From positions 1 to 64,000 of the forward strand of contig JYPD01000011.1 in NCBI GenBank assembly GCA_001567305.1: DNA of 64,000 nucleotides. Direction: 5' to 3'. Both the position numbers and the translations under genes were made by a program. Below are positions 1-64,000 of the stretch, piece by piece. The notes beneath the pieces are model-generated. The model ran no database searches. It was not told the DNA's origin and was given only the letters and a program-made list of their open reading frames with translations. Position 1 is the stretch's first letter, and each line of letters opens with the position of its first letter. This stretch comes from a candidate division WS6 bacterium OLB21. GTDB taxonomy: Bacteria > Patescibacteriota > Dojkabacteria > B142 > OLB20.

Positions 1-4
1 AGTA

Positions 5-78
5 AGGTGACGGCGGGATTCGAACCCGCGCGTAAGGGTTTTGCAGACCCTGGCCTTAACCAGCTTGGCTACGTCACC
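5..78 (-). tRNA. tRNA-Cys (GCA)
   Basis: Reads as a cloverleaf on the minus strand. The acceptor stem GGTGACG/CGTCACC is formed by 72-78 and 6-12. The anticodon loop is CTGCAAA, giving anticodon GCA. The T arm contains GGTTCGAATCC and the discriminator is U, as is usual for tRNA-Cys. The 3' CCA is not encoded (TAC follows). It lies downstream of the sigma-factor operon on the same strand. Confidence 0.95.
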
Positions 79-141
79 TCAGCATGGGAATTGTAGCAGA
101 AAATTACTTTCGATATAAGTCCTGTTTGAGAATTGGTCTTG

Positions 142-465
142 TTAAACAGATTCCAAAAAAAGAATATCTGCATCCATCTGGTTAAAGATTTCGCTTTCTT
201 GAAAATCTTCTATGATAAGTTCGTCTATCTGCGTTATTGTTAAACCAATCTCTTTTTGACTGGTCGATATTGTTCCAGGATCAGAAAATAGATTGATTAC
301 AAAAAACAAACAAGCAAATCCGAAAAACAGATAGCTCGGTATTTCGAGAAAAGGCCTTTTTTTGTTAAAGGAAGCAAATGCTCGCTTTTCAATATTTGAA
401 AGCTCTTCAGCGGGTATATCTTTTTGCCTTAACATATCTTCAATATATTTATCTGCTTTATTCAT
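142..465 (-). CDS. Small single-pass membrane protein, possible anti-sigma factor
   Basis: A 107-aa protein with a charged cytoplasmic N-terminus (residues 1-40), one membrane segment at about 41-60 and an acidic outer tail. Its ATG overlaps the stop of the preceding ECF sigma gene (TAATG), so the two are probably translationally coupled. Position, topology and size fit a minimal anti-sigma factor, but I see no recognisable ZAS zinc motif or other anti-sigma domain, so that role is inferred from context. It is the last gene of a four-gene minus-strand operon that starts near 1785. Confidence 0.6.
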   Translation of the reverse strand: MNKADKYIEDMLRQKDIPAEELSNIEKRAFASFNKKRPFLEIPSYLFFGFACLFFVINLFSDPGTISTSQKEIGLTITQIDELIIEDFQESEIFNQMDADILFLESV

Positions 466-949
466 TAGATTATTAGATTTGACTTAATTCTTTTAATAAT
501 TCGATTGTGTATTACTTTTACATTATTGATTGTAATCCCAAGTATAGTAGCAATTTCGTTATTTGTTCTGCCCTGAAAGTACTTGAGCTCGATGACTTTT
601 TTTGTCTCTCGTATTTAGGAGGCTTAATACATTATGGACTATGTTATTACTGCTTTTGATCTCTTCTGGTTTCTTTTGTGTTTGTTTGACCAATTGTATC
701 TTCAAAGCTACTTGTGATAAGTTCAATTCTGTATTTTCTCCTTAGGTAGTCATTGATTTTATTCTTAACTATTCGCAACAGATAAGAGTCGGTATTATTT
801 TCTATAGTAACATTGCTTTTCCAGAGAGCAAGGAATGAATCTGCAACTATGTCTTCTGTATCGTGAATACTTGGAATCCTGCTATAGACATACCTAAATA
901 TCTTTTTAAAATTTATTTTGTAATAACTTGTAAACTCTGAGCTGGTCAT
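465..949 (-). CDS. ECF-type RNA polymerase sigma factor, frameshifted
   Basis: The first 100 codons (949-647) encode sigma region 2: a core-binding helix pair with DTEDIVADSFLALWK and then YLLRIVKNKINDYLRRK. Region 4, with a helix-turn-helix (KVIELKYFQGRTNNEIATI), is intact in other frames downstream and ends at 465. Two +1 breaks separate them, one near 660-680 and one in the A7 run at 597-603. Repairing both gives about 161 aa, the normal ECF length. The start overlaps the stop of the upstream gene. It probably controls this operon or envelope genes. It is either a sequencing artefact or a recent pseudogene. Confidence 0.8.
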
Positions 950-1254
950 TACTCAAGGCTTCCAAAATCTTCAAAATCATTCTCGTAGTTTAAACTGTTC
1001 ATATCCCTAGTTATATCGTTTATTAGACTATCTATCTCATTTTTGTAGGTTTCTGGCAGTTTGTCGCTATCATCCTCTTCACCGAGTAAAAAGGGCTCAT
1101 CAAATACAGGAATATCTTCAAGGTCGTTAACAGTGATATCTGTTAATGTATCGATCTGTTCATCTTTTTGGATATTGTTTTGTCTAGACATGTTAATAAC
1201 TACCGCTGCAACTATTAGAACTAAAGACACGATTAGTACTATTTTAGTTTTCAT
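949..1254 (-). CDS. Membrane-anchored acidic protein of the ECF operon
   Basis: A 101-aa protein with a hydrophobic N-terminal segment (residues 4-21, MKTKIVLIVSLVLIVAAVVI) that acts as signal anchor, followed by a strongly acidic, probably disordered extracytoplasmic part. I recognise no domain. Its stop codon overlaps the sigma-factor ATG (TAATG), which ties it to sigma expression. As an extracytoplasmic partner of an ECF system it could be a co-sensor. That is inference from gene order only. Confidence 0.65.
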   Translation of the reverse strand: MKTKIVLIVSLVLIVAAVVINMSRQNNIQKDEQIDTLTDITVNDLEDIPVFDEPFLLGEEDDSDKLPETYKNEIDSLINDITRDMNSLNYENDFEDFGSLE

Positions 1255-1263
1255 GCTTATTGA

Positions 1264-1785
1264 TTAGTTTGATCTCGATGTATTAAGTAAAGCTCTTAAC
1301 TCTGGCTTAATCTCGTCATTGATCATGATTCTGATTTCGAGGGCTTTCTCTCTTGCTTTTAGTAAATTATTTCTTGCCCTCGTTATTGCTTGCTTGTATT
1401 CACCTTCACTGTTCCCGCATACATGGTTTTTAGAGTCGTTTAACTCTTTTATCACTTGATTGTATTCATTTGCGAATTCTCTTACTTTTTGATTAAGTTC
1501 ACCAAGACTAGCTTTAAGATCTTCGACATCATAACCTTCATTTTCAAGTCTTGTTACTAATTCCGTCACCTTCTGATAGATGTTTTGATATCTTTCGACA
1601 TGTCTGTTTTTGTTCTGCTCGTATCTGCTGGTTATTAAATCAACTCTTTGGGTAACGATGGTGCATCGATTTGCAACTCTTTCTCTTGCTTGCGAATTAT
1701 CTTGTGCTACAGCTGGACTAGCACTTAAAAGGCTGAGTGAAACTAGGGAAATAATCACTAAGAATGTTTTGAAGAGTACATTCAT
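1264..1785 (-). CDS. Secreted coiled-coil protein, first gene of the ECF operon
   Basis: A 173-aa protein with a clear signal peptide (hydrophobic residues 5-22, then ASPAVAQ giving an AxA-type cleavage site). The mature part is almost entirely helical and heptad-rich, with long runs of E/K/R/N. Two cysteines (NRCTIV and HVCGNS) could form one disulfide. No family is recognised. It is followed after 9 nt by the acidic membrane protein and then the sigma factor, so it is a candidate envelope-stress reporter or an autoregulated target of the ECF sigma. Confidence 0.7.
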   Translation of the reverse strand: MNVLFKTFLVIISLVSLSLLSASPAVAQDNSQARERVANRCTIVTQRVDLITSRYEQNKNRHVERYQNIYQKVTELVTRLENEGYDVEDLKASLGELNQKVREFANEYNQVIKELNDSKNHVCGNSEGEYKQAITRARNNLLKAREKALEIRIMINDEIKPELRALLNTSRSN

Positions 1786-1859
1786 AATAAATTGAGAATA
1801 ATATGTATATAGTATAAGTCGTTTGCGGGTTACAAGGCTAGCAGTTTAAAAAAAACAAT

Positions 1860-2808
1860 CTAGAAAGCTAGCTCACTAATAACAAATACAACATAGATTG
1901 ATAAGAGAATAGCACTTTCTTTTTGCGACAGAAAACTACGGGAGCGCATAAAAATAAAGAACAAAATGAATCCAAGTACAGAGAATATTAAGAGTTTAGT
2001 AAAGTTCGCATCTAATACAATTCCACCAGATACTAGTCCCAGAACTGACATAATCAACGGATTGAATAGTGCAGATCCGAGATAATTGCCAAATCCAATT
2101 TCTGATCTTCCTTTTATGGCAGCAATAATAACGAGTGAGATTTCTGGTAGATTTGTACCTATTGAAAGTCCAATCAAGGCAAGTATAAAAGGCGAGAGGT
2201 TGATACTTGATCCTATCTTGTCGATTCCTTCAACTAGTATGTTGCTGGAAAAGATTAGGATAATTGATCCAACAGTAACGAAACTTAAGGCTAAGGCAAC
2301 TTTTGAGTGGTGTAGCTTAGCAATTTTTTCTTTTATTGCGAACCTTTTTCGCAGAGGCCTTATCTCCGAAGTAAAGAAAAAGTGCCAGTATTACATACAT
2401 AACAAACATGGACCAGCTTTCTTGAAGCGATAGCACATTGTCTAGTAAAAAAAATATGTGGAACCAGTAAAAATAATATGCAAAGAAAAGTGTTTCTAAC
2501 ACCGAAGCCGTTGCTGAGATGAATTCCCTTTGCAAGCATTCCTAAGAGCGGGATTACAAACATGAGCAGGACTAGAGAGCCTCCAAGCAGATTGCCCACA
2601 GAGATCTCAAGTCTATCTTCGATAAAAGAATTATAAGCAACGCTAACCTCTGTGAGTGATGTGAATAGGCCTAGAATAAAAAAAGAAACAATGAACGAAG
2701 AACTGTTCAACTTTTTGCAATTTCGTCAATCGGTTTAACCGCCAAGGTTGCTCCTATCCAAATTCCTACAAATGCTATTAAGATAATTATCCAGTCGTTA
2801 AGTAACAT
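1860..2808 (-). CDS. CaCA-superfamily Na+/Ca2+ exchanger-like membrane protein, frameshifted
   Basis: Fragments in successive frames assemble into one protein of about 316 aa, the normal length for bacterial CaCA (YrbG-type) exchangers. The ATG at 2808 starts an N-terminal helix with WIGATLAVKPIDEIAK. Alpha repeat 1 follows (FTSLTEVSVAYNSF, then GNLLGGS). Alpha repeat 2 lies near 2177 (GTNLPEISLVIIAA, then GNYLGSALFNPLI). Breaks lie near 2715 (A5 where A6 is needed), near 2500, and in the A6 run near 2325. Expected function is cation antiport. Both repeats being conserved suggests an indel artefact or very recent inactivation. Confidence 0.8.
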
Positions 2809-2887
2809 AATATTGATCAATAGAATCTATGAAATTCTCTATTAGATTGATTGAGAAGTAAATAGTTGTGATTACTATTTTGCATAG

Positions 2888-2964
2888 TGGTCGGGGTGGG
2901 CAGACTCGAACTGCCGACCTCGCGCACCCGAAGCGCGCATTCTAGCCAACTGAACTACACCCCG
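2888..2964 (-). tRNA. tRNA-Pro (CGG)
   Basis: Acceptor stem CGGGGTG/CACCCCG, anticodon stem CGCGC/GCGCG around loop TTCGGGT, giving anticodon CGG. The T arm contains AGTTCGAGTCT. The discriminator is A and a genomic CCA is present (2888-2890). Confidence 0.95.
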
Positions 2965-2970
2965 TGAAGA

Positions 2971-3057
2971 TGGTGCCAGAGGAGGGAATTGAACCCTCAC
3001 TCCGATAAAAGAACACGGCTCTGAACCGTGCGCGTCTACCAGTTCCGCCACTCTGGC
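2971..3057 (-). tRNA. tRNA-Leu (CAG)
   Basis: Class II tRNA with a long variable arm. Acceptor GCCAGAG/CTCTGGC, anticodon stem CACGG/CCGTG around loop TTCAGAG, giving anticodon CAG. Discriminator A and genomic CCA (2971-2973). It sits 6 nt from the tRNA-Pro(CGG) gene. Confidence 0.95.
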
Positions 3058-3062
3058 AAAAA

Positions 3063-3136
3063 TCGGGGTGACTAGACTCGAACTAGCGACCTCACGCACC
3101 CCATGCGTGCGTTCTAGCCAACTGAACTACACCCCG
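3063..3136 (-). tRNA. tRNA-Pro (GGG)
   Basis: Nearly the same body as the tRNA-Pro(CGG) gene 100 bp away. Acceptor CGGGGTG/CACCCCG, anticodon stem CACGC/GCGTG around loop ATGGGGT, giving anticodon GGG. Unlike its two neighbours it has no genomic CCA (TTT follows the discriminator A). Confidence 0.93.
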
Positions 3137-3216
3137 AAGTGCAGATATTATACACCTCAAGATAAACTTGAGAAACACTTGCCGTCTTTCGTCAGTCTGA
3201 TTATTATCTATATAAG

Positions 3217-4101
3217 ATGCGCAATAAATCTTCGCATAAACTCAAGCTAATCAAGTTTCGTTCCTCTCTCACAAGAGGGTTAAATTTCGATCTTTTTTCG
3301 AATCGTTATGTCCTTGCTCTGGCTACGGTTTCCATGTTGGTTGCATTTATTTATCAATTGTTAGAAGGCGATCTTGCCAGCATGTTTTGGTCTGTTCCTT
3401 ATGTAGGTGTCTATTCTTTTCTGATTTGGGCCTTAGCCAGAGAAATTGATCCAGATCATAATCTGACTGCATATATTTCTTCGGCGCTGAGTGCTGTATT
3501 ATTAGTGTTTATGCCCGTCTACTTTAATCAAGCTCTACTGCTTATTTTTCTGTTGGTTGTCTTGTCAAGGATGATTTCCAGAATAAATGGTAATAAAGCG
3601 AGTTTAATAGATAGTGTCTTGTTAACAACGCTTACTTTGACGATTACAGTTATTGGTCGAAACTTTCTCGTTCCATTATTCACGAGTATTGCCTTCCTTT
3701 TTGACTTTCTTCTTATTGGCTCTAATAAGCGAGCAGGAATCTTTACTTTGATTAATGGTCTTATCAGTTTGTATTTTGTTTATAACCATGGTGCATCTAT
3801 CTCTCAACATCGATTAGTCGGAGAACATTTCTTTCTAATTCTTTATCTTGTTGTTGTATTTCTTGTTTATGCATTATTCATTGGTAGATCTGTTCAAGCT
3901 CAAGACGATTTGAACAATACAAAACTTGAAGATCGCAGAATTTTTTCGGTTAGAATACTTTTTCTTTGGACAACTGCCGTATTGTCGATACAGGGTGGAA
4001 CAACAGCTTTAGCAGGCCTTGCCGGCCTCTGGATTATATTACTAACTGCACCGCTAGTTTCGTTAACACATAAACTAATTAAGATTGGACCAAAAAAATA
4101 A
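3217..4101 (+). CDS. Multi-pass membrane protein of unknown function
   Basis: A 294-aa protein with a short basic cytoplasmic N-terminus and about eight hydrophobic segments from residue 32 to 285, some helices marked by conserved-looking polar residues (NRYVLALATVSMLV, SALSAVLLVFMPVYFNQ). I recognise no transporter or enzyme motif. The frame ends just after an A7 run at about 4091. Skipping one base there would join the downstream 62-aa lysine-rich frame as a cytoplasmic tail, so the true C-terminus is uncertain. Confidence 0.75.
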   Translation: MRNKSSHKLKLIKFRSSLTRGLNFDLFSNRYVLALATVSMLVAFIYQLLEGDLASMFWSVPYVGVYSFLIWALAREIDPDHNLTAYISSALSAVLLVFMPVYFNQALLLIFLLVVLSRMISRINGNKASLIDSVLLTTLTLTITVIGRNFLVPLFTSIAFLFDFLLIGSNKRAGIFTLINGLISLYFVYNHGASISQHRLVGEHFFLILYLVVVFLVYALFIGRSVQAQDDLNNTKLEDRRIFSVRILFLWTTAVLSIQGGTTALAGLAGLWIILLTAPLVSLTHKLIKIGPKK

Positions 4102-4273
4102 CAACAAAAAGATTTTCTTTCCAGATATCGGAGACTCCTTATTTACTGCTGATTTTATTATTGGTCAGATTCCGGTGATCTGTATTGATGACAGTGAAGA
4201 TATTAAAGAAAAGAAGAAAAAATATATTAAAAGAAAGTTGGCCTCTTTACGAAGTAGCTTACGTACTCCATAA
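4085..4273 (+). CDS. Small lysine-rich ORF or displaced C-terminal tail
   Basis: A 62-aa frame opening with TTG inside the end of the preceding membrane-protein gene. It has an IPVICIDD segment and then a strongly basic tail (KKKKYIKRKLASLRSSLRTP). Either it is a small translationally coupled gene or it is the cytoplasmic tail of the upstream protein displaced by a one-base error in the A7 run. The second reading is favoured because the overlap falls exactly on the homopolymer. No function is assignable. Confidence 0.4.
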   Translation: MDQKNNNKKIFFPDIGDSLFTADFIIGQIPVICIDDSEDIKEKKKKYIKRKLASLRSSLRTP

Positions 4274-4280
4274 TTATTAA

Positions 4281-4748
4281 ATGGAAAACCCCAAACAATT
4301 AGCCTTAGAGTTTCTAAAGCAAAACAAAATCGGAGTGCTGGCAACAGCCAATGCAGAAGGTGCCCCACACGGTACTCTTGTATATTATGTCATTGATAAT
4401 GACTTTAACCTTTATTTCGTTACTAAACTAGACACCACAAAAGCAAAAAACATTGCTCAAAACCCACATGTAGCTTTTGTTGTTGGAACCAAAGACGAAC
4501 CAGTTACAGCCCAGTTGCAAGGCAAAGCCTCGCATTTTCAAGGCCCTACTGAGGTCAAGTTAATTGATCAAATCCTTGCTATAGCACATACTGGAAATTA
4601 CCATTGGCCACCAATCTTACAGATTCAAGCAGGAAAGCCGGCGGTTTTTGTAATCGAAGTTCATAGAGTACAGTTCTATGATGAAAGGATAGTAGATTTA
4701 CCCGAAAATAACTACGCTGAATTTTTAATTGAAAGAGCAAATACTTAA
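4281..4748 (+). CDS. Pyridoxamine 5'-phosphate oxidase-like flavin split-barrel protein
   Basis: A 155-aa protein with the FMN-binding split-barrel pattern: N-terminal helix, then IGVLATANAEGAPHGTLVYY, then LYFVTKLDTTKAKNIAQNPHVAFVVGT. This is typical of the PNPOx-like/general-stress FMN-binding family. Such proteins bind FMN, F420 or heme. The exact substrate cannot be read from sequence, and the classical PdxH C-terminal signature is absent, so it is probably not a true PdxH. Its stop overlaps the start of the next gene by 1 nt. Confidence 0.8.
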   Translation: MENPKQLALEFLKQNKIGVLATANAEGAPHGTLVYYVIDNDFNLYFVTKLDTTKAKNIAQNPHVAFVVGTKDEPVTAQLQGKASHFQGPTEVKLIDQILAIAHTGNYHWPPILQIQAGKPAVFVIEVHRVQFYDERIVDLPENNYAEFLIERANT

Positions 4749-5056
4749 TGACCTTTAATAGTAACTCCAGAAAACTTTTTGCGCTAGGTTCGTTTCTTAT
4801 GTGGTTATCACTTGTCATCCTAGTATTTATTGATTCAACGGGACAGCTTGGACAGCAAGGTGATGTGCTTGTTGCTTTGCAGGAACATAGCTTTACTAGG
4901 ATTATGTTCGCGGATATTGGTGCGCTATCTACTGTTGCCGGAATATGGATATTCTTCTCCAACAAGAATCTGAAAAGCAGATTTCTGTTTGCTCCGCTGA
5001 CCCTGTTTGTCGGTTCTTTTTTCGCTCCTACTATATTTAGTTGTCTACTTTTTTAG
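4748..5056 (+). CDS. Small three-helix membrane protein
   Basis: A 102-aa protein with three predicted membrane helices (about residues 8-28, 49-70 and 78-100). Its ATG overlaps the stop of the flavoprotein gene (TAATG), so both are probably one transcript. No domain recognised. It could be a membrane partner of the split-barrel protein, but only gene order suggests this. Confidence 0.65.
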   Translation: MTFNSNSRKLFALGSFLMWLSLVILVFIDSTGQLGQQGDVLVALQEHSFTRIMFADIGALSTVAGIWIFFSNKNLKSRFLFAPLTLFVGSFFAPTIFSCLLF

Positions 5057-5117
5057 CTACAGGAGATGAAGCAACGAAGAAAAAAAAAGTCTGATAGATA
5101 ATCTCCTTAGAAGTGGG

Positions 5118-5657
5118 ATGCAAATAAGTCCCTCTATGCCGATTTATGCAAAAATTACCTACATTAATATATCCGGTTTTTTTGGAATTACTGTATTCTT
5201 TGTGTACGGTATCGTGCATATACTTAGGGGAAGCAGTGCTTTAGGTTTATTTGAACTGGCAATTTCTCTGGGATTTATTGTTGGGTTAGTCCTCTTAAGG
5301 CTGTCTGCTTCAATTTCATATACTCAAATCGTTACATCTGTTCTAATTTATATAAGCTCTGCTGTTCTTATTATAACTGGTGGCTTATCAGGAACCGGCA
5401 TCTATTGGTTGTTGGTATTTCCAATAATCTTAATGAATTTTTGGGGTTGTTATAAAGGAATCATATGGGTTACAGGAAATCTTGTTGTTATTTCAACCTT
5501 GCTTCTGCTTTCCTATTTCGGGCTATTGCCAATCTACTATGATAAACCTGAAGTGCTTGTAATAAGTGTGGCAATAATCGTTCAGACAATATTCTTATGG
5601 CTTAAGGAATATTTATGCAATTGTAGTAACAGAGATATTGTCCATGGCTCAAAGTAG
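5118..5657 (+). CDS. Stand-alone copy of the histidine-kinase membrane sensor module
   Basis: A 179-aa protein made of about six membrane helices. It resembles the N-terminal 170 residues of the histidine kinase that overlaps its 3' end. Shared positions include GIYWLLVFP here against GLYWLFVFP there, NFWGCYKG against LIWGRNKS, and a Y-Y-P/E region before the last helix. It ends before any PAS or HisKA domain. It is best explained as a tandem partial duplication of the sensor domain, possibly forming heteromers with the kinase. Confidence 0.7.
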   Translation: MQISPSMPIYAKITYINISGFFGITVFFVYGIVHILRGSSALGLFELAISLGFIVGLVLLRLSASISYTQIVTSVLIYISSAVLIITGGLSGTGIYWLLVFPIILMNFWGCYKGIIWVTGNLVVISTLLLLSYFGLLPIYYDKPEVLVISVAIIVQTIFLWLKEYLCNCSNRDIVHGSK

Positions 5658-7353
5658 CGATCCACAAAACAGATTTACAGGAATATTTGAAGGCAAGCAA
5701 ACCTCACAAGAAGAGATATACAGGATATCAACAGTTCGAGGATTAATGATGCTTGCACTGCTGGTTACTTTGGCACTAGTAACTATAAATGCTTTCGCAG
5801 GTAATACAACTCTTGCCATAGCAGAAATCGTAATTGGTCTTGCCATAATTGTTGGTTTAGTATCACTTCACAGGCAAGAGAATGTATTTATTGCTCGCTG
5901 GATTGTCGGATTCGTAATGCTTTACTATTTGATACTTGTTATTGCTTTAGGTGGCTTCAAAAATTTGGGATTATACTGGCTCTTTGTTTTCCCTCCCTCA
6001 ATCTTTTTAATCTGGGGAAGAAACAAGTCCATCTATTGGTTTGTCGTATTTTTGTCCATATGCATTCTATCAGCAGTCCTTGTTCTGTTGGGGGTGCTGT
6101 ATTCACCTTACGAACCACTTGAGATAGCGATTTTTTCTTTAGGATTCTTATTGTCAATAATTTATATCTTCCGATATCAGAACTATCTAGAAGAGCAGAG
6201 GATTTCTTTAGATCATGTTTCTTTGATGTATAAAGAAGCTGCTGACGAAGCACAAGAAAACCAAGAAAGACTGGCAAAAATATTGTTCTCAATTGGAGAC
6301 GCGGTAATCGTGCTTGATAAAGACAGAAAGATAACCATGGTTAATCCGATTGCAGAAAAAATCTCCGGGTTTACAGCAGATTTGTTAATCGGGACAAAGT
6401 TATTCGAAGTGCTTCGCTTTGTTCATGCTGATTCAGGGTCCGATCAGAGTAACTTTGTGGATACGGTTTATAATTCTGGCAGAGTCACAAATATGGATCG
6501 AGACACAGTATTAATTACTAAATCAGAAGAACGAATACCAGTTGGAGATTCAGCCGCTCCAATCTTTGGAGTTGATGGTCGGGTAAATGGTTGTATCATT
6601 GTTTTTCGAGATATAACCCAAGAAAGCGAAATTGACAAGATGAAAAGCGAGTTTGTTTCTTTGGCTTCGCATCAACTGCAAACACCAATCACACAATTAC
6701 TTTATACTCTTGAACTGCTTCAGGATAAGAATCTTCTTGAAGCAGACATGAAACCAGAAGATCTTTTACAACAAGCTGTAAAGGTCACTGAAGAAATGCG
6801 GGATCTCGTAAAGGATCTGCTTGATGTATCTAGAATAGAAAGCGGGAAAAAATTCAATCTGGTTTTTAAACAGGAAAACATGTTGAGTTTGTTACAAGAG
6901 GTGATATCTGAGGTTAAGCCAACCTCAGAACAAAGAGGCATTAACATCGAGCTATCTGCAGCTTCTGGATGCGAAAATGTTCAAATCGAAATGGACAGGT
7001 CGAAAATCAAAGAGGTGATCTTGAATCTTCTCAGTAATGCAGTCAAGTATTCTAAACCTACTCAAATTGTTAAGGTTAGAGTTCTTTGTAATAATGAAAA
7101 TATGGTTGTACAAATTGAAGATAATGGGATTGGTATACCAAAAAACGAGCAGAGCCGAATATTCACGAAGCTTTTTAGAGCCAACAATGTAAGATCGCAA
7201 GAGATCGAGGGAACAGGTTTAGGTTTATACATTGCAAAAAGTATAATTGAAGCACATTCAGGTCGAATTTACTTTGAATCAGTCGAGAATGTGCATACAA
7301 TTTTCACATTCGAACTGCCATTTAAACAACTCCTGATTGCAGAACAAGAATAA
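5644..7353 (+). CDS. PAS-containing membrane sensor histidine kinase
   Basis: About 569 aa from the ATG at 5644 (a TTG two codons earlier is possible). Residues 25-175 hold six membrane helices. A coiled linker follows, then a PAS domain at about 205-325 (IVLDKDRKITMVNPIAEKISG). HisKA has the phospho-acceptor in SLASHQLQTP (His343). HATPase_c shows the N box (NLLSNAVKYS), G1 (EDNGIGIP), F box (IFTKLFRANN) and G2 (GTGLGLYIAKS). All catalytic motifs are present. No response regulator gene is seen nearby, so the partner must be elsewhere. trmB follows after 3 nt. Confidence 0.93.
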   Translation: MAQSSDPQNRFTGIFEGKQTSQEEIYRISTVRGLMMLALLVTLALVTINAFAGNTTLAIAEIVIGLAIIVGLVSLHRQENVFIARWIVGFVMLYYLILVIALGGFKNLGLYWLFVFPPSIFLIWGRNKSIYWFVVFLSICILSAVLVLLGVLYSPYEPLEIAIFSLGFLLSIIYIFRYQNYLEEQRISLDHVSLMYKEAADEAQENQERLAKILFSIGDAVIVLDKDRKITMVNPIAEKISGFTADLLIGTKLFEVLRFVHADSGSDQSNFVDTVYNSGRVTNMDRDTVLITKSEERIPVGDSAAPIFGVDGRVNGCIIVFRDITQESEIDKMKSEFVSLASHQLQTPITQLLYTLELLQDKNLLEADMKPEDLLQQAVKVTEEMRDLVKDLLDVSRIESGKKFNLVFKQENMLSLLQEVISEVKPTSEQRGINIELSAASGCENVQIEMDRSKIKEVILNLLSNAVKYSKPTQIVKVRVLCNNENMVVQIEDNGIGIPKNEQSRIFTKLFRANNVRSQEIEGTGLGLYIAKSIIEAHSGRIYFESVENVHTIFTFELPFKQLLIAEQE

Positions 7354-7356
7354 AGG

Positions 7357-8019
7357 ATGGCTAGATCAAAGCAGAAAAAGTTTGCAGACTTCGACAAATC
7401 TAAATATGCTTTCGATTACAAGAACGAAACCCAACTAAAGTTATTAAAAGAGGCTTTGGCAAAATGGGATTCAGTTGTTGTTGAACTTGGTTGCGGAAAG
7501 GGCGCTTACACAATAGCTTTAGCAGAAAAGAATCAAGACGGTTTATTCCTAGGTGTAGATATTCAAGGCGAGCGACTTGCATTTGCCTGCAAGGTTGCGG
7601 AAGATAAGAAACTTTCTAACTGTCGCTTCTTTAGAGCCCCGATCCAAAGAATTGACGAATTCCTTGAACCGTCATCTATTGATTCGATTTGGTTAACATT
7701 TCCCGATCCATTTCCCAGGTTAAGGCAGGCGAAGAGAAGACTAACTTCGTTAGGGTTATTGCAGAAATACAAAGAGATTCTAGAAAATGAGGGAATCATT
7801 CATCTAAAGACAGATTCTTTTGAGTTGGCAAATTTTACAAAGGAACAAATCGACAAGGCAAATTATCTAAAAGCTATTACAGATATCTGTAATGTAGATT
7901 CTTTGCCACCAGATCACGAAGCACGACTAGTTCAAACCGACTTTGAAAAGAAGCATAGGTCGAAAGGCGCAACTATTTATTATCTTTCGGCTCGTTTAAT
8001 AGAGGATCCTGCTCAATAA
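7357..8019 (+). CDS. trmB: tRNA (guanine-N7)-methyltransferase TrmB
   Basis: A 220-aa protein that forms m7G46 in tRNA using SAM. It has SAM motif I (VVELGCGKGAYTIALA), the acidic LGVDIQGER motif and the TrmB signature TFPDPFPRLRQAKRRL, followed by HLKTDS. Length is normal for the family. It follows the histidine kinase at 3 nt, so it is probably cotranscribed. Its 3' end overlaps the convergent S51 peptidase by 47 bp. Confidence 0.93.
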   Translation: MARSKQKKFADFDKSKYAFDYKNETQLKLLKEALAKWDSVVVELGCGKGAYTIALAEKNQDGLFLGVDIQGERLAFACKVAEDKKLSNCRFFRAPIQRIDEFLEPSSIDSIWLTFPDPFPRLRQAKRRLTSLGLLQKYKEILENEGIIHLKTDSFELANFTKEQIDKANYLKAITDICNVDSLPPDHEARLVQTDFEKKHRSKGATIYYLSARLIEDPAQ

Positions 8020-8617
8020 TTTCGATAAAACTATCATGGATAAGCAGAGATTGAAAATCAGTGAATGCAATAATTGAATCAATTGTAGAACTTACTTTAA
8101 ATAGATTAGCAAAAGATTCAGAATACTTCGGATTTCCCAGATGCGGAATAGGCAAGAAATCTACAAGCGATAATGCTTTTGTTGAAGGCATATCATCAGG
8201 GGCTTGATCAAAGAATCTTATAGGACTAATGTCTTTTGCTGCAAGGACTGATCCGGCGCTTGACCCAAAATATATTGTGCCATCGTTAACTCTACCTCTG
8301 CATTGTGAAAGAAAACCACTTTCGTTAGCTATATTTAACAAATCAAATGTGTTCCCACCAGCAACAAAAATTACATCTGCTTTGCATAATCTATCGTAGA
8401 GGAACGAGTCTTGAACTTCTTTTAGATCGATAATATCGAGATTATAACCTAATTTTTTCAGTGCGTTCTTATCGTTGATCATAAACCAAGGATCTGGATA
8501 TCTATCTGCCGCGTTGGGAATAAAAGCAACTCTTGTGTTTATTGGATTTAATTCAAAAATCTTCGTAAACTCCACAACCATATTTGCTGCGATAGAGCTT
8601 AGGAACAAGTTCTTCAT
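7973..8617 (-). CDS. Peptidase S51 (dipeptidase E-like) family protein
   Basis: A 214-aa protein with the glutamine-amidotransferase-like fold of family S51. It has FIPNAADRYPDP, then FVAGGNTFDLL, and the nucleophile Ser in IYFGSSAGSVLAA, and a late His in PIPHLG. The family hydrolyses Asp-X dipeptides or cyanophycin-derived peptides in the cytoplasm. A second homologue lies at 59248-59895. Its stop overlaps the convergent trmB, and its start overlaps the stop of the PH-like gene upstream. Confidence 0.85.
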   Translation of the reverse strand: MKNLFLSSIAANMVVEFTKIFELNPINTRVAFIPNAADRYPDPWFMINDKNALKKLGYNLDIIDLKEVQDSFLYDRLCKADVIFVAGGNTFDLLNIANESGFLSQCRGRVNDGTIYFGSSAGSVLAAKDISPIRFFDQAPDDMPSTKALSLVDFLPIPHLGNPKYSESFANLFKVSSTIDSIIAFTDFQSLLIHDSFIEIIEQDPLLNEPKDNK

Positions 8618-9074
8618 GATTCTTTTTTAATCTCAACTTTATTTCGGGTAACGCTTTGTAAGGTCTGGATTAACTCCTCGGGATTCTTGGTACCGATGAC
8701 ATAGACAGTATCATCTCGGAGTATTATTTTTACGGCTTTGTAGCCATCGACACTATATATCCATCCATTAGCTAGAGGTTTAATCCCCCAAGTATAAAAC
8801 AATGGCTCTTCGAAATTGGAGAACTCTTTTATTTCTGAAACATCAATATTTTTTTTTCAATATCCAGCCAAGTGTTATTGATATTTTTGTAACGATCAAC
8901 TTCGGTTCTCATGAATGAATAAAGCAGAAAGAAGAAGGACAAGAATAAGATAAGTCCAAAGCAAAGAATCGAGTATCCAAAAATATAACCTAGGTAAATT
9001 GATCCGACGATGCTACCTCCAATTAAGCCAATTAGGATCTTCCCAACTTGTGTTTCTTTGTAGAGAATATTCAT
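8614..9074 (-). CDS. Membrane protein with bacterial PH-like domain, frameshifted
   Basis: Two frames (9074-8829 and 8802-8614) join through an A9 run near 8859. The repaired protein is about 153 aa. Two membrane helices in residues 10-60 are followed by a conserved-looking domain with GIKPLANGWIYSVDGYKAV, then LRDDTVYVIGTKNPEELIQTL. This pattern (GW-Y--G--AV--L--G--Y-IGT--PEEL) is that of small membrane-anchored bacterial PH-like proteins. The continuity of the domain across the run supports one gene. Molecular function is unknown. Confidence 0.7.
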
Positions 9075-9158
9075 ATAGTTAATGATACATTCACTTATTA
9101 ACTACTGCAATTTTTCCAGCCTAGATGACCTAACTTCTATATTCCTTTACAATGAATT

Positions 9159-10666
9159 ATGAAACGAATGTGGTTAAGGAAAAATGTAATGTTCAACTTG
9201 CTAATGGCACAAGATCAGAATAGTTTGGTCAACTTCAGCCAGCTTGAACCGAGTTTAGATCGAATGTATGAAATTGGTATTCGCGCTCTATTTATTAATC
9301 CGTTTTTTGATACTGGAACAAGATTAAAAAAGACAGAGGTCGCTCATCGTTTTCCAAGAGGTGCTTTTAAGGGGAGTCCTTATGCCGTCTATGATCATAT
9401 GTCTATAGAAGATGATCTGCTCTATGAATCCGACGATGATTATATCGATCAATCCAGCGCATTTAAAGACTTTGTAATTAAGGCACACAGAAGAGGTATC
9501 AGGGTGGTTTTAGATTTTATAACAAATCATACTAGTCACGACTTTCCCCTGCAGAAATATTATCCAGAATGGTTTTTATATAAAGAAGATATTCTGTCTT
9601 TGGACTCGCCCTATCTTAGTTTTGCCGATGTAGGTAAAGGATTGCCTTGGGGCGATGCAAAGCACACAGTTATTCCATTTATCAACGGGGATTTTTATTG
9701 GAGCGATACAGCTCAGCTAAACTGGGAAAAGGATTTGCCCCCAGCTCCTAATGAGCCTCCAAACAATCCATCTCTAAGAGCAATGTTCGATTATTTCATT
9801 ACAGTCGCAAATTATTGGGTGGCGGAGTTTGGAGTTGATGGGTTTAGATGCGATCTTGCCGATAGAATCCCGCAAGAATTTTGGGTTGAATGCATATCTG
9901 CAGTAAAGAAGACAGCAGCTACTTATAAGCAGGGAGTTTATACGCTTGACGGTGATTCCATTTTTATTGCCGAGACAAGATCTCAGGATCGAGAAACCTT
10001 GCATGAAGCAGGATTTGATTTCGTTTACAGTAGTCTGGCTGAATCTCTTTTTGATAATCGTAAATTGAAAGATTATTTAGGCAGTATCTCGGGCGAGAAG
10101 TGGTTAAACTTCACTGACACATATGATTTTTATCCTGATTCAAGGCTGCCTGAATCGGTTTATGAGAATATTAGCGATAATGACCTATCCAGAAATAGTC
10201 CAGCATATTGGGCAATAGCAGCAACGCTTCCTGGGCTGGCTATGATGTATACGGGAATCGAAAAAAAAATCTTGGCAGTTTTTCTTGGAAGCAAAAGATA
10301 ATACCGACGCTGATCACTCAAATGCCATTGCCTATGAAAAGATTAACGAAATACGAGCCACGCAAAAAGCTCTGTGGGGTAGCGAGATGCAGACCTTGGA
10401 GTGTAATGGAGAAAAGAGTGATGCTATTATTGCCTACCTGCGCGGTGTTGGCAAAGAGAAGCTAATCATTATTGTTAACACAAGTAGAGAAGATGTTTCT
10501 GATGTTTTTGTAGATGTGACTGTAGCTTTAGAGAGCCATGAGCGTAATTATATATTAAAGGATTTGGTTACAGGATCAATTTTTCCTTAGAACTGGACCT
10601 ATGTTGCAAATTGATCTTAAGGCACAGTCCTATCATATATTTAAAGTAGAAGAACAATGGTGTTAA
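9159..10666 (+). CDS. GH13 alpha-amylase family enzyme, frameshifted in the C-terminus
   Basis: The catalytic (beta/alpha)8 barrel is intact in the first 370 residues: region I VVLDFITNHTS, region II FGVDGFRCDLADR with nucleophile Asp232, region III IFIAETRS with acid/base Glu272. No signal peptide, so cytoplasmic glycogen or maltodextrin processing is likely. The frame breaks at the A9 run near 10262, again near 10295, and in the T5 run near 10584. After repair the C-terminal beta domain continues (KALWGSEMQTLE, then MLQIDLKAQSYHIFKVE) to the stop at 10664-10666. No maltose transporter is nearby. Confidence 0.85.
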
Positions 10667-11173
10667 ACATTAAAAAGGTATTATTCGCAGGTAAATTTTT
10701 GCCATATATATATTTGTTCGCCTCGGCGTTAGGATTATTGATTTTGGCTTCAATTTATATTAATGGTTCTTCTCAACCAACTGAAATTACTGGAAATCGA
10801 GATGCAGATGGTCAAAGACTGAGCCTTGACCAGGAAAATAAAAAATCTTATATCAGAGACTGTCACTACATTTAAATTTTACGACTAATGGAGAACTAAC
10901 TGATGCCAAGCAACTTTAGTTAGTTTAGATGAACAAGTGGAATTGATTCTTGATCTAGGATCAAACAGCGAGGTAGATGGGTATTCTCTAGCTTTGCATC
11001 ACGGTAGTTGCCAAGACTTGAACGAACAAAAAATAAGTTTGGGGGAGTTAGATAATTCTGGAAAGAGTATCGAGATTACCACAGAAGTTAAAGACTTTAT
11101 TCAAGAGAGTAGGCCACTTGTGATCAAGAACTTAGATGGTGAAGTTCTCTTTTGCACCAATATAAAGCTATGA
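10657..11173 (+). CDS. Secreted protein with CHRD/SOD-like C-terminal part, frameshifted
   Basis: The ATG overlaps the end of the GH13 gene. An N-terminal membrane segment or signal (residues 14-35) is followed in another frame by LHLNFTTNGELTDAK, then VSLDEQVELILDLGSN and LALHHGSCQDLNEQKISLGEL. Two breaks lie at about 10850 and 10910. The H-x-G-x-C and late Cys pattern resembles small CHRD-like or Cu/Zn-SOD-like secreted beta proteins, but the match is weak. Its 3' end overlaps the next gene by 4 nt. Confidence 0.55.
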
Positions 11174-12171
11174 AGATTGCAATTTTCGAAGCAGAACAAG
11201 AGTATGTTTCGACATATGAATCTTCTTTCCCTGATCATGATCTAGTCTGTTTTAACGAGCCGCTTCGTGAACATAATCTGGAACTAGCAAGAGATGCAGA
11301 AATGCTATCTGTCTTTGTTGGCTCGATTCTATCTGCCGAGGTTGTGGCTGCTCTACCGAAACTAAGATTTATTGCAACAAGATCAACTGGATATAATCAT
11401 ATCGATCTTGACGCCTGCAGCAAAAACGGAGTAAAGGTCCTGAATGTCCCGTCTTACGGCGAGAAAACTGTTGCGGAGCATACTTTCGCGTTGCTTCTGG
11501 CAGTATCTCGGAATATTCACAGATCATATCTGCGAGTTCAATCCGGCAATTTTGCGGTTAAAGATCTGGTAGGATTCGAACTCGCAGACAAAACAATTGG
11601 TATTATTGGCACCGGCAGTATTGGTATAAATGTCATTAAAATTGCCAAAGGTTTCGATATGAGGGTCTTGGCTTATTCCAGAACGAAAAAGCCAGAACTA
11701 GAAAAATTGTATGCAGTGGAGTATTGTCAAAATATCGAGGAATTACTCGCAAGATCAGATGTAATCTCTTTACATGTTCCATATACAAAAGATACGCATC
11801 ATCTAATAGGTTCTCATAACAGCAGGTTTATAAAGAAGGGGGCAGTTATAATCAATACCTCTCGAGGAGAACTTATTGATACAGACGAACTTTATCAACT
11901 GCTGAAGAACCAAGTCATTAGCGGTGCCGGGCTTGATGTTATTGAAGGAGAAGAGCATATTTCCGAAGATTTTGAGCTAATCAGCAGTAATAAGAATCCG
12001 GAGTTAATAAGGCAAATATACCGTGATCGTGAAATTTTTAAGATGGACAATGTTGTTTACACTCCACATAGTGGTTTTAATAGCAAAGAGGCATTAGACA
12101 GGTTAATCAAGAATTCAATCAGTAATATGAAATTTGTAATTGCAGGAAATCTAAGTAATCTAGTAAATTGA
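11170..12171 (+). CDS. D-isomer-specific 2-hydroxyacid dehydrogenase (D-lactate dehydrogenase-like)
   Basis: 333 aa from the ATG at 11170, chosen over the upstream start because it gives the canonical N-terminus MKIAIFEAE. NAD-binding motif GIIGTGSIGINVIKIA is present. The catalytic triad is Arg232 (TSRGELID), Glu259 (LDVIEGEE) and His300 (TPHSGFNS). The length and the ATRSTGYNHID and VAEHTFALLLA motifs place it with bacterial D-lactate dehydrogenases, which reduce pyruvate to D-lactate. Together with pyk and gpmI in this window it supports fermentative glycolysis. Confidence 0.9.
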   Translation: MKIAIFEAEQEYVSTYESSFPDHDLVCFNEPLREHNLELARDAEMLSVFVGSILSAEVVAALPKLRFIATRSTGYNHIDLDACSKNGVKVLNVPSYGEKTVAEHTFALLLAVSRNIHRSYLRVQSGNFAVKDLVGFELADKTIGIIGTGSIGINVIKIAKGFDMRVLAYSRTKKPELEKLYAVEYCQNIEELLARSDVISLHVPYTKDTHHLIGSHNSRFIKKGAVIINTSRGELIDTDELYQLLKNQVISGAGLDVIEGEEHISEDFELISSNKNPELIRQIYRDREIFKMDNVVYTPHSGFNSKEALDRLIKNSISNMKFVIAGNLSNLVN

Positions 12172-12192
12172 TTAAGATATAACGAAATTTAC

Positions 12193-12554
12193 ATGCTTGG
12201 TGAACTGGAACAAAAATAATGAATGTAATCTGGGCTTCTAATTGTCCCTTAAAGCCTGCACAAGTTCAAAGCGCCTTGTGTTGCGATTTGGCATATACCA
12301 CTGTTATGACGGTTATGAAAAGACTTACCGATAAAGGTTTGTTAACAAGAGAAAAAAAAGGAAATACATATTATTACTTTGGTACAACCGCCAAAACAGA
12401 CTACGCAAAAAACCACTTAAGAAAACTTTTCGATTCTTTAGTAGATTCTTATGGAAATGTTGCAATATCAGAATTTGTCGGATCTTTGAAAGATAATCCT
12501 AAAGATATACAGAAGCTTGTTGACTATTTAAACAATCAAGATGATCAATCATAA
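12193..12554 (+). CDS. BlaI/MecI/CopY-family transcriptional repressor, frameshifted near the start
   Basis: The winged helix AYTTVMTVMKRLTDKGLL followed by REKKGNTYYY is diagnostic of the BlaI/MecI family. The open frame begins at ATG 12219, but the expected N-terminus (MLGELEQK-I-MNVIWAS) starts at ATG 12193 and is interrupted by a one-base loss in an A5 run at 12212-12216. It overlaps the M56 peptidase gene by 14 nt, the standard BlaI-BlaR1 arrangement. A matching operator is found 1.2 kb downstream in front of the DsbA-like gene. Confidence 0.9.
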
Positions 12555-13387
12555 ACGACTGGGCGACCTTCTCTTTTTTTGCGTTTCGTTTGTTGCGCTT
12601 GTACAGGTTGCGTTATTGGCGATGCTTTCTGATGTCGTAATTTCTTTTATTGAATCAAAAATAAGATTTTGTTATGCAATTATCAGTGGAGTTGTAAGGT
12701 TTGATCCAGCAGTATTCACAGTTGATTTCATGATTATGGTTACCTATCTCCTAATTTGGATAGCTTTATTACTAAAACTGGGTTCAAAGCTTTTGGCCGT
12801 TTCTTTTAAAAATCATAACTTCACACAGGTATATTAAAAGTCTTGTCGTAAAGACTAGACAAGATATAAGGTTGATCATTAATCGAAAAGATCTTGTATT
12901 CACCGCAGGATTCTTATCCCCTCAGGTGTTTGTAAGTTCAAACATCAGATCTAGATTAGAAGCTAATGAATACAAAGCTGTAATTGAGCATGAGTTTTTC
13001 CATGCCCGTAATTATCATCCACTAAAAAAATTACTTCTTGAATTGTTCTTGTTTAGTTTTCCCCGCTTTATTGCTAGTAGAATTATGAAATCATATGAGG
13101 AGTTAACCGAAATTGCAGCGGATGATTATGCCAGAAAACGAGGGGCAACAAATAAAGAAATCGCAAGTGCATTAGTAAAACTTTGGGAAATAGACGCACA
13201 TATGGGATATTATGCTGTTTCATTTTTGCAAACTCGTTCAAGAATTGGCACTATTACAGGTGCTAAAGAGAGTGTCTTTAAGTATTCATTTTTGTTCTTA
13301 CTAATTTCATCATTATTTTTATTCCTAATGATTACATTTATTAACGGTCAAGAGCTTTTGTTATCTTGTAAAATTGCGTATTATTAA
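12541..13387 (+). CDS. M56-family (BlaR1/MecR1-like) membrane metallopeptidase, frameshifted
   Basis: N-terminal frame 12541-12837 encodes membrane helices. The C-terminal frame (from about 12830, first ATG at 12872) carries the zinc motif HEFFHARNYHP (HExxH), the third-ligand region ELTEIAADDYA and a last membrane helix. The two join near 12820-12832, where RYIKSLVVKTRQDIRLI restores continuity. BlaR1-type peptidases cleave the partner repressor after sensing an external signal. No penicillin-binding sensor domain follows the last helix, so the signal differs from beta-lactam. Confidence 0.85.
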
Positions 13388-13412
13388 TCTGCACTCTTGA
13401 GCTTTTTTCTGC

Positions 13413-13446
13413 TTGACACTGTCAATTTAATCTACTACATTTGTAG
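13413..13446 (+). promoter_or_regulatory. Promoter with BlaI-type operator over the -10 of the DsbA-like gene
   Basis: TTGACA at 13413-13418, a 17-nt spacer, and TACATT at 13436-13441. The inverted repeat CTACA-TT-TGTAG (13435-13446) covers the -10 box. TACA-N2-TGTA is the core of BlaI/MecI operators, and a BlaI-family repressor gene lies 0.9 kb upstream. Repression by steric block of the -10 is the natural reading. Confidence 0.7.
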
Positions 13447-13473
13447 GAGTATATTAATTTAATTTAAATAAAT

Positions 13474-14301
13474 ATGTCTAATAAGCATAATAAAAAAGCA
13501 GACACAGGTTCTCCTGTGAATGTTTCAGAAGAATCTGTAGATATCGAACTTCAACAGTTTCTTATTCCCATTTCGATCATTATTAGTGGAGTTCTTATTG
13601 CAGCTTCGGTTTTCTTTAGTGTCAGAGGCTTGACTGGAGGAGTGGTCACTAACACTAATACAAATCCTTCACCGACAGCAGCTGTTCTAGGTGAACCAGA
13701 CGAGAATGGTTTTACCCCTGCGGTAGTTAACATCGCCGATGCACCCTTGTTGGGTAATAGAGATTCGGCAAAGGTTGCAATCGTTGAATTTAGCGATTTT
13801 GAATGTCCATTCTGTCAAAGATTTCATAACGAAACTTTTGATCAAATAATTCAAGAGTATGTCGATACAGGAAAAGCGATCTTTGTTTACAGAGACTTTC
13901 CATTAAGCTTTCATAATCCAGAAGCTACTAATGCATCTTTGGCAGCAAGATGTGTATTCGAACAAGCAGGCAATAACGGCTTCTTCAAATTTACTTCAGA
14001 ATACTATGCTAGAACTCTAAGTAATAAAGCAGGTCTGCCAGAAGGAACAACTCTTGCAAGTCTTGCTGGCTCTATTGAAGGTGTAAATGTGGATAGTTTT
14101 AATTCTTGCTATAGCGAAAAGAGATACGAAGGTAAAATTGCAACAGATATTGCAGACGGCTCAGCAGCAGGAATAACAGGAACCCCTGGTTTTATTATAG
14201 GAGTCCTAGACTCTAATGGTAATGTAGAAGGACTTAATGTCCCCGGAGCACAGCCATTTGATGTCTTCAAACAAGTTATTGATGAGCAATTAGCTAGATA
14301 G
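13474..14301 (+). CDS. Membrane-anchored DsbA-like thiol oxidoreductase
   Basis: 275 aa. A cytoplasmic N-terminus and one membrane anchor (about residues 29-50) are followed by a Thr/Asn/Pro-rich linker and a thioredoxin-fold domain of the DsbA/Thioredoxin_4 type. The active site is FECPFCQRFH (Cys111, Cys114), and the cis-Pro loop is ITGTPGF. It catalyses disulfide formation or isomerisation outside the membrane, and several secreted proteins in this window carry paired cysteines. It has its own promoter with a BlaI-type operator and a strong terminator. Confidence 0.92.
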   Translation: MSNKHNKKADTGSPVNVSEESVDIELQQFLIPISIIISGVLIAASVFFSVRGLTGGVVTNTNTNPSPTAAVLGEPDENGFTPAVVNIADAPLLGNRDSAKVAIVEFSDFECPFCQRFHNETFDQIIQEYVDTGKAIFVYRDFPLSFHNPEATNASLAARCVFEQAGNNGFFKFTSEYYARTLSNKAGLPEGTTLASLAGSIEGVNVDSFNSCYSEKRYEGKIATDIADGSAAGITGTPGFIIGVLDSNGNVEGLNVPGAQPFDVFKQVIDEQLAR

Positions 14302-14318
14302 TAATCAATCAAATATTT

Positions 14319-14346
14319 AAGAGTGCCGCGCAAGCGGCACTCTTTA
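14319..14346 (+). terminator. Intrinsic terminator after the DsbA-like gene
   Basis: Perfect hairpin AAGAGTGCCGC-GCAA-GCGGCACTCTT (14320-14344) just after the stop. It ends 6 nt before the -35 box of the hsp20 promoter, insulating the two units. Confidence 0.85.
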
Positions 14347-14350
14347 GTTC

Positions 14351-14409
14351 TTGACAAGAAACGATAATTTTTTTGTATATTCTTAGCAGTCTAGATATAA
14401 GACTGCTAA
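14351..14409 (+). promoter_or_regulatory. hsp20 promoter with CIRCE-like operator
   Basis: TTGACA at 14351-14356 and a TATATT box at 14376-14381 (19-nt spacing; TGTATA at 17 nt is an alternative). The perfect inverted repeat TTAGCAGTC-N9-GACTGCTAA lies at 14383-14409. This matches CIRCE (TTAGCACTC-N9-GAGTGCTAA) in arm and spacer length, differing by one compensated base pair. It spans the expected transcription start, so it should bind HrcA. Confidence 0.8.
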
Positions 14410-14431
14410 TTTACTTATTACATTGTCTGTT

Positions 14432-14854
14432 ATGAGAAAAAAAGCAATAACATTGTTTGACCCGTCAAGAATATTTAGCGACGATTTCATGGATGCCTTT
14501 TTTGGCAATACAGGTCTTGATTTTCAATATACTAACGAACTTGAAATGTTCGAAGATGAAGATAAGGTTGTTGTTAAACTAAAAGCTCCAGGTTATAAAA
14601 GAGAGAATGTAGAAATTACAATAGAAGATAATGTCCTTTCCATTTCGGGAACAGCAGAAGAAGTGGTAGAAGAAGAAGAGAAAAAGAAGAAATATTACTA
14701 TAAAGAAATGAAGCATGGATCGTTTAACAGGTCAGTTCGTCTTCCTGTTAGAGTTAAGGCAGATGGTGCTAAGGCAGAGTTCAAAGATGGTATAATCGAG
14801 ATCCATATGCCTAAGGCAGAAGATGTAAAGCCCAAAAAGATTACTATAGAATAA
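14432..14854 (+). CDS. Small heat shock protein, Hsp20 family
   Basis: 140 aa from ATG 14432 (a TTG three codons upstream is less likely). The alpha-crystallin domain spans about residues 35-140: VVVKLKAPGYKRENVEITIEDNVLSISG in the first half and GSFNRSVRLPVRV, then DGIIEIHMPKAE, in the second. It is an ATP-independent holdase for unfolding proteins. The N-terminal arm is short. A CIRCE-like operator lies directly upstream, so HrcA control is expected. Confidence 0.93.
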   Translation: MRKKAITLFDPSRIFSDDFMDAFFGNTGLDFQYTNELEMFEDEDKVVVKLKAPGYKRENVEITIEDNVLSISGTAEEVVEEEEKKKKYYYKEMKHGSFNRSVRLPVRVKADGAKAEFKDGIIEIHMPKAEDVKPKKITIE

Positions 14855-14866
14855 TTTAGTCAGATA

Positions 14867-14889
14867 TGCGCCACACTTCGTGTGGCGCA
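14867..14889 (+). terminator. Intrinsic terminator between hsp20 and rsmI
   Basis: Perfect hairpin TGCGCCACA-CTTCG-TGTGGCGCA followed by AAAATTA. It ends only 5 nt before the rsmI ATG at 14895, so it may also affect rsmI translation. No T-run follows on the plus strand. Confidence 0.65.
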
Positions 14890-14894
14890 AAATT

Positions 14895-15578
14895 ATGAAA
14901 CACCCACTTGCAGTTCTTGCCGTTCCCATAGGAAACCTTGAAGATATTAGCAAAAGAGCAATAAGCTATTTGGCAGATGCTGATTATATTTTTGCAGAAG
15001 ATACGCGTCGAACCAAAAAGCTAATCGAACTTCTCAAAATTTCGACAAATGCTTCAATTAAATCGTATCGGGAACAAAACCACGATATTGCAGCACCTTT
15101 AATAAAAAAATGTATTGACTCTGGTGCCAAGGTAGTATTAGTTAGCGATAGTGGTACACCTGCCATATCAGATCCTGGGTATCTTCTAATCGAAGATTTG
15201 CGTCAGCACGGTTACGAAGTTATTGCTGTACCTGGACCAAGCTCAGTTATTGCGGCACTAAGTATTGCAGGGATATCAACAGAAAAATTTCTTTTTTTAG
15301 GATTCTTTCCCAAGAAAGGCAATAAAAGGTTTGAAGAATTAGACCAAGCAAGGCAAATTCGTGCCACATGGGTTCTGCTTGAATCTCCACAAAGAATAAC
15401 AAAAACACTTAAGATTTTGGCAGACAAATATGGAGATTCTCTTAAAGTTGCCGCAATAAAAGAGATCAGTAAACTCCACGAAAGAACATTCTACGGGAAC
15501 ATTAGCGAGGTGTATGCGCAAGTATGCAAATCAAACACAAAGGGTGAATGGGTGTTAGTAGGACGATTTGTTGAATAA
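14895..15578 (+). CDS. rsmI: 16S rRNA (cytidine(1402)-2'-O)-methyltransferase RsmI
   Basis: 227 aa from ATG 14895. The frame extends upstream into the terminator hairpin, which argues for the internal ATG (MKHPLAVLAVPIGNLEDISKRA). Family motifs: AVPIGNLEDIS, FAEDTRRTKKL, SYREQN, VLVSDSGTPAISDPGYLL, VPGPSS, FLGFFPKK and LLESPQRI. It methylates the ribose of C1402 in the 30S decoding centre. It is somewhat shorter than the E. coli enzyme at the C-terminus. Confidence 0.95.
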   Translation: MKHPLAVLAVPIGNLEDISKRAISYLADADYIFAEDTRRTKKLIELLKISTNASIKSYREQNHDIAAPLIKKCIDSGAKVVLVSDSGTPAISDPGYLLIEDLRQHGYEVIAVPGPSSVIAALSIAGISTEKFLFLGFFPKKGNKRFEELDQARQIRATWVLLESPQRITKTLKILADKYGDSLKVAAIKEISKLHERTFYGNISEVYAQVCKSNTKGEWVLVGRFVE

Positions 15579-15595
15579 GGAAGTTTGCTTAGAAA

Positions 15596-15847
15596 CTAGT
15601 CAACAAGTTCTGCGCCGGCAAACTTGCCTTTGTTGCGAAGTGTTTTGTAGGCCTTCATGGATACAGTAATTACTTGAACTTTGCCATCCATATTTACCTT
15701 TACTTTTCTAAGGTTTGGCTTCCAAGTTCGTTTTACCTTTTGGGAACGATATGACCAAGCTCCTCCTCCTCCGGAAGAACCTCTTCTGTGTTTTTTGTGG
15801 TTGCCGGTAGATGTTCTTCTGCCGGTAAGGTCGCAAACTCGTGCCAT
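15596..15847 (-). CDS. rpmB: 50S ribosomal protein L28
   Basis: 83 aa starting at ATG 15847 (MARVCDLTGRRTSTGNHKKH). A longer in-frame extension upstream is not L28-like. The family pattern is complete: C-x-L-TG-R at the N-terminus, then RTWKPNLRKVKV and VSMKAYKTLRNKG. It is convergent with rsmI. Transcribed alone on the minus strand. Confidence 0.95.
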   Translation of the reverse strand: MARVCDLTGRRTSTGNHKKHRRGSSGGGGAWSYRSQKVKRTWKPNLRKVKVNMDGKVQVITVSMKAYKTLRNKGKFAGAELVD

Positions 15848-15967
15848 GATTAGAAAACTCTTAGTACTTGGTAATAATACAACATACCGGCGCTTTTTGT
15901 CAAAAGTAATTATTTGCTCAATTATATAACAATTAGATATAATCCGTGGTATTGTTAAAAACACTTA

Positions 15968-17441
15968 ATGGCATTAAGTCCAGATAATCCAGTAGTAGGT
16001 TATGACAGCGAAGGAAACAGGATTGAGAATAGCTTAAATAGTTTGCCTTTTAACTCAGCTCTTCTAACTACAGGTGATTTCTTTCTTTATTACCATTTAA
16101 TCTCGTCAATCCGTAGAATTGATCCTCCTGCTCAAGAAGAGGTTGAGAGGATCAGACAATACCTGGAGATGGCAAGATATCCGGAATGGGATCTTGGGCC
16201 TGCTAACCAAGGCAAACCCGAAGCTCTCGTACTCTTTCAAAACATAAATCATTTGGGGTAAACACTTTGGGACAGAAACACAGATAGTTAGAGGTTCTAC
16301 TAGTGTCTTTAAAACTTCACTAGATGTTGAGTCTGAGGAGTATAGAGAAAGCATGTTTAGCCTAGTTGAATCAGCTTTCGCAGATTGTGGAGTATTACTA
16401 AGAGCAATTCTTAAGGATATAGATAATAATGTTCAGGATGCAGACAAAATGCTTGCGGCATTAGTCGTTAAAGAAGATATGCTATATCACAAGTTCAGGA
16501 CAGATAATGCTAACATGTTTGCTAGTTTACAAGGTTCCGATTTTGCCCAAGAGGATATTTTGCCGACAGACGATGACTTTACTAGAGAAAGAAAGATAGA
16601 GCTTAGGCTTCGGCAAATCGTTGCCGAGGCGGGTTACAACCCTCAGCATAGTGAACACAATACTATGCAGAGGGCGTTGACATCTTTTGCTAGACAAGCT
16701 TCAGAGCGATGGTCAGAAATGAATCCGGAACTTGCAGAGTTTGATGATTCACTTAGCGTTATTTTTTCTAAGGGAAGATTTTACGCTTTTGCAGAGTTAC
16801 TTGCCGGCGTGCCCGTCAGAGATGAGGATTATGTCCATTCTCTTATAACAATTCTTAGGCGCGAGAAGCTATACCAGCAGTTGTTCGGTCTATCTAATCT
16901 TGGCGATCCCGAGAACATCGATTATTTTCACGAAGACGCAGCTGGGCTTGGACTGGGACCTATAAACTACGGGTTACTAGAAGATGAAAATGGGTGGAAT
17001 CGATTTCTTGAAATTTCACGAAAGCTTTTTGCAATAACACAGTTAAAAGACGAGGACTTGTTTGCGGTAGGTTCTTACCTTCCAAGTGTAGGTGCGGGCT
17101 TAATAAAATATTCTGAAATGTCTGGAAGCTCTGTTAAGAACAATATTATTGCAGCGTTAATGCAACATTTGCTAATAACCGAAATTGCAGCAATTAGGAG
17201 CAGCGACACAAATTCTACACATACAGAAACATTCAATAGCTATTGTCGTTTATTAGGAGTACCCACCCCAGAGGATATTGGTATCGAAGAATTGCACGCC
17301 CAAAGTATACAAAAACTCTATGCAGAGAATACAAATTTTGGGATTGGTGATATAATTAGACAACTTCCTCGAGAAGTTTGTGAATATATTGGCAGGTATT
17401 GGTCATTTTTTAACTCAACATACCGAACCTGCAAAAGATAG
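15968..17441 (+). CDS. Unknown soluble protein of about 490 aa, frameshifted
   Basis: The first frame (15968-16261) ends at a G4 run near 16255. Removing one G restores HLGKHFGTETQIVRGSTSVF and joins the 362-aa downstream frame. The protein has no signal peptide or membrane segment, is acidic and largely helical, and I recognise no domain. It starts 120 bp from the divergent rpmB. A 67-aa Pro/Ser-rich ORF follows directly. It belongs to a class of orphan soluble proteins that recurs in this window at 17818, 45844, 47114 and 54269. Confidence 0.7.
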
Positions 17442-17458
17442 TTATTAATTACTCAGAA

Positions 17459-17662
17459 ATGGAACCAACAACACCAGATTATTTTAAAGTTCTGGGTAAC
17501 TATGGTCTAAATTGGTCTCAGCCCATAAATCCTTCTGATCCTCTTCCTAGCCACATGGATCGATCAAGTAGAGATGGTGGCTCACACAGACCTCTATTGA
17601 GTGAACAGCAAAAGGCACCAACTGAATCTGTTGCTATTCCGGAATACATTCCCGAACCATAA
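17459..17662 (+). CDS. Small proline-rich protein, unknown
   Basis: 67 aa, rich in Pro, Ser and Asp (INPSDPLPSHMDRSSRDGG), predicted disordered. It begins 17 nt after the preceding orphan gene on the same strand and may be cotranscribed. No family recognised. Confidence 0.5.
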   Translation: MEPTTPDYFKVLGNYGLNWSQPINPSDPLPSHMDRSSRDGGSHRPLLSEQQKAPTESVAIPEYIPEP

Positions 17663-17730
17663 TTCCTGTTACGGGTCGTTTTTATTTACTCCTCTCCCTG
17701 TTATAATTACATCTCAGAAGTGTTTTCTGC

Positions 17731-17801
17731 TGCCGGGTCGTCTAAAGGTAGGACTTTGGTTTCTGGCACCAAAAATCGGGGTTCGAATCCCTGCCCGGCA
17801 A
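17731..17801 (+). tRNA. tRNA-Gln (CTG)
   Basis: Acceptor stem TGCCGGG/CCCGGCA with the U1-A72 pair usual in tRNA-Gln, anticodon stem TTGGT/ACCAA around loop TTCTGGC (anticodon CTG), T arm GGGGTTCGAATCCC. Full CCA is not encoded. Confidence 0.93.
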
Positions 17802-17817
17802 CATATTTCCAATCCAA

Positions 17818-19098
17818 TCAGCAATTAATAGCAGTCGGATCAGAACATCCTAGCGGGTTAGGGCATGAACTTTTGTAAGTAGAGGGATCTCCGTTTTTAA
17901 CTTTAAATTTGTACCCACAACTGGGGCAAATAACTTCATCTTTATATAAAAGTTCTTGACCTTGAGGCGCAAAGGTTATGGATTGTGTTTGAAACCCTAC
18001 ACCGACAGATTTATCTCGAGACAGGCCGTAAGAGAATCCGCAACCCTTGAGCACATAATTTTCTTGCTGCATTCTTAGTATTTGTTCCTCTTTATCCAGT
18101 AAGTCAAAACTGGCCAAGGTCGGTTGTTGTTCACGGATGCCTTTAAGGAAAGCATCAAGCCTGTATTGCTGTCTCCAAATTTCTTCGATGATTAGTAGGA
18201 GACAATCTTCATCTGCGTTAAAATCTGCTGAATAAAAGATTCTTGCTGCTTCTGCTTCAATCGAAGGGATGATTGTTTCTTGAATTTGCCTGCGAATATC
18301 GGTTTCTAGAAATGTCGCAATCTCTCTGGATTCAGATTCGGTAAGAGATGTTCTTCTTCTTTCTTGAATAAACCTTAAGATTGCTTCATGATCGCTTGAG
18401 CCAATCTCTCTGGAAAAGCTCATGATATCTGTATCCGTCAGATTTGTTTCCTGAGGAACTTCTATTTTCAACTCTTGCAGGAGCTGCTGATAGTCATTAT
18501 AGTTTCCGTTGCTCGGAAACCAGTACTGATTTACAACTTCCACACCATCATTAAAACTGTAGATGAAGATACTGTCGTTGCCTTCGTAGCCACGCTCTTT
18601 AGCTTGTTCTGTTAATGGTGGACTGGGGCTAAATTCAACTAGACTTCCTTGATATCCACTCGCACGCGCAGTAACAAGCTTTTCGTAGAAGCGTTTGTTT
18701 TCTATAGCTCGAGCGTATTCGAAATCATAGCTTGTTACCTGTGTAGAGATTAGTGATTCATCGAGCAGTGAATCAATGAATCCAAATTGTGATTGTAGCC
18801 TTAAACCATCGTCTGTATCTCTCCAATAAAGTTCGTAGTTGCTTTCTCCTTGATGCCTTGCGATAAATCGCTCTGTAATTGCCGAAAACAAATTGTCACT
18901 TGTTTCAGCAAGTGCTGCTGTATAGGCTTCGGGAGAGGATTCGTAATAACTGCTAAGTAAAGTGGCAACATAATTAATTGAGTTACCTGCAATACCGGTA
19001 AAGGCATTTTTGAGCTGACGAACAGATTCAAGACGAGGATCAAGTTGCTGATTAATATCTATATTGTCAACGGTTGTTATTGCAGGTGCTTCGCCCAA
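17818..19098 (-). CDS. Unknown protein with C-terminal zinc ribbon, under a cobalamin riboswitch
   Basis: 426 aa from a TTG start (TTGGGCGAAGCA); an in-frame stop lies four codons upstream, so no longer start is possible. The first 340 residues are acidic, mostly helical and without recognised domains, membrane segments or signal peptide. The C-terminus has CPSCGYKFKVKNG then CPNPLGCSD, a probable Cys4 zinc ribbon, plus extra cysteines at the end. A cobalamin riboswitch core lies in its leader on the same strand. No B12 enzyme or transporter domain is seen. It may be a B12-linked factor, but that is inferred only from the riboswitch. Confidence 0.75.
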   Translation of the reverse strand: MGEAPAITTVDNIDINQQLDPRLESVRQLKNAFTGIAGNSINYVATLLSSYYESSPEAYTAALAETSDNLFSAITERFIARHQGESNYELYWRDTDDGLRLQSQFGFIDSLLDESLISTQVTSYDFEYARAIENKRFYEKLVTARASGYQGSLVEFSPSPPLTEQAKERGYEGNDSIFIYSFNDGVEVVNQYWFPSNGNYNDYQQLLQELKIEVPQETNLTDTDIMSFSREIGSSDHEAILRFIQERRRTSLTESESREIATFLETDIRRQIQETIIPSIEAEAARIFYSADFNADEDCLLLIIEEIWRQQYRLDAFLKGIREQQPTLASFDLLDKEEQILRMQQENYVLKGCGFSYGLSRDKSVGVGFQTQSITFAPQGQELLYKDEVICPSCGYKFKVKNGDPSTYKSSCPNPLGCSDPTAINC

Positions 19099-19103
19099 AG
19101 TAT

Positions 19104-19245
19104 TGTATTACGAGCAGGGAACATAAAAGTTCGAGAAGGTCTCTGCTCGGAGAAATAATGTAGTCTTACGGTATTCGGACTTTATCAACCGTTGCGGCAC
19201 AGTGAGGGAATCACACCCTACTTCCCCGTAAGCTGATCTCAATAT
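19104..19245 (-). ncRNA. Cobalamin (B12) riboswitch
   Basis: On the minus strand the conserved core is present in order: GGGGAAGTAGGGTG-TG-ATTCCC, then CTG-GCCGCAACGGT, then AAGTCCGAATACC. This corresponds to the GGGAA / GGTG-ATTCC / CCGCAACGGT / CCGAAxACC blocks of cobalamin riboswitches. A 7-bp stem, CTTACGG (19226-19232) with CCGTAAG (19165-19171), closes the core. A second stem, CGAGCAG with CTGCTCG (about 19111-19150), follows and could be the expression platform next to the TTG start at 19098. Confidence 0.85.
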
Positions 19246-19440
19246 ACACAAAAGGTCACAAAATATGCAATCCTTTTGCCAGTAAATGTTAAAATCGTTA
19301 TCATAAGCAGGAATATTTTGATTAAATGAATCCTTTTAAAGCAGTTAAATCATCGTTAAAAACGCAGGCTCTAAAGATCAACTTCGGGGCTGAATCCGCG
19401 CTATCTTTGGAGGGCGTCTGTAGAAAAATCTAGATATTGG

Positions 19441-20127
19441 ATGTTGAATTCAATTTATCCAAAAAATGTAAAAGGGCAGAATCTACACTTGGTAATAAAG
19501 GAGGCTCTTGAGAATGATAAATTCATTTTACACATTGGATGTGGAACAAATGCACAAGCTTTACGAGATCTAAAGGCTTTAGGTGCGAAGAATCTAATTG
19601 GTTTAGATTTTCAAATTGAAGGTAAGCTTCCGGCGGATATTGTTTGTGTAAGTCTTGATCTGCGAGCAGGTCTTCCTGTTGAGGATAATTCGTTTAGGGG
19701 TGTGGTTTTTGGGTCTTATCTTTTCTCACAACTTGAACCTGAAGAATTACTAAAACTTCTAGAAGATATTGACCGTATTACAGGTGAGGGTAGCAAGGGA
19801 TTTCTTGGTCCCTTTTATCCTCGAAAATTATTTAATAGTCCTTTTTCAGAGAAATACAAGGATTTCAAGAATCCATTGTTTGGTTTTGTCAGAAGCAGAA
19901 GCACAAACAAAAACAAATGGAGACTTTATAGATCCAGAACTGCAAGTTTGTCGACAGTATTATCATCAAGTAGAAATAATCGAATCAGTAAGTTCACAAT
20001 ACCTTTTATAACTTTTTCTGATCTGGGGTTAAAGGCTATGTCGGCAAAACTGGCCGGCAATGCTCAGATAAAAAAGGATTATAAGCCAGTTTTGCCGAAC
20101 GAGTATTACATTACTTTCGAGAAGTAA
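19441..20127 (+). CDS. SAM-dependent methyltransferase-like protein, possibly frameshifted
   Basis: 228 aa with a methyltransferase-like motif I, FILHIGCGTNAQALRDL, then NLIGLDFQ and LPVEDNSFRGVVFGSYLF. Codons 150-195 look unlike a protein (Arg/Ser/Asn runs), while another frame there reads GDFIDPELQVCRQYYHQVEII, so two compensating indels near 19890 and 20015 are possible. An upstream frame from ATG 19326 (MNPFKAVKSSLKTQALKI) may be the true N-terminus. Substrate unknown. Convergent with pyk. Confidence 0.6.
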   Translation: MLNSIYPKNVKGQNLHLVIKEALENDKFILHIGCGTNAQALRDLKALGAKNLIGLDFQIEGKLPADIVCVSLDLRAGLPVEDNSFRGVVFGSYLFSQLEPEELLKLLEDIDRITGEGSKGFLGPFYPRKLFNSPFSEKYKDFKNPLFGFVRSRSTNKNKWRLYRSRTASLSTVLSSSRNNRISKFTIPFITFSDLGLKAMSAKLAGNAQIKKDYKPVLPNEYYITFEK

Positions 20128-21538
20128 TGTAGTCTTTCATGTCTACATACTCAAATATGCTTGGGAATGTGCTCAGATTACCGAGGATTTCATTACCCTT
20201 GCCAATAACTAGCAATTTGCTAGTTTTAGATACCAACTTTTGTTCGTATATATAGTTAATAATGCCCGAGATGGCAGCATCTCTGTCTTTGTACCTGAAC
20301 GGATAAGTAAAAGCTTGAATACCTTTACTTAAATTTAACTGTCTTTTTAGGATGCTGTCAGAAACAAAAGCATAAATTGGAAGCCTGAGATTATGTCTGG
20401 CAAGAAGCCGCGCGGTACTACCTACTTGGCTGACAACGATAATTGCATCGAGTTCAAGTGTCTTGCTAACCTCAACTGCAGCGTTTGTCATGGCCACACC
20501 GATTTGTTGGTCATCAAGTTGAAATGATGGGAAAACCTCTGGCTCCATAAATTGCTCGTTTTCTATAGCAATCCTGCTCATAATTTCGACGGTTTCGATT
20601 GGGTATTTTCCTGCTGTGGTTTCGCCGGATGTCATGACAGCATCTGTACCATCTAATACTGCATTGGCAACATCTGTAATTTCTGCTCTGGTTGGAAGCG
20701 GTTTTTCGATCATCGATTCCAGCATGTTTGTTGCAGTTATCACTGGTTTTGCGGCTTCATTACATTTGTATATGAATTCCTTTTGCAGTATTGGCAGTCG
20801 TTCTAACGGAATTTCTGCTCCCATATCGCCACGAGCTATCATTATGCCGTCTGATGCTTTTAAGATTTCATCAAAGTTATCGACTCCTTGTTGATCTTCA
20901 ATCTTGGCTATAAGTTTGATCTTAGAATCCTTAAGATATTTTCTGATAATTGAGATATCTTTTTTGCTTCGAATAAATGAAGCTGCAATAAAATCCCAAT
21001 TGTCACTAGTGCAAAATTCAATCTGTTCGATGTCTCTTTTGGTTACAGGAGGATTATTCAAACTTGTACCCGGAACATTCATGCCTTTTCCACCTTTGAT
21101 AACAGAACCATTGATTACTTTTGTATAGATTTTTGCGTTTGCAATCTTTGTGACACGAAGCATGGTCTCGCCTTTGTCTATGTAAATGATGCGATCTGGC
21201 TTCATTTCTTTATACAGTTCGGGATAGGTTACAGGATAGATTGGATCTTCTTCTTTGCTGCCGATAATAAATTCATCTCCTGGTTTTACTAAAACATCTT
21301 CTGAGAATTTGTTCAGTCGCAACTCGTGTCCCTTTATATCGAGCATTAAGGAAACATCTTTAGAAATTGACCTAACAAGATCTGCCACTCGCTTAAGTTC
21401 TGGCACATCTGCGAATGCCCCGTTGATTCTGGCGACATTCATACCGCTTTTAATCATCTTTTCAAGAACTTCTGGCGCCCAACTTGAAGGTCCGATTGTA
21501 CAGACGATTTTTGTTCGTTTAGATAAATATTTTCCCAT
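20111..21538 (-). CDS. pyk: Pyruvate kinase
   Basis: 475 aa from ATG 21538 (MGKYLSKRTKIVCTIGPSS). Converts PEP and ADP to pyruvate and ATP. Barrel motifs: LIAKIEDQQGVDNFDEIL with the catalytic Lys, MIARGDMGAEIPLERLP, and TNMLESMIEKPLPTRAEITD, then DAVMTSGETTAGKYP. The C-terminal domain is complete. Odd point: the usual ARxNFSHG loop reads ARINGAFAD, so the Ser/His residues near the K+ and ATP site are replaced. The start is 3 nt from the stop of the upstream SpoU methyltransferase gene. Confidence 0.94.
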   Translation of the reverse strand: MGKYLSKRTKIVCTIGPSSWAPEVLEKMIKSGMNVARINGAFADVPELKRVADLVRSISKDVSLMLDIKGHELRLNKFSEDVLVKPGDEFIIGSKEEDPIYPVTYPELYKEMKPDRIIYIDKGETMLRVTKIANAKIYTKVINGSVIKGGKGMNVPGTSLNNPPVTKRDIEQIEFCTSDNWDFIAASFIRSKKDISIIRKYLKDSKIKLIAKIEDQQGVDNFDEILKASDGIMIARGDMGAEIPLERLPILQKEFIYKCNEAAKPVITATNMLESMIEKPLPTRAEITDVANAVLDGTDAVMTSGETTAGKYPIETVEIMSRIAIENEQFMEPEVFPSFQLDDQQIGVAMTNAAVEVSKTLELDAIIVVSQVGSTARLLARHNLRLPIYAFVSDSILKRQLNLSKGIQAFTYPFRYKDRDAAISGIINYIYEQKLVSKTSKLLVIGKGNEILGNLSTFPSIFEYVDMKDYITSRK

Positions 21539-21540
21539 TT

Positions 21541-22068
21541 TTATTCTTGTATTAAAGTATAAATTGCGATGGCGCATGAAATAGTTACATTTAGTGATGC
21601 CCCTTTGCCAAACATGGGGATATAAATAGCATGATCTGCCTTAGCCAGCGTTGCTTTTGAAACTCCCTGTGCTTCATTACCAACAATCAGGGCAATCTTA
21701 CCGAATTTTGGAAGGTACTTACTTGCAAAATCTTTAACAGAGATAGCATCATCAGTAAGTTCAACTGCAATTATTGCATATCCCTGCCTGCGAAGTTTCT
21801 CAATTACCTTGCCGGTTGTTTTTCCTTGTTGCCAGCGAACGCTATTTTCTTTACTGCGAGAGACTTTTTGAAGCTCTTTTCCAAATGGTGGAATATGTGA
21901 AATTCCAGTTAGAAATATTTCTTTTACGCCTGATGCATCTGCTGTTCTGAACATACTGGCTACATTTCTGGCGTATTGGATATTTTCAAGAACCAAAACT
22001 AGCTCGAGCTTAGGACGCTCAAGTTTTCTTTTAAATCGTTTTAGTTCTATTCCTCTAAGTTGTTTCAT
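21541..22068 (-). CDS. SpoU/TrmH-family RNA 2'-O-methyltransferase
   Basis: 175 aa with the three SPOUT motifs: NVASMFRTADASGV, then ALIVGNEAQGV, then IYIPMFGKGASLNVTISCAIAIY, which form the SAM-binding trefoil knot. It 2'-O-methylates tRNA or rRNA; the target cannot be assigned. It precedes pyk by 2 nt in the same orientation and probably shares its transcript. Confidence 0.88.
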   Translation of the reverse strand: MKQLRGIELKRFKRKLERPKLELVLVLENIQYARNVASMFRTADASGVKEIFLTGISHIPPFGKELQKVSRSKENSVRWQQGKTTGKVIEKLRRQGYAIIAVELTDDAISVKDFASKYLPKFGKIALIVGNEAQGVSKATLAKADHAIYIPMFGKGASLNVTISCAIAIYTLIQE

Positions 22069-22177
22069 CGTATTTTCAAGATTGATAGTAACATAAACTT
22101 GCCTGCTTTGCAGTTCCTACTTGTAACTGTTTGCTATTTTACATAAAGTATATAGAAGACTAATTGCCCAAACTTTT

Positions 22178-23719
22178 ATGTACAGCAGACCAAAACCTCT
22201 TGTGATGATATTTATGGATGGAGTAGGAGTTGCCCCTCCCAGTCCAGGAAATGCTGTTAGTTTGGCAAAAACCCCAAGTTTAGACTATTTGTGGCCGACT
22301 TATCCGCATACATATTTACATGCAGCAGGTTTAAATGTCGGTTTGCCACATGGTGTCGACGGCAACAGTGAAGTCGGCCACATGAATCTTGGCGCAGGCA
22401 AGGTAATTTTTCAGGAACTGCCTAGAATCGATAACGCCATCACCTCCGAAATATTTTTCAAGAATCAAGCACTTATCGATGCCTTTAACAGGTCACATGA
22501 CCATAAGGTTCATATTATGGGACTTATTGGAACGGGACAGGTGCATTCGTCATTTGGCCATCTGATTGCTTTGCTAGAAATGGGCAAGAGGCTTCGTGCC
22601 AACGGCGATAATGTCTACATCCATGTTGTCACAGACGGTCGAGACTCTCGTCCTCAAGGTGCAAAGAAACTTCTCGAAAGGCTTGAGGTTGAAATGAAAA
22701 GAAACGATTGCGGAACTATAGCTTCTCTTATCGGAAGGTATTACGCTATGGATCGTGATGAAAGATGGGAAAGAACAAGAAAAGCTTATGACTTAATGGT
22801 TCACGGTAAGGGTACCATGGTTAAAGACTTCAACGAAGCTCTCAACTTATCATATAAGCAAGAAAAGTATGATGAGTATCTTGAGCCATATGTGATTGCC
22901 CGAGGAGGAGAACCGATGGCCACTATTAGCGAAGGAGATGCAGTTATCTTCTTTAACTATCGTCCTGATCGAGCGGTACAAATCACCAGAGCATTTGAAG
23001 AAGATCCTTTTCCCGGATGGGATCGTGAGTTAATAAAGAATCTTTACTTTGTGGGCCTTTCCAATTATGAAAAAGGCTTCCCTAGAATTCAAGCTTTTCC
23101 TCCGGAACGAATCACTCATCCGCTTGGAAAAGTTCTTTCGGACAATCGGCTTCGACAACTCAGAATCACAGAATCAGAAAAGTTTCCGCATGTAACATAT
23201 TTTTTAAATGGAGGAAATCAAATTCAATATCCCGGAGAAGACAGAATAGAAGTACCCTCTCCTAGAGATGTAGCCACCTATGATCAAAAACCTGCTATGA
23301 GTAGCGAACTTGTTACAGAGATACTTATCGAAAAGGCCAAGAGTGGTTACTATGATGTAATCATGACTAACTTCGCTGCTCCTGATATGGTGGCTCATAC
23401 GGGCGTGTTAGATGCAACAATAGAGGCAATGCAAATTGTTGACGGATGCATTGGTAGAATAACTGCAGCTGTTCTTCAATTGGGCGGAGCAGTTATTATT
23501 ACTGCCGACCACGGAAATGCTGAAGAAATGATAGATTTACAAACCGGAAATGTTGATACCAAACATTCTACAAACCCAGTACCATTAATTATTGCTAGGC
23601 ATGGTTTAGAAAGCAGGGAATTAAGTTTTGGGATTTTGGCAGATGTAACTCCAACGGCACTTGGGATGCTTGGAATACAAAAGCCACCTGAAATGACTGG
23701 GAGAAATCTATTGGTCTAA
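22178..23719 (+). CDS. gpmI: 2,3-bisphosphoglycerate-independent phosphoglycerate mutase
   Basis: 513 aa, full length for the family. Converts 3-phosphoglycerate to 2-phosphoglycerate. Metal and catalytic motifs: MIFMDGVGVAPP, GNSEVGHMNLGAG with nucleophile Ser64, VTDGRDSRPQGA, IGRYYAMDRDERWERT, NYRPDRAVQITRA, FAAPDMVAHTG and ITADHGNAEEM. Divergent from the pyk/SpoU unit, so two lower-glycolysis steps are adjacent. Confidence 0.96.
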   Translation: MYSRPKPLVMIFMDGVGVAPPSPGNAVSLAKTPSLDYLWPTYPHTYLHAAGLNVGLPHGVDGNSEVGHMNLGAGKVIFQELPRIDNAITSEIFFKNQALIDAFNRSHDHKVHIMGLIGTGQVHSSFGHLIALLEMGKRLRANGDNVYIHVVTDGRDSRPQGAKKLLERLEVEMKRNDCGTIASLIGRYYAMDRDERWERTRKAYDLMVHGKGTMVKDFNEALNLSYKQEKYDEYLEPYVIARGGEPMATISEGDAVIFFNYRPDRAVQITRAFEEDPFPGWDRELIKNLYFVGLSNYEKGFPRIQAFPPERITHPLGKVLSDNRLRQLRITESEKFPHVTYFLNGGNQIQYPGEDRIEVPSPRDVATYDQKPAMSSELVTEILIEKAKSGYYDVIMTNFAAPDMVAHTGVLDATIEAMQIVDGCIGRITAAVLQLGGAVIITADHGNAEEMIDLQTGNVDTKHSTNPVPLIIARHGLESRELSFGILADVTPTALGMLGIQKPPEMTGRNLLV

Positions 23720-23769
23720 CTTGACTGAAAGCATTGTAAGAACTATTCTGAAGTCAGATAAACATTAAT

Positions 23770-24357
23770 ATGAAAAAACTATCTCAACTTCTGGACTTTT
23801 CTACTGATATCGCCCTTTCATTTTTTTTGCTGTTTATTTTTGGTTTCGGTTTTGTTCTTGCCGTCAGTTTGACGCCTTTATCGATAGATTCTAATTCGAT
23901 TATTGCTTCTGATTCGAATAGTGTTCTTGGAGCAAGTACCGTATCTGCGAATATCTTTTCTCCGGTAACTGGTCAAGGTGATTATGTAAACACCAGCGTC
24001 GTTTCTGACAATGAGTCGAGCCTTGTATTAAATATCGATGTAGACAAAGACTCGCCACTAGTAACTGAGTTCCCTGTAGCAGTAATCAGCGCTTCGCAAA
24101 GCGAACCATTAACGGTTTTTGCAGAACTCGATATCCCCTCAGACTATAAGAAGTCAATAAAGTACACTCTTGTTGTAGAAGACAATGAATATGTCGTGTA
24201 TGACGATAACTCAAGTAAACTGCACAGAGATTTTGAACTTAATGTTGTCGCAGGGGCAAGCACAGAGGTAATCCTTAAAATAGAATCATACTCTGGGCGA
24301 AACTATGGATTAGATCTTGCCTTAAAGCTAACAAAAAAGCCAAGCCAATTACCTTAA
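23770..24357 (+). CDS. Secreted or anchored beta-rich protein, unknown
   Basis: 195 aa with a hydrophobic segment at about residues 14-37 (LSFFLLFIFGFGFVLAVSL) acting as signal or anchor. The extracytoplasmic part is rich in Ser, Val and Asp, consistent with a beta-sandwich. No domain recognised. It overlaps the end of convergent lepA by 4 nt. Confidence 0.65.
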   Translation: MKKLSQLLDFSTDIALSFFLLFIFGFGFVLAVSLTPLSIDSNSIIASDSNSVLGASTVSANIFSPVTGQGDYVNTSVVSDNESSLVLNIDVDKDSPLVTEFPVAVISASQSEPLTVFAELDIPSDYKKSIKYTLVVEDNEYVVYDDNSSKLHRDFELNVVAGASTEVILKIESYSGRNYGLDLALKLTKKPSQLP

Positions 24358-26252
24358 TTAGTTTTCAAAGCCTTAATAAACACATCTTTTGGTAGCTCAA
24401 CACTTCCAAATTGCTTCATTCTTTTTTTACCTTTCTTCTGTTTTTCTAATAGTTTTTTCTTTCTGGTAATGTCTCCTCCATAGAGTTTGGCTGTAACATC
24501 TTTTCTATATGCCGGAATTGTTTCGCGCGCGATTACTTTGGCACCTATACTTGCTTGAATTGGGATTTTGAATTGCTGTCTGGGAATAAGTTCTTTTAGC
24601 TTCTTAACTGTTTCTCGACCTCTATATTCTGCATTACTTGTATGTGTTAAGAAACTTAATGCTTCAATTGTTTCGTAGTTTACTACTAGTGCGACTTTAA
24701 CAATATTTGCATCTTTGTACTCTTTAAATGTGTAATCCAGTGAAGCATATCCTTGAGATAAGGATTTTAACTGGTCGAAAAAATCAATAATAATTTCTGC
24801 AGTCGGAATATCGTATTTAATAAGAACATGTTTGTGTCCGGCTATATGCTGGCTGCTTAAATAATCCATCGTCTTATAAAGTCCTCTTCTTTTTGTTGCA
24901 AGCTCCATAATTCCACCAATATATTGCTCAGGTGTAAGAATCTCAACTTCAACCCACGGCTCATAGATTTTATTAATTAACGAAGGATCCGGAAATTCAG
25001 CGGCATTTCTGATATGAAGCATTCCTTCTGAATCAATATTAGCCATGTTGACCGCTTCGACCTTGCTGTAATCTTTGGTGGCAAGTTCTAACTTGTATTC
25101 AACACTTGGCGTTGTTGTTATTAGATCAATGTCGAATTCTCGTTCTAATCTTTCCTGGGTAACTTCCATATGCAGAAGTCCAAGAAATCCACAGGAAAAA
25201 CCTGACCCTAATGCTTGGGAATTTTCCTTTTGAAAACTTATTGCTGGATCGTTGAGCGCCAGTTTTTCGAGTGCCTCTTGAAACTGGGGAAAATCATCGG
25301 CATCGATTGGATAAAGTGATGCATAAACCATAGGCTTTGGGCGGACATACCCTGGTAAAAGTTGTGCCTTTTTTTCGAATTGTTTTAAGGTGATTGTGTC
25401 TCCGGCATGAACGGAACGAATGTCTTTAAGCCCTGTAGCTATGTAGCCGATTTCTCCTGTTTTTAACTTTTCCTGTAACGATAACTGAGGTAAGACATAA
25501 CCAATTTCGACTGGTTCAATCTCTGTACTGCTTCCGATCATAACAATTTCGTCTTTAGCTGCAAAACTGCCGTCTACAATTTTAACCAAGGCAACAACTC
25601 CTTTGTGTTCATGATAGAAAGAGTCGTAAACGAATGCTCTTGGCTCTGATGCCGTTGAAGCATTTGGACAAGGTACTTTCTCTATGATCGCATTCAGTAA
25701 ATCTGTGACTCCTAGTCCGGTTTTTCCGGATGTAAGAATGATATCATCTTCATCGAAGGCAAATGTTTCAACTAGGCTAGCTTTAACCTGCTCCACATTG
25801 GCGCTGGGCAGGTCAATTTTGTTTATTACGGGAATTATCTCTAGGTTGTATTCAAAGGCTTTGTAAACTGTAGTGAGTGTTTGAGCCTGGATTCCTTGGG
25901 TGGCATCAACTAATAAAACAGCTCCTTCTGCTGCAGCTAAAGATCGAGATACTTCGTAAGAAAAATCAACATGGCCAGGTGTATCTACCAGATTGATAAT
26001 ATAGGGCGCTTCACTAATAAAATCCGTATTTTTACCGCTGTATTGATAGTTCATGCGAGCGGTCTGCATTTTAATTGTGATTCCTCTCTCTTGCTCAAGT
26101 TCAAGGGTATCAAGCATTCTATCTTTTGAATCTCTGGCGCTAACATTACCGGTGATTTCCATGATACGATCTGCAAGAGTCGATTTTCCGTGATCAATGT
26201 GTGCAATAATTGCAAAGTTTCTAATTTTGTTTCGTTGTTCATTATCTTCCAT
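24354..26252 (-). CDS. lepA: Elongation factor 4 (LepA)
   Basis: 632 aa from ATG 26252 (MEDNEQRNKIRNFAIIAHID); upstream in-frame ATGs give non-homologous extensions. G1 AHIDHGKSTLADRI, G2 ERGITIKMQ, G3 VDTPGHVDFSYEVSRSLAA, G4 NKIDLPSA. The LepA C-terminal domain is complete (AKLYGGDITRKKKLLEKQKKGKKRMKQFG in parts). A ribosome-associated GTPase that back-translocates stalled ribosomes. Intact despite a T7 run, in contrast to many neighbours. Confidence 0.96.
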   Translation of the reverse strand: MEDNEQRNKIRNFAIIAHIDHGKSTLADRIMEITGNVSARDSKDRMLDTLELEQERGITIKMQTARMNYQYSGKNTDFISEAPYIINLVDTPGHVDFSYEVSRSLAAAEGAVLLVDATQGIQAQTLTTVYKAFEYNLEIIPVINKIDLPSANVEQVKASLVETFAFDEDDIILTSGKTGLGVTDLLNAIIEKVPCPNASTASEPRAFVYDSFYHEHKGVVALVKIVDGSFAAKDEIVMIGSSTEIEPVEIGYVLPQLSLQEKLKTGEIGYIATGLKDIRSVHAGDTITLKQFEKKAQLLPGYVRPKPMVYASLYPIDADDFPQFQEALEKLALNDPAISFQKENSQALGSGFSCGFLGLLHMEVTQERLEREFDIDLITTTPSVEYKLELATKDYSKVEAVNMANIDSEGMLHIRNAAEFPDPSLINKIYEPWVEVEILTPEQYIGGIMELATKRRGLYKTMDYLSSQHIAGHKHVLIKYDIPTAEIIIDFFDQLKSLSQGYASLDYTFKEYKDANIVKVALVVNYETIEALSFLTHTSNAEYRGRETVKKLKELIPRQQFKIPIQASIGAKVIARETIPAYRKDVTAKLYGGDITRKKKLLEKQKKGKKRMKQFGSVELPKDVFIKALKTN

Positions 26253-26331
26253 GAATGGATTATACATGGTTATTGCCATACTTGAATAGCAAATTGTTCT
26301 CATCACTATTTGCAAATGCTAGTATGTAAAC

Positions 26332-27120
26332 ATGAAGAAAATATTGACTATTCTACTTGTAGGATTCGTCTCGTTACTTTCTGTGATTGTAGTTTCCTCA
26401 GTATTCTTCGGTACAGAAAGAAGTATGGACAGCATTCGCTTTCTATCTAGTCGACTTGGTTTGTTGAGTCAGCCAAAACGCAACATCGATTACTTGTCCT
26501 ATACTAGTGATAACTCCGAAGGGTCAATTCTGGGGGACTTTGATATAAAAATCGACCATTTGAAACAAGATGTCTATCAAGCAATTGAGTTTCAAAAAAA
26601 GCCCTCACCATTCCTTGTTCCCACAGAAGGTATAGCTGCGCACAAGAACTTTCTATACGATCCGGTTCGTCATGGTGGTATCGACATTTGGACAAATCAA
26701 GAGGGAAAGGGTGTGAGTCGCGGATCAAGTAAGGGTTATCCTGTATACTCGGCATGTTCTGGTGTGGTAATTAGAGTATATCAACCGAATGAAGAAATAG
26801 AAGTCGAATGTAATCGTATCGATGAATCATTCTCTGAAGATGTCCCCTCGCTTCATGTTAAGGTATTATATGCACATATGGGTGACGCAGTTACCAAAGA
26901 AAGGTATCATAAGTTAAGCGTAGGTCAAAGACTCACAAAAGGGCAGTTAATCGGTTGGCAGGGTAATGTAAGTTCGATCGTTCCGGTTAATCGAGTTACT
27001 CATCTACATTTTGGAGTATATGATTTAACTAGATCTGGTCGACCAACAGTTGATCCAGAGTACTATATCGGAGTGCCAACAACAATTGTTGGACAAATAT
27101 TTAAAACAGAAATTGAATAA
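26332..27120 (+). CDS. Secreted M23-family (LytM-like) metallopeptidase domain protein
   Basis: 262 aa with an N-terminal membrane segment (residues 5-27). The C-terminal M23 domain shows the zinc-ligand pattern RHGGIDIWT (HxxxD), then VLYAHMGD and THLHFGVYD (HxH). This fits peptidoglycan endopeptidase activity outside the membrane. A 40-residue insertion separates the first and second motifs. A lipoprotein gene starts 2 nt after its stop, so the pair is probably an operon for wall remodelling. Confidence 0.88.
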   Translation: MKKILTILLVGFVSLLSVIVVSSVFFGTERSMDSIRFLSSRLGLLSQPKRNIDYLSYTSDNSEGSILGDFDIKIDHLKQDVYQAIEFQKKPSPFLVPTEGIAAHKNFLYDPVRHGGIDIWTNQEGKGVSRGSSKGYPVYSACSGVVIRVYQPNEEIEVECNRIDESFSEDVPSLHVKVLYAHMGDAVTKERYHKLSVGQRLTKGQLIGWQGNVSSIVPVNRVTHLHFGVYDLTRSGRPTVDPEYYIGVPTTIVGQIFKTEIE

Positions 27121-27121
27121 T

Positions 27122-28492
27122 ATGAAGAAACTGATTCTCGTCATTATAATTTTGCTAACTTTAAGTGCTTGCTCTCCGAGCGAAGATAGCCAATATCTTC
27201 AGGTAGGAAGAGATAATCTCGCCAATTACGAGTATTCATTAGCTCTCCAGAATTTCAAGCTGGCAATAACTGAGCAGCCTGTAAATCCCGAAGGTTATAT
27301 TCTGGCGGCTGATTTACTTATAAGAAAGAATCAACTTGATGACGCTCTTGAGCTACTTGAAATGGGGGACAATAATACAAAATCGTCGCTAATTAAAGTT
27401 AGAATTGGACAAATACATAGAATCAAACTCAACTATACTCAGGCTGAACAGTATTTTAGAGAGGCAATCAGTTTCAACGATGAAAACTCATCTGCTGCCA
27501 GAGAAGGCTTGCTTAAGATACTTGGCGTTGTAGAAAAAAACGAAGATTTAATCTCTGAAGCAAAACAAGTTCCATCAGATTCAGACTCGGAACTGTTGTT
27601 GGCAAAAATCTATCTTTTAAGAGATTCTGAAGATGTAAAACCACTTATATCTAGACTATCTAATAAGGCTTCGGGAACGATAGAAGAGGCTTATGAAATT
27701 ATTAACGAAGCTTTATCAAAAGATGCTTCGCAAATAACATTGTTTGACGAAGTCAATATGAGTTTTGCACTCATGAAAGCCGGTTGGAAAGAAATTACTT
27801 TACCAACACTGAGCAAAGCAATCTCCGAAAATGAGTATTATGAAACACCATATTTATACAGAGGAATAATTCTTAGCCAAGAAAAAAGATTAGAAGAAGC
27901 GTTGTTAGATTTCCAAAGAGCAATAACTTTAAATCCGGATTATCTTGAGGCAAAGATAAACCTACTGGCATTATATTTAGAACAGGAAGATACTGATTCG
28001 GCTAGAGTCTTAATTTCCGCAACAGATTTTCAGACAAAACTCTCATCTGATCAACTTGTATTTGTGATGGATCTATTAACAGGCAACAATGATTTAGAAA
28101 GCGCAGAAATGCTGTATATTAAGGCTAATCCCGAATCCATTACCGACAAGCTTACGATTCTATATACTAAAGTTCTTGCAGAAAAAAAGGAGTTCGAGAC
28201 AGCACTAAAATTTCTTAGCGACATTGATCCTTCAGTTCTTGAAGAGATAAACAATAAGGTATGGTATGCAAGATTATTATATGAATCTGGAGACATTGCA
28301 TCTGCAGAAAAGGAGATAAACGAGATAAAGTCTATAGACAGAGCTAATGCTGAACTCTTTCTTCTAGAAGCGCAGATAAAAATCGATTCTGGTTTGTACC
28401 CAGATGCCAAGCAACTACTAGAAAGAGCTATTGATGTAGATTTTGGTTCAAGTGTAACAATAAGAGCAAATGAACTTCTATTAACGCTATGA
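27122..28492 (+). CDS. TPR-repeat lipoprotein
   Basis: 456 aa from ATG 27122, 2 nt after the M23 gene; an in-frame start further upstream lies inside that gene and would destroy the signal peptide. The signal ends in a lipobox, LTLSAC, so the mature protein is lipid-anchored. The rest is tetratricopeptide repeats (for example YEYSLALQNFKLAITEQP; RLEEALLDFQRAITLNPDYLEA; YPDAKQLLERAIDVD). It is a likely scaffold for envelope proteins such as the neighbouring M23 and lysozyme-like enzymes. Confidence 0.88.
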   Translation: MKKLILVIIILLTLSACSPSEDSQYLQVGRDNLANYEYSLALQNFKLAITEQPVNPEGYILAADLLIRKNQLDDALELLEMGDNNTKSSLIKVRIGQIHRIKLNYTQAEQYFREAISFNDENSSAAREGLLKILGVVEKNEDLISEAKQVPSDSDSELLLAKIYLLRDSEDVKPLISRLSNKASGTIEEAYEIINEALSKDASQITLFDEVNMSFALMKAGWKEITLPTLSKAISENEYYETPYLYRGIILSQEKRLEEALLDFQRAITLNPDYLEAKINLLALYLEQEDTDSARVLISATDFQTKLSSDQLVFVMDLLTGNNDLESAEMLYIKANPESITDKLTILYTKVLAEKKEFETALKFLSDIDPSVLEEINNKVWYARLLYESGDIASAEKEINEIKSIDRANAELFLLEAQIKIDSGLYPDAKQLLERAIDVDFGSSVTIRANELLLTL

Positions 28493-28528
28493 GGGCATAT
28501 ATTTTTCTAGCAATTCTAATTAGAAGAT

Positions 28529-29207
28529 ATGCATGGAATTTTTTTCTGGTTCGTAATTCTGCCTGCAATTATATTTCTTGCATCTCTCCCGATATTTATT
28601 CCAATAATTTATGAGCTAGAGAAACAAATGAATGTTCAGGCTGATGAATATAATTTTCAGATCCGACAATATGAATTTTTTTGCAGCTAATGAAAATCCC
28701 ATAAGCCAACGCCAGCCATCAGTAAAGGGGCTTGCCACGGTGAATAGCACTTCCATAGATTATCGGGCTGTGGTTCTGGACGAATTCTTTAGAAGAAACG
28801 ACTCTCCATTGTATGGATACGGCAAAGTATTTGTAGAAAAATGCAATCAGTATAATGCTCCTTATGATTGTACAACGCTTCCGGCTATAGCCTGGGTAGA
28901 AACGAGACTATGCGGTTACAGTTTTTCTCATGAGCAACGAAACTGTTGGGGTTTTGGCGGATCAAATGAAAATCGAATTTATTTTAAAGACTACGAAGAA
29001 GCCATCGATTTGATCACAAACCGACTTGTTAATGCTTACGGACCTTACTACATGGTAAATCCTTCGAGCATGCAGAAAGTATATTGCGGTCCCCATTGTG
29101 AGTCTTGGGGACCGGGAGTTCAATTTATGCGTTATCAGATCAGTAAGCTTTCGGAAGAACTTGGATATCCTCCACTAATTCGAGATGATTCTGTTTATAA
29201 ACGCTAG
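28529..29207 (+). CDS. Membrane-anchored lysozyme-like/transglycosylase-like protein, frameshifted
   Basis: A 53-codon frame from ATG 28529 encodes a membrane anchor (FFWFVILPAIIFLASLPIFI) and a linker. It breaks in the T7 run near 28676 and continues in the frame ending at 29207. The domain has LPAIAWVETRLC with a candidate catalytic Glu, NCWGFGG and FKDYEEAIDLITNRL, as in lysozyme-fold glycoside hydrolases acting on peptidoglycan. Four or more cysteines suggest disulfides. Follows the M23 and TPR genes. Confidence 0.7.
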
Positions 29208-30293
29208 CTTTTCTTTTTATTGTTAGCTCTCTTTTTAATTCTGTAATAGATGTATAAAGAGAGAATTATGGCGATAGCTAAGAGAAGCTTCCAGGGAATT
29301 ACCCAGAATTCAAAATCTTGAACCAGATTCTTGTACTTGCCACCGTCGTCGTAGCCTATTGCTAATTTGGCATTGTATTTACCGAATGGCATTCTAAAGA
29401 ATGAAGGGTTAAGTTGGAATCTAGTTTGTACATTTCCATTTTCGTCTTTTACCTGTGAACCGTTTTCGTCTAGGATCGGAGCTAGTTCGATTAATGCGCC
29501 ATTCCATGAATCAAAGAATGTTCTAGAACTTTCTCTAAGAATTCTTCCTTGGGATTGATTGAAGGTAATCTCATCGACTTTTGAATCACCGCTATATATT
29601 ATGATGTTTCCGACAGGTACTGTATGACTATTTCCAATATTTCGAAGTTCGGTGATAAATCCGACAGGCATCCATTCAAAGACTCTTACAACTGGTTTCT
29701 CTCGAGTAAATGCATCTGTAGCGTAGAACTTTTCTGCAGTCAATGAACGGATAACATCTCCTTGAACATTTAATAGAATAATTGCTGCTCTTTCGTCTTT
29801 AAAAGCAACATTGCCTATCGATGGATCGAAAAGATCTTCTGGTTTGGAGAGAGTAGCGATTATTCCGGCATAATGTCCTCCGGGTTCAGCATTTTTGGGG
29901 GACATCAATTGTAAATGTGATTTGCTCTGTGTTTGCCGTATCGTCCTGAACTAGTTTAACTTTAATCTCGTTTCTGTCTAGGTTGATCCAATCTCTGAGT
30001 GAAGCGGTATATGGAAGCTCTTTTGAATGGAAGAGAGGAGTACCAGATAACCCGTCTGATTCAAAGTTTCGAGTGTATAAGTAAACAGTTTTATCAGAAG
30101 TTGTAGCATTGGTTAGTTTGATTGTTCCTGTAACTGATTCGCCGGGTAAGACATCGTATTCGAAGCGGATGGGAGATATTGTTATACCTTTGTCGTTAAC
30201 AACACCCTGAGCAGAGATTGTTTCTGTTGAATTGATGCCGATTAAGAATAATCCTGCAAGAGCTGAAACTAATAATAATGATTTTTGCCACAT
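29204..30293 (-). CDS. DUF916-like (WxL-interacting protein type) surface protein, frameshifted
   Basis: About 362 aa after repair of a C5 run near 29897-29902, where IDVPKNAEPGGHYAGII becomes continuous. Signal peptide at residues 1-29 (ETISAQ). The N-terminal beta domain has ITISPIRFEYDVLPGESVTGTI, then LRDWINL. A second beta domain ends in a membrane helix (WKLLLAIAIILSLYIYY) and a basic tail. Signal peptide, two Ig-like domains, helix and basic tail is the layout of DUF916/DUF3324 WxL-interacting proteins. The two divergent neighbours end in a WxL-like motif, which supports the call. Confidence 0.72.
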
Positions 30294-30418
30294 ATTTATT
30301 AAGTATTAAATAGAACTAAGATTTATTTCTGACTTATCCTAGCAACTGCAAGATTTTCTGACAAGTAGGGTAATAATTAAGAATAATTGCAGATTCAGAG
30401 ATTTTCTTACGAAATTTC

Positions 30419-30447
30419 TTGACATCTGTTGCAAATATTTCTACATT
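30419..30447 (+). promoter_or_regulatory. Predicted promoter of the surface-protein leader
   Basis: TTGACA at 30419-30424, exact 17-nt spacer, TACATT at 30442-30447. Same box sequences and spacing as the DsbA-like promoter but without the TGTAG half-site. A transcript starting near 30454 would have a leader of about 230 nt before the ATG at 30685. The 30294-30684 interval holds no gene; it contains this promoter, several hairpins and the terminator described next. Confidence 0.6.
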
Positions 30448-30531
30448 AATAGCGAGGTGATGCACACCTTAACTATAGTGAGTTAGAATACTGTCTTGAA
30501 TAACTATACAAAAACACATTCTTTTTCTAAT

Positions 30532-30573
30532 AAAGCCAAGGCGCGATGTTGTATTTCGCTCCCTTGGCTTTTT
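30532..30573 (+). terminator. Intrinsic terminator inside the surface-protein leader
   Basis: AAAGCCAAGG at the left pairs with CCTTGGCTTT at the right, with inner GCGA/TCGC pairing, followed by a T5 run. It lies between the predicted promoter (30419-30447) and the gene at 30685, so it either ends a small RNA of about 120 nt or works as an attenuator. Confidence 0.75.
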
Positions 30574-30622
30574 AATTTCTCGGTTTCGTTATCTGCGCAA
30601 GCAGAGTGCAATCTATTAGGGA

Positions 30623-30642
30623 GGGAGGTGACAATGGAATAA
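30623..30642 (+). other. Strong Shine-Dalgarno with two-codon ORF (ATG GAA TAA)
   Basis: GGGAGGTG at 30623-30630 is followed at optimal spacing by ATG-GAA-TAA (30634-30642). This is one of the best ribosome-binding sites in the window, yet it heads a Met-Glu minigene 43 bp upstream of the surface-protein ATG. The real gene start has no comparable site. A GNRA-type hairpin TCTGC-GCAA-GCAGA precedes it at about 30593. Confidence 0.5.
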
Positions 30643-30684
30643 TAAGCTTTTGAAACCGGCTTATATTATATATTCTTTATAATT

Positions 30685-31944
30685 ATGAATAAGTTACTTT
30701 TAAATAGGCGTAACTTTCGAGCACTTTCACTATTAACTATTTTTTCTTTCGCGTTCAATATGTTCGCGGCCTTCGTTCTTGTAGGTAGTGCAAGCGCTGC
30801 CCCCATTACCAGTGCAAGTAATACAATGTCTAGACTTCAAGTCAGCGTTGTAGATGTGGAGCACGAAATAGTGTTTACGCCAGCAACAGCAATACTAGAA
30901 AATACAGGTGTTGCTATCACATTATCATCAGACTTTGGTGATACAGATCTAGATGTTACCGATTACTCAATTGTTCAGGGTGCAGGCGGAACTGCTTGCT
31001 CTACTTGGACAGAAGTTGCCTATGTGCCTGCAAACGATGTTATGCAGTTTATCTGTACAGATGCTGCTGCAAACGGAACAGGACCAATTACAGTTGAGAT
31101 CACTCAAGATCTTGATAACCCAGCAACAGCTGCAAGTTATGAGTTTGGATTATTTACCTACGACCTTGGAGACGATGATCTCTTCGGCGGTGCTGGAGGA
31201 GATGCAGATACAGTAATTGATACTGGAGAAGTAGAAGTTTCCATTGTTGATGATGATACAGTTAATGTAACAGGTTACATTGACACCTTCATCACATTTG
31301 ATATTGACACAGCCGACACCGATGTTGACTGCGATGCTGCCGGAGGAGTTGCTCCTTGCGATAGCCACAGTACAGCAGGCGACGAAGCTGGTTATGTTGT
31401 AAGTCTCGGAGAAATGAATACATCTGCAGTTAATAACTCAGGTGACTCAGTTCTTCATGCAGACGGATTAACTGGAACAGTTAACTACATCTGGTTCGAC
31501 CTATCAACAAATGCTGATGGTGGAGCAGTTGTTACAGTTATCAGTTACTACGGAGAAAACGACGAAGACGGTACTCCAAGTAATGCACTTTCTGCTTTAG
31601 AGGGCCCTGGTGATAACGAGATTCGTTCAGTACCAGCAGCCACTGAGACAGAAATCACAGCAGGCGATGGCCTTTACGGTCTTGCCTGGCTAACAGGCGG
31701 AGTCAATACAGTAGCTACTGGAACAGCAGCTACAATCTCTGCTGACTATGACCAAACTGGAGGAGCTACATTCTACGGATCAGTTCCAAGTAGTGTAGGT
31801 GGAACTCCAGCATCAATCTTTAGTAGCACCGCACCTCTTGATCAATCAAGAACACAATTTGTTGTAGCAGCTAGCCCTGATGCAACAGACGGTACTGGTA
31901 CATACAATGATGAATTAACATTCATTGCAACAGCTACCTTCTAA
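30685..31944 (+). CDS. Secreted surface protein with WxL-like C-terminal module
   Basis: 419 aa with a signal peptide ending in SASAAP (about residue 38). A beta domain covers about 50-190. After VEVSIVDDDTVNVTGYIDTF comes a second module of about 200 residues containing YIWFDLSTNADGGAVV, and the protein ends YNDELTFIATATF. The end matches the YxxxLTWxL motif of WxL surface domains with Trp replaced by Phe. The last 360 residues of the 2501-aa protein encoded downstream are a full-length homologue. Disulfides are likely (several Cys pairs). Probably non-covalently wall-bound. Confidence 0.75.
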   Translation: MNKLLLNRRNFRALSLLTIFSFAFNMFAAFVLVGSASAAPITSASNTMSRLQVSVVDVEHEIVFTPATAILENTGVAITLSSDFGDTDLDVTDYSIVQGAGGTACSTWTEVAYVPANDVMQFICTDAAANGTGPITVEITQDLDNPATAASYEFGLFTYDLGDDDLFGGAGGDADTVIDTGEVEVSIVDDDTVNVTGYIDTFITFDIDTADTDVDCDAAGGVAPCDSHSTAGDEAGYVVSLGEMNTSAVNNSGDSVLHADGLTGTVNYIWFDLSTNADGGAVVTVISYYGENDEDGTPSNALSALEGPGDNEIRSVPAATETEITAGDGLYGLAWLTGGVNTVATGTAATISADYDQTGGATFYGSVPSSVGGTPASIFSSTAPLDQSRTQFVVAASPDATDGTGTYNDELTFIATATF

Positions 31945-31957
31945 GGTTGGTTTATTG

Positions 31958-31996
31958 CTGCCCCGCTTCGCGGGGCAGACATAAGCTAAACAGCTT
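31958..31996 (+). repeat. Two tandem perfect hairpins between the surface genes
   Basis: CTGCCCCGC-TTC-GCGGGGCAG (31958-31978) and TAAGCT-AAAC-AGCTTA (31982-31997). The first is a strong GC stem without a following T-run, so it may be a processing or partial termination site that sets the ratio of the 419-aa and 2501-aa products. Confidence 0.6.
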
Positions 31997-32025
31997 AGTG
32001 CAATAATTATTATTCGTTTTTTGTT

Positions 32026-35000
32026 ATGTATAAAACCCGCCTAACGGGAGGCAAAGTGCAAGTTAGTCCTCCAACAGTGTCTAAAGCTGTACTCTATGTA
32101 GCAGCTTTTCTTGTTGTGATATCACTAGTTGCAGTTGTTGGATTGCTTCTTTCTAGGTCAATAAATGCTGCTTCTCCGTCGCTTGAAAAATTGATGAACT
32201 ACAATGTTGCTGGTTCAATGAACGATTTTGGAGACGCTCTTGTTGATGCAGGCGATAACACATACGCTGCAGTTTCCTTCTCTGAAACAGAATATAGACT
32301 TGAAAAAAGAGAAACAGATGGAACACTTGTTGGAGCAGATTCTGTTGTTACATCAGAAGGAGAGGCTAGTGTACCATTTGCCTTTCTAACTGCAACTGGT
32401 TCTAATCAGGGTACTGCAAGTAGCGGATCGTTCTCTGTAGATGCCTTAAACGGAGAAAAAACTTTAATGATTGTCGCAGTTGCTTACAGACAAAATAACG
32501 ATCGCGTAACTTCGGTAACATATAATTCTGCCTCATTAACCAAAGCTTGTTCGACCAGAAACGCTGACTATTCAATAGAAACTTACTACTTGGTAAATCC
32601 AGCCTCCGGCAGCAATACTCTGGCTTACACCATGAATGCTTCGACTCAAGACATCTATATTAATGCTTCTGTTTACGAAGGTGTAAATCAGGCAGATCCG
32701 ATTAGAACTTGGGCTTGTAACAATGGCTACAGTACTGCTCCTTCTGTTACAGTAACTTCAGAAGAAGGTGACTATGTTGTTGCTAGTGTTAGTCAATATT
32801 CCGGTGGTAATTCACATACCAATACAACATCTGGTTCTGTAACTCAGATTTCTAATGCACTTGGTGGTCCAAATGTCCTTGTCTCACAACTTAGAGTCCC
32901 AGGTGCGGCTACCTCTACAACAGCAACATGGACTTCCTCAGCAAATTGGCCTTGGGCTGCCTCAGCTATTGCTATCAAAACTGACGAGGGCATAGGTGGT
33001 GGGCCAGAAGCATTGCAGGTTGAACTTTCAAACACAACTACCGATTCAGATACATACACATCTGGAATCTATAATCATCAACATACTGTATCTGGTTTTA
33101 ACCGGTTAATGCTTGTTCAGGTTTCGTATAGAGAGTATTCAGGATCACCAACAAATGTTGATTATATTGAAACAACATATACAGATGGTAACTTTAACAC
33201 CGACTATCGAAATCTTACAAACCTATGTAGTGACAGGTCTGGACTTTATGTCAATGAGTTGTGGTACATTGCAGATCCACTTGTTGGCGACAACGAGATA
33301 AGTGTTAATTTGGTTGATAGTGTGGAAGATCTGGCAATAATTGTAACAACATACACAAGTGTTAATACATTAGATCCATTCTCAGATTACGAATGCGATT
33401 CCTACACAACTGGAAACCCAGAATCAACGATAGTAGGTGTAGAGAATGGTTACGCTTACGGAGGAGTTGCAACAAGTGCAAATAACACAGTCGATTTTGG
33501 ATCAGGAATGGTTGCAATAACGAGTTCATCAACCAGTGAATTACAATCACATGCCCATTCTAAATTATCATTACCTTCAGTTACATTTGATTGGGATATA
33601 CAAGGTAACAGTTCTGCAGAAGATTTATACTTAACTAGTACTTATGGTGATTCAATTACTAGGCACGATATTACAAATGGTGACTATCTTGACTCAACAT
33701 CTCTGACTGCAACAAATTTTGACTCAATAAATTCAGGTCATGGCTTTGCAATTGATCCGACAAATAATACTATATACGGTGTTTTCAATACTGACAGCGG
33801 TTCTAATATGTTATCAACTGTTGATCTCGCAAATGGTGAAATCAATCAAATAGGAGACCTAGGCGAAGATTTTAGAAATATTACATTTGATTCAAATGGA
33901 CAATTATACGGCATTACAAACGAGTATACATCATATCCAGAAGAGCTATATGCAATAGATAAATCAAATGCAAATATTTCATTTCTAATGTCGCTATCGT
34001 TATCATCTAGTCAAAGGTCTGTAATTGCATATAATCCAAACGACGATAGAATATACAGATTTGCTGGAGATAACTTAGATCCAGAACTAGATAGAATTGA
34101 TGCTTCAGTTCCAGAAGTTGCGTCAAGTTCAACACCTTATACTTATGACTATTTTGACACATTCGAAACTGCAACCTATTGGGGAGGCGCTTCTGATTTT
34201 CTTGTTATCTCAACCGGATATCTATTTTACTCAGATAATATAGGCTTTATGAGTTATGTGGGATCAATAGCTAATTCTCAAGGAATGGTTGTATATTCTG
34301 ATAGTACTGTTTATTCGGTGTCTGCAACAGCAACAATTAAACCAGTAGAATCAGGCAGCATTAATGTTCACACATCTGGTGTAGATTCAGATGACTATGG
34401 TCCTGTTACGAGCATTGGCTCATTTTCTGTCTCGCCTTCGGGTCAACAAAGAATGCTTCTGATACTTGCAAGTTATGACACTAATGATCCATCTGTAGAA
34501 TATGTAGATAATGCTTATTACCAAGACGAAGACTCATACATTAACTATCCTGCTACCAACATTTGTAAATCGGATTTCAATAATTACGGCTTTGAATTAT
34601 GGTATGTAAACGATTATCCAACCAATAATATTGGAGGTACTGTATATGCTGAATTTACTGGTTCAGGAGTTGACAGTGCAATCTTAAGTTATATTGGACT
34701 AGATAATGTTGATCTTTCGGATCCAATCGGAAACTTTGATTGTGATGGTTTCTTTGGGAATCTTCCAGGAGCAACCCTGACAGGTTCTTCAGAGGAGCTT
34801 GTCGTTGCGGGTATTACTTCTGCATACGATAATGGTTATAATAGTTTTACTCCTCATTCAGCTACTTACAACCATAATACACAGAATTCAGGAAATATTA
34901 TCGGAGCCTATGCAACAGTTGAAGGTGATCCAGATTATTACTGGGAAATGTACGATGACTACGATCTGGCCTTCGGAGCAGTGGCAATTAAGAACATTGC

Positions 35001-38000
35001 GGCAAATTCAATTCCTGCAGAAACGCTAACAGGTGCATATCGAATTAAAGATGGAAAGGGTGAATTTAAAGTGGATAGTCAAGGCAATTTTATTATTGCT
35101 GCAAATAACTCAAATAACCCTACCAACCAAGATTTTATAGTAACAAAGCACGATAGTGATGCTCAGCATGTATGGACTTACATCCATGATTGGACAACTC
35201 CACCAGCAGTAAATTCTATTGCAGATATAGAAATTGATGCTTCGGACAATATAGTATTAGCGGCGAATATGGATTATGGATCAGTACAGAGTGGAGAAAT
35301 CATTGTCTTAGACACAGATGGAGTAGAGGTTGATTGGTATGACTTTTACTTTGGTCCATTCCTTGGATCCAAGTTATATTCCACATACTTGGATGGCACA
35401 AACTTATATGCTTGTGGATCTGAAAGAGTAGATAACTCTTCAAGATACAATGATATATATGTAGTTAAATACGATGTGAATGGTGATAAGTTATGGCAGT
35501 ATTGGTTTAATACCACACCTTACGATGTAGAAGAGGGTTGCAGAAGCATGGTTCTTGATGGTAATGATCTTTATATTGTCGGACTATCAGCTAGCGGCAC
35601 ATCTTCTGCAGATGAACTTAATCGAACAATCATCCGTTTGAATGCCACAACCGGAGATGAAGTTTACGCGCAAACATTTGGTACTGAAATCGATATTTCT
35701 TCACTTACCCAAGACGAGATCGACAGAATCATCACCAAGGATTCTATGTTGAAGGTTGGCTCTGAATTGTTTGCAGTAATATTTAATCCTGCAACAGAAA
35801 GATCTGCAATTTCAAGGATAACTGCGTCAACGGGTTCGGTAGCACAAACAGTTGATTATTATGAATTCAATGAGTATATTCAAAATCCTTTCATTACAGA
35901 TATCGTAACTTACGAAAACCACGATGGTGACACATACTTTGCAGTGTCAGGATATAACTACAGCGGAGGTGAAAGAGGATTCATTGGACTTGCTGATGCA
36001 TCAGATCTGAGTTACTTCCCTGCAACTGAAAAGTTGGTTGGAAATTCAAATCCTAATGTTAGAGTTACCTCGTTATTGGTTAACGATAACACTCTATACG
36101 CTAGTGGATATGATTCCGATGATGCTCAAGGAGCAAATGCATATCTTGGTAGATTCGGTTGGAGCGTGTTAAATGTTACATCTTCAAACGAAGTTTTCTC
36201 CAAGAATAGCGGGTTAAATCTTAATGACCACATGTATATGGGTGGCAACGAATTTACAGCAGAGGTAAGAAACGGTAGCAGTCAGGTTATCGCTGAAGTA
36301 CCGTTTGAATTTGCAGAGGATGATATCGCATCTATCACCATAGCTGGAGAAACTGATGCACCAACATATAAAGCATGGTATGACGGTTATTCCCCTGCAA
36401 GTGGAAGCACTTGGAGTTTAAATATTCCAAGAGATGTCGCTCATAACTCGATAAGACTTTGCCCAGATGTAGATGCACTTGTAGAAATTGAAGAAGGATG
36501 TACTGGAGAAATAATCTTACCAGACGATGATCCTTCAGTAACAAACAATACGACACACTGGTTAGTATCAGGTCTTGATGAAGGAACAGCATATGGAGCA
36601 GAAAGCTTCACCGGTTCTGTTGAAGTTGATATCACTGAGATTCCATTCTACAACTATAATGCAGGTGGAGCGGATACAGCTCCAGTAGTTGAAAGTTTGA
36701 ATGGTCATGTGATCACTGCTGCAGGAACTGACAGTGGATCAATCAATCTTTCAAAGGTGCGTATTTTTGATAATCTAACAATCTGGGAAGAGTCGTTTAG
36801 TCACCCTGGTGGATTATTAACATTCGATATCGTTGATATAGATTTAGATGCTGCAGGTAACATTTATGTAGGCGCGAAAATGTATGATAACAGCGAAGCA
36901 AACTACAATTACTTCCTGTCGAAGTTTGACGGAGAAGGAAGAATTCTGTGGCATAAGGATTACGATGGTGGTAGCACAGTCCATGACTCATTCGACTTCT
37001 TGCAAGCACTAGTTGTTGATGCTGCTGGAAATTCGTACATATCAGGAATCATGGAAGTACCTTTCCCAACTTCTCCTTTCTGGACTCAGGTTTCTGGAAC
37101 AATTAAGGTAAATACAAACGGTGTAGAGCAGTGGAGACATATCGAGCTTGATCATGGACATAGTTACACTAATGATTTAACTCTAGATGATTCTGGTAAT
37201 CTGTATGTCTGCGGCGGACTAGAAAACTTTGATGCTTACAGGCGAGATTTTTATGTCAGCAAGTTTAACAGCTCTACAGGAGAAAGAATGTGGGTATATC
37301 GAAGACAAACAGAAAACCCAGGCACACCCGCTGTAGAAAATTGTGATGCAGTTGTTTACGGAAGTACAAATAATATTATTCTAGCTTCTGGTACTACTAA
37401 AGCTGCATTAAATAATGGTTCAATCGATAGATGGGTTGCTGGTATTAACGCAACCACAGGTGTAATTATCTGGGGTAAGCAAGAAACATATAATGATGTA
37501 CCAAGTTTTGCTCCAATCTATACACGAGCTGCAGTTTACGATTCAGTAAATAATGCCTTCGTAATAGCTGGAAGAACCAGATTCCAGACAGCAGACTCAG
37601 GAGATGCCTTCTTGAACTCTTATAATGCTGCTAACGGAGATGTTATCTTTGCAAAAACAGTGGATCAACTTACCAGTGCAGATCAATTTAATGATCTTGT
37701 CTGGTATCAGGACTTCTTGGGTGATGTGCATTATGTTGCTGTCGGAACATATTTCGATTCAACAACATGGAGAGCTATGGTTAGAAGTTACACAGCAACC
37801 GGATCCTTAGAGTTTGAAAAGCTTTATGATGCAGGGTACTTCACAGCTGCAAGCTCAGTGGCTGTAGACTCTAGAGGAATCATATATACAGGTTTCTTAG
37901 AGAATGACGGCACAGGAGATGATGTTAGAGTTAACAAATATGCTTATCTAGTTAACTCGTTGCCTCCAGGATTATCACTGGTGGTTGAAGCCTTGCCGGG

Positions 38001-39531
38001 AGTTATTGTTGATCTAACCTCAGCTGGTTACGGAGGAGCATTTACTGCAACTCTTAGAAACGGCAACAATCTTCCAATTGCTCAATTTGAAATGGGCTTA
38101 AGATCAGATGTAGATTGGTCAACAGTCACAGGAGATAGACTTGGACTTAAAGCATTTGCTCACTTCCCTGGAGGATTTGCAAATACACCTGGAGCAAACG
38201 ACACTTCGTTCAGCCTGCTTCTTCCAAGGCCGGCAAATGCTGATCAGGTAGTTATCTGCCCAGGTGCAGATGATCTTGAAGATATTGAAATCGGTTGTAG
38301 CGGTCAAGTCTTATACTCTCTCGCAGATCCTAATGTAACCTTAACTACTTTCAATGGACAAGAGTTCTTCAAAGTAGCAGGACTTACAGGTACAGGTGGA
38401 CTTCCAATCAACGATGCCTCTGCAGTTAGAGACACAATGACCAGAGAGCAAGTTGGAGTAGCAAGTGATCATAATCTAGAATTCGGAACAACATTTGGAA
38501 TAGATTCCAGTGGAGACACGATAACACTAGATTTCGCCAATCAGTTTGATTTCACAGCGATTACAGTAGATGATCTTGACCTGATAGTAAATGGAGTAGA
38601 TAAAGATCTATGTACCGGACCACTACCATGTTCTGCAGGAGCCGGAGTATGGGGTGTGTCGCTAGATGATGTAAACAATGTCTTGGTATTTACTGCACCA
38701 ACAGATGCAACGACAGGAGAAGTTGCAATTAATGACTCGGTACAAGTCTTGATAGGACTTGCTGCCAGTCATCAGGCTAGTGGATCTAACCAAGTTGTGA
38801 ATCCAACAATAGTTGGCTCTTACGAAGTCAGACTAGAAATCACAAATGGTGCAACCGAGGTTGGCGAACTTGAAATTCCAATAATAGATGATGACACTGT
38901 AAACATTACAGGTTTTATAGATACCTTCATCTCATTTGACTTGGATACAGCGCACATAGATAATGACTGCGATGCGTTCGGAGGAGCTAGTCCATGTAAC
39001 AGCCATGCAGCAACCTCAGATGGAGCAGGTTATGTAGTTGATCTTGGAGAACTTAACCTCTCAACAGTTAATGTCAGTGGATCAAGTACACTGCACCAGG
39101 ATGGTTTAACAGGTATAATCAATTATATCTGGCTAGATCTTTCAACCAATGCTGTAGGAGGAGCAGTAGTAAGAGTATCTTCCTTAAATGATGCACTGCT
39201 TGGACCAAACGGATCGACAATTGATTCAGTCGGAGCAGGTGAGGTTCAGATAACAGCGGGCTCAGGACTATATGGTCTACAGAATCGATTCCTAGATAAC
39301 AAGAGTGCAGTTAGCGGAACAGTAGTAATTGACGACGATTGTAATGCTAACGGAGGAAACGACTTCTTCTGTAGTGTTGGAGGAGCTCTTGGTCGAACAG
39401 TGTTTACAACAAATAACACAATGATTGACCAGGCAAGAGTTCAGTTGAGAGTAGGAGCATCACCAGATGGACTATCTGCAAGTGGTACTTACTCAGACGA
39501 GTTAACATTTATCGCAACGGCTACCTTCTAG
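32026..39531 (+). CDS. Giant 2501-aa multidomain surface protein with WxL-like C-terminus
   Basis: Signal anchor at residues 20-43. Three related Cys-containing beta modules of about 200 aa lie near residues 110-320, 330-530 and 775-995 (each with a SF-V or F-RLMLV start, an N-x-C-x-S/T region and an acidic Cys loop). A propeller-like stretch lies at 540-765. Two longer propeller-like blocks at about 1000-1385 and 1540-1975 carry repeats such as LDGNDLYIVG and VDAAGNSYISG. Each is followed by a module with a C-P-x2-D-x2-E-x2-EIGC-type pair. The last 360 residues match the upstream 419-aa protein and end YSDELTFIATATF. It is intact over 7.5 kb. Likely an adhesin or host-contact fibre. Confidence 0.85.
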   Translation: MYKTRLTGGKVQVSPPTVSKAVLYVAAFLVVISLVAVVGLLLSRSINAASPSLEKLMNYNVAGSMNDFGDALVDAGDNTYAAVSFSETEYRLEKRETDGTLVGADSVVTSEGEASVPFAFLTATGSNQGTASSGSFSVDALNGEKTLMIVAVAYRQNNDRVTSVTYNSASLTKACSTRNADYSIETYYLVNPASGSNTLAYTMNASTQDIYINASVYEGVNQADPIRTWACNNGYSTAPSVTVTSEEGDYVVASVSQYSGGNSHTNTTSGSVTQISNALGGPNVLVSQLRVPGAATSTTATWTSSANWPWAASAIAIKTDEGIGGGPEALQVELSNTTTDSDTYTSGIYNHQHTVSGFNRLMLVQVSYREYSGSPTNVDYIETTYTDGNFNTDYRNLTNLCSDRSGLYVNELWYIADPLVGDNEISVNLVDSVEDLAIIVTTYTSVNTLDPFSDYECDSYTTGNPESTIVGVENGYAYGGVATSANNTVDFGSGMVAITSSSTSELQSHAHSKLSLPSVTFDWDIQGNSSAEDLYLTSTYGDSITRHDITNGDYLDSTSLTATNFDSINSGHGFAIDPTNNTIYGVFNTDSGSNMLSTVDLANGEINQIGDLGEDFRNITFDSNGQLYGITNEYTSYPEELYAIDKSNANISFLMSLSLSSSQRSVIAYNPNDDRIYRFAGDNLDPELDRIDASVPEVASSSTPYTYDYFDTFETATYWGGASDFLVISTGYLFYSDNIGFMSYVGSIANSQGMVVYSDSTVYSVSATATIKPVESGSINVHTSGVDSDDYGPVTSIGSFSVSPSGQQRMLLILASYDTNDPSVEYVDNAYYQDEDSYINYPATNICKSDFNNYGFELWYVNDYPTNNIGGTVYAEFTGSGVDSAILSYIGLDNVDLSDPIGNFDCDGFFGNLPGATLTGSSEELVVAGITSAYDNGYNSFTPHSATYNHNTQNSGNIIGAYATVEGDPDYYWEMYDDYDLAFGAVAIKNIAANSIPAETLTGAYRIKDGKGEFKVDSQGNFIIAANNSNNPTNQDFIVTKHDSDAQHVWTYIHDWTTPPAVNSIADIEIDASDNIVLAANMDYGSVQSGEIIVLDTDGVEVDWYDFYFGPFLGSKLYSTYLDGTNLYACGSERVDNSSRYNDIYVVKYDVNGDKLWQYWFNTTPYDVEEGCRSMVLDGNDLYIVGLSASGTSSADELNRTIIRLNATTGDEVYAQTFGTEIDISSLTQDEIDRIITKDSMLKVGSELFAVIFNPATERSAISRITASTGSVAQTVDYYEFNEYIQNPFITDIVTYENHDGDTYFAVSGYNYSGGERGFIGLADASDLSYFPATEKLVGNSNPNVRVTSLLVNDNTLYASGYDSDDAQGANAYLGRFGWSVLNVTSSNEVFSKNSGLNLNDHMYMGGNEFTAEVRNGSSQVIAEVPFEFAEDDIASITIAGETDAPTYKAWYDGYSPASGSTWSLNIPRDVAHNSIRLCPDVDALVEIEEGCTGEIILPDDDPSVTNNTTHWLVSGLDEGTAYGAESFTGSVEVDITEIPFYNYNAGGADTAPVVESLNGHVITAAGTDSGSINLSKVRIFDNLTIWEESFSHPGGLLTFDIVDIDLDAAGNIYVGAKMYDNSEANYNYFLSKFDGEGRILWHKDYDGGSTVHDSFDFLQALVVDAAGNSYISGIMEVPFPTSPFWTQVSGTIKVNTNGVEQWRHIELDHGHSYTNDLTLDDSGNLYVCGGLENFDAYRRDFYVSKFNSSTGERMWVYRRQTENPGTPAVENCDAVVYGSTNNIILASGTTKAALNNGSIDRWVAGINATTGVIIWGKQETYNDVPSFAPIYTRAAVYDSVNNAFVIAGRTRFQTADSGDAFLNSYNAANGDVIFAKTVDQLTSADQFNDLVWYQDFLGDVHYVAVGTYFDSTTWRAMVRSYTATGSLEFEKLYDAGYFTAASSVAVDSRGIIYTGFLENDGTGDDVRVNKYAYLVNSLPPGLSLVVEALPGVIVDLTSAGYGGAFTATLRNGNNLPIAQFEMGLRSDVDWSTVTGDRLGLKAFAHFPGGFANTPGANDTSFSLLLPRPANADQVVICPGADDLEDIEIGCSGQVLYSLADPNVTLTTFNGQEFFKVAGLTGTGGLPINDASAVRDTMTREQVGVASDHNLEFGTTFGIDSSGDTITLDFANQFDFTAITVDDLDLIVNGVDKDLCTGPLPCSAGAGVWGVSLDDVNNVLVFTAPTDATTGEVAINDSVQVLIGLAASHQASGSNQVVNPTIVGSYEVRLEITNGATEVGELEIPIIDDDTVNITGFIDTFISFDLDTAHIDNDCDAFGGASPCNSHAATSDGAGYVVDLGELNLSTVNVSGSSTLHQDGLTGIINYIWLDLSTNAVGGAVVRVSSLNDALLGPNGSTIDSVGAGEVQITAGSGLYGLQNRFLDNKSAVSGTVVIDDDCNANGGNDFFCSVGGALGRTVFTTNNTMIDQARVQLRVGASPDGLSASGTYSDELTFIATATF

Positions 39532-40799
39532 GTAGCCTTGCGTTCTAGTAGAACCAAGGACTCGCAGTGTGGTGTGCGAGGAAAGAAGTTAAAAAGTTGC
39601 GCGTGAGTTGCAGTGTAAAAGTCTAATAAAACTGCCAACTCACGCGCTTGTGTCTGAGGGTTACAAGACAAATACGATATCTTTCTTGGTTTTTCAGAGT
39701 AGATTCTTTCTAGTAAATCTTTATGAATTCCGGCTCTTGGTGGATCTAGAATAAGATGTACATCTTGGTTTATGTAATCGAGCATCTTTTCTGAACTGTT
39801 ACAAATAGCTTTAAAATTCTTCTTTTTATTACTGCGAATATTGATTTTTGCGTATTTAATTGATTCTGGATTTGAATCAACAAGTAAGCAGCTTTGAAGT
39901 CTTTTGTTTAAAGGAATAGAGATCGATCCAACTCCTGAAAAGTAATCTAGAAGCTGGCTGTTTTCGTCGATGTGATCTTTAATTAAGGCAAGAGCTTTCT
40001 GAAATGCTTGAACATTTACCTGAAAGAAACTGTTAATTCCATATTTTAGTTCTGTCTCATTTATAATCTCCGAAATTTCAGAAGATCCAATCTGTGAAAT
40101 AATCTCTGTTGGAATCGATGCTGGGCTCAATGGGTCTGAGTAGAATATTGTTAATCCTCTAATAGAACTAGGTAGCTCTACCGATTTAAAATCTATCTTC
40201 TTGGTGACGAATATTGCAACTATTGCTTCTTGTTGTTCGTTAGTTCTTACAATAATGCTTTTATAGATTCTACCGTTAAAATCTTGCCTGTTGATATATT
40301 CAAGTGCAAATTGTGCTGCTTTGTTTAGCCAGTCATGTGCCAGACTGCTTTTCCTAACTGTAATCTTCCCTCTTGCTGCTCGTTTGTAAAATGCTAATTC
40401 AAATGAATTATTCTCTTCGTAAACACTAAATTCCATTTTGTTTCTGTACTCATATAGTTTCTTGCTTTGATACATTTCTTCAAAAGAGATTCCTAGACCG
40501 TTAAAATTGTTCTGAGATAACTCTTGTTTGTAATACTTTTCAGCTTCGGCAGACATAATCTGCCAAGGACTAGTACTTAAATAAGCTCTGTCTCGTGGAG
40601 CTACTCGTTTGCTGCTGGCTTCAATTACTTGTAAAGGTATTGCTTGTAGGATTTTTCTTCTTTTTTTTTGCACTTCTACAAGCACTTTTTCATCAGGGAT
40701 TACTCCAAAGGTTTCAATGCGTTTATTGCCTAAGGTTGCGAGTCCGCTTCCTTTTTCTGTAAGCTTTTCGATTGTAACTTCAAGCGTACGGTTATTCAT
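39528..40799 (-). CDS. RlmD/TrmA-family (uracil-C5) RNA methyltransferase
   Basis: 423 aa from ATG 40799 (MNNRTLEVTIEKLTEKGSGLA); ten further in-frame codons upstream are possible. An N-terminal TRAM domain is followed by FFQVNVQAF, SAM motif LLDYFSGVGSISI, LILDPPRAG, and the catalytic Cys in ISYLSCNPQTQARE, ending FPRTPHCESLVLLER. It methylates C5 of uracil in 23S rRNA or tRNA. The four-cysteine [4Fe-4S] motif of E. coli RlmD is not evident. Convergent with the giant gene, overlapping it by 4 nt. Confidence 0.9.
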   Translation of the reverse strand: MNNRTLEVTIEKLTEKGSGLATLGNKRIETFGVIPDEKVLVEVQKKRRKILQAIPLQVIEASSKRVAPRDRAYLSTSPWQIMSAEAEKYYKQELSQNNFNGLGISFEEMYQSKKLYEYRNKMEFSVYEENNSFELAFYKRAARGKITVRKSSLAHDWLNKAAQFALEYINRQDFNGRIYKSIIVRTNEQQEAIVAIFVTKKIDFKSVELPSSIRGLTIFYSDPLSPASIPTEIISQIGSSEISEIINETELKYGINSFFQVNVQAFQKALALIKDHIDENSQLLDYFSGVGSISIPLNKRLQSCLLVDSNPESIKYAKINIRSNKKKNFKAICNSSEKMLDYINQDVHLILDPPRAGIHKDLLERIYSEKPRKISYLSCNPQTQARELAVLLDFYTATHAQLFNFFPRTPHCESLVLLERKAT

Positions 40800-40829
40800 G
40801 CTAATATTTTGCTCTGTTAATCTTAACAC

Positions 40830-41159
40830 ATGTCAACTGCATCTGATGCTGTCTTCAGAAGCCTCCGGTTAGTCCCTAAGGGTAGGGTTGTTACTTATGG
40901 ACAACTAGCTAGTGCTTCGGGAATTAAATCGGCAAGGGCTGTTGGCAGAATACTACATAATAATCCCAATATAGAAACCAATCCCTGTCATCGTGTCGTA
41001 TTTGCAGACGGCTCTCTATCTGAGAGTTTTGCCTTTGGCGGTTTTGAAGCACAATACGAGTTGCTGAGATCAGAAGGGGTGTTTTTTTCTAAAAATAAGG
41101 TAGATTTAAAAATTAGTGGTTATCATTTTCGTGAAGTAGACGGAAGCCCCTTGTCTTGA
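40830..41159 (+). CDS. Methylated-DNA-protein cysteine methyltransferase domain protein
   Basis: 109 aa, only the DNA-binding/active-site domain of the Ogt/MGMT family. It has VPKGRVVTYGQLASASG (HTH), ARAVGRILHNNP, and the acceptor Cys53 in NPCHRVV. The Cys is present, so it can act as a suicide repair methyltransferase and is not an Atl-type (Trp) protein. Divergent from the RNA methyltransferase and overlapping the convergent regulator by 47 bp. Confidence 0.88.
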   Translation: MSTASDAVFRSLRLVPKGRVVTYGQLASASGIKSARAVGRILHNNPNIETNPCHRVVFADGSLSESFAFGGFEAQYELLRSEGVFFSKNKVDLKISGYHFREVDGSPLS

Positions 41160-42423
41160 TGGTTTCTAGTTTGCTACCGGGTTTTAAATTTTGCATCTTC
41201 TTTCTAAGTCGAGAGACTAATCTGTCTATTGTCCAATCCGATACACCAAAATGCTCATATTCAGGCCAGACAAATCTTATCAACTCTTCTCTAGTGCAAA
41301 CTTGCTGGGACTTTCGTTCAAGGTATGTGTACAGTAAATTCTCTTTTTTCGTAAACATTTGTTGATTAGTTGGTTTGGAGTGTAAAAATAATTTTTTTTA
41401 CATAGCCTTCAAAAAGTCTGGAAAATATTTTGTTGTGATTATCCAATATCCCCGTATCCCATAAATAAGTTGCTGTAGAGAATTCATTTTCTGAAACTTG
41501 CTGATTCTTTATTAACTTTTTAATCACTTCTTTCTCGTTCGTATTTAAGTGCATTAATAGTTCTTCCGATTGCAATTGAATTCTTTCGTCTTTGAGAATC
41601 ATCTGAAAATCTCGGGATCTTTTTTCGCTACAATAAATATGCAGAAGTTGCAAATATGTGGAGTGCCCCGAACAAAGTTCGGTAATCATCTTTTCATCAG
41701 ACTTTGAAAGTCTTGTGGTAATCTTGTTTTGGAGGGCATTAAGCTGTATTTGTGTACTAACTGCATCTGCCGGCTTGATATAATGAACCTTCAAGAAAGG
41801 TAAGAAGTCTGTTGCTGTGTATGTTTCTGGTGATAGAAGTGAAAGTCTTCGGTGTCCGGTTAATACAAAGTTTAATCTGCCTTGAGTGGCATCGATCAGT
41901 GCAGCAAGGTTGTTTTGGAAACTTAAATTGAACAGAGCAGAGATACGATCGAAGCGAATATAGATTAATGTTAAATAAATTCCTGTTTCAGTAATTTTTC
42001 TTAATAGAGTTCTAACAGACTCGTAGGTCATGAACGACTCGTCGATTTGTATCGTTGAGGTAAACAAATTTTGTGCATATTCTTTTAGGCTCTTGTCTTC
42101 ATGGTCTTCTAGACGATCTAGAATTCGTTTTAGAGTTAATCGCCAGAAGGCAAGCAATTCAAGCTCTACCAAATCATTAAGATCGATGCCAACAATTATT
42201 CTTGTGTTTTTTAAGTCTTGTTTGGATAGATTTTTTTTTCGAGGAGAAATTTTAAAAGTGAGGCAATGCCAACCCTCTTCATACCAACAAGCTCAAATGA
42301 TTCGTTGTTTGTGATCAAATCAGCAATAATCGATATGTCTCTTTCTCTGTAAAAATCCGGAAAGTCACTTTCGTGTTGATATTTCTTTGCCATATCGAAA
42401 GATTTTACACTATCGAGATGCAA
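41113..42423 (-). CDS. STAND/AAA-like ATPase with C-terminal winged helix, frameshifted
   Basis: Three frames (42423-42211, 42172-41366, 41358-41113) read as one regulator of about 436 aa. The N-terminus has FYRERDISIIADLI and ELVGMKRVGIASLLKFLL, a Walker-A-like loop in which the usual GK[ST] reads GIA. The middle region continues with IIVGIDLND, LNFVLTGHRRL (sensor-like) and helical repeats. The C-terminal domain is an OmpR/PhoB-type winged helix: CTREELIRFVWP, SDWTIDRLVSRLRKKM, IKTRGFRL. Breaks are near 42208 and 41360. A DNA-binding regulator is a safe call; ATPase activity is doubtful. Confidence 0.7.
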
Positions 42424-42524
42424 GTTGAGTACTATGTCAGGATTATGTCAGATTTTTGTTATCAATAAGTCAAGCGGATTAGTCTATCGCTGTTTATATT
42501 GATGTGGTTTATTAATGCTTGTTT

Positions 42525-43145
42525 ATGGAAGTAGGAAATTCATTTTTAGCTATTGTTGGTCCTGCCGGTGTAGGAAAAAGCACATCTTTCAATGCAATCT
42601 TGGATCATTTTGAGTCAAGGATTCGTGTTGTTCCAAAAGTTACAACAAGACCACCCAGAGAGAATGAAAAAGATACGAAGGCAGGTTTATCTCTAACAGA
42701 GTTCCAAGCAGGGGTTGAATCTGGAGAAATAATACTGGCGCACCAACCATTCGGACCCGATGGTCACTGGTATGGTTATAGCCTTAATGAATTATCTGGA
42801 CAGTCTGGGCAGTTGAATATAATTGAACCTAATGTTGAACATCAGTTACCAGAATTCAAGAAAATATTTGGTGCTTCTGCATTTGTATTAGCCCTTCGCG
42901 CAGATAGAGAATACCTACGACATAATCTTTCGGAGCGAAATAGCGAAAGTCCAGAAAAAATTGAAGAAAGGTTAAGTGCAGCTTGCAGTATTAACGATTT
43001 TATTGATAAATATTCTAACTCAGGATTAATAGATCAAGTTATTGAACTCAACTGGCACAATAGACCTAGAATGTTAGAAATTGTGTTAGGTTTGACTGCT
43101 AGGGTGCTGAACAAAATGTCTGTCCTTCAGGGCAGATTTTGCTAG
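42525..43145 (+). CDS. Guanylate kinase-like P-loop protein
   Basis: 206 aa from ATG 42525. Walker A GPAGVGKSTSFNAIL, then VTTRPPRENE, resembling the GMP-binding TTRxxRxGE of guanylate kinase, and a HWYGYSLNEL segment in place of the canonical YGT. The lid and GMP-site residues are divergent. It could be a true guanylate kinase or a related nucleotide or ribose 1,5-bisphosphate kinase. Its end overlaps the convergent Nudix gene by 60 bp. Confidence 0.7.
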   Translation: MEVGNSFLAIVGPAGVGKSTSFNAILDHFESRIRVVPKVTTRPPRENEKDTKAGLSLTEFQAGVESGEIILAHQPFGPDGHWYGYSLNELSGQSGQLNIIEPNVEHQLPEFKKIFGASAFVLALRADREYLRHNLSERNSESPEKIEERLSAACSINDFIDKYSNSGLIDQVIELNWHNRPRMLEIVLGLTARVLNKMSVLQGRFC

Positions 43146-43652
43146 ATACTGCAGTACAACAGGTAGTTGATTCCAGACCCATTGTGTGCAGAGTAATTGC
43201 CTGTAGTGGATTCCGTTAATGATCTCTTTTAAATCGTACCAGCGGACTTCTTCGACCTCTTCTTCTTGAAGGTAAAAGTCCTGATCTGGGTTATCTATGT
43301 AGATAAGGTACAGGTAAATGTATTCGGACTGACTTTCTTGTCTGACTATATAGGTGTCGATTAAGTAGGCTTCGTAACTGACAATATAAAGTTCTTCGCG
43401 AAGTTCTCGTTCTAGGCCGTCTTTTGGATTGTCACCTTTGACTAGGTGTCCGCCAACAGAAATGTCCCACAAACCGGCACCAAGTTTTTTTGTTTTCGCT
43501 CTCTTTTGAAGAAGAACCTGACCTTTGTGGTTGAAAATCCAAGCATGGACTACGGGATGCAATAAATTTGGATTTTGGTGAGCTTCTTCTCTGGTTGCTT
43601 CAGAGATAATCAGCCCGTCTTCGTCAACAATATCAAATATTTCGTCTTGCAT
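43086..43652 (-). CDS. Nudix hydrolase
   Basis: 188 aa. Nudix box GGHLVKGDNPKDGLERELREEL: the REL-REEL core with its metal-binding Glu residues is intact, but the first conserved Glu of the G-x5-E pattern is Asp. The N-terminal EIFDIVDEDG and LHPVVHAWIFNHKGQVLLQKR resemble the isopentenyl-diphosphate isomerase/YfcD subgroup of Nudix proteins. Substrate unknown. Confidence 0.87.
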   Translation of the reverse strand: MQDEIFDIVDEDGLIISEATREEAHQNPNLLHPVVHAWIFNHKGQVLLQKRAKTKKLGAGLWDISVGGHLVKGDNPKDGLERELREELYIVSYEAYLIDTYIVRQESQSEYIYLYLIYIDNPDQDFYLQEEEVEEVRWYDLKEIINGIHYRQLLCTQWVWNQLPVVLQYLAKSALKDRHFVQHPSSQT

Positions 43653-43778
43653 ATTAGTATTTCTAACTAGCAGTTATGATAGCAGATAATTCTTAACTTT
43701 TTCTTAACTGGGTATGTCTTCTTGACTAAAAAAGTCCAAATAACTTATGCTGAATTTATCTACCCAATTATTGAATTT

Positions 43779-44705
43779 ATGAATAAAATCCCTGGATTTG
43801 TATTAATAATGTTTGCTGCATCATTGTGGGCGCTTGATGCCCTTCTAAGAACACATCTGACTTTTGCGATTCCTTCGATTTGGATTGTCTTTTTTGAGCA
43901 TCTGGCAGGAGTTCTTCTTTTCCTGCCTGTTTTATATAACAGTCGATCAGTCTTTAATAAACTGAAAAAGAGAGATTGGATGATACTGCTTCTGATGACA
44001 ATTGTGAGTAGTGTCTTGGGCACCCTCTTGTTTACCGAAGCTTTAAATAAAAGCTTTGCTGTTGGCGATTTTGCTTCTCCTGTATTGTTGCAGAAACTGC
44101 AACCCATGTTTGTAATTATGCTGTCTACGATCTTTTTAAAAGAAGTATTATCATATAGATTTCTTCTTCTGGCTGTTGTGGCCTTAATCGGCAGCTATAT
44201 GATCAGTTTCGGCACAGATAGTGTCTTTCTTGATTTCAGCTCAAAGCTAGAGGTGTCCCTATTGGCAGTCGGAGCAGCAGTTGCCTGGGGAGCCGGAACG
44301 GTAATGAGTAAACATCTGCTTACAAAGGTTGATGCTGCACCTGCTACTGCTTTACGAATGCTTCTCGCTGTTCCTATTAGTTTTGCTGTTGCGTTGCTTA
44401 TTGGTCAGGATTTGCAATTATCCGCAATCGGAAGCGCAGAGATCCTCAGAATTATATTGATAGCTTTATCAACTGGGGCAGTCGCAATTCTTATCTATTA
44501 CAAAGGTTTGATCAAAACCAAAGCCTCTGTATCTGCTTTTGCAGAACTGGCGTTCCCAGTTGCCTCAATTTTTATAGCCATATCAGTTCTAAATCCTTAC
44601 GGACAACCGCAAACTTTGACACTTGCAAATTCATTTGGAGTTATTATTCTCCTGATTTCAATTCTCTTAATAAGCACAGAAAATGAATCTAAAAAGAGCA
44701 TTTAG
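43779..44705 (+). CDS. EamA-family (DMT) transporter
   Basis: 308 aa from ATG 43779 (MNKIPGFVLIMFAASLWALDALLR); a TTG at 43722 adds 19 residues. Ten membrane helices in two EamA repeats: LLFTEALNKSFAVGDFASPVLLQKLQP closes the first in the usual position and LIYYKGLIKTKASVSAFAELAFPV the second. A drug/metabolite-type exporter with unknown substrate. Overlaps the following flavokinase gene by 23 nt. Confidence 0.87.
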   Translation: MNKIPGFVLIMFAASLWALDALLRTHLTFAIPSIWIVFFEHLAGVLLFLPVLYNSRSVFNKLKKRDWMILLLMTIVSSVLGTLLFTEALNKSFAVGDFASPVLLQKLQPMFVIMLSTIFLKEVLSYRFLLLAVVALIGSYMISFGTDSVFLDFSSKLEVSLLAVGAAVAWGAGTVMSKHLLTKVDAAPATALRMLLAVPISFAVALLIGQDLQLSAIGSAEILRIILIALSTGAVAILIYYKGLIKTKASVSAFAELAFPVASIFIAISVLNPYGQPQTLTLANSFGVIILLISILLISTENESKKSI

Positions 44706-45438
44706 CGGGTATGTAATTGCAGGAGAAAGATTAGGTAGCAAGATTGGCTATCCAACAATCAATTTTGACCCAGAAATAATCAGTCAAAGCACAAGACAAG
44801 GTGTTTGGGCAGCAAGTGTTGTTGTTGACGGAGATATTTACCTAGCCGCACTCTACTTTGGTCCCAAATATGTAGGTAATAAAAGTGAGCTGGTTTTAGA
44901 AATTAATATCTTAGAATATAGCGGTAGTATATATAAAAAGAGAGTCAGGGTAGAGTTGCTTAAATTTGTGCGCGAGCCGATAAAATATGACGATATATCA
45001 CTACTTAGAGAGCAAATAGGTAAGGATATTAAGCATATCGAGTTAATAACAGGATTGTTATCTAGAGAGAATATATATGCGGTCGTCGGAGTTTCTTTAG
45101 ATACTGCAAAGTATGGTTATCGGGTATATAAGAGTATGTCAGATGCAGGCATAAATGTATCTGCAGTAAACCCAAAGTATAGTCAAGAACAAGGAATTAA
45201 ATTTTACAATTCGGTAGCCGACCTTAATGATAATGCCGAGGTAATCGTTTTCGTAGTTCCACCTGCTGTTGCAGAGAACATTATTCATGATAATATCGAA
45301 GTTTTACGAAACAAACTTGTCTGGTTTCAGCCAGGATCAGAATCCGAAAATGCCTCTAAACTATGCGAAGTCAACCATATTGATTATGTACTAAACAAAT
45401 GCGTGGTGGTAGACGGATTGAGCCTGCAGTTAAGGTAG
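44683..45438 (+). CDS. Riboflavin kinase domain fused to a CoA-binding Rossmann domain
   Basis: 251 aa. Residues 1-125 match the flavokinase half of RibF: GERLGSKIGYPTINF (ATP/Mg loop), GVWAASVVVDG, VLEINILEYSGSIY with the catalytic Glu, and FVREPIKYDDISLLREQIGKD. Residues 130-250 are a CoA-binding domain: YAVVGVSLDTAKYGYRVYKSM, VNPKY and EVIVFVVPPAVAENII. The FAD synthetase half of RibF is missing. The protein should make FMN from riboflavin. This domain pairing is unusual. It is translationally coupled to the EamA transporter upstream, which could carry riboflavin (inference). Confidence 0.82.
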   Translation: MNLKRAFSGYVIAGERLGSKIGYPTINFDPEIISQSTRQGVWAASVVVDGDIYLAALYFGPKYVGNKSELVLEINILEYSGSIYKKRVRVELLKFVREPIKYDDISLLREQIGKDIKHIELITGLLSRENIYAVVGVSLDTAKYGYRVYKSMSDAGINVSAVNPKYSQEQGIKFYNSVADLNDNAEVIVFVVPPAVAENIIHDNIEVLRNKLVWFQPGSESENASKLCEVNHIDYVLNKCVVVDGLSLQLR

Positions 45439-45530
45439 GTTCGAGTTGATAATCAATTATGATTGAAATTGGTCTAGACTAACTGGATTGTCTGTATAGT
45501 CTTGTTGTATTGACTCTTCAATATCTAACC

Positions 45531-45749
45531 TTAAGGTTCTCGGTTAACAACACTAACATTACCTAGTAGTGGTTTTTCTATTCTTGGAGCTGCGGATCGA
45601 TGATTTTCGTATAGACCATGAGTGCTGTTTAATCCTAAGACATCAACAACCTTAGCTCTGAGTGTATCTAACAGTGTATCGTTTACAGGTCCATTATTGC
45701 CTTCAACAAATAAAGGATTATCAAGCGTACATTGTAAGTTATTAATCAT
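45531..45749 (-). CDS. Possible small protein, unknown
   Basis: 72-aa frame (MINNLQCTLDNPLFVEGNNG at the start) with a plausible composition, divergent from the orphan operon at 45844 across a 94-bp AT-rich gap. No homology recognised. Without it, 45439-45843 would be an empty interval of 405 bp. Confidence 0.35.
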   Translation of the reverse strand: MINNLQCTLDNPLFVEGNNGPVNDTLLDTLRAKVVDVLGLNSTHGLYENHRSAAPRIEKPLLGNVSVVNREP

Positions 45750-45843
45750 AACTTTATGTTAAGAATAATTGTTATCTAATTATAATAGATAATGCATTTT
45801 TTTTACAAATATGGTAGAATCTTACGATAAATAATAGATATAT

Positions 45844-47124
45844 ATGGACGAGTTCGACAGAAGAAACAATAGCGAAGCACCAGATCGATTCAGGATAAGT
45901 GAAAAATATTCAGATGAAGAGATCTCATATCTTTCCATAGGAAATCCCGGAACTTTTCGATTTGTTCTATCTGGGCTTAGTGATCCATCTCAACTTAGAG
46001 TCCAACTAACCTTCGTAGATCCAAGATTTAGAGATAGAATGGGACCACTAGGTTACATTGGTTCTGTAATAGCAACAGAAACACAAGAAGTTGTAAATCC
46101 AAGAATCTTTCAAGAGCTTTTCAAATCAAGGGGTGTTCCACCAATAACCTTTAAAGGAACATATTCAGAGGTGCAGTCAATTCAGGGATTAATTACAGAT
46201 GCAAATCAGGCCGGTTATGATGGCAATCGGGGAAGCGTATTCGCCTATACCGCAGATGGAGATGCACAAGATTATCAAGTTGCCGCAATGGCTCGATTAC
46301 TATTTAGGTCAGTAATTGGAGTTGCCAATAACTATCAAACACATATTCTAACTGCCTTTAATCGATCTTATGCATTGGCTAGACGGAGAAGAGAACATTA
46401 TCGACTATTAGAAAATCAAACTGATACATTCGCTGCCTTGCCAGAAGAGGTATTGCAATCAATCTTCGCTGGTCCAATGATTGTTATGTTGAAGCGGGCC
46501 GAAGCTAAGGCAGATGTTAATCAAGCCCCTGCTGATAATAGAATTCAACCAATATTTAATCTGCATCTAGATGATTATTTCCAATTTTATTCCGAAGGCT
46601 ACGAAGAAAGAAGACAAATCAATCAAAAAACATCGTTAGCAGATATTTTAAATGTAGCAATTAGTCAAGAGTTGGCCGTAGCTGGTGAAAGATACCTTCA
46701 ATACACTACAACTGCAAATCGTTTATTGGAAGGCAGCGGTCCTTTAACAGAATGGGCTCGTTCTTTCCACGGCATAAGATTTGAAAAGGATATGCCTTTA
46801 GTAGTTATAGATCCTAGAGACCCGATTCTACTTACTTCGTTAATGGTTGCCTTGAAAAGAAAAGTAGATAGTGGAGATCCAATATATAGTCACCTTAGAT
46901 CACCAGGTAGTATTTGGAGGGCTGTAGCAAACATAAGAAGCGAAATAATTTACTTACTTAACTCAGTATTATCGTTGAGCGGATCAAATACTATACCCAT
47001 GCTCGATGACCATGGTCTAATGCCAGGTGAGTTAGAGCACTTAGTCCATACTCAAAGTCTGACGGACGCAACTGATACTGAGCAATTACTTCTTCAGGAA
47101 TACAATAGTCAATATGGAAAATGA
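45844..47124 (+). CDS. Unknown soluble protein, first gene of an orphan pair
   Basis: 426 aa without signal peptide or membrane segments. The N-terminal 120 residues look beta-rich (FRFVLSGLSDPSQLRVQLTFVD), the rest helical. No family recognised. Its 3' end overlaps the next unknown gene by 11 nt, so the two are cotranslated. Size, composition and lack of homologues resemble the unknown proteins at 15968 and 17818. The ATG is preceded by a very AT-rich promoter region with no Shine-Dalgarno. Confidence 0.72.
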   Translation: MDEFDRRNNSEAPDRFRISEKYSDEEISYLSIGNPGTFRFVLSGLSDPSQLRVQLTFVDPRFRDRMGPLGYIGSVIATETQEVVNPRIFQELFKSRGVPPITFKGTYSEVQSIQGLITDANQAGYDGNRGSVFAYTADGDAQDYQVAAMARLLFRSVIGVANNYQTHILTAFNRSYALARRRREHYRLLENQTDTFAALPEEVLQSIFAGPMIVMLKRAEAKADVNQAPADNRIQPIFNLHLDDYFQFYSEGYEERRQINQKTSLADILNVAISQELAVAGERYLQYTTTANRLLEGSGPLTEWARSFHGIRFEKDMPLVVIDPRDPILLTSLMVALKRKVDSGDPIYSHLRSPGSIWRAVANIRSEIIYLLNSVLSLSGSNTIPMLDDHGLMPGELEHLVHTQSLTDATDTEQLLLQEYNSQYGK

Positions 47125-48586
47125 ACCAAGACAACAGTATATCGATAAGCAACCTGAAGGCATGTATAGAGGAATCATAGCCAGATCTTCGAGTTTTGAA
47201 GAAGTAAAAAGAGTAATAACAGAACAGCCAAGATTTGCTAGAAGGGAGCAGGTTTCCGATGTGCAGTTAGTAGAGCGTTGGGGTGTAAGCACTAGCAGCT
47301 TAGCTCAATTCTTTGCCGAAAGAGATTATCGCGACAATAGATCAGAATTAACTGGAGTTCTTGATGGAGGACTTGAGATTATATTCGAGACCAGAAGTTC
47401 GGTTATTGATCCTAGAGAGAATAATGCATTAGTTACTTTGCAGCTAACACAAGGAGATCGGACATATTCAGTTAGTGTCAATACAGCAGAAAAGCCTTAT
47501 AGAGATATTGAATTTTCGCAGGTAGTGGCTCAAGCACTACAAGACAGAGTCAGTCAAAGATTCAAAGTTTCTGAAGGTCGTGTCGAAGAAAGACAGGCTG
47601 AAGGGTTTGTTCCTCAGGATTTTGGTGGAATACTCGGAAATATCTCTTTACCTAGCAGAGTTGAATACTATGAGAGAGATAACCCGATAGATCATAGTAA
47701 CCAAGAAAAAAAGAGGCAAGCATTTTACGATTTGTTCATGTTGGCTTTTACCAAATTAACAATTGAATTGTACAAAGGTTTAAAACCTTCAAGGGAGGAT
47801 ATCATACTTCACTATCTCAGGTATTTCGATAAAATGACAGTCAGAAATATTCTGGCAACAATTGGTTTTAATGCACTAGGGGCTGCAATTATGGGAGAGT
47901 TTCCAGCTGCCCGAAAGAATTTTCTAGGCAGTCTTAAAAGTCGAAGCGAAGAATACGAGCAAACAGAATCAATAGAGGAAGATTACCGCTTAGATTTACC
48001 ATTATTTGTAGATGAATCTTATATAGAAGATGAGGATAACTCTGTTGACGAAGGTGCTTTCCAGTTAACTTCAGATAGTGTAGTAAGAAAAGAACCTGAG
48101 GTTGGTTTCCCTGATTTTGCTAGAACAAGATTAGAGAGAATGAATATTGAAACCTTGAATATCATCAGAGAAACAGAGATGCTGCAAGACATTGCACTAC
48201 TTAATATGGAAGGAATTCAAGAATGGAGTATTAATCTTCATCGACAGTTATATGGTTCAGTTGATGCCTTGCGAGAACTTAATCCGGACGATTTGATTGT
48301 CAGACTATGTCTCTTCAAACTACTATCTGAACAGAATAGAATTCATATATTTAAAGATGCTATTGCTGCTTTAGCAATATTTATCAATAGTAGTGCATTT
48401 CGAGGAGAGAAAACACCTTATAGGAATACTATAGAGCATAAGACCATAGTCTCTGGAAGCGCTGATTATCCAGACGGACACGATATCTTAACTAATCTGG
48501 ATATTAAGATTGGTGTTTCAGATCAACAGCGTCAGGAGTTGATAAATTTCCTTATCGAATTAACTAATAAATACCAGCAATCTTAA
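47114..48586 (+). CDS. Unknown soluble protein, second gene of the orphan pair
   Basis: 490 aa, acidic, no signal peptide. Residues 60-180 look beta-rich (LDGGLEIIFETRSSV; ALVTLQLTQGDRTYSVSV), as in the first part of its partner encoded by 45844-47124. Then a helical region with an acidic linker (SYIEDEDNSVDEG) and a helical C-terminus. Both proteins share the order beta domain then helical domain, so they may be distant paralogues or form a complex. No function assignable. It overlaps the convergent GreA-like gene by 23 bp. Confidence 0.72.
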   Translation: MENEPRQQYIDKQPEGMYRGIIARSSSFEEVKRVITEQPRFARREQVSDVQLVERWGVSTSSLAQFFAERDYRDNRSELTGVLDGGLEIIFETRSSVIDPRENNALVTLQLTQGDRTYSVSVNTAEKPYRDIEFSQVVAQALQDRVSQRFKVSEGRVEERQAEGFVPQDFGGILGNISLPSRVEYYERDNPIDHSNQEKKRQAFYDLFMLAFTKLTIELYKGLKPSREDIILHYLRYFDKMTVRNILATIGFNALGAAIMGEFPAARKNFLGSLKSRSEEYEQTESIEEDYRLDLPLFVDESYIEDEDNSVDEGAFQLTSDSVVRKEPEVGFPDFARTRLERMNIETLNIIRETEMLQDIALLNMEGIQEWSINLHRQLYGSVDALRELNPDDLIVRLCLFKLLSEQNRIHIFKDAIAALAIFINSSAFRGEKTPYRNTIEHKTIVSGSADYPDGHDILTNLDIKIGVSDQQRQELINFLIELTNKYQQS

Positions 48587-48938
48587 AGGTTGAGTTGTGC
48601 ATAAGAACTGTATCCCCAAGCTGCTTGCCAAGTAGTTCTGCGTAATTGGTTGCGTCTACCCAGATTGTTGCCCCGATTTTAGTGGAAACAAGCTTTACCT
48701 GAGAGCCTGCCTGAACTATTGCTCGTTTAACAAGCGATCTCTTACTAAATTTTTTGAGATGTGTTTTGTAGGTAGATATATTATTGTTGTGCAAAGAAGC
48801 CTGTGAAAGAAGTTTTAAGAATATTGGATTTGAAAATGATGGGTTAGCTTTTTTTAATTTTGATTCGATAGTGTTGAGTTTTGTTTGTTCGTTTTTTATG
48901 AGGTTAATCAAAGTAGATCTGACCTTATATGCATTCAT
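48564..48938 (-). CDS. GreA/GreB C-terminal-domain-like protein
   Basis: 124 aa from ATG 48938 (MNAYKVRSTLINLIKNEQ); longer upstream starts give a hydrophobic non-homologous extension. The last 55 residues follow the GreA/GreB FKBP-like fold: GSQVKLVSTKIGATIWV, then AELLGKQLGDTVLM and FKIAGIY. The N-terminal 65 residues are basic and helical and shorter than the GreA coiled coil. It probably binds the RNA polymerase secondary channel region, but cleavage-factor activity is uncertain because no acidic coiled-coil tip is evident. Confidence 0.65.
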   Translation of the reverse strand: MNAYKVRSTLINLIKNEQTKLNTIESKLKKANPSFSNPIFLKLLSQASLHNNNISTYKTHLKKFSKRSLVKRAIVQAGSQVKLVSTKIGATIWVDATNYAELLGKQLGDTVLMHNSTFKIAGIY

Positions 48939-49093
48939 CGGGCATTGTTTAATAACTAATTCACCAATTAAAACGATCAAACAAAAAATCCTTACCCGAA
49001 ATAAAACCAAAATTTGAGATTTGCGCATTTTAACTCAGCTTTACCCTACTCAGATTGTGGCGTATAATTGTTTTGCTGAATTACAATAATACT

Positions 49094-49498
49094 ATGTTGC
49101 TTCTATATACAGACGGAGGATCAAGAGGAAACCCAGGACCAGCAGCAATTGGTGCCGTACTTTACTCAGAAACCCAACAATTACTAGATTTCGCTGCCGA
49201 GTATAAAGGTGTGCTTACCAACAACCAGGCAGAGTATCTTGGTTTGTTGGCAGGATTAGATTTGGCAAAGAAGCATGCTAACGAAAGTTTAACGGTATAT
49301 ATGGACAGTGAGCTTGTTGTCAAACAAATGAAAGGTGAATATAAGGTTAAGCATCCAGATATTATTCCTCTTAAAGCAAAAGTCGATAGTATTCTGGTCA
49401 ACTTTTCACAAGTTAATTTCGTTCATATCGAGAGAGCAAAGAATAAATTTGCAGATAAACTTGTCAATATTGCTTTAGATTCTGCTGCCAATGCGTAA
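49094..49498 (+). CDS. Ribonuclease HI-like protein
   Basis: 134 aa from ATG 49094. The four acidic catalytic residues are visible: YTDGGSRGNPGPAAIG, NNQAEYLGLLAGL, YMDSELVVKQM and RAKNKFADKLVN. It cleaves RNA in RNA/DNA hybrids. There is no N-terminal hybrid-binding domain and it is shorter than E. coli RnhA, like the archaeal/YpdQ-type enzymes. Its stop overlaps the inferred start of the LCP gene by 8 nt. Confidence 0.9.
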   Translation: MLLLYTDGGSRGNPGPAAIGAVLYSETQQLLDFAAEYKGVLTNNQAEYLGLLAGLDLAKKHANESLTVYMDSELVVKQMKGEYKVKHPDIIPLKAKVDSILVNFSQVNFVHIERAKNKFADKLVNIALDSAANA

Positions 49499-50994
49499 AC
49501 TCAATGTAGGTACATATTCAACAAAGGTTCAAAAGCTTCAGTCTGAAAAGGCTATTCCATCAAAAAAAAGAACCAAGCAGGGCAAATAGAAAAGCCAGAA
49601 AAGGATTTCCTATTAAAAGATTGGTTTCAGTACTTGTAGTTCTGCTCATCGCCGGTGGAGCAGTTTTTGGATATATGCGTTTACAGGCACTAAATTCACG
49701 GGTAGAAAAGTTTGATGAACAAGGCAATAAGCTAGAATGTACTAACATTCTCAATCCTGAATGTTGGACAACTGCCTTTAGACCTCAGCTTAAACAGACT
49801 AACGGATTTACTAATGGGCTTGTTTTAGGGATGGATAGCAGAACCGGCAAAGGAGATTCTCTAAAAAATACCGACACCATAATGTTTTTCTCGTTTAACC
49901 ACGAGACGCAAAAGACAATGCTGGTTTCAATTCCGAGAGACTTTTATATCCCAGTATATGCTGCAAAGATTAATGCTATTTATGCATTCACCGGCAATAG
50001 AAATCCCGATGATCCTTTCTTTTACATTAAAGAAACAGTCTCACAAATACTAGGTCAACCAATTCATTATTTTGCTACTGTAAGATTTGAAGGAGTAGTT
50101 GATGCCATTGATAAGATCGGAGGAATTGAGGTTTGTGTTGATGATACGCTTACGGCTCAGTATCCAAACGATAATGCCAAACCTAGCGACGCACAGCAAT
50201 GGTTCTTTATTGAGTTTCCAGAAGGATGTCAGCAGATGGATGGAGAGAAGGCTCTTGTCTGGTCTAGGTTCCGTTATGTTGCTAAAGGTCCAAGTTCTTA
50301 TGCTAGCGACTTTTCTCGAGCCAGAAGACAACAACAGGTAACCGAAGCAGTTAAGGATAAGTTACTTGCAGAAGACATTAGTGTTGCAGAAAGGGCAGAA
50401 AGATACTGGTCCTTGATGCAGACATTTAATGAATCAGTAGATTTTTATGGCGTTTCATTCGAAGATATTCTTGCTGGCTTGGCATTTATTGAAACTGCCG
50501 ACAGAAGTCCGATAAATGTGGTACTCGATCCGGCTTTAGGAGGTATAAATAAACTGATCTACGCAACGAGTCATCCCAATGCTGGGTATATTATTCAGGC
50601 AAGAGATTCCAGTTTCAAGACGATTCAATCTTTTATTGGCAGAATCTGGGATAATGCAGATTTCTATAAAGAGCAGCCAAAGATAGTTGTTTTGAATCTA
50701 TCTGAAGAAAAGATATTAGCCAAAGATCATCCTGCCGTAGCCTTGAAAGATAAAATTGAGTTTTATGAACAGTTCCAGTATTTCAACGAAGACACAACCG
50801 AAGCGTTCACAGGAATTAAAGTATTTGATTTCACTGCTGGAAAAGTCAATGGCAGCCTGAACTACATACTCGATTATTTTGGACTTGAAGAAGCTGAAGA
50901 GTTTCCAGAATTATATGACCTTAAACGCAAAAATAACGAGGATATTCTTATTGTGGTTGGCCCTGAGAAGTTGGAAGTTACGGCAACTCCTTAA
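49491..50994 (+). CDS. LytR-CpsA-Psr (LCP) family protein, frameshifted near the start
   Basis: The N-terminal frame starts at ATG 49491, overlapping the RNase HI stop, and breaks in an A8 run (49572-49579; nine A residues would restore PSKKKEPSRANRK). The remainder has a membrane anchor (VSVLVVLLIAGGAVFGYM) and the LCP domain: LGMDSRTGKGDSLKNTDTIM, SIPRDFYIPV, INAIYAF, FEGVVDAIDKIGGIEVCV and GEKALVWSRFR, then DFSRARRQQQV. The Asp and Arg residues for polyprenyl-diphosphate binding are present. It attaches glycopolymers to the envelope. Confidence 0.9.
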
Positions 50995-51795
50995 TCACTC
51001 ACCTTTTTGTCTAGAGAATCTACTAATTCCGTATAGTATTGCTATTGAACCCGCGGCAATTAGTGCTGATTCAAGAGCCAGTCGATGTCCGTTTTTCAGA
51101 TTAATATTGTGGTATTCAATTTTGGTAGAAGGGTAATCGCTGGCTACAACTTGGACTGTGGGCAACATGTCGTGTCGCTCATCTAGTATCAGGACGGGTT
51201 GCTCTGTTGCAAAGATGTGAGAAAGCACTCTTTGCAGTCCATCAAACTGTATGTCAATCTCCTTCCCACCAATGCGTCTTAGTATAGGCGATATTGCTTT
51301 CATGGCAACCATCTCGTATGGTTTCTTGCCGGCACCGGTAAAGATAACCCTTGACTTTGGTTCACCAGAAATATATTCATCAATATCGCCTTTATGATGC
51401 ATACCCACTATTTGTGCAGTTGCACCTTTTTGAGATATTGTATTACTTAGAAGTGCCAACCAATCGGTAAATGTTCGTAATTCAGAAGGCCTTGTGGTGA
51501 TTATGTTTATCGAGTTCAAAGGGTTAGTAGCAAGGCTCTTTAGAAATTCTAGACGAGAAGGATTTAAGGCTAATCGTGCTAATTGAGTTGGGCGCATGTC
51601 GTTGAACACTCCATCCAGGTCAAATACCAGCTGCGGGTTCTCTAAGGATAGGGAACGACCAACAACAGAAGTAATTGCACTTTGAAAGTTTGGGTGTTCA
51701 AAGACACTTAGATTTTTTGGTAGCTCTATTAATCTGTGAGTTTCTTGACTCAAAGCACAATAACTAAAGAAACGAATTATAGCAAACAACTCCAA
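50995..51795 (-). CDS. HAD-superfamily hydrolase-like protein with C-terminal membrane segment
   Basis: 266 aa. HAD motif I is LVFDLDGVFNDMR with the two catalytic Asp; IITTRPSELRTF fits motif II (S/T), a Lys lies in TGAGKKPYEM, and ILDERHDML is a possible motif IV. A hydrophobic stretch near the C-terminus (ALIAAGSIAILYGI) may anchor it. Phosphatase activity is likely; substrate unknown. Confidence 0.65.
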   Translation of the reverse strand: MELFAIIRFFSYCALSQETHRLIELPKNLSVFEHPNFQSAITSVVGRSLSLENPQLVFDLDGVFNDMRPTQLARLALNPSRLEFLKSLATNPLNSINIITTRPSELRTFTDWLALLSNTISQKGATAQIVGMHHKGDIDEYISGEPKSRVIFTGAGKKPYEMVAMKAISPILRRIGGKEIDIQFDGLQRVLSHIFATEQPVLILDERHDMLPTVQVVASDYPSTKIEYHNINLKNGHRLALESALIAAGSIAILYGISRFSRQKGE

Positions 51796-51832
51796 TGGCG
51801 CATAGGCGCAATAGTGATATAATAGGTATATT

Positions 51833-52356
51833 ATGTTGGAGTCTGATTCAAATATACCAAATCCGCTATTTGCCGAAATGTGCCAGATAAAAGGTGATGT
51901 CCTCCGAGCTCTAGGTCCTTTAAAGTATCCATTGATTACAGCTGTGCCATCTTATCTTGAAGGGAAAGAAATGTTTGCACGGGCGCTTGAGAATGCTTTT
52001 CGAATTACTAGGCAGCTAGCTGCAGGTAATCCACCAACTCATCTGCCAAAATGCACATTCCAGCAGTTCTTCATTTTTTTGAAGATCGTCAAGGTGACCT
52101 AGTTCTAGCGAAGCTTGTAAAGACTCATAATGGCAACATGGGGGATTATGCCATTGGAGCTGATGGTCAGAGATTACCAGCTTGGCTGTCGTGGCAAATG
52201 CATGGCCAGCCATGTGAGCAACAAAGCCTTAAATTAGGAGGCGACCCATATCCTTTACTATATAATTCCGATCTTCTAAGAATTTGCCTTGACTCTGGAT
52301 TGCCGTATCCGACATTAAGCTCAAGGCGCAGAGAATACTGGCAACTTGTCGACTAG
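51833..52356 (+). CDS. Unknown soluble protein, frameshifted
   Basis: Two frames join at a T7 run near 52074-52080: one more T gives QQFFIFFEDRQGDLVLAKLVK across the junction. Repaired length is about 175 aa. No signal, membrane segment or known domain. The C-terminal half is rich in aromatic and polar residues (GDYAIGADGQRLPAWLSWQM). Divergent from the HAD-like gene. Confidence 0.55.
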
Positions 52357-52403
52357 GCCTTGACGGTGTATATTGCAGTTATCTTATTGTTACATCTCTA
52401 CAA

Positions 52404-53191
52404 ATGACTAAACCAGTTATTGTTGTTTTGGTGGTGGGTCTTGTTGTGCTTTGTTGCTGTGTTGTATCAGTGCTTCTTCTTGCTGTGGGTGGTGTCAGTG
52501 TATATCTTCCGTTTTCTTCGTCAGATAGTATCACTTACTTAGATACAAAAAACTGATAAAGTAACAATCTCACAGGCATATGTCTCAAGTCTAGTTACCG
52601 GAGAGAGCAGTAATAATGACTACAATAACGATGTTGTTCATTATTATCATAAGGTAGCTCTTAATCTTATGACCGTTGACGAGATCGACGAGGTTAAAGT
52701 TTATCAAATAGAATTGCAACGAAATTCAAATCAGGGTGAAGTGAAGATTATTCATCCAAAGCATACGCCGCAATTTGAAAGTACAAATCACTATTTCGGA
52801 CCTTATGGCGAAGATCCTGCCTTTACCGAAGTTAATAACGACGGTGACAGGTTTACACTTAAAAGTGTAGATAAAGACTTTATGAGTCTATATTATGACG
52901 AGGTCGGAACAAACATGGCCTTAATTAACTTTTCAATCTTTGTTCACGATTTTTGCAGATTCGACTATGAAAAGATTTTTAATGAAACAGGAATTATTGA
53001 TGGCCTGAGGTACCTTGAGTATTGTGATGCTATGGCAAGCGAGTTAAACGAAGAGCTTGATTTTGTAGTAGAGGTAAAATTCAAGGATGGATCGATTGCT
53101 GTAAAAAAATTTCTCATTTGACATAGATGGAGATGCATTACTTGCTGGATATGCAAGTGTTTCGTCCGAATTAATTGGAACTCAATTCTAG
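52404..53191 (+). CDS. Membrane-anchored extracytoplasmic protein, unknown, frameshifted
   Basis: ATG 52404 opens with a strong membrane segment containing three consecutive Cys (LVVLCCCVVSVLLLAVGG). The frame breaks in an A6 run near 52550 and resumes with TDKVTISQAYVSSLV through the 150-aa central frame, then breaks in an A7 run near 53105 and ends FSFDIDGDALLAGY..., stop at 53191. Repaired length is about 262 aa. No domain recognised. It is followed after 7 nt by the DHFR-like gene. Confidence 0.55.
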
Positions 53192-53198
53192 GATCAAT

Positions 53199-53718
53199 AT
53201 GCATATAACTTTATTGATGGCGCAGAGCGCTAACGGATTAATTTGCGATAAAAACGGAAAAGAAGATTTCTTGTCTAAAGAGAACTGGCAGATCTTTGTT
53301 GATAAAGCCAAAGAGATTGGTTGTTTAATCTGGGGAAGAACAACATATGAAGCTGTCAGTTCATGGGGATCGGGTTATCTTAAGCAATTGATCGGAGTTC
53401 GCAAAATTATTTTGTCCAGATCGAAAAAACTTTTCTTGCCCATGGGATTTGAACAGGCTATGTCGGTTTCAGAGGCGGTTTATAATCTTTGAAAGCGCCG
53501 GAATAGACAAGGCACTTGTTTCGGGTGGCTCACAGACAAATTCGGCATTTACTCAGGCAGGACTGGTTGATGAGCTTATTCTGCTTGTTAATCCGGTATT
53601 AATCGGAGAGGGAAAAGGTATATTCTCTGGACTCGACTTTGAAATCGGACTAAAGTTGGAGAAAATAACTACCGAAAAAAACGAAATAATTAAAATGGTT
53701 TATAAAGTGTTAAATTAG
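53199..53718 (+). CDS. Dihydrofolate reductase/RibD C-terminal-like protein, frameshifted
   Basis: From ATG 53199: MHITLLMAQSANGLIC, then LIWGRTTYEAV and VRKIILSRSKK in the first frame, and IDKALVSGGSQTNSAFTQAGLVDELIL, then NPVLIGEGKGIF in the second. Together they give a complete pattern of about 172 aa typical of the DHFR/RibD C-terminal superfamily of NADPH reductases. The break is near 53490. It could reduce dihydrofolate or a pterin/pyrimidine; the motif set is closer to the YyaP/RibD-C group than to FolA. Confidence 0.78.
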
Positions 53719-54125
53719 CAGTTGGTGCATGCCGGAAGTTTTGCCGAGATCCAACTTTGTATTCCCCCATTTAATTCGACGACATTAGTAAATCCCATTT
53801 CTTGCATAATCTTTAGAGCACCACCGCTTCTGTTTCCAGAATTACAATAAAGTTTATAAGCCTGATTGCGATCAAGTTTTTCTAGCTGGTTTTTAAAGTC
53901 AGCTCGGTAGTAGTCGATATTAACTGCCCCTGCAATTCTGCCAGTATTATATTCTTGAGGCGTCCTAATATCCAGAATCACCGCACCTTCCTCTTGTACT
54001 TCAGAACTAAATTCGGATGCTGACACAGAGGTGATACCGGTTTTGTTATTTGAAGATTCATTGGCCATGATAATTGCTATAAGAAGAAAGAAAACAGTTA
54101 GGGCAAGAATAATTGGTTTTTTCAT
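53715..54125 (-). CDS. Exported rhodanese-like protein
   Basis: 136 aa from ATG 54125 (MKKPIILALTVFFLLIAIIM), which gives a clean signal anchor; upstream ATGs add a second odd hydrophobic stretch. The rhodanese domain has VILDIRTPQEYNTGRIAGAVNID, the active-site loop YCNSGNRSGGA with the catalytic Cys, and LNGGIQSW. A terminal CTNC could be a second thiol site. Sulfurtransferase or redox role outside the membrane, alongside the DsbA-like protein at 13474. Confidence 0.87.
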   Translation of the reverse strand: MKKPIILALTVFFLLIAIIMANESSNNKTGITSVSASEFSSEVQEEGAVILDIRTPQEYNTGRIAGAVNIDYYRADFKNQLEKLDRNQAYKLYCNSGNRSGGALKIMQEMGFTNVVELNGGIQSWISAKLPACTNC

Positions 54126-54268
54126 CAGTAAAGAAATTAGAAAGATAAATACAGAATAGCACAAACTTCTATAAATTATAGAGGGACATTTTAATATATA
54201 AAACATATGGAGAAACTAGACAAAGAGGTGCAAATGTTATATAATTCATATATAGTTAAGATGCTAGA

Positions 54269-54875
54269 ATGTATATAGTATGTCCATTGCCCGATAAAAG
54301 CCTGGATGCAGCACATAAATTTAATGTCTTCAAATGGCCCATTCTCGAGTCGAAGAACCTATGTCAGTCATACTTTCTATGACAAGGCAAATTTTAGAGA
54401 AGGACCAGGTGGCTTCGTTTATGTCTGCAAATCGCCTGTTTTGCTTGGTGTTAATATTCATCTACCTGGTTCCAACATAGTTGAATCAATTATTCGTCCT
54501 TTTCAGAACGAAAGAGGCGCTCGATTTTTTTCACTGCCAGAAGATCCAGAGATAGTTGCTTCATTGGAACAGAATGGTGCAGAGTTTACAGTTGCAGATC
54601 GTTCTTTGCTATTAACTAGTGATGTGATGAATAGCTTCCATCTTTCTCTCAGAACAGGTGTTCAGGAAGATAAATTAAGAGATCCATCACTACTGATTTT
54701 CGAACAGAATAACCGACCTAGTTTTGAGGTTCTTCTTTGGATGACACCTGAAGGAGAAGTTAGAGACACGAACAGATTGTCTGAGAAAGAGATTGATTAT
54801 CTCAATTATAGGTACGATCTTTACATACAAGGTTTACGAGAGGAACAGATAAGACAAGGTTTTCTAAATAGATAG
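54269..54875 (+). CDS. Unknown soluble protein, possibly frameshifted at its start
   Basis: The open frame covers 54306-54875 (189 aa). An upstream frame from ATG 54269 (MYIVCPLPDKSLDAAHKFNV) reads into it as FKWPFSSRRTYVSHTFY if one base is corrected near 54340. No signal, membrane segment or domain is recognised. It has an aromatic/acidic composition like the next gene, which follows after 32 nt. Confidence 0.5.
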
Positions 54876-54907
54876 AGAAAAACTCCTTTACCTTAAAATT
54901 GAAAATA

Positions 54908-55660
54908 ATGGATGATCAATACTACTTGATAAGCAGAGAAATAATATTTCCGCAGTTCCCAGGCTCACATCGTGAGACATTTGAAGACCTGAGAGAATTA
55001 AGCACATCCGGTATCGGAGCATTTGGGAGTAATTTCAATCGAAATCTTGTGATGCCTGAAGGTTCTTATGATGACCCGGAAGTAAGTGCATTCCTCGATG
55101 ATTATTTTCGGGATCCATTTTTTCATGCAACCCTTTTTCGCTTAGATAGTTATCGTCCTGAGGAATGGGATATGGAATTCTCAGGTTTATACTGTGAACC
55201 TAAATATAAAGCCTCTGGAGGCATTAATACAGAATGGAGTGCAGTAAGGTATCAAGTGATTACGAATTCTTTGGATGGAATATTCAAATACCCCAGGGGT
55301 CACTATTCATATGATTCTCTCAAACATACTCGAGAGATATATGGACAACCTTTCAATCTATCAGATACTAATGACTCCGACACTCAACCCGTAATCATCC
55401 TTCCTAAATTGTTACAATGTAAGAAGGAATTAGTGACTTTAAGATTGCCGGTTATAAATCCATTAGTTTTAAAAGTTGATCCTAGGAGAGACCTTCGAGA
55501 TCTAACAAGTTTAATAATTTCTATGAGAGAAGGTGAACCAAATATTGACGATATGTACGCACAATTAATTAGTACTGAGTATACAATACCAACATTTTTT
55601 GAGGGTCCACCAAGACCACCTTTCAGAGAATATCCTGTTACTCCTGGATTCTGGAATTGA
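54908..55660 (+). CDS. Unknown soluble protein
   Basis: 250 aa from ATG 54908 (a TTG three codons upstream is possible). Rich in Tyr, Phe, Asp and Pro (FLDDYFRDPFFHATLFRLDSY), ending in a Pro-rich tail (FFEGPPRPPFREYPVTPGFW). No family recognised. Follows the gene at 54269 closely, so they likely form an operon. Convergent with the phosphodiesterase gene. Confidence 0.65.
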   Translation: MDDQYYLISREIIFPQFPGSHRETFEDLRELSTSGIGAFGSNFNRNLVMPEGSYDDPEVSAFLDDYFRDPFFHATLFRLDSYRPEEWDMEFSGLYCEPKYKASGGINTEWSAVRYQVITNSLDGIFKYPRGHYSYDSLKHTREIYGQPFNLSDTNDSDTQPVIILPKLLQCKKELVTLRLPVINPLVLKVDPRRDLRDLTSLIISMREGEPNIDDMYAQLISTEYTIPTFFEGPPRPPFREYPVTPGFWN

Positions 55661-55666
55661 CTTGAA

Positions 55667-56911
55667 TTAAAACAGCACGCTGATAAGCGGAATGTACATC
55701 TCCTTTGAGCTTAGTCCTCCATGTAATGATTTCTTGGTAATTTTGTGCTGTGCAGAGTTTATGTATGCACAGTGTCCTTCTTTGCCAATGATTGCTACAT
55801 GTCCAAATCTTCGTTTAAAGATTTCGCTTTCTTTAAACAGTCCAAGGTTCTGCATATCTTGGTAGCTTAAGACATGATATTGTTCACCAAGTTTGTCTTT
55901 AAGTCTGTCGATAATCGCCTTAGTATCGTCTTTTGCATCAAGCCTTAAAAAGAAGTCTCTCGGAGTGCCAAGTGGATTATTTTGTCCAGGATATCTTGCA
56001 ATTTGATTGATTTTTATGTCTGGAAAAAGATCATCGAGATAGACTGTTTGCGTATCATAAACTGCAGTCTGGCCATGATCTGCACAAACCAGCACCAAGG
56101 TGTTGGGATTATTCTTTATTCTACTAAGAAAGTTTTGCAGATGCCAAAGTGTAGATTTTAATTCTGCGTAAGTATATTCGCTATCGATTCTGTATTTGTG
56201 GGAAATTGTATCGATGCCTTCGTAGTAGAAGTATGTAAAACCCTTGGTTGAGTTTACTACTACCTCTTTGAGTTTTGTAAAGCCTTCGCTAAGCGTTGCA
56301 TAACCGATCGGATCATTAGACCCTTTGTAATAATGATTGAAGGCAGAAGGGGCAAGAATATTCGGTACTATCGCCTGAGTTGATAGTCCGTAAGCCTCAA
56401 TTTTTTCAAACACATTTGATTGAGGAAGAATTTGGTCAATAGCGTAATCATCGAGCAGAGTTTCTGGCCTCGTATCTGTAGGTCTGTTCAGCAAAAAAGG
56501 AGAGATTATTTCGTCGATTTCGTCATGGTACATGTGCCATTCATAAATACCGTGCTCATAAACTGGTAGGCCGGTATAAACACTTGTTGCATGAGCAGAA
56601 GTAGTAGCCGGAAACTGTGATGTTAGTTTGCTGATTTGGTGATTGTAATCATCGAGAAAGGCATATTCATCGATGTATTTTTCTAAGAAATACCAGGCGA
56701 AATTATCTAAGAATATTAGGATTACATTATCGATTTGTGGACTACTTAGATATTCAGATTCAGGAAGTGTCTCGTGAGCATCTTCAACTCCAAGAATCTT
56801 GTTGACAGTCGGCATGATATTAGCAAACGAAAGTTTTTCTTCGTATGCTGGCCTTATAATATCATCTGCACATTCTGTATTGACCAGTAATTTATTAGTA
56901 TGAATGTTCAT
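55667..56911 (-). CDS. Alkaline phosphatase-superfamily phosphodiesterase/nucleotide pyrophosphatase-like
   Basis: 414 aa, no signal peptide. Metal and nucleophile motifs: VILIFLDNFAWYF, FPATTSAHATSVYTGLPVYEHGIYEW with the Thr nucleophile, YYEGIDTISHKY, LVCADHGQT and HGGLSSKEM. This is the pattern of type I phosphodiesterase/PglZ-like members of the superfamily. It hydrolyses phosphodiesters of unknown identity, probably in the cytoplasm. A winged-helix gene lies 15 nt upstream in the same direction. Confidence 0.87.
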   Translation of the reverse strand: MNIHTNKLLVNTECADDIIRPAYEEKLSFANIMPTVNKILGVEDAHETLPESEYLSSPQIDNVILIFLDNFAWYFLEKYIDEYAFLDDYNHQISKLTSQFPATTSAHATSVYTGLPVYEHGIYEWHMYHDEIDEIISPFLLNRPTDTRPETLLDDYAIDQILPQSNVFEKIEAYGLSTQAIVPNILAPSAFNHYYKGSNDPIGYATLSEGFTKLKEVVVNSTKGFTYFYYEGIDTISHKYRIDSEYTYAELKSTLWHLQNFLSRIKNNPNTLVLVCADHGQTAVYDTQTVYLDDLFPDIKINQIARYPGQNNPLGTPRDFFLRLDAKDDTKAIIDRLKDKLGEQYHVLSYQDMQNLGLFKESEIFKRRFGHVAIIGKEGHCAYINSAQHKITKKSLHGGLSSKEMYIPLISVLF

Positions 56912-56926
56912 GGATTGAATCGAGGA

Positions 56927-57148
56927 TTATGTTTTTAGTCGAAATAACCCTTTTTCGGGTTTGTACACTTTGTCGGGATACTTTTCGACTAGTTTCCAGA
57001 TACAGCCATTAATTGTTTTTGGGTGGAGTTCGGGGGCAATCATTTGAATATCTTCGAGTAGTTTGTGCCAGCGAAGACCGGTTGGGTTTTGCTGTAAAAG
57101 TTCAAAAAGAAGTCTATATACTTTATCCGTTTTAGTTTCTACTTCCAT
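56927..57148 (-). CDS. Small winged-helix protein
   Basis: 73 aa from ATG 57148 (MEVETKTDKVYRLLFELLQQ); an ATG three codons upstream (57157) is also possible. The helices TGLRWHKLLEDIQ and HPKTINGCIWKLVEKYP, with the wing VYKPEKGLFRL, form a winged-helix DNA-binding fold like the HB1/ASXL-type HTH. It lies between the GNAT gene (10 nt) and the phosphodiesterase gene. Possibly a local repressor. Confidence 0.7.
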   Translation of the reverse strand: MEVETKTDKVYRLLFELLQQNPTGLRWHKLLEDIQMIAPELHPKTINGCIWKLVEKYPDKVYKPEKGLFRLKT

Positions 57149-57157
57149 AGAGATCAA

Positions 57158-57742
57158 TTATGGATTAATTTTATAAATCATGTCAAGACAAGCGATTCCA
57201 TCACTATTAACGAATTCGCAGACTTCTTGAAAGCCTAAACTTAGGTAATGTTTGATTGCTTTAGCGTTATCTTTATGTACTCCACCAAAAAGTATTATTG
57301 TATCTTTTCCTAAATAAGATATTAATGGAATGATTTTTTTAAATACTACTAAGGCTATTCCTTTCCCCTGATATGCTTCAGCAAGCACAGGACCATATCT
57401 AGAAGTTCTTGCGACTTCTAAATTAACACCATGGTTTCGAAATCTTGTTATGTCTTCTTCAACTAGATCCATGCTGAATTCAAAGATACCAATCAGTTCG
57501 CTGTTTTTGCTGTTTTCAAGAACGAATCGTATCTTGTCGTATTTATCAATATCTTGACATAGACTAGCCGCCATAGCCTGATCAAAGGAGGGGTAGGTAA
57601 AGAATCTTTTTGTGTCTTCGCTTAACGAAAGTAGCAATTTCGCAAGTGCTTGTTCATCTTTGCTTCTGAGTGGTCTGAGATTGAGTTTTAAGTTATTATT
57701 TTGAGTAAATTCGACTTGTAGCTTGGGGTCTTTGCTGTTCAT
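57158..57742 (-). CDS. GNAT-family N-acetyltransferase
   Basis: 194 aa. N-terminal LRPLRSKDEQALAKLLLSL and the acetyl-CoA loop RYGPVLAEAYQGKGIALVVFKKI (Q/GxGxA type), followed by HKDNAKAIKHYLSLGFQEV. Substrate unknown. Starts 5 nt after the stop of the kinase-like gene, so these minus-strand genes form one run from 58651 to 55667. Confidence 0.87.
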   Translation of the reverse strand: MNSKDPKLQVEFTQNNNLKLNLRPLRSKDEQALAKLLLSLSEDTKRFFTYPSFDQAMAASLCQDIDKYDKIRFVLENSKNSELIGIFEFSMDLVEEDITRFRNHGVNLEVARTSRYGPVLAEAYQGKGIALVVFKKIIPLISYLGKDTIILFGGVHKDNAKAIKHYLSLGFQEVCEFVNSDGIACLDMIYKINP

Positions 57743-57747
57743 ATATC

Positions 57748-58651
57748 TTAGTAGTTACCTATCAATCCATTATAAGCGAGATCAATTGTATTTTGTTGTG
57801 ACATGATATCCCTAAACTCGTCTGCCATGGCTAATAGTGTATCTATATTTGTTGGTAAACTCAAACCCTTCTCTCTGGCACCTTTTGTGTATTTGTACCA
57901 CATCTCAGAGATGGCGTTATCGTTGGCTTTTTCTTTGATATATTATTTTGTTGGTCATATCGTAGTTGATCACAGCAACTCCAGTTCTTCTCACCATTAA
58001 TAATACATTCCCAGGATTTGGATCTCCATGTAGAACATGTAAGTTCTGACCATTGATTATTGATGCTTTTCTAGCTAGATTGATGGCTTGAACAGCTGAT
58101 AAAGCATAAGCTGCTGACGCGATTCCTATAACTTCTGGGGTGTTTGTTCTCTTAAGTATTGCTTCTATGCTTCGTCCGTAATGAGTCGATAATGTACCAA
58201 GGTAAGGTCTATCTTCTATTTCAACTTCCACAAATCGATGCATTTCTGAAGCCTCAATGTGGGAAAAGCCAGATGCTACTAGATGCATATGTTGTGCTGG
58301 TACGCTTTTTCTTATAGTATCATTAAAGTCCGGATTTAGTGCTATTTTTAGCCACCTAGGGGTTATATAGTTAGTATCATAGATATCTTTAATGGTATTA
58401 ACAAGGATACCGTACGGTCGAATATACTCAAGTTTAATTGGGTCAAATCTATTGCGATTTAATACCGCCCAAGTAGTGTCGCACGATTCTCCTTCTAAAG
58501 TGACGCGAAAAGGAAAGGGCAGTATCTGGTTTCCTGCCTGTTCAATAATTTGTTGATTAATTATATTAAAATGATCTGGTCCCACATCTGATTCTAATCT
58601 ATTATAATTATATAATAGATCGACAAAAAAATCTGTATAGTATAGATTCAC
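57748..58651 (-). CDS. APH-like kinase-fold protein, frameshifted
   Basis: The first frame (58651 to about 57920) has LHVLHGDPNPGNVLLM, the Brenner motif of aminoglycoside-phosphotransferase-like kinases, and VAVINYDMT as the DFG-equivalent region (Asp present). It then breaks near 57935. Frame repair gives KEKANDNAISEMWYKYTKG and a C-terminal helical part ending at 57748, about 300 aa. No clear glycine-rich loop is visible in the N-lobe, so substrate and activity are uncertain. Confidence 0.68.
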
Positions 58652-58687
58652 AATTACTAAGGAGATCTCTCGTGTGAGGAAATCGTT

Positions 58688-59245
58688 CTAAGCTTCTATA
58701 AGCTTAACTACAGCTTCAAGACATTGAGGTAATGTATTCCAACCGGCAGAGCTGTTTAGGTGACCACCATTCTTGACAATTATCAGCTCGCCATTTAGTT
58801 CTTTAGCAAGGAATTCTGCATTATCTAGCGGTACGAGCGGGTCGTTATCACCATGAATTATTGAGAACTTTTGACATTTAGTTAGGATTGCTTGGAAGTC
58901 AAAGTCACGGTCAAGAAAACTGAGTAATCTTTTGTTTTCAATTCTTTCTGAAGGTCCGGATACTAGAATGGCTCCTGCAATATTTTGTGCCTTGCTCATT
59001 TCGAGATATCTAAGGATCGCAGGGACTCCAAGTGAATGACCAATAAGATAAATTTCGTCCTGTGGGTTATTCTCGACATGTCTTGAAATTTCGTTCGTCC
59101 ATTCGTCACACTTTGGATAATCTGGAGTGGGCATAGAAAGGGAGCATGCGTAGATATCTAGCTTGTCTAGTTCGCCCATCAGCCAAGGTCTCCAGCCTCC
59201 GTTAGGCCTGCCTTCAAAACCGTGGATGATGAATACTTTTGTCAT
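58688..59245 (-). CDS. RBBP9/YdeN-type alpha/beta hydrolase
   Basis: 185 aa with the serine-hydrolase triad: nucleophile in LIGHSLGVPA, Asp in IIHGDNDPLVP and His in KNGGHLNSSAG. The N-terminus VFIIHGFEGRPNGGWRPWL and short length are typical of the RBBP9/YdeN family. An intracellular esterase-like enzyme with unknown substrate. The ATG is 2 nt from the stop of the S51 gene, so they are cotranscribed. Confidence 0.88.
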   Translation of the reverse strand: MTKVFIIHGFEGRPNGGWRPWLMGELDKLDIYACSLSMPTPDYPKCDEWTNEISRHVENNPQDEIYLIGHSLGVPAILRYLEMSKAQNIAGAILVSGPSERIENKRLLSFLDRDFDFQAILTKCQKFSIIHGDNDPLVPLDNAEFLAKELNGELIIVKNGGHLNSSAGWNTLPQCLEAVVKLIEA

Positions 59246-59247
59246 AG

Positions 59248-59895
59248 TTAGTTATACTTCAACCAATTTCCTTCTGAAATTACTTCAACTTGATGATCTT
59301 TTACCATAATTGCCGAGTTGTCGTCTAATGCGTAAACCTGTTCGCTGATTTCTTTTGATGCAACATCAAGGTTTGTTTCTTTGATTCTATCAAAGTGTGG
59401 GGAATTGAGGTGTGGGATTGTTTGAAAATTAACAAGACCAAGACCTTCTTTGATTTCTAGATCATATTTCTCTCTAAACAGATTTTGAACAGAGTTGTAA
59501 ATGGTTGATCCGGTAATACAGCTTCCGGCACTAATCCCAACATATATACGTGTTTGTAATAGATCCGGAAGAAGATTTTGTAATCCAGACTTCATAAACC
59601 AATGCATTAAATGGAAGGTGTTGCCGCCACCAAACAATAGGACATCTGCAGAGTCAAGTCTAGGTAGCCAATGCTTCTGGGGTAATGCCGAGATATCTAC
59701 GATGTCTAGCTCAAATCCTGCACTCACACAATTTTGCATATCTTCTATGAGCCAGCTTTTGTCTCCCGGTTCGATATTTGCAGCTGTTGGAACAAATGCA
59801 AGTTTTGATCTGTTTGCAGATTTACCCACCATATTCTCTAGGACCATTATAATTGATTTGTTCGTTAACCCTGCAGATGTTAGAAGAAGCTTCAT
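59248..59895 (-). CDS. Peptidase S51 (dipeptidase E-like) family protein
   Basis: 215 aa. LAFVPTAANIEPGDKSW, then LLFGGGNTFHLMHW, and nucleophile Ser in IYVGISAGSCITG, with TIPHLNSPH late. It is a homologue of the S51 protein at 7973-8617, so the genome carries two copies. It is upstream of and 2 nt from the RBBP9-type hydrolase gene. Dipeptide hydrolysis is the family function. Confidence 0.88.
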   Translation of the reverse strand: MKLLLTSAGLTNKSIIMVLENMVGKSANRSKLAFVPTAANIEPGDKSWLIEDMQNCVSAGFELDIVDISALPQKHWLPRLDSADVLLFGGGNTFHLMHWFMKSGLQNLLPDLLQTRIYVGISAGSCITGSTIYNSVQNLFREKYDLEIKEGLGLVNFQTIPHLNSPHFDRIKETNLDVASKEISEQVYALDDNSAIMVKDHQVEVISEGNWLKYN

Positions 59896-60006
59896 GAAGA
59901 ATTTAGGATCACAATTAAGTTTAATAGTCTTTTAATCTTTGATGAAACAAACAATAACTCCAGAAATTATATCGTAAATTGTCAGTCATTGAGAATCCCG
60001 ATAGAA

Positions 60007-60025
60007 TTGATTAATAAGTAATCAA
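60007..60025 (+). promoter_or_regulatory. Inverted repeat upstream of the heliorhodopsin locus
   Basis: TTGATTA-ATAAG-TAATCAA, a perfect 7-bp inverted repeat 18 bp before the first ATG of the locus. It could be an operator, but in such AT-rich sequence a chance palindrome is possible. Confidence 0.35.
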
Positions 60026-60043
60026 ATTATTATTGAAATTATC

Positions 60044-60518
60044 ATGAACTATCTTCAGCAAATACTACCCAAAACGGTGTCGAACAAATATTCCGGTCCA
60101 CTAATCCCCCTGTATGTTTTTTATCTTATAACTAGTATTTCTATTGCTAGGAGCCTGATCCACATATTCTCACAAGATGGAGGAGCTGGGAGTATTGCTA
60201 CTATCCCCATCAATGATTATGTGAACGGGGGGAAAAGAGGCGGTAGTATTCATGTTTGCTATGTGGGGTTTAGGACAGCTTTTAATGGGAATATTTTATG
60301 CGATTGTTTCCATAAAATATAAAAGTTTACTGCCTCTAATGTATATCTTCATATTCTTAGAGTATTTCGGTGGTTTTCTGATAGGACAATACAAAGGATT
60401 GGCAACAGAAGGTACGCCTCCTGGAGCAATTGGTGCTCAAATTCTTATGCCTCTAAGTATTATGATGCTCATCTGGATTTTAAATGGCTCTCACGAATCT
60501 AGAAGAATTCGCAATTAA
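60044..60518 (+). CDS. Four-helix membrane protein next to heliorhodopsin, frameshifted
   Basis: First frame: YVFYLITSISIARSLIHIFSQDGGAGSIATIP. It breaks in the G6 run near 60227, where one G fewer gives NGGKEAVVFMFAMWGLGQLL, and continues to the end at 60518. Repaired length is about 157 aa with four membrane helices. The SIARSLIH and DGGAGSIA segments look highly conserved, but I cannot name the family. It precedes heliorhodopsin by 100 bp in the same orientation. Confidence 0.65.
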
Positions 60519-60569
60519 TTGCTTGCTTCACCGACAGATCTTGCCTAGATAGAAAATTGGTGCATTTTC

Positions 60570-60599
60570 TTGAGATTAGTTCTAATATAAAAGTATTAA
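60570..60599 (+). promoter_or_regulatory. Possible promoter of heliorhodopsin
   Basis: TTGAGA (60570-60575), 18-nt spacer, TATTAA (60594-60599), 20 bp before the ATG. Weak but well placed; it would allow expression independent of the upstream gene. Confidence 0.35.
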
Positions 60600-60618
60600 T
60601 AATTTATATTTTTTCAAT

Positions 60619-61392
60619 ATGAATACAGAAAATAGCTACAAAAAGCTACGGAAGTGGAATGCAATTATGGCTGTCCTCCACTTTGTCCAAGGAATTGCAA
60701 TGCTTGCAATTAGCAGAGATTTTAGCATCCCTCTAACAACTACTTACTTAGACTTCAACTTGCAAGCTAACACGATATTGCCTGTGACAAATGAGGCAAT
60801 GCAACTGAATCTGGGCCAGTTTATTTCTGTATTTCTATTCTTATCAGCTTTTTTTCACTTCCTACTTATCTTACCTGGAATATATGAATGGTATGTTAAG
60901 AATCTGAAGAATAAGATTAACTATCTAAGGTGGATTGAATACGCATTTAGCTCTTCGGTTATGATTGTAGCTATCGCAATTCTTTGCGGAATGTTTGATC
61001 TTCCGAGTTTGATTCTCATCTTTGGGCTAAACGCCATGATGAACCTGTTTGGTTTGATGATGGAGCTACATAACCAAACAACGAAAAAGACTAACTGGAC
61101 TGCGTTCATCTTCGGTACAATAGCAGGAATCCTACCTTGGATTGTAATAGCCATGTACTTCTTTGGAGCGGTGTCGTCTGTAGGTACCAACATCCCAAGC
61201 TTTGTATATGCAATTCTTGTATCAATCTTTCTGTTCTTCAATTGTTTTGCAATCAATATGTTTTTGCAGTACAAACAAGTCGGTCCGTGGAAGGATTATC
61301 TTTTTGGAGAAAGGGTTTATATTCTGTTAAGTCTGATAGCAAAATCAGCATTGGCTTGGCAAATATTCTCAGGTACTTTGAGGCCGATGTAA
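60619..61392 (+). CDS. Heliorhodopsin
   Basis: 257 aa with seven membrane helices. Family features occur at the expected positions: LHFVQGIAML in helix A, His80 in FFHFLLI, counterion Glu107 in LRWIEYAFSSS, GLNAMMNLFGLMMELHNQ in helix D, FNCFAINMFLQYK in helix F, and the retinal Schiff-base Lys242 in LSLIAKSALAWQIFSGTL. Numbering nearly equals that of heliorhodopsin 48C12 (Glu107, Lys241). It is a light-responsive non-pumping rhodopsin with an inverted orientation (N-terminus inside). No retinal biosynthesis gene is in this window, so retinal must come from elsewhere. Confidence 0.95.
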   Translation: MNTENSYKKLRKWNAIMAVLHFVQGIAMLAISRDFSIPLTTTYLDFNLQANTILPVTNEAMQLNLGQFISVFLFLSAFFHFLLILPGIYEWYVKNLKNKINYLRWIEYAFSSSVMIVAIAILCGMFDLPSLILIFGLNAMMNLFGLMMELHNQTTKKTNWTAFIFGTIAGILPWIVIAMYFFGAVSSVGTNIPSFVYAILVSIFLFFNCFAINMFLQYKQVGPWKDYLFGERVYILLSLIAKSALAWQIFSGTLRPM

Positions 61393-61424
61393 GAGTTGTC
61401 AGAAATATTTGACCCTGCACTTCA

Positions 61425-62051
61425 ATGGGTAAGCAATTGGAATTATACGAGAAATACTTTGTTAAGAACAACTTCGAAAGGTTGGGATTATTCAAGTTGC
61501 TAAGAGATGAATTCGACATTCGATCAGCATTATACCTTGGAAGTTTTCTACATATCACTCCTGCATTTGTATTTCCCAAGACAGTCTTTGTTGATAGCGA
61601 TAGACGAGTACAAAAGTTCTATGCAGATCCTGAGATAAGAAAAATGGTTAAAAGCAAAAAGCAATATAAATCAGAAGCTGACTTTATAGGTATCCAGCAA
61701 AATTACGAAAAAACCAACTTACTAGATGAGGATTCTTTTGACCTACTAATTTCTCAATATGCAGGTTTTGTCTCACAGGCTGGCAAACGCTATCTAAAGA
61801 ACAATGGCATTTTAATCGTAAATAACTCTCATGGTGATGCAAGCATGGCTTTTCTTGATCAGGATTATCAATTAGTTGGAGTAATCAACCATTCTAACGG
61901 TAACTGGAGATACAGTTCCAAAAACTTAGGTGACTACTTTGTTCCAAAGAAGCCACCACATCCATCAGTTGAGCAAATTAAATCAGTGATGAGGGGGGTA
62001 GTATATACCAAATCTGCAGGTATTTATGTTTTCAAGCTTAGCAAGGATTAG
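61425..62051 (+). CDS. Class I methyltransferase-like protein downstream of heliorhodopsin
   Basis: 208 aa. A Rossmann-like region SALYLGSFLHITPAFVFPKTVFVDSDRR takes the place of SAM motif I and its acidic strand end, followed by LLDEDSFDLLISQYAGFV and KRYLKNNGILIVNNSHGDA. The glycine-rich loop is poor, so SAM binding is not certain. Begins 32 nt after the heliorhodopsin stop and is probably on the same transcript. Confidence 0.6.
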   Translation: MGKQLELYEKYFVKNNFERLGLFKLLRDEFDIRSALYLGSFLHITPAFVFPKTVFVDSDRRVQKFYADPEIRKMVKSKKQYKSEADFIGIQQNYEKTNLLDEDSFDLLISQYAGFVSQAGKRYLKNNGILIVNNSHGDASMAFLDQDYQLVGVINHSNGNWRYSSKNLGDYFVPKKPPHPSVEQIKSVMRGVVYTKSAGIYVFKLSKD

Positions 62052-62146
62052 GATTTGCAGTAACTCTCAGGAATAGAAATCCAATCTTCTATTCCTTTGA
62101 ACCTATAAAGTACGCAATTTGATCCAGATGAGCTAAGTGATAAAAC

Positions 62147-62231
62147 CGGAGAGGACAGGATTCGAACCTGCGGTTCCTTGCGGAACACAGTCTTTCCAGG
62201 ACTGCCATTTAAACCACTCATGCACCTCTCC
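62147..62231 (-). tRNA. tRNA-Ser (GGA)
   Basis: Class II tRNA. Acceptor GGAGAGG/CCTCTCC, anticodon stem CAGTC/GACTG around loop CTGGAAA (anticodon GGA), long variable arm TTCCGCAAGGAA, T arm AGGTTCGAATCCT, discriminator G. No genomic CCA. Confidence 0.94.
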
Positions 62232-62368
62232 AAATTGTAGGTAATTATAGCTTATTCGTTCTCGCTTTAGAAATAGTTAATAAAGACCTGCAATAATTTC
62301 TTTAGAAAACAGCTCTTTAGTTTTTAAGGGAACTATTCTAAAAATCAGGCATATATTATTCATTTTTG

Positions 62369-63443
62369 ATGGACAATAAAAAAGAAAGCCCTGCTTGCAG
62401 GCGGCGGTTTGCTTGGAGGTCTACTAGTTGCAGACAAATCGGGCGCAATCGTAAAAGGTATCGCTATCGGAATAGTCTGCATTCTGCTAGCAATGCTTCT
62501 TACTTTTAATAGTGTGGGTGGAGTTCAAGAAGTATCCAACGATGTGGCAGCAATTCCGTTGGTCAGTGTTAATGATCTTGATGGTCAACGAGGAATGGTT
62601 AAGGCTTTTGGCACTATCAGCACAGAATCGTCATTGTCATTTGAACTAGTTAAATGTGCAGAGGTAGTATGCCTTTCTCCAGAGCTATTGTTGTCAGAAG
62701 AAAATCTTGCTTACTATAAAACTACTTTGCAAAGATTCGAAGTGATTCGCAAAGTTGAAGAGCAAGAAAGTAGTGGCAGTAGAGTTAGCGAAAAAGTGAC
62801 ATACAAAAATGAGTGGGTCACAAAATCAGAAAAAGAGCAGTGGGCGGATTTGAAAATTGGAAGTGTTAAGATCAACCCGGTCAAAGCAAGAACGCTTATA
62901 GATACAGAAAGAGAAGAACTTACTGGTGTTTATATCGAGGGTTTAACTCAGTTAGAGACTTACGGCAGACAACCCGCAGAAGACGAACCAGCCTTTGGAA
63001 CTACTCGCGCTGTGGTTACTTATTTGCCTTTAGACGATCGTGAATATACTGTTGTTGGCGAACTCAGAAGTGATGGCTTTAGTGCCGGAGACCCGTTCAT
63101 TTTCACTGATCTATCTGACAGCCAGCTCGTCTCTCGATTAGGAGGAGAAGAGTCTACAAGCCGCTGGCTAATGCGATTTGTTGCATTTGTTCTGTTAACA
63201 TTTGGCTTTACAAGCATATTAAGTCCGATACTTGTATTTACTGACATGATTCCTCTTGCTGGTAAAGCTGCACGCAGCGCAGCAACACTTGTCAGCGCAA
63301 TTGCAGCAGGTATTATTGTGTTGGCTACAGTATTCTTGCTTAATTACTGGTGGGCAATAGCATTTATAATCATTTTGGGTTTATTTGGATTTGCATTTAT
63401 TGCATCTAGAAAGACCAATACTAATACAGAGCAGAAAAGTTAA
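62369..63443 (+). CDS. TMEM43-family membrane protein, frameshifted near the start
   Basis: The main frame (62409-63443) lacks a proper start. ATG 62369 followed by an A6 run gives MDNKK-KKALLAGGGLLGGLL after a one-base correction. One membrane helix near residue 30, a large extracytoplasmic beta-rich region with two Cys, and three C-terminal helices beginning SRWLMRFVAFVLLTFGFTSILSPI, then MIPLAGKAARSAATLV. The helix cluster with RFVAF and IP-GK matches bacterial TMEM43 (DUF1625) proteins. Function in bacteria unknown. Confidence 0.8.
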
Positions 63444-63463
63444 GATGATTTTGAATTAATGAA

Positions 63464-63487
63464 ATGCGCCGGCTTTCGCCGGCGCAT
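63464..63487. terminator. Bidirectional-type hairpin between convergent genes
   Basis: Perfect stem ATGCGCCGGC-TTTC-GCCGGCGCAT between the TMEM43-like and the convergent membrane-protein genes. It lacks a long T-run but is placed to end both transcripts. Confidence 0.7.
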
Positions 63488-63505
63488 CAATTACAAAAGC
63501 TTAAT

Positions 63506-63919
63506 TTATTTCATCATCTCTGCCAGATAGAGCAAAGGAATATATGCTGATAGGAAATAGAAAGCAAATCCAACAAGCGATAATACTGTTATTGTTAAAA
63601 CAGAAGCTATCCACCTAGATGCGGTTGCATTGCTGGCTGTATTATTCATGTATCTGTAAGCAGCTAGAAATCCAATCACAACATAGGTTGCTGCAAGCAC
63701 TAGCATTACCTGCATTGGTGTAGTAGGGGGTTCAACACCAAACTTTACATACAATCCTGCGGTTTTATTACCTACGGTGTAGAGGTGCAGTAATACTAAG
63801 GTTAAAACATAGCTCAGTGAATAAAACATCAGAAACACTTGCAGAGTCTTGATCATCGGATCAAGTTGCTTAACCTGTTTTACAGCTGGTTTGGCTTTTG
63901 CCTTCTTTTTTGTGGGCAT
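63506..63919 (-). CDS. Three-helix membrane protein with basic N-terminus
   Basis: 137 aa with a Lys/Ala/Pro-rich N-terminus (MPTKKKAKAKPAVKQVK) and three membrane helices at about residues 25-48, 68-90 and 102-130. No family recognised. The 80 bp from here to the window end show only an AT-rich upstream region. Confidence 0.65.
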   Translation of the reverse strand: MPTKKKAKAKPAVKQVKQLDPMIKTLQVFLMFYSLSYVLTLVLLHLYTVGNKTAGLYVKFGVEPPTTPMQVMLVLAATYVVIGFLAAYRYMNNTASNATASRWIASVLTITVLSLVGFAFYFLSAYIPLLYLAEMMK

Positions 63920-64000
63920 GTTTTAAAGAAAATAAATTATTAATAAACTTTAAACGAAAGTATTTGAGAGTGCAATACTGCTCTAGTCTCTGTCTGTCTC

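Follow-up and report, generated by a model that had tools for sequence, protein, structure and literature searches.

When a cobalamin riboswitch stands before a gene of no recognised B12 function, what does that gene do? Four target classes are recognised for these riboswitches, namely B12 synthesis, B12 transport, cobalt transport and isozymes of B12-dependent enzymes (PMC3766115), and a 426-amino-acid protein encoded in the candidate division WS6 bacterium OLB21 fits none of them by sequence. We analysed the 64,000-nucleotide stretch of DNA that holds its gene (the window; features in Table 1). The original prediction, made from the sequence alone, had placed a B12 riboswitch in the minus-strand leader of this gene. 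Infernal, run with all of Rfam, bears this out with a significant match to the cobalamin model RF01689 (AdoCbl-II), at 42.3 bits against a curated gathering score of 36.5 (E = 9.3e-7 for the whole window against all of Rfam), and the site is the sole RF01689 match in the 1.05-Mb genome.

The aptamer has a conserved junction core with covarying stems. The predicted closing stem is P3, whose sequence varies between leaders while its pairing is kept: across 13 leaders true partners gave 203 against 114 +/- 12 for mismatched partners, and none of 20,000 permutations (0/20000) was as high. Changes on both sides are also found in two further stems of the aligned leaders. The GUGCCGC block that contains L5 is invariant in 13/13 leaders, L13 reads CGAGCA in 11 of the 13 and CGCGCA or CGTGCC in the other two, and L5 UGCCG is complementary to CG(A)GCA in the loop of the P13 hairpin with one A bulged, a kissing-loop complementarity read by eye from the aligned sequences. 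Judged by these sequence features, the window RNA is an ordinary member of a known riboswitch class. It resembles AdoCbl-II and other cobalamin riboswitches (RF01689, RF00174; clan CL00101) in its aptamer core, P3, L5 (UGCCG; consensus UCCCG in PMC10653944), P13/L13 kissing-loop platform and probable OFF logic, and differs in controlling a gene outside the known target categories. Some of its close relatives score best with RF00174 and one with RF01482, below the cut-off of that model.

Table 1. Features of the riboswitch and the controlled gene, in window coordinates.
Feature	Position	Strand	Basis
Cobalamin riboswitch aptamer, AdoCbl-II type	19163..19245	-	RF01689, 42.3 bits; lineage model R1, 74.2 bits
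P3 5' strand CTTACGG, partner 19171-19165	19226..19232	-	Sequence; P3 pairing across 13 leaders
P3 3' strand CCGTAAG	19165..19171	-	Sequence; P3 pairing across 13 leaders
L5 loop UGCCG, predicted to kiss L13	19195..19199	-	Sequence; complementary to CG(A)GCA, one bulged A
P13 hairpin UCUC-CGAGCA-GAGA; loop L13 = 19149-19144	19140..19153	-	Fold with L13 held; leader alignment
Anti-L13 segment CTGCTCG, predicted to pair with CGAGCAG (start free) or codons 2-4 CGAAGCA (start enclosed)	19111..19117	-	Folds with L13 free or held
TTG start codon	19096..19098	-	Aligned with ATG starts of homologues
426-aa protein, no long hydrophobic stretch	17818..19098	-	ORF; 4 close and 4 remote homologues; AlphaFold pLDDT 71, pTM 0.63
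C-terminal Cys-rich tail CPSC...CPNPLGC...C, possible zinc ribbon	17821..17928	-	Cys 391/394/412/418/426; Pfam Zn_ribbon_3 below cut-off

The 426-aa reading frame was confirmed, and its TTG start is supported by alignment of TTGGGCGAAGCA in the window with ATGACCGAAGCA and ATGAGCGAAACA in homologues, which have ATG at the same place. As had been anticipated, the controlled gene has none of the usual regulon functions. The protein has no match over cut-off in Pfam, NCBIfam or PDB sequences, these searches including B12 uptake proteins (DUF4430/DUF6580, periplasmic binding proteins and BtuCDF; Pfam) and domains of the B12-independent isozymes MetE, NrdAB and NrdD. AlphaFold, run on five sequences, gave a mean pLDDT of 71 and pTM of 0.63, with residues 40-345 mostly confident and the cysteine tail not; a confidence of 71 was reached by one of the five models, the others scoring 42-53. 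Foldseek found no match in the PDB at E <= 0.001 for either structure model, both being of moderate or low confidence. The sequence lacks a hydrophobic segment of the kind found in signal peptides or membrane spans (no 19-residue stretch above 0.85 Kyte-Doolittle), and this conserved protein is probably cytoplasmic. Its tail was predicted to form a Cys4 ribbon, and the four cysteines are indeed present, together with a C-terminal one, in a segment that resembles a zinc ribbon; the ribbon itself is less secure, with Zn_ribbon_3 (PF13248) at 12.2 bits against a cut-off of 27, a region that is not confidently modelled and cysteine spacing that varies among homologues. A MetE-like identity, considered for the cysteines, was rejected, there being no domain match and a predicted secondary structure that is not a barrel. 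A viral origin was rejected as well, with no relative among viral contigs, no PHROG below E = 0.01 and no viral fold match at E <= 0.001. The neighbouring 362-aa ORF (window 16353-17441, plus strand) is also without a Pfam match.

Within the class Candidatus Dojkabacteria (WS6), searched in 86 genomes, we found nine family members that form two remotely homologous groups; six came from protein search and three (window, G021 and G041) from the RNA. A protein search of 97 genomes gave the close homologues in G001 (41% identity), G006 (33%), G008 (33%) and G003 (30%). Identity in the group-1 alignment is 26-39%, marking these sequences as highly diverged, and the reading frame is preserved over about 400 codons despite this low identity. 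Upstream of the close homologues lie RF00174 matches of 44.8 and 60.1 bits (G001 and G006), an RF01689 match of 46.1 bits (G003) and a weaker riboswitch in G008 (RF01482 36.8 bits, below the family cut-off; RF01689 27.3 bits). The riboswitches in G021 and G041 precede proteins of 479 and 587 aa, and a profile of these two proteins led to further members in G034 and G015, with riboswitches of 33.5 bits (below cut-off) and 38.7 bits (above). Profile-to-profile alignment joins the two groups over 239 collinear columns (E = 1.2e-5, probability 81%). This region includes an E-[FI]-S-P motif, and the strands and helix that come after it are common to both structure models. A cobalamin riboswitch is present just upstream in 9/9 members, so that every homologue found has kept it. 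Across the phylum, an A1 profile search of 380 genomes returned no credible member outside the class; in a genome-contig scan the window protein alone gave no match, and a four-sequence alignment recovered three Dojkabacteria/WS6 records. The protein family under the riboswitch appears to be undescribed. Two copies are irregular. In the G001 homologue a frameshift close to the C-terminus leaves the Cys tail encoded in another frame (L003:1380-1480), a sequencing error or a real break, and the G034 homologue, which may be decaying, has CGTGCC as L13 and an ATG in P13 that is followed after four codons by an in-frame stop (L093:1430-1500).

The regulon places this family beside a second kind of target. 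A covariance model built from 13 leaders and run on the 86 class genomes returned 23 candidate sites, 9 before the 426-aa family and 11 before a DUF4430 lipoprotein gene followed by a DUF6580 membrane protein gene, the only other common target in the class; the remaining sites lie at a contig end (G009), before a cbiD-like gene (G084) and at a weak match (G011, E = 0.019). Like the 426-aa gene, the DUF4430+DUF6580 pair (PF14478, PF20221) carries the same riboswitch type directly upstream, in 11 genomes, but it encodes a membrane protein and a lipoprotein that are unrelated in sequence to the 426-aa protein. Animal transcobalamins also have DUF4430 as their C-terminal region (PMC4350170), which makes a B12 uptake system the probable identity of the pair, and the B12 link of the 426-aa protein is strengthened since the other common target of its riboswitch looks like B12 uptake. 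Both targets occur in G001, G003 and G034, each under its own riboswitch, and five genomes, the window genome (G000), G006, G015, G021 and G041, carry the family with no DUF6580 uptake gene detected. The cbiD-associated riboswitch (RF00174, 116 bits; G084:C17, L022:613-2156) is on a 5.4-kb contig of a genome with 7% contamination and is possibly a contaminant. The riboswitch adjoins a pyruvate kinase gene in G000, G001, G003 and G004 (window 19163-21577; L009:1023-3079). At the G004 site, DUF4430+DUF6580 replace the 426-aa family behind an aptamer with the GGGGAA and TACC variants typical of 426-aa leaders, which suggests gene exchange under a shared riboswitch.

We examined the expression platform by folding the window leader with L13 free or held. 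With L13 free, CGAGCAG of L13/P13 is able to pair with CTGCTCG 25 nt downstream, and the start is free; if the kissing loop holds L13, codons 2-4 become the partner of CTGCTCG and the TTG is enclosed. The possible second platform stem noted beside the TTG start is this CGAGCAG/CTGCTCG pairing, which folding supports as real. Complementarity as good as that in the window was reached by 2/500 shuffles, and in 7/9 leaders the anti-L13 segment does better than nearly all shuffles; in G001 and G008 it is no better than chance (80/500 and 78/500 shuffles reach it). The G003 leader has a terminal hairpin and U-run just before the ATG, the G001 and G006 leaders hold the start codon in or against a stem, and terminator-like hairpins also end several leaders of the DUF4430/DUF6580 uptake genes. 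Three group-2 leaders (L025, L026 and L094) have a very compact platform, with the start codon in the P13 3' strand or a few bases after it. Because repressing corrinoid riboswitches of the same platform architecture have been experimentally dissected (PMC10653944), we infer from the leader sequence an OFF switch, with the protein made when cobamide is scarce; since activating corrinoid riboswitches also exist (PMC10653944), this sign is the probable one. A cobamide, probably AdoCbl, would bind the aptamer and let L13 dock on L5, whereupon the released CTGCTCG would pair across the start codon and stop translation. Without ligand, L13 would pair with CTGCTCG and leave the TTG start free, and the 426-aa protein would thus be made only in cobamide shortage.

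In G008, nrdR, a class II ribonucleotide reductase gene and further genes precede the family gene, and the gene for a PduO-type cobalamin adenosyltransferase lies convergent to it. Neighbours differ in the other genomes, none is constant, and the gene therefore appears to act singly. The window genome encodes a cobalamin adenosyltransferase and class II-like ribonucleotide reductases, and class II-like reductases occur in most genomes that carry the family. G041 has both family and riboswitch, and searches there for a class I/II ribonucleotide reductase, a PduO-type adenosyltransferase and DUF6580 all came back empty. Strict dependence of the family on a class II ribonucleotide reductase was rejected, none being detectable in G041. 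The window genome also has three consecutive class II-like ribonucleotide reductase domains (L073:4494-11786; G000:C22:62493-69785), spread over a 593-aa protein and the 1425-aa protein after it, in which two barrels are fused and a TSCPD domain is present; multi-copy matches of this kind occur in G001, G002, G004, G005, G006, G007, G011, G018 and G024.

What the protein does can be weighed against this background. The original prediction had suggested a possibly undescribed B12-linked protein, and it gains support from the RF01689 match, the 9/9 retention and the co-regulation with the uptake pair. Since the family is co-regulated with that pair, cobamide acquisition or handling is our first choice: an AdoCbl-II type riboswitch with OFF logic would control a single gene for a conserved protein that helps to obtain, retain or handle scarce cobamide, in parallel to DUF4430/DUF6580 uptake. 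We give this reading an even chance of being correct. Against it stand the lack of any domain or fold match, of an uptake-type signal or membrane segment and of a constant neighbour, and the G041 genome without the B12 genes searched for. Tentatively, and at somewhat short of even weight, we further propose that the 426-aa protein founds a family of new fold whose members, in Dojkabacteria that depend on B12, bind, salvage or modify cobamides or else stand in for a B12-dependent step. The main rival, which we think rather unlikely, has the protein replace a B12-dependent activity without itself needing B12, alone or as one component, and be produced when B12 is short in the manner of MetE or alternative ribonucleotide reductases elsewhere. 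In its favour, isozymes that spare B12-dependent enzymes form one of the four classic kinds of cobalamin riboswitch target (PMC3766115), G041 keeps the family although searches there gave no class I/II ribonucleotide reductase, and the five genomes without a detected DUF6580 uptake gene also favour substitution; yet the searches linked the protein neither to MetE, NrdD or NrdA/B nor to any other Pfam/NCBIfam enzyme, its sequence and model contain no recognisable catalytic site, and class II-like reductases are present in most family-bearing genomes.

It is also conceivable, although improbable in our judgement, that the protein acts outside cobamide metabolism, for instance at contacts with host or partner cells, and that AdoCbl is read as an environmental signal. 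The ppe2 gene of Mycobacterium tuberculosis (PMC11260477) offers a precedent in which a B12 riboswitch likewise precedes a gene of uncertain function, although its product is a PPE protein of an unrelated organism and has no relation to the 426-aa family. The high sequence divergence of group 1 and the presence of riboswitch and gene in G041 without the B12 genes searched for would suit such a role, whereas a regulon shared with a probable B12 uptake system, the lack of a visible secretion signal and the position of the G008 copy among B12-related genes speak against it. Scarcely credible is a chance match or relic before an ORF that is not a functional gene: the modest margin of the RF01689 score over its cut-off, the G001 frameshift and the disturbed start and variant L13 of G034 would fit it, but the comparative data already contradict it through 9/9 co-occurrence, stem covariation and a frame kept over about 400 codons.

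A cobalamin riboswitch reliably marks a gene for B12 supply, cobalt supply or B12 sparing, and among open-licence papers we found none that describes such riboswitches in Dojkabacteria or other candidate-phyla bacteria. The riboswitch identified here marks a real, probably B12-related protein that is a good target for experiment, and its coupling in 9/9 cases to a family without known domain or fold, in a small-genome candidate-phyla lineage, offers a specific, testable lead towards a B12-related protein that has been missing and hints at the way in which Dojkabacteria regulate cobamide supply. Should the protein prove to have a new fold that acts on cobamides or replaces a B12 step, it would represent a B12 function absent from any current catalogue.

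Follow-up and report, generated by a model that had tools for sequence, protein, structure and literature searches.

Heliorhodopsins (HeR) have already been reported from Dojkabacteria (PMC9166423), and the accessible part of that report on Dojkabacteria and CPR HeRs contains no description of the gene neighbours or of the carotenoid cluster presented here. The operon groups known for other HeRs include glutamine synthetase, photolyase, TerC, ABC transporter, DUF2177 and DUF2238 genes, among others, with partners that vary by lineage (PMC11109279); lineage-differing partners also appear in the abstracts of two further papers (PMC9529153, PMC9769723), and the partners proposed for other HeRs are lineage-specific (PMC8612252). 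The structural reference is TaHeR, from a Thermoplasmatales archaeon (PDB 6IS6 and 7U55; variant 7CLJ). As for the chromophore, no blh is present in the rhodopsin-bearing Saccharibacteria, which are believed to take up retinal from outside, and rapid binding of added retinal is reported for heliorhodopsin (PMC9296517).

The window analysed here, i.e., the first 64,000 nucleotides of contig JYPD01000011.1, belongs to a 1.05-Mb MAG of the Dojkabacteria (CPR/Patescibacteria). Three genes lie on the same strand in 60044-62051, and the short distances described in a sequence-only reading of this DNA are confirmed, with gaps around HeR of 100 bp and 32 bp. The features are as follows:

60044..60518, + strand: gene of a small membrane protein, with a frame break at 60227-60236 (frame and codon analysis, homologues)
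60227..60236, + strand: GGGGGGAAAA tract, site of the coding-frame change (sequence, frame analysis)
60619..61392, + strand: heliorhodopsin (HeR), 257 aa (PF18761, NF038020 and 6IS6 matches)
61425..62051, + strand: coding-like ORF starting 32 bp past HeR, for a 208-aa protein whose family is sporadic and uncharacterised
62146..62232, - strand: tRNA-Ser(GGA), the downstream bound of the three same-strand genes (ARAGORN, Rfam)

The reading that we favour with considerable confidence is that of a canonical, single-copy Dojkabacteria HeR, probably gained laterally, which has no conserved partner and is flanked by two sporadic neighbours. The HeR itself is ordinary, and the interpretation placed on the locus is not supported.

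The heliorhodopsin and its history

The predicted protein is a canonical heliorhodopsin by every test run. It matches PF18761 of Pfam at E=3.1e-100 (334.9 bits, against a curated cut-off of 26.7) and NF038020 of NCBIfam at E=4.2e-105 (350.7 bits, against a curated cut-off of 100), and its best PDB match is the solved archaeal TaHeR, 6IS6, which aligns end to end with HeR residues 2-257 (E=3.1e-79); the check for seven helices consisted of this alignment and a crude hydropathy scan. H21 (in TM1), H80, E107 and K242 line up with the two histidines, the counterion Glu and the retinal lysine of 6IS6, and they are kept in 84-88 of the 91 aligned HeRs, while the S238xxxK242 retinal motif of helix 7 and E107 of helix 3 are conserved in 88 of the 91. 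The differences from TaHeR are five additional residues around positions 182-191 and the genomic setting.

The placing of Glu107, His80 and the Schiff-base Lys at canonical positions in the earlier reading is thus upheld, the lysine being K242, the predicted Schiff-base residue, with E107 as the predicted counterion. The retinal binding which that reading expected from these residues is likely. By homology, the ligand would be all-trans retinal held on K242, with E107 as the counterion, and the behaviour of the family suggests a slow, non-pumping photocycle, through which the HeR may act as a light sensor or as a modulator of another protein. No histidine kinase of the kind reported for other HeRs was found within 10 kb of the gene, among the larger ORFs of the contig at ~49.6-73 kb.

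No second HeR was found in the genome, and no type-1 rhodopsin (PF01036) exceeded the cut-off in 96 genomes, where the two weak matches were the HeRs themselves. The HeR is present in 30 of 96 relatives. In a tree of 91 HeRs, with weak support at many of its inner branches and long rows in some cases, at least three changes of class label are required by the well-supported branches, and the HeRs of the window's own family are scattered: that of G002 groups with that of G005, that of G003 falls in the main clade of the class, and that of G004 stands with other families. The HeR of the window is placed elsewhere again, its nearest relatives by path being the order-mate G007, a Paceibacterota sequence and G091; its starred grouping with a Chloroflexota row, which is very long, is not to be trusted. 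Given these separate positions within one family, lateral gain is likely, and gain at different sites, which would account for the differing neighbours, is the simplest reading of the sequences; the present gene was probably acquired within the class. The findings indicate that, in the class of the window, HeR behaves like a gene that moves laterally and keeps no fixed partner.

The two neighbouring genes

In the upstream gene, one frame spans 60044-60322 and the C-terminal part, which ends at 60518, lies in another; the codon statistics change frame at GGGGGGAAAA, a tract that includes a G6 run (60227-60232), with coding-like usage on both sides. The 157-aa membrane protein that had been described as one ORF was therefore a translation across the break. 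The two homologues that are intact, one of 147 aa and one of 156 aa (loci L113 and L114; genomes G034 and G001), align without gaps at the tract once one base is ignored, and they support, together with the codon statistics, a single gene with one extra base at GGGGGGAAAA.

This break may reflect the quality of the assembly. Along ~12.6 kb of contig 26 that is syntenic with the family-mate G001, the genes for CrtI, CrtB, a rhomboid protein and two further products are frame-broken in the MAG and whole in G001, with a CruF-like gene as the reverse case. So many broken genes point to frequent indel errors, and the break in the membrane gene is, on this ground, most likely a sequencing or assembly error. 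On the other hand, the frame change might be genuine, with the gene in decay or the poly-G tract switchable, as the G tract is present in the assembled sequence and the gene is sporadic; against this stand the five genes that are broken here and whole in G001, an AcrB-like gene that is also split just after the window, and the coding-like usage on both sides of the tract, and we regard a genuine break as unlikely.

Similar features occur elsewhere on the contig. The AcrB/D/F-type transporter gene, split into two ORFs shortly past the window at L178 (G000:C11:63000-76000) 1478-3929 (+), adjoins the genes of a LexA-like repressor and a Y-family DNA polymerase. Two genes near HeR also look frame-broken. 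In a TMEM43-like gene at 62369-63443, an A6 tract separates the likely ATG (62369) from the remaining frame, with a shift of one base, and for a gene at 57917-58651 (-) the C-terminal portion may extend into 57748-57903. In this CPR genome of 1.05 Mb, the window further contains a 2501-aa ORF at 32026-39531 (+) and an AdoCbl-II cobalamin riboswitch at 19163-19245 (-) that scores higher than the Rfam gathering threshold.

The membrane protein had also been called conserved-looking, a description that fails in the context of HeR, given that its intact relatives come from G001 and G034, in neither of which a HeR was detected. A profile search of 379 genomes of the phylum adds only a contig-end fragment in G186 and one marginal match, and the gene and HeR co-occur in one of three genomes (Fisher p=1, i.e., no link). 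As in the described operon groups (PMC11109279), a small membrane protein here adjoins HeR, but the present one differs from them in having neither a Pfam match above the cut-off nor profile similarity to a DUF2177-like protein (by hhalign), and a role as a DUF2177-type partner was rejected. An alpha/beta hydrolase gene (58688-59245) lies two genes from HeR, on the opposite strand, which also departs from those groups. The upstream gene would, then, represent an unrelated sporadic family with a break that is most likely an error of sequencing or assembly. Separately, small membrane proteins named by eye as DUF2177-like are immediate neighbours of HeR in two genomes from a single family of the window's class (L127, 6007-6417; L128, 8003-8413); partners of this kind are on record for other phyla.

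The downstream 208-aa protein had been termed methyltransferase-like, a label left without statistical support. Searches of Pfam, NCBIfam and the PDB with phmmer and hmmsearch, hhalign and AlphaFold2 were all inconclusive: there is no Pfam, NCBIfam or PDB match and no GxGxG motif, the relatives of the protein match methyltransferase Pfam models weakly (E=0.05-0.085), hhalign to one methyltransferase-like protein gave 0.9%, and AlphaFold2 without an alignment gave a pLDDT of 38. A methyltransferase nature is only hinted at, by the weak matches of the relatives. The SHGDA motif is invariant in the family, whose members are sporadic: no relative was found in 378 other genomes of the phylum or in a scan of viral contigs, plasmids of Tritonibacter, Maritalea and Tenericutes bacterium MO-XQ carry relatives with 34-36% identity, and one at 49% is found in a Lokiarchaeia genome, on a contig other than that which bears the HeR of that genome.

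Conservation of the gene order

The gene-neighbourhood comparison proposed in the earlier reading covered 109 HeR loci, whose sources include Chloroflexota, Actinomycetota, Thermoplasmatota and Patescibacteria; a few of the loci are duplicates, and 29 have short flanks. A tblastn search (E<=0.1) with both neighbours found nothing in the flanks of these loci, and the same search with six other genes from around the neighbours was equally negative. When wider flanks were added for the class of the window and all the flanking ORFs were clustered, near neighbours proved to be common mainly to close relatives, and no cluster of at least three loci takes in the locus of the window. The neighbours thus belong to no recurrent HeR-partner family, as neither has a Pfam match above the cut-off or stands beside any other HeR in the loci examined.

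The suggestion of a meaningful three-gene locus does not survive this comparison, since neither neighbour is conserved next to HeR in related genomes. A conserved unit in which the membrane partner, the heliorhodopsin and the enzyme function together would fit the shared strand and the short spacing, but neither neighbour recurs beside HeR in the loci examined, both are also found without HeR, and the membrane gene accompanies HeR in only one of its three genomes (Fisher p=1); we treat this unit as refuted for the present sample, its probability being negligible. The three genes most likely stand together by chance, and their arrangement offers no clue to function; an attractive lead to the partners of heliorhodopsin, for which support is lacking, is thereby removed.

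A narrower association might nevertheless involve the downstream gene, given that the 32-bp gap makes a lineage-specific pair possible, in which the light-induced changes of HeR would modulate the soluble 208-aa protein. On the + strand, no terminator-like or promoter-like site lies between the two genes, which may be co-transcribed, and partners that differ across lineages are on record (PMC11109279; also in the abstracts of PMC9529153 and PMC9769723), with glutamine synthetase, photolyase and the ABC transporter as precedents in other bacteria. The family of the 208-aa protein, in contrast, stands beside no other HeR: the plasmid and Lokiarchaeia relatives sit with other genes, only one of 50 other HeR-bearing genomes has a relative, with its HeR on another contig, and the 378 other genomes of the phylum that lack the protein include many with HeR. 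Conservation of the gene beside HeR is contradicted by these absences, and the 208-aa protein is a weak candidate for a partner, a light-regulated pair being very unlikely. We prefer to see the downstream gene as sporadic, one that may share a transcript with HeR and would have no general link to it.

Retinal supply and the carotenoid cluster

The statement that the window contains no carotenoid cleavage gene agrees with the search of the rest of the genome for blh/brp that was also called for. PF15461 found none in the MAG and none over the cut-off in 79 other genomes, a result of undemonstrated sensitivity, as the control genomes were also without a match, so that the absence of blh/brp is not proven. 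Phytoene synthase, on the other hand, was found in the MAG, within the following feature:

L161 (G000:C26:26001-39850) 7320-13600, - strand: carotenoid gene cluster, contig 26 of the MAG

The cluster comprises a DUF1295-alpha/beta hydrolase fusion, a CrtI-like gene and CrtB (both frame-broken), a two-domain lycopene cyclase (PF18916) and a Caroten_synth/CruF-like gene (PF04240). Its gene order is common to G001 (L171), together with infB, adk and trmD, a synteny by which the cluster belongs to the lineage of the MAG and is not an accident of binning. No description of carotenoid genes from Dojkabacteria turned up in the literature searched, a negative that does not establish novelty.

Given this cluster, it is plausible that a carotenoid precursor of retinal is made in the lineage of the MAG. 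The cluster is not tied to HeR, since it is present in G001, where HeR is missing, and since phytoene synthase and HeR occur together no more often than expected by chance (HeR in four of the nine phytoene synthase-bearing genomes among 96; Fisher p=0.45, no detectable link). The import of retinal by Saccharibacteria and its quick uptake by heliorhodopsin (PMC9296517) make scavenging an equally good source, and the retinal would be either scavenged or derived from the carotenoid of the crtI-crtB-lycopene cyclase cluster on the other contig. That the bacterium makes its own carotenoid and, by means of an unrecognised cleavage enzyme, its own retinal for HeR seems to us improbable; if true, it would set this organism apart from the rhodopsin-bearing Saccharibacteria, which are thought to take retinal from their hosts. 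The presence of the carotenoid cluster alongside HeR in one MAG makes retinal supply testable in a reduced genome.

Finally, carotenoid-related genes also occur near HeR in other genomes. In the class-mate G012, where phytoene synthase was not found, HeR faces, in convergent orientation, a CruF-like gene and a CrtI-like gene that is intact (L125, 5307-8183), and a CrtI-PSY pair lies near HeR in the archaeal locus L062.
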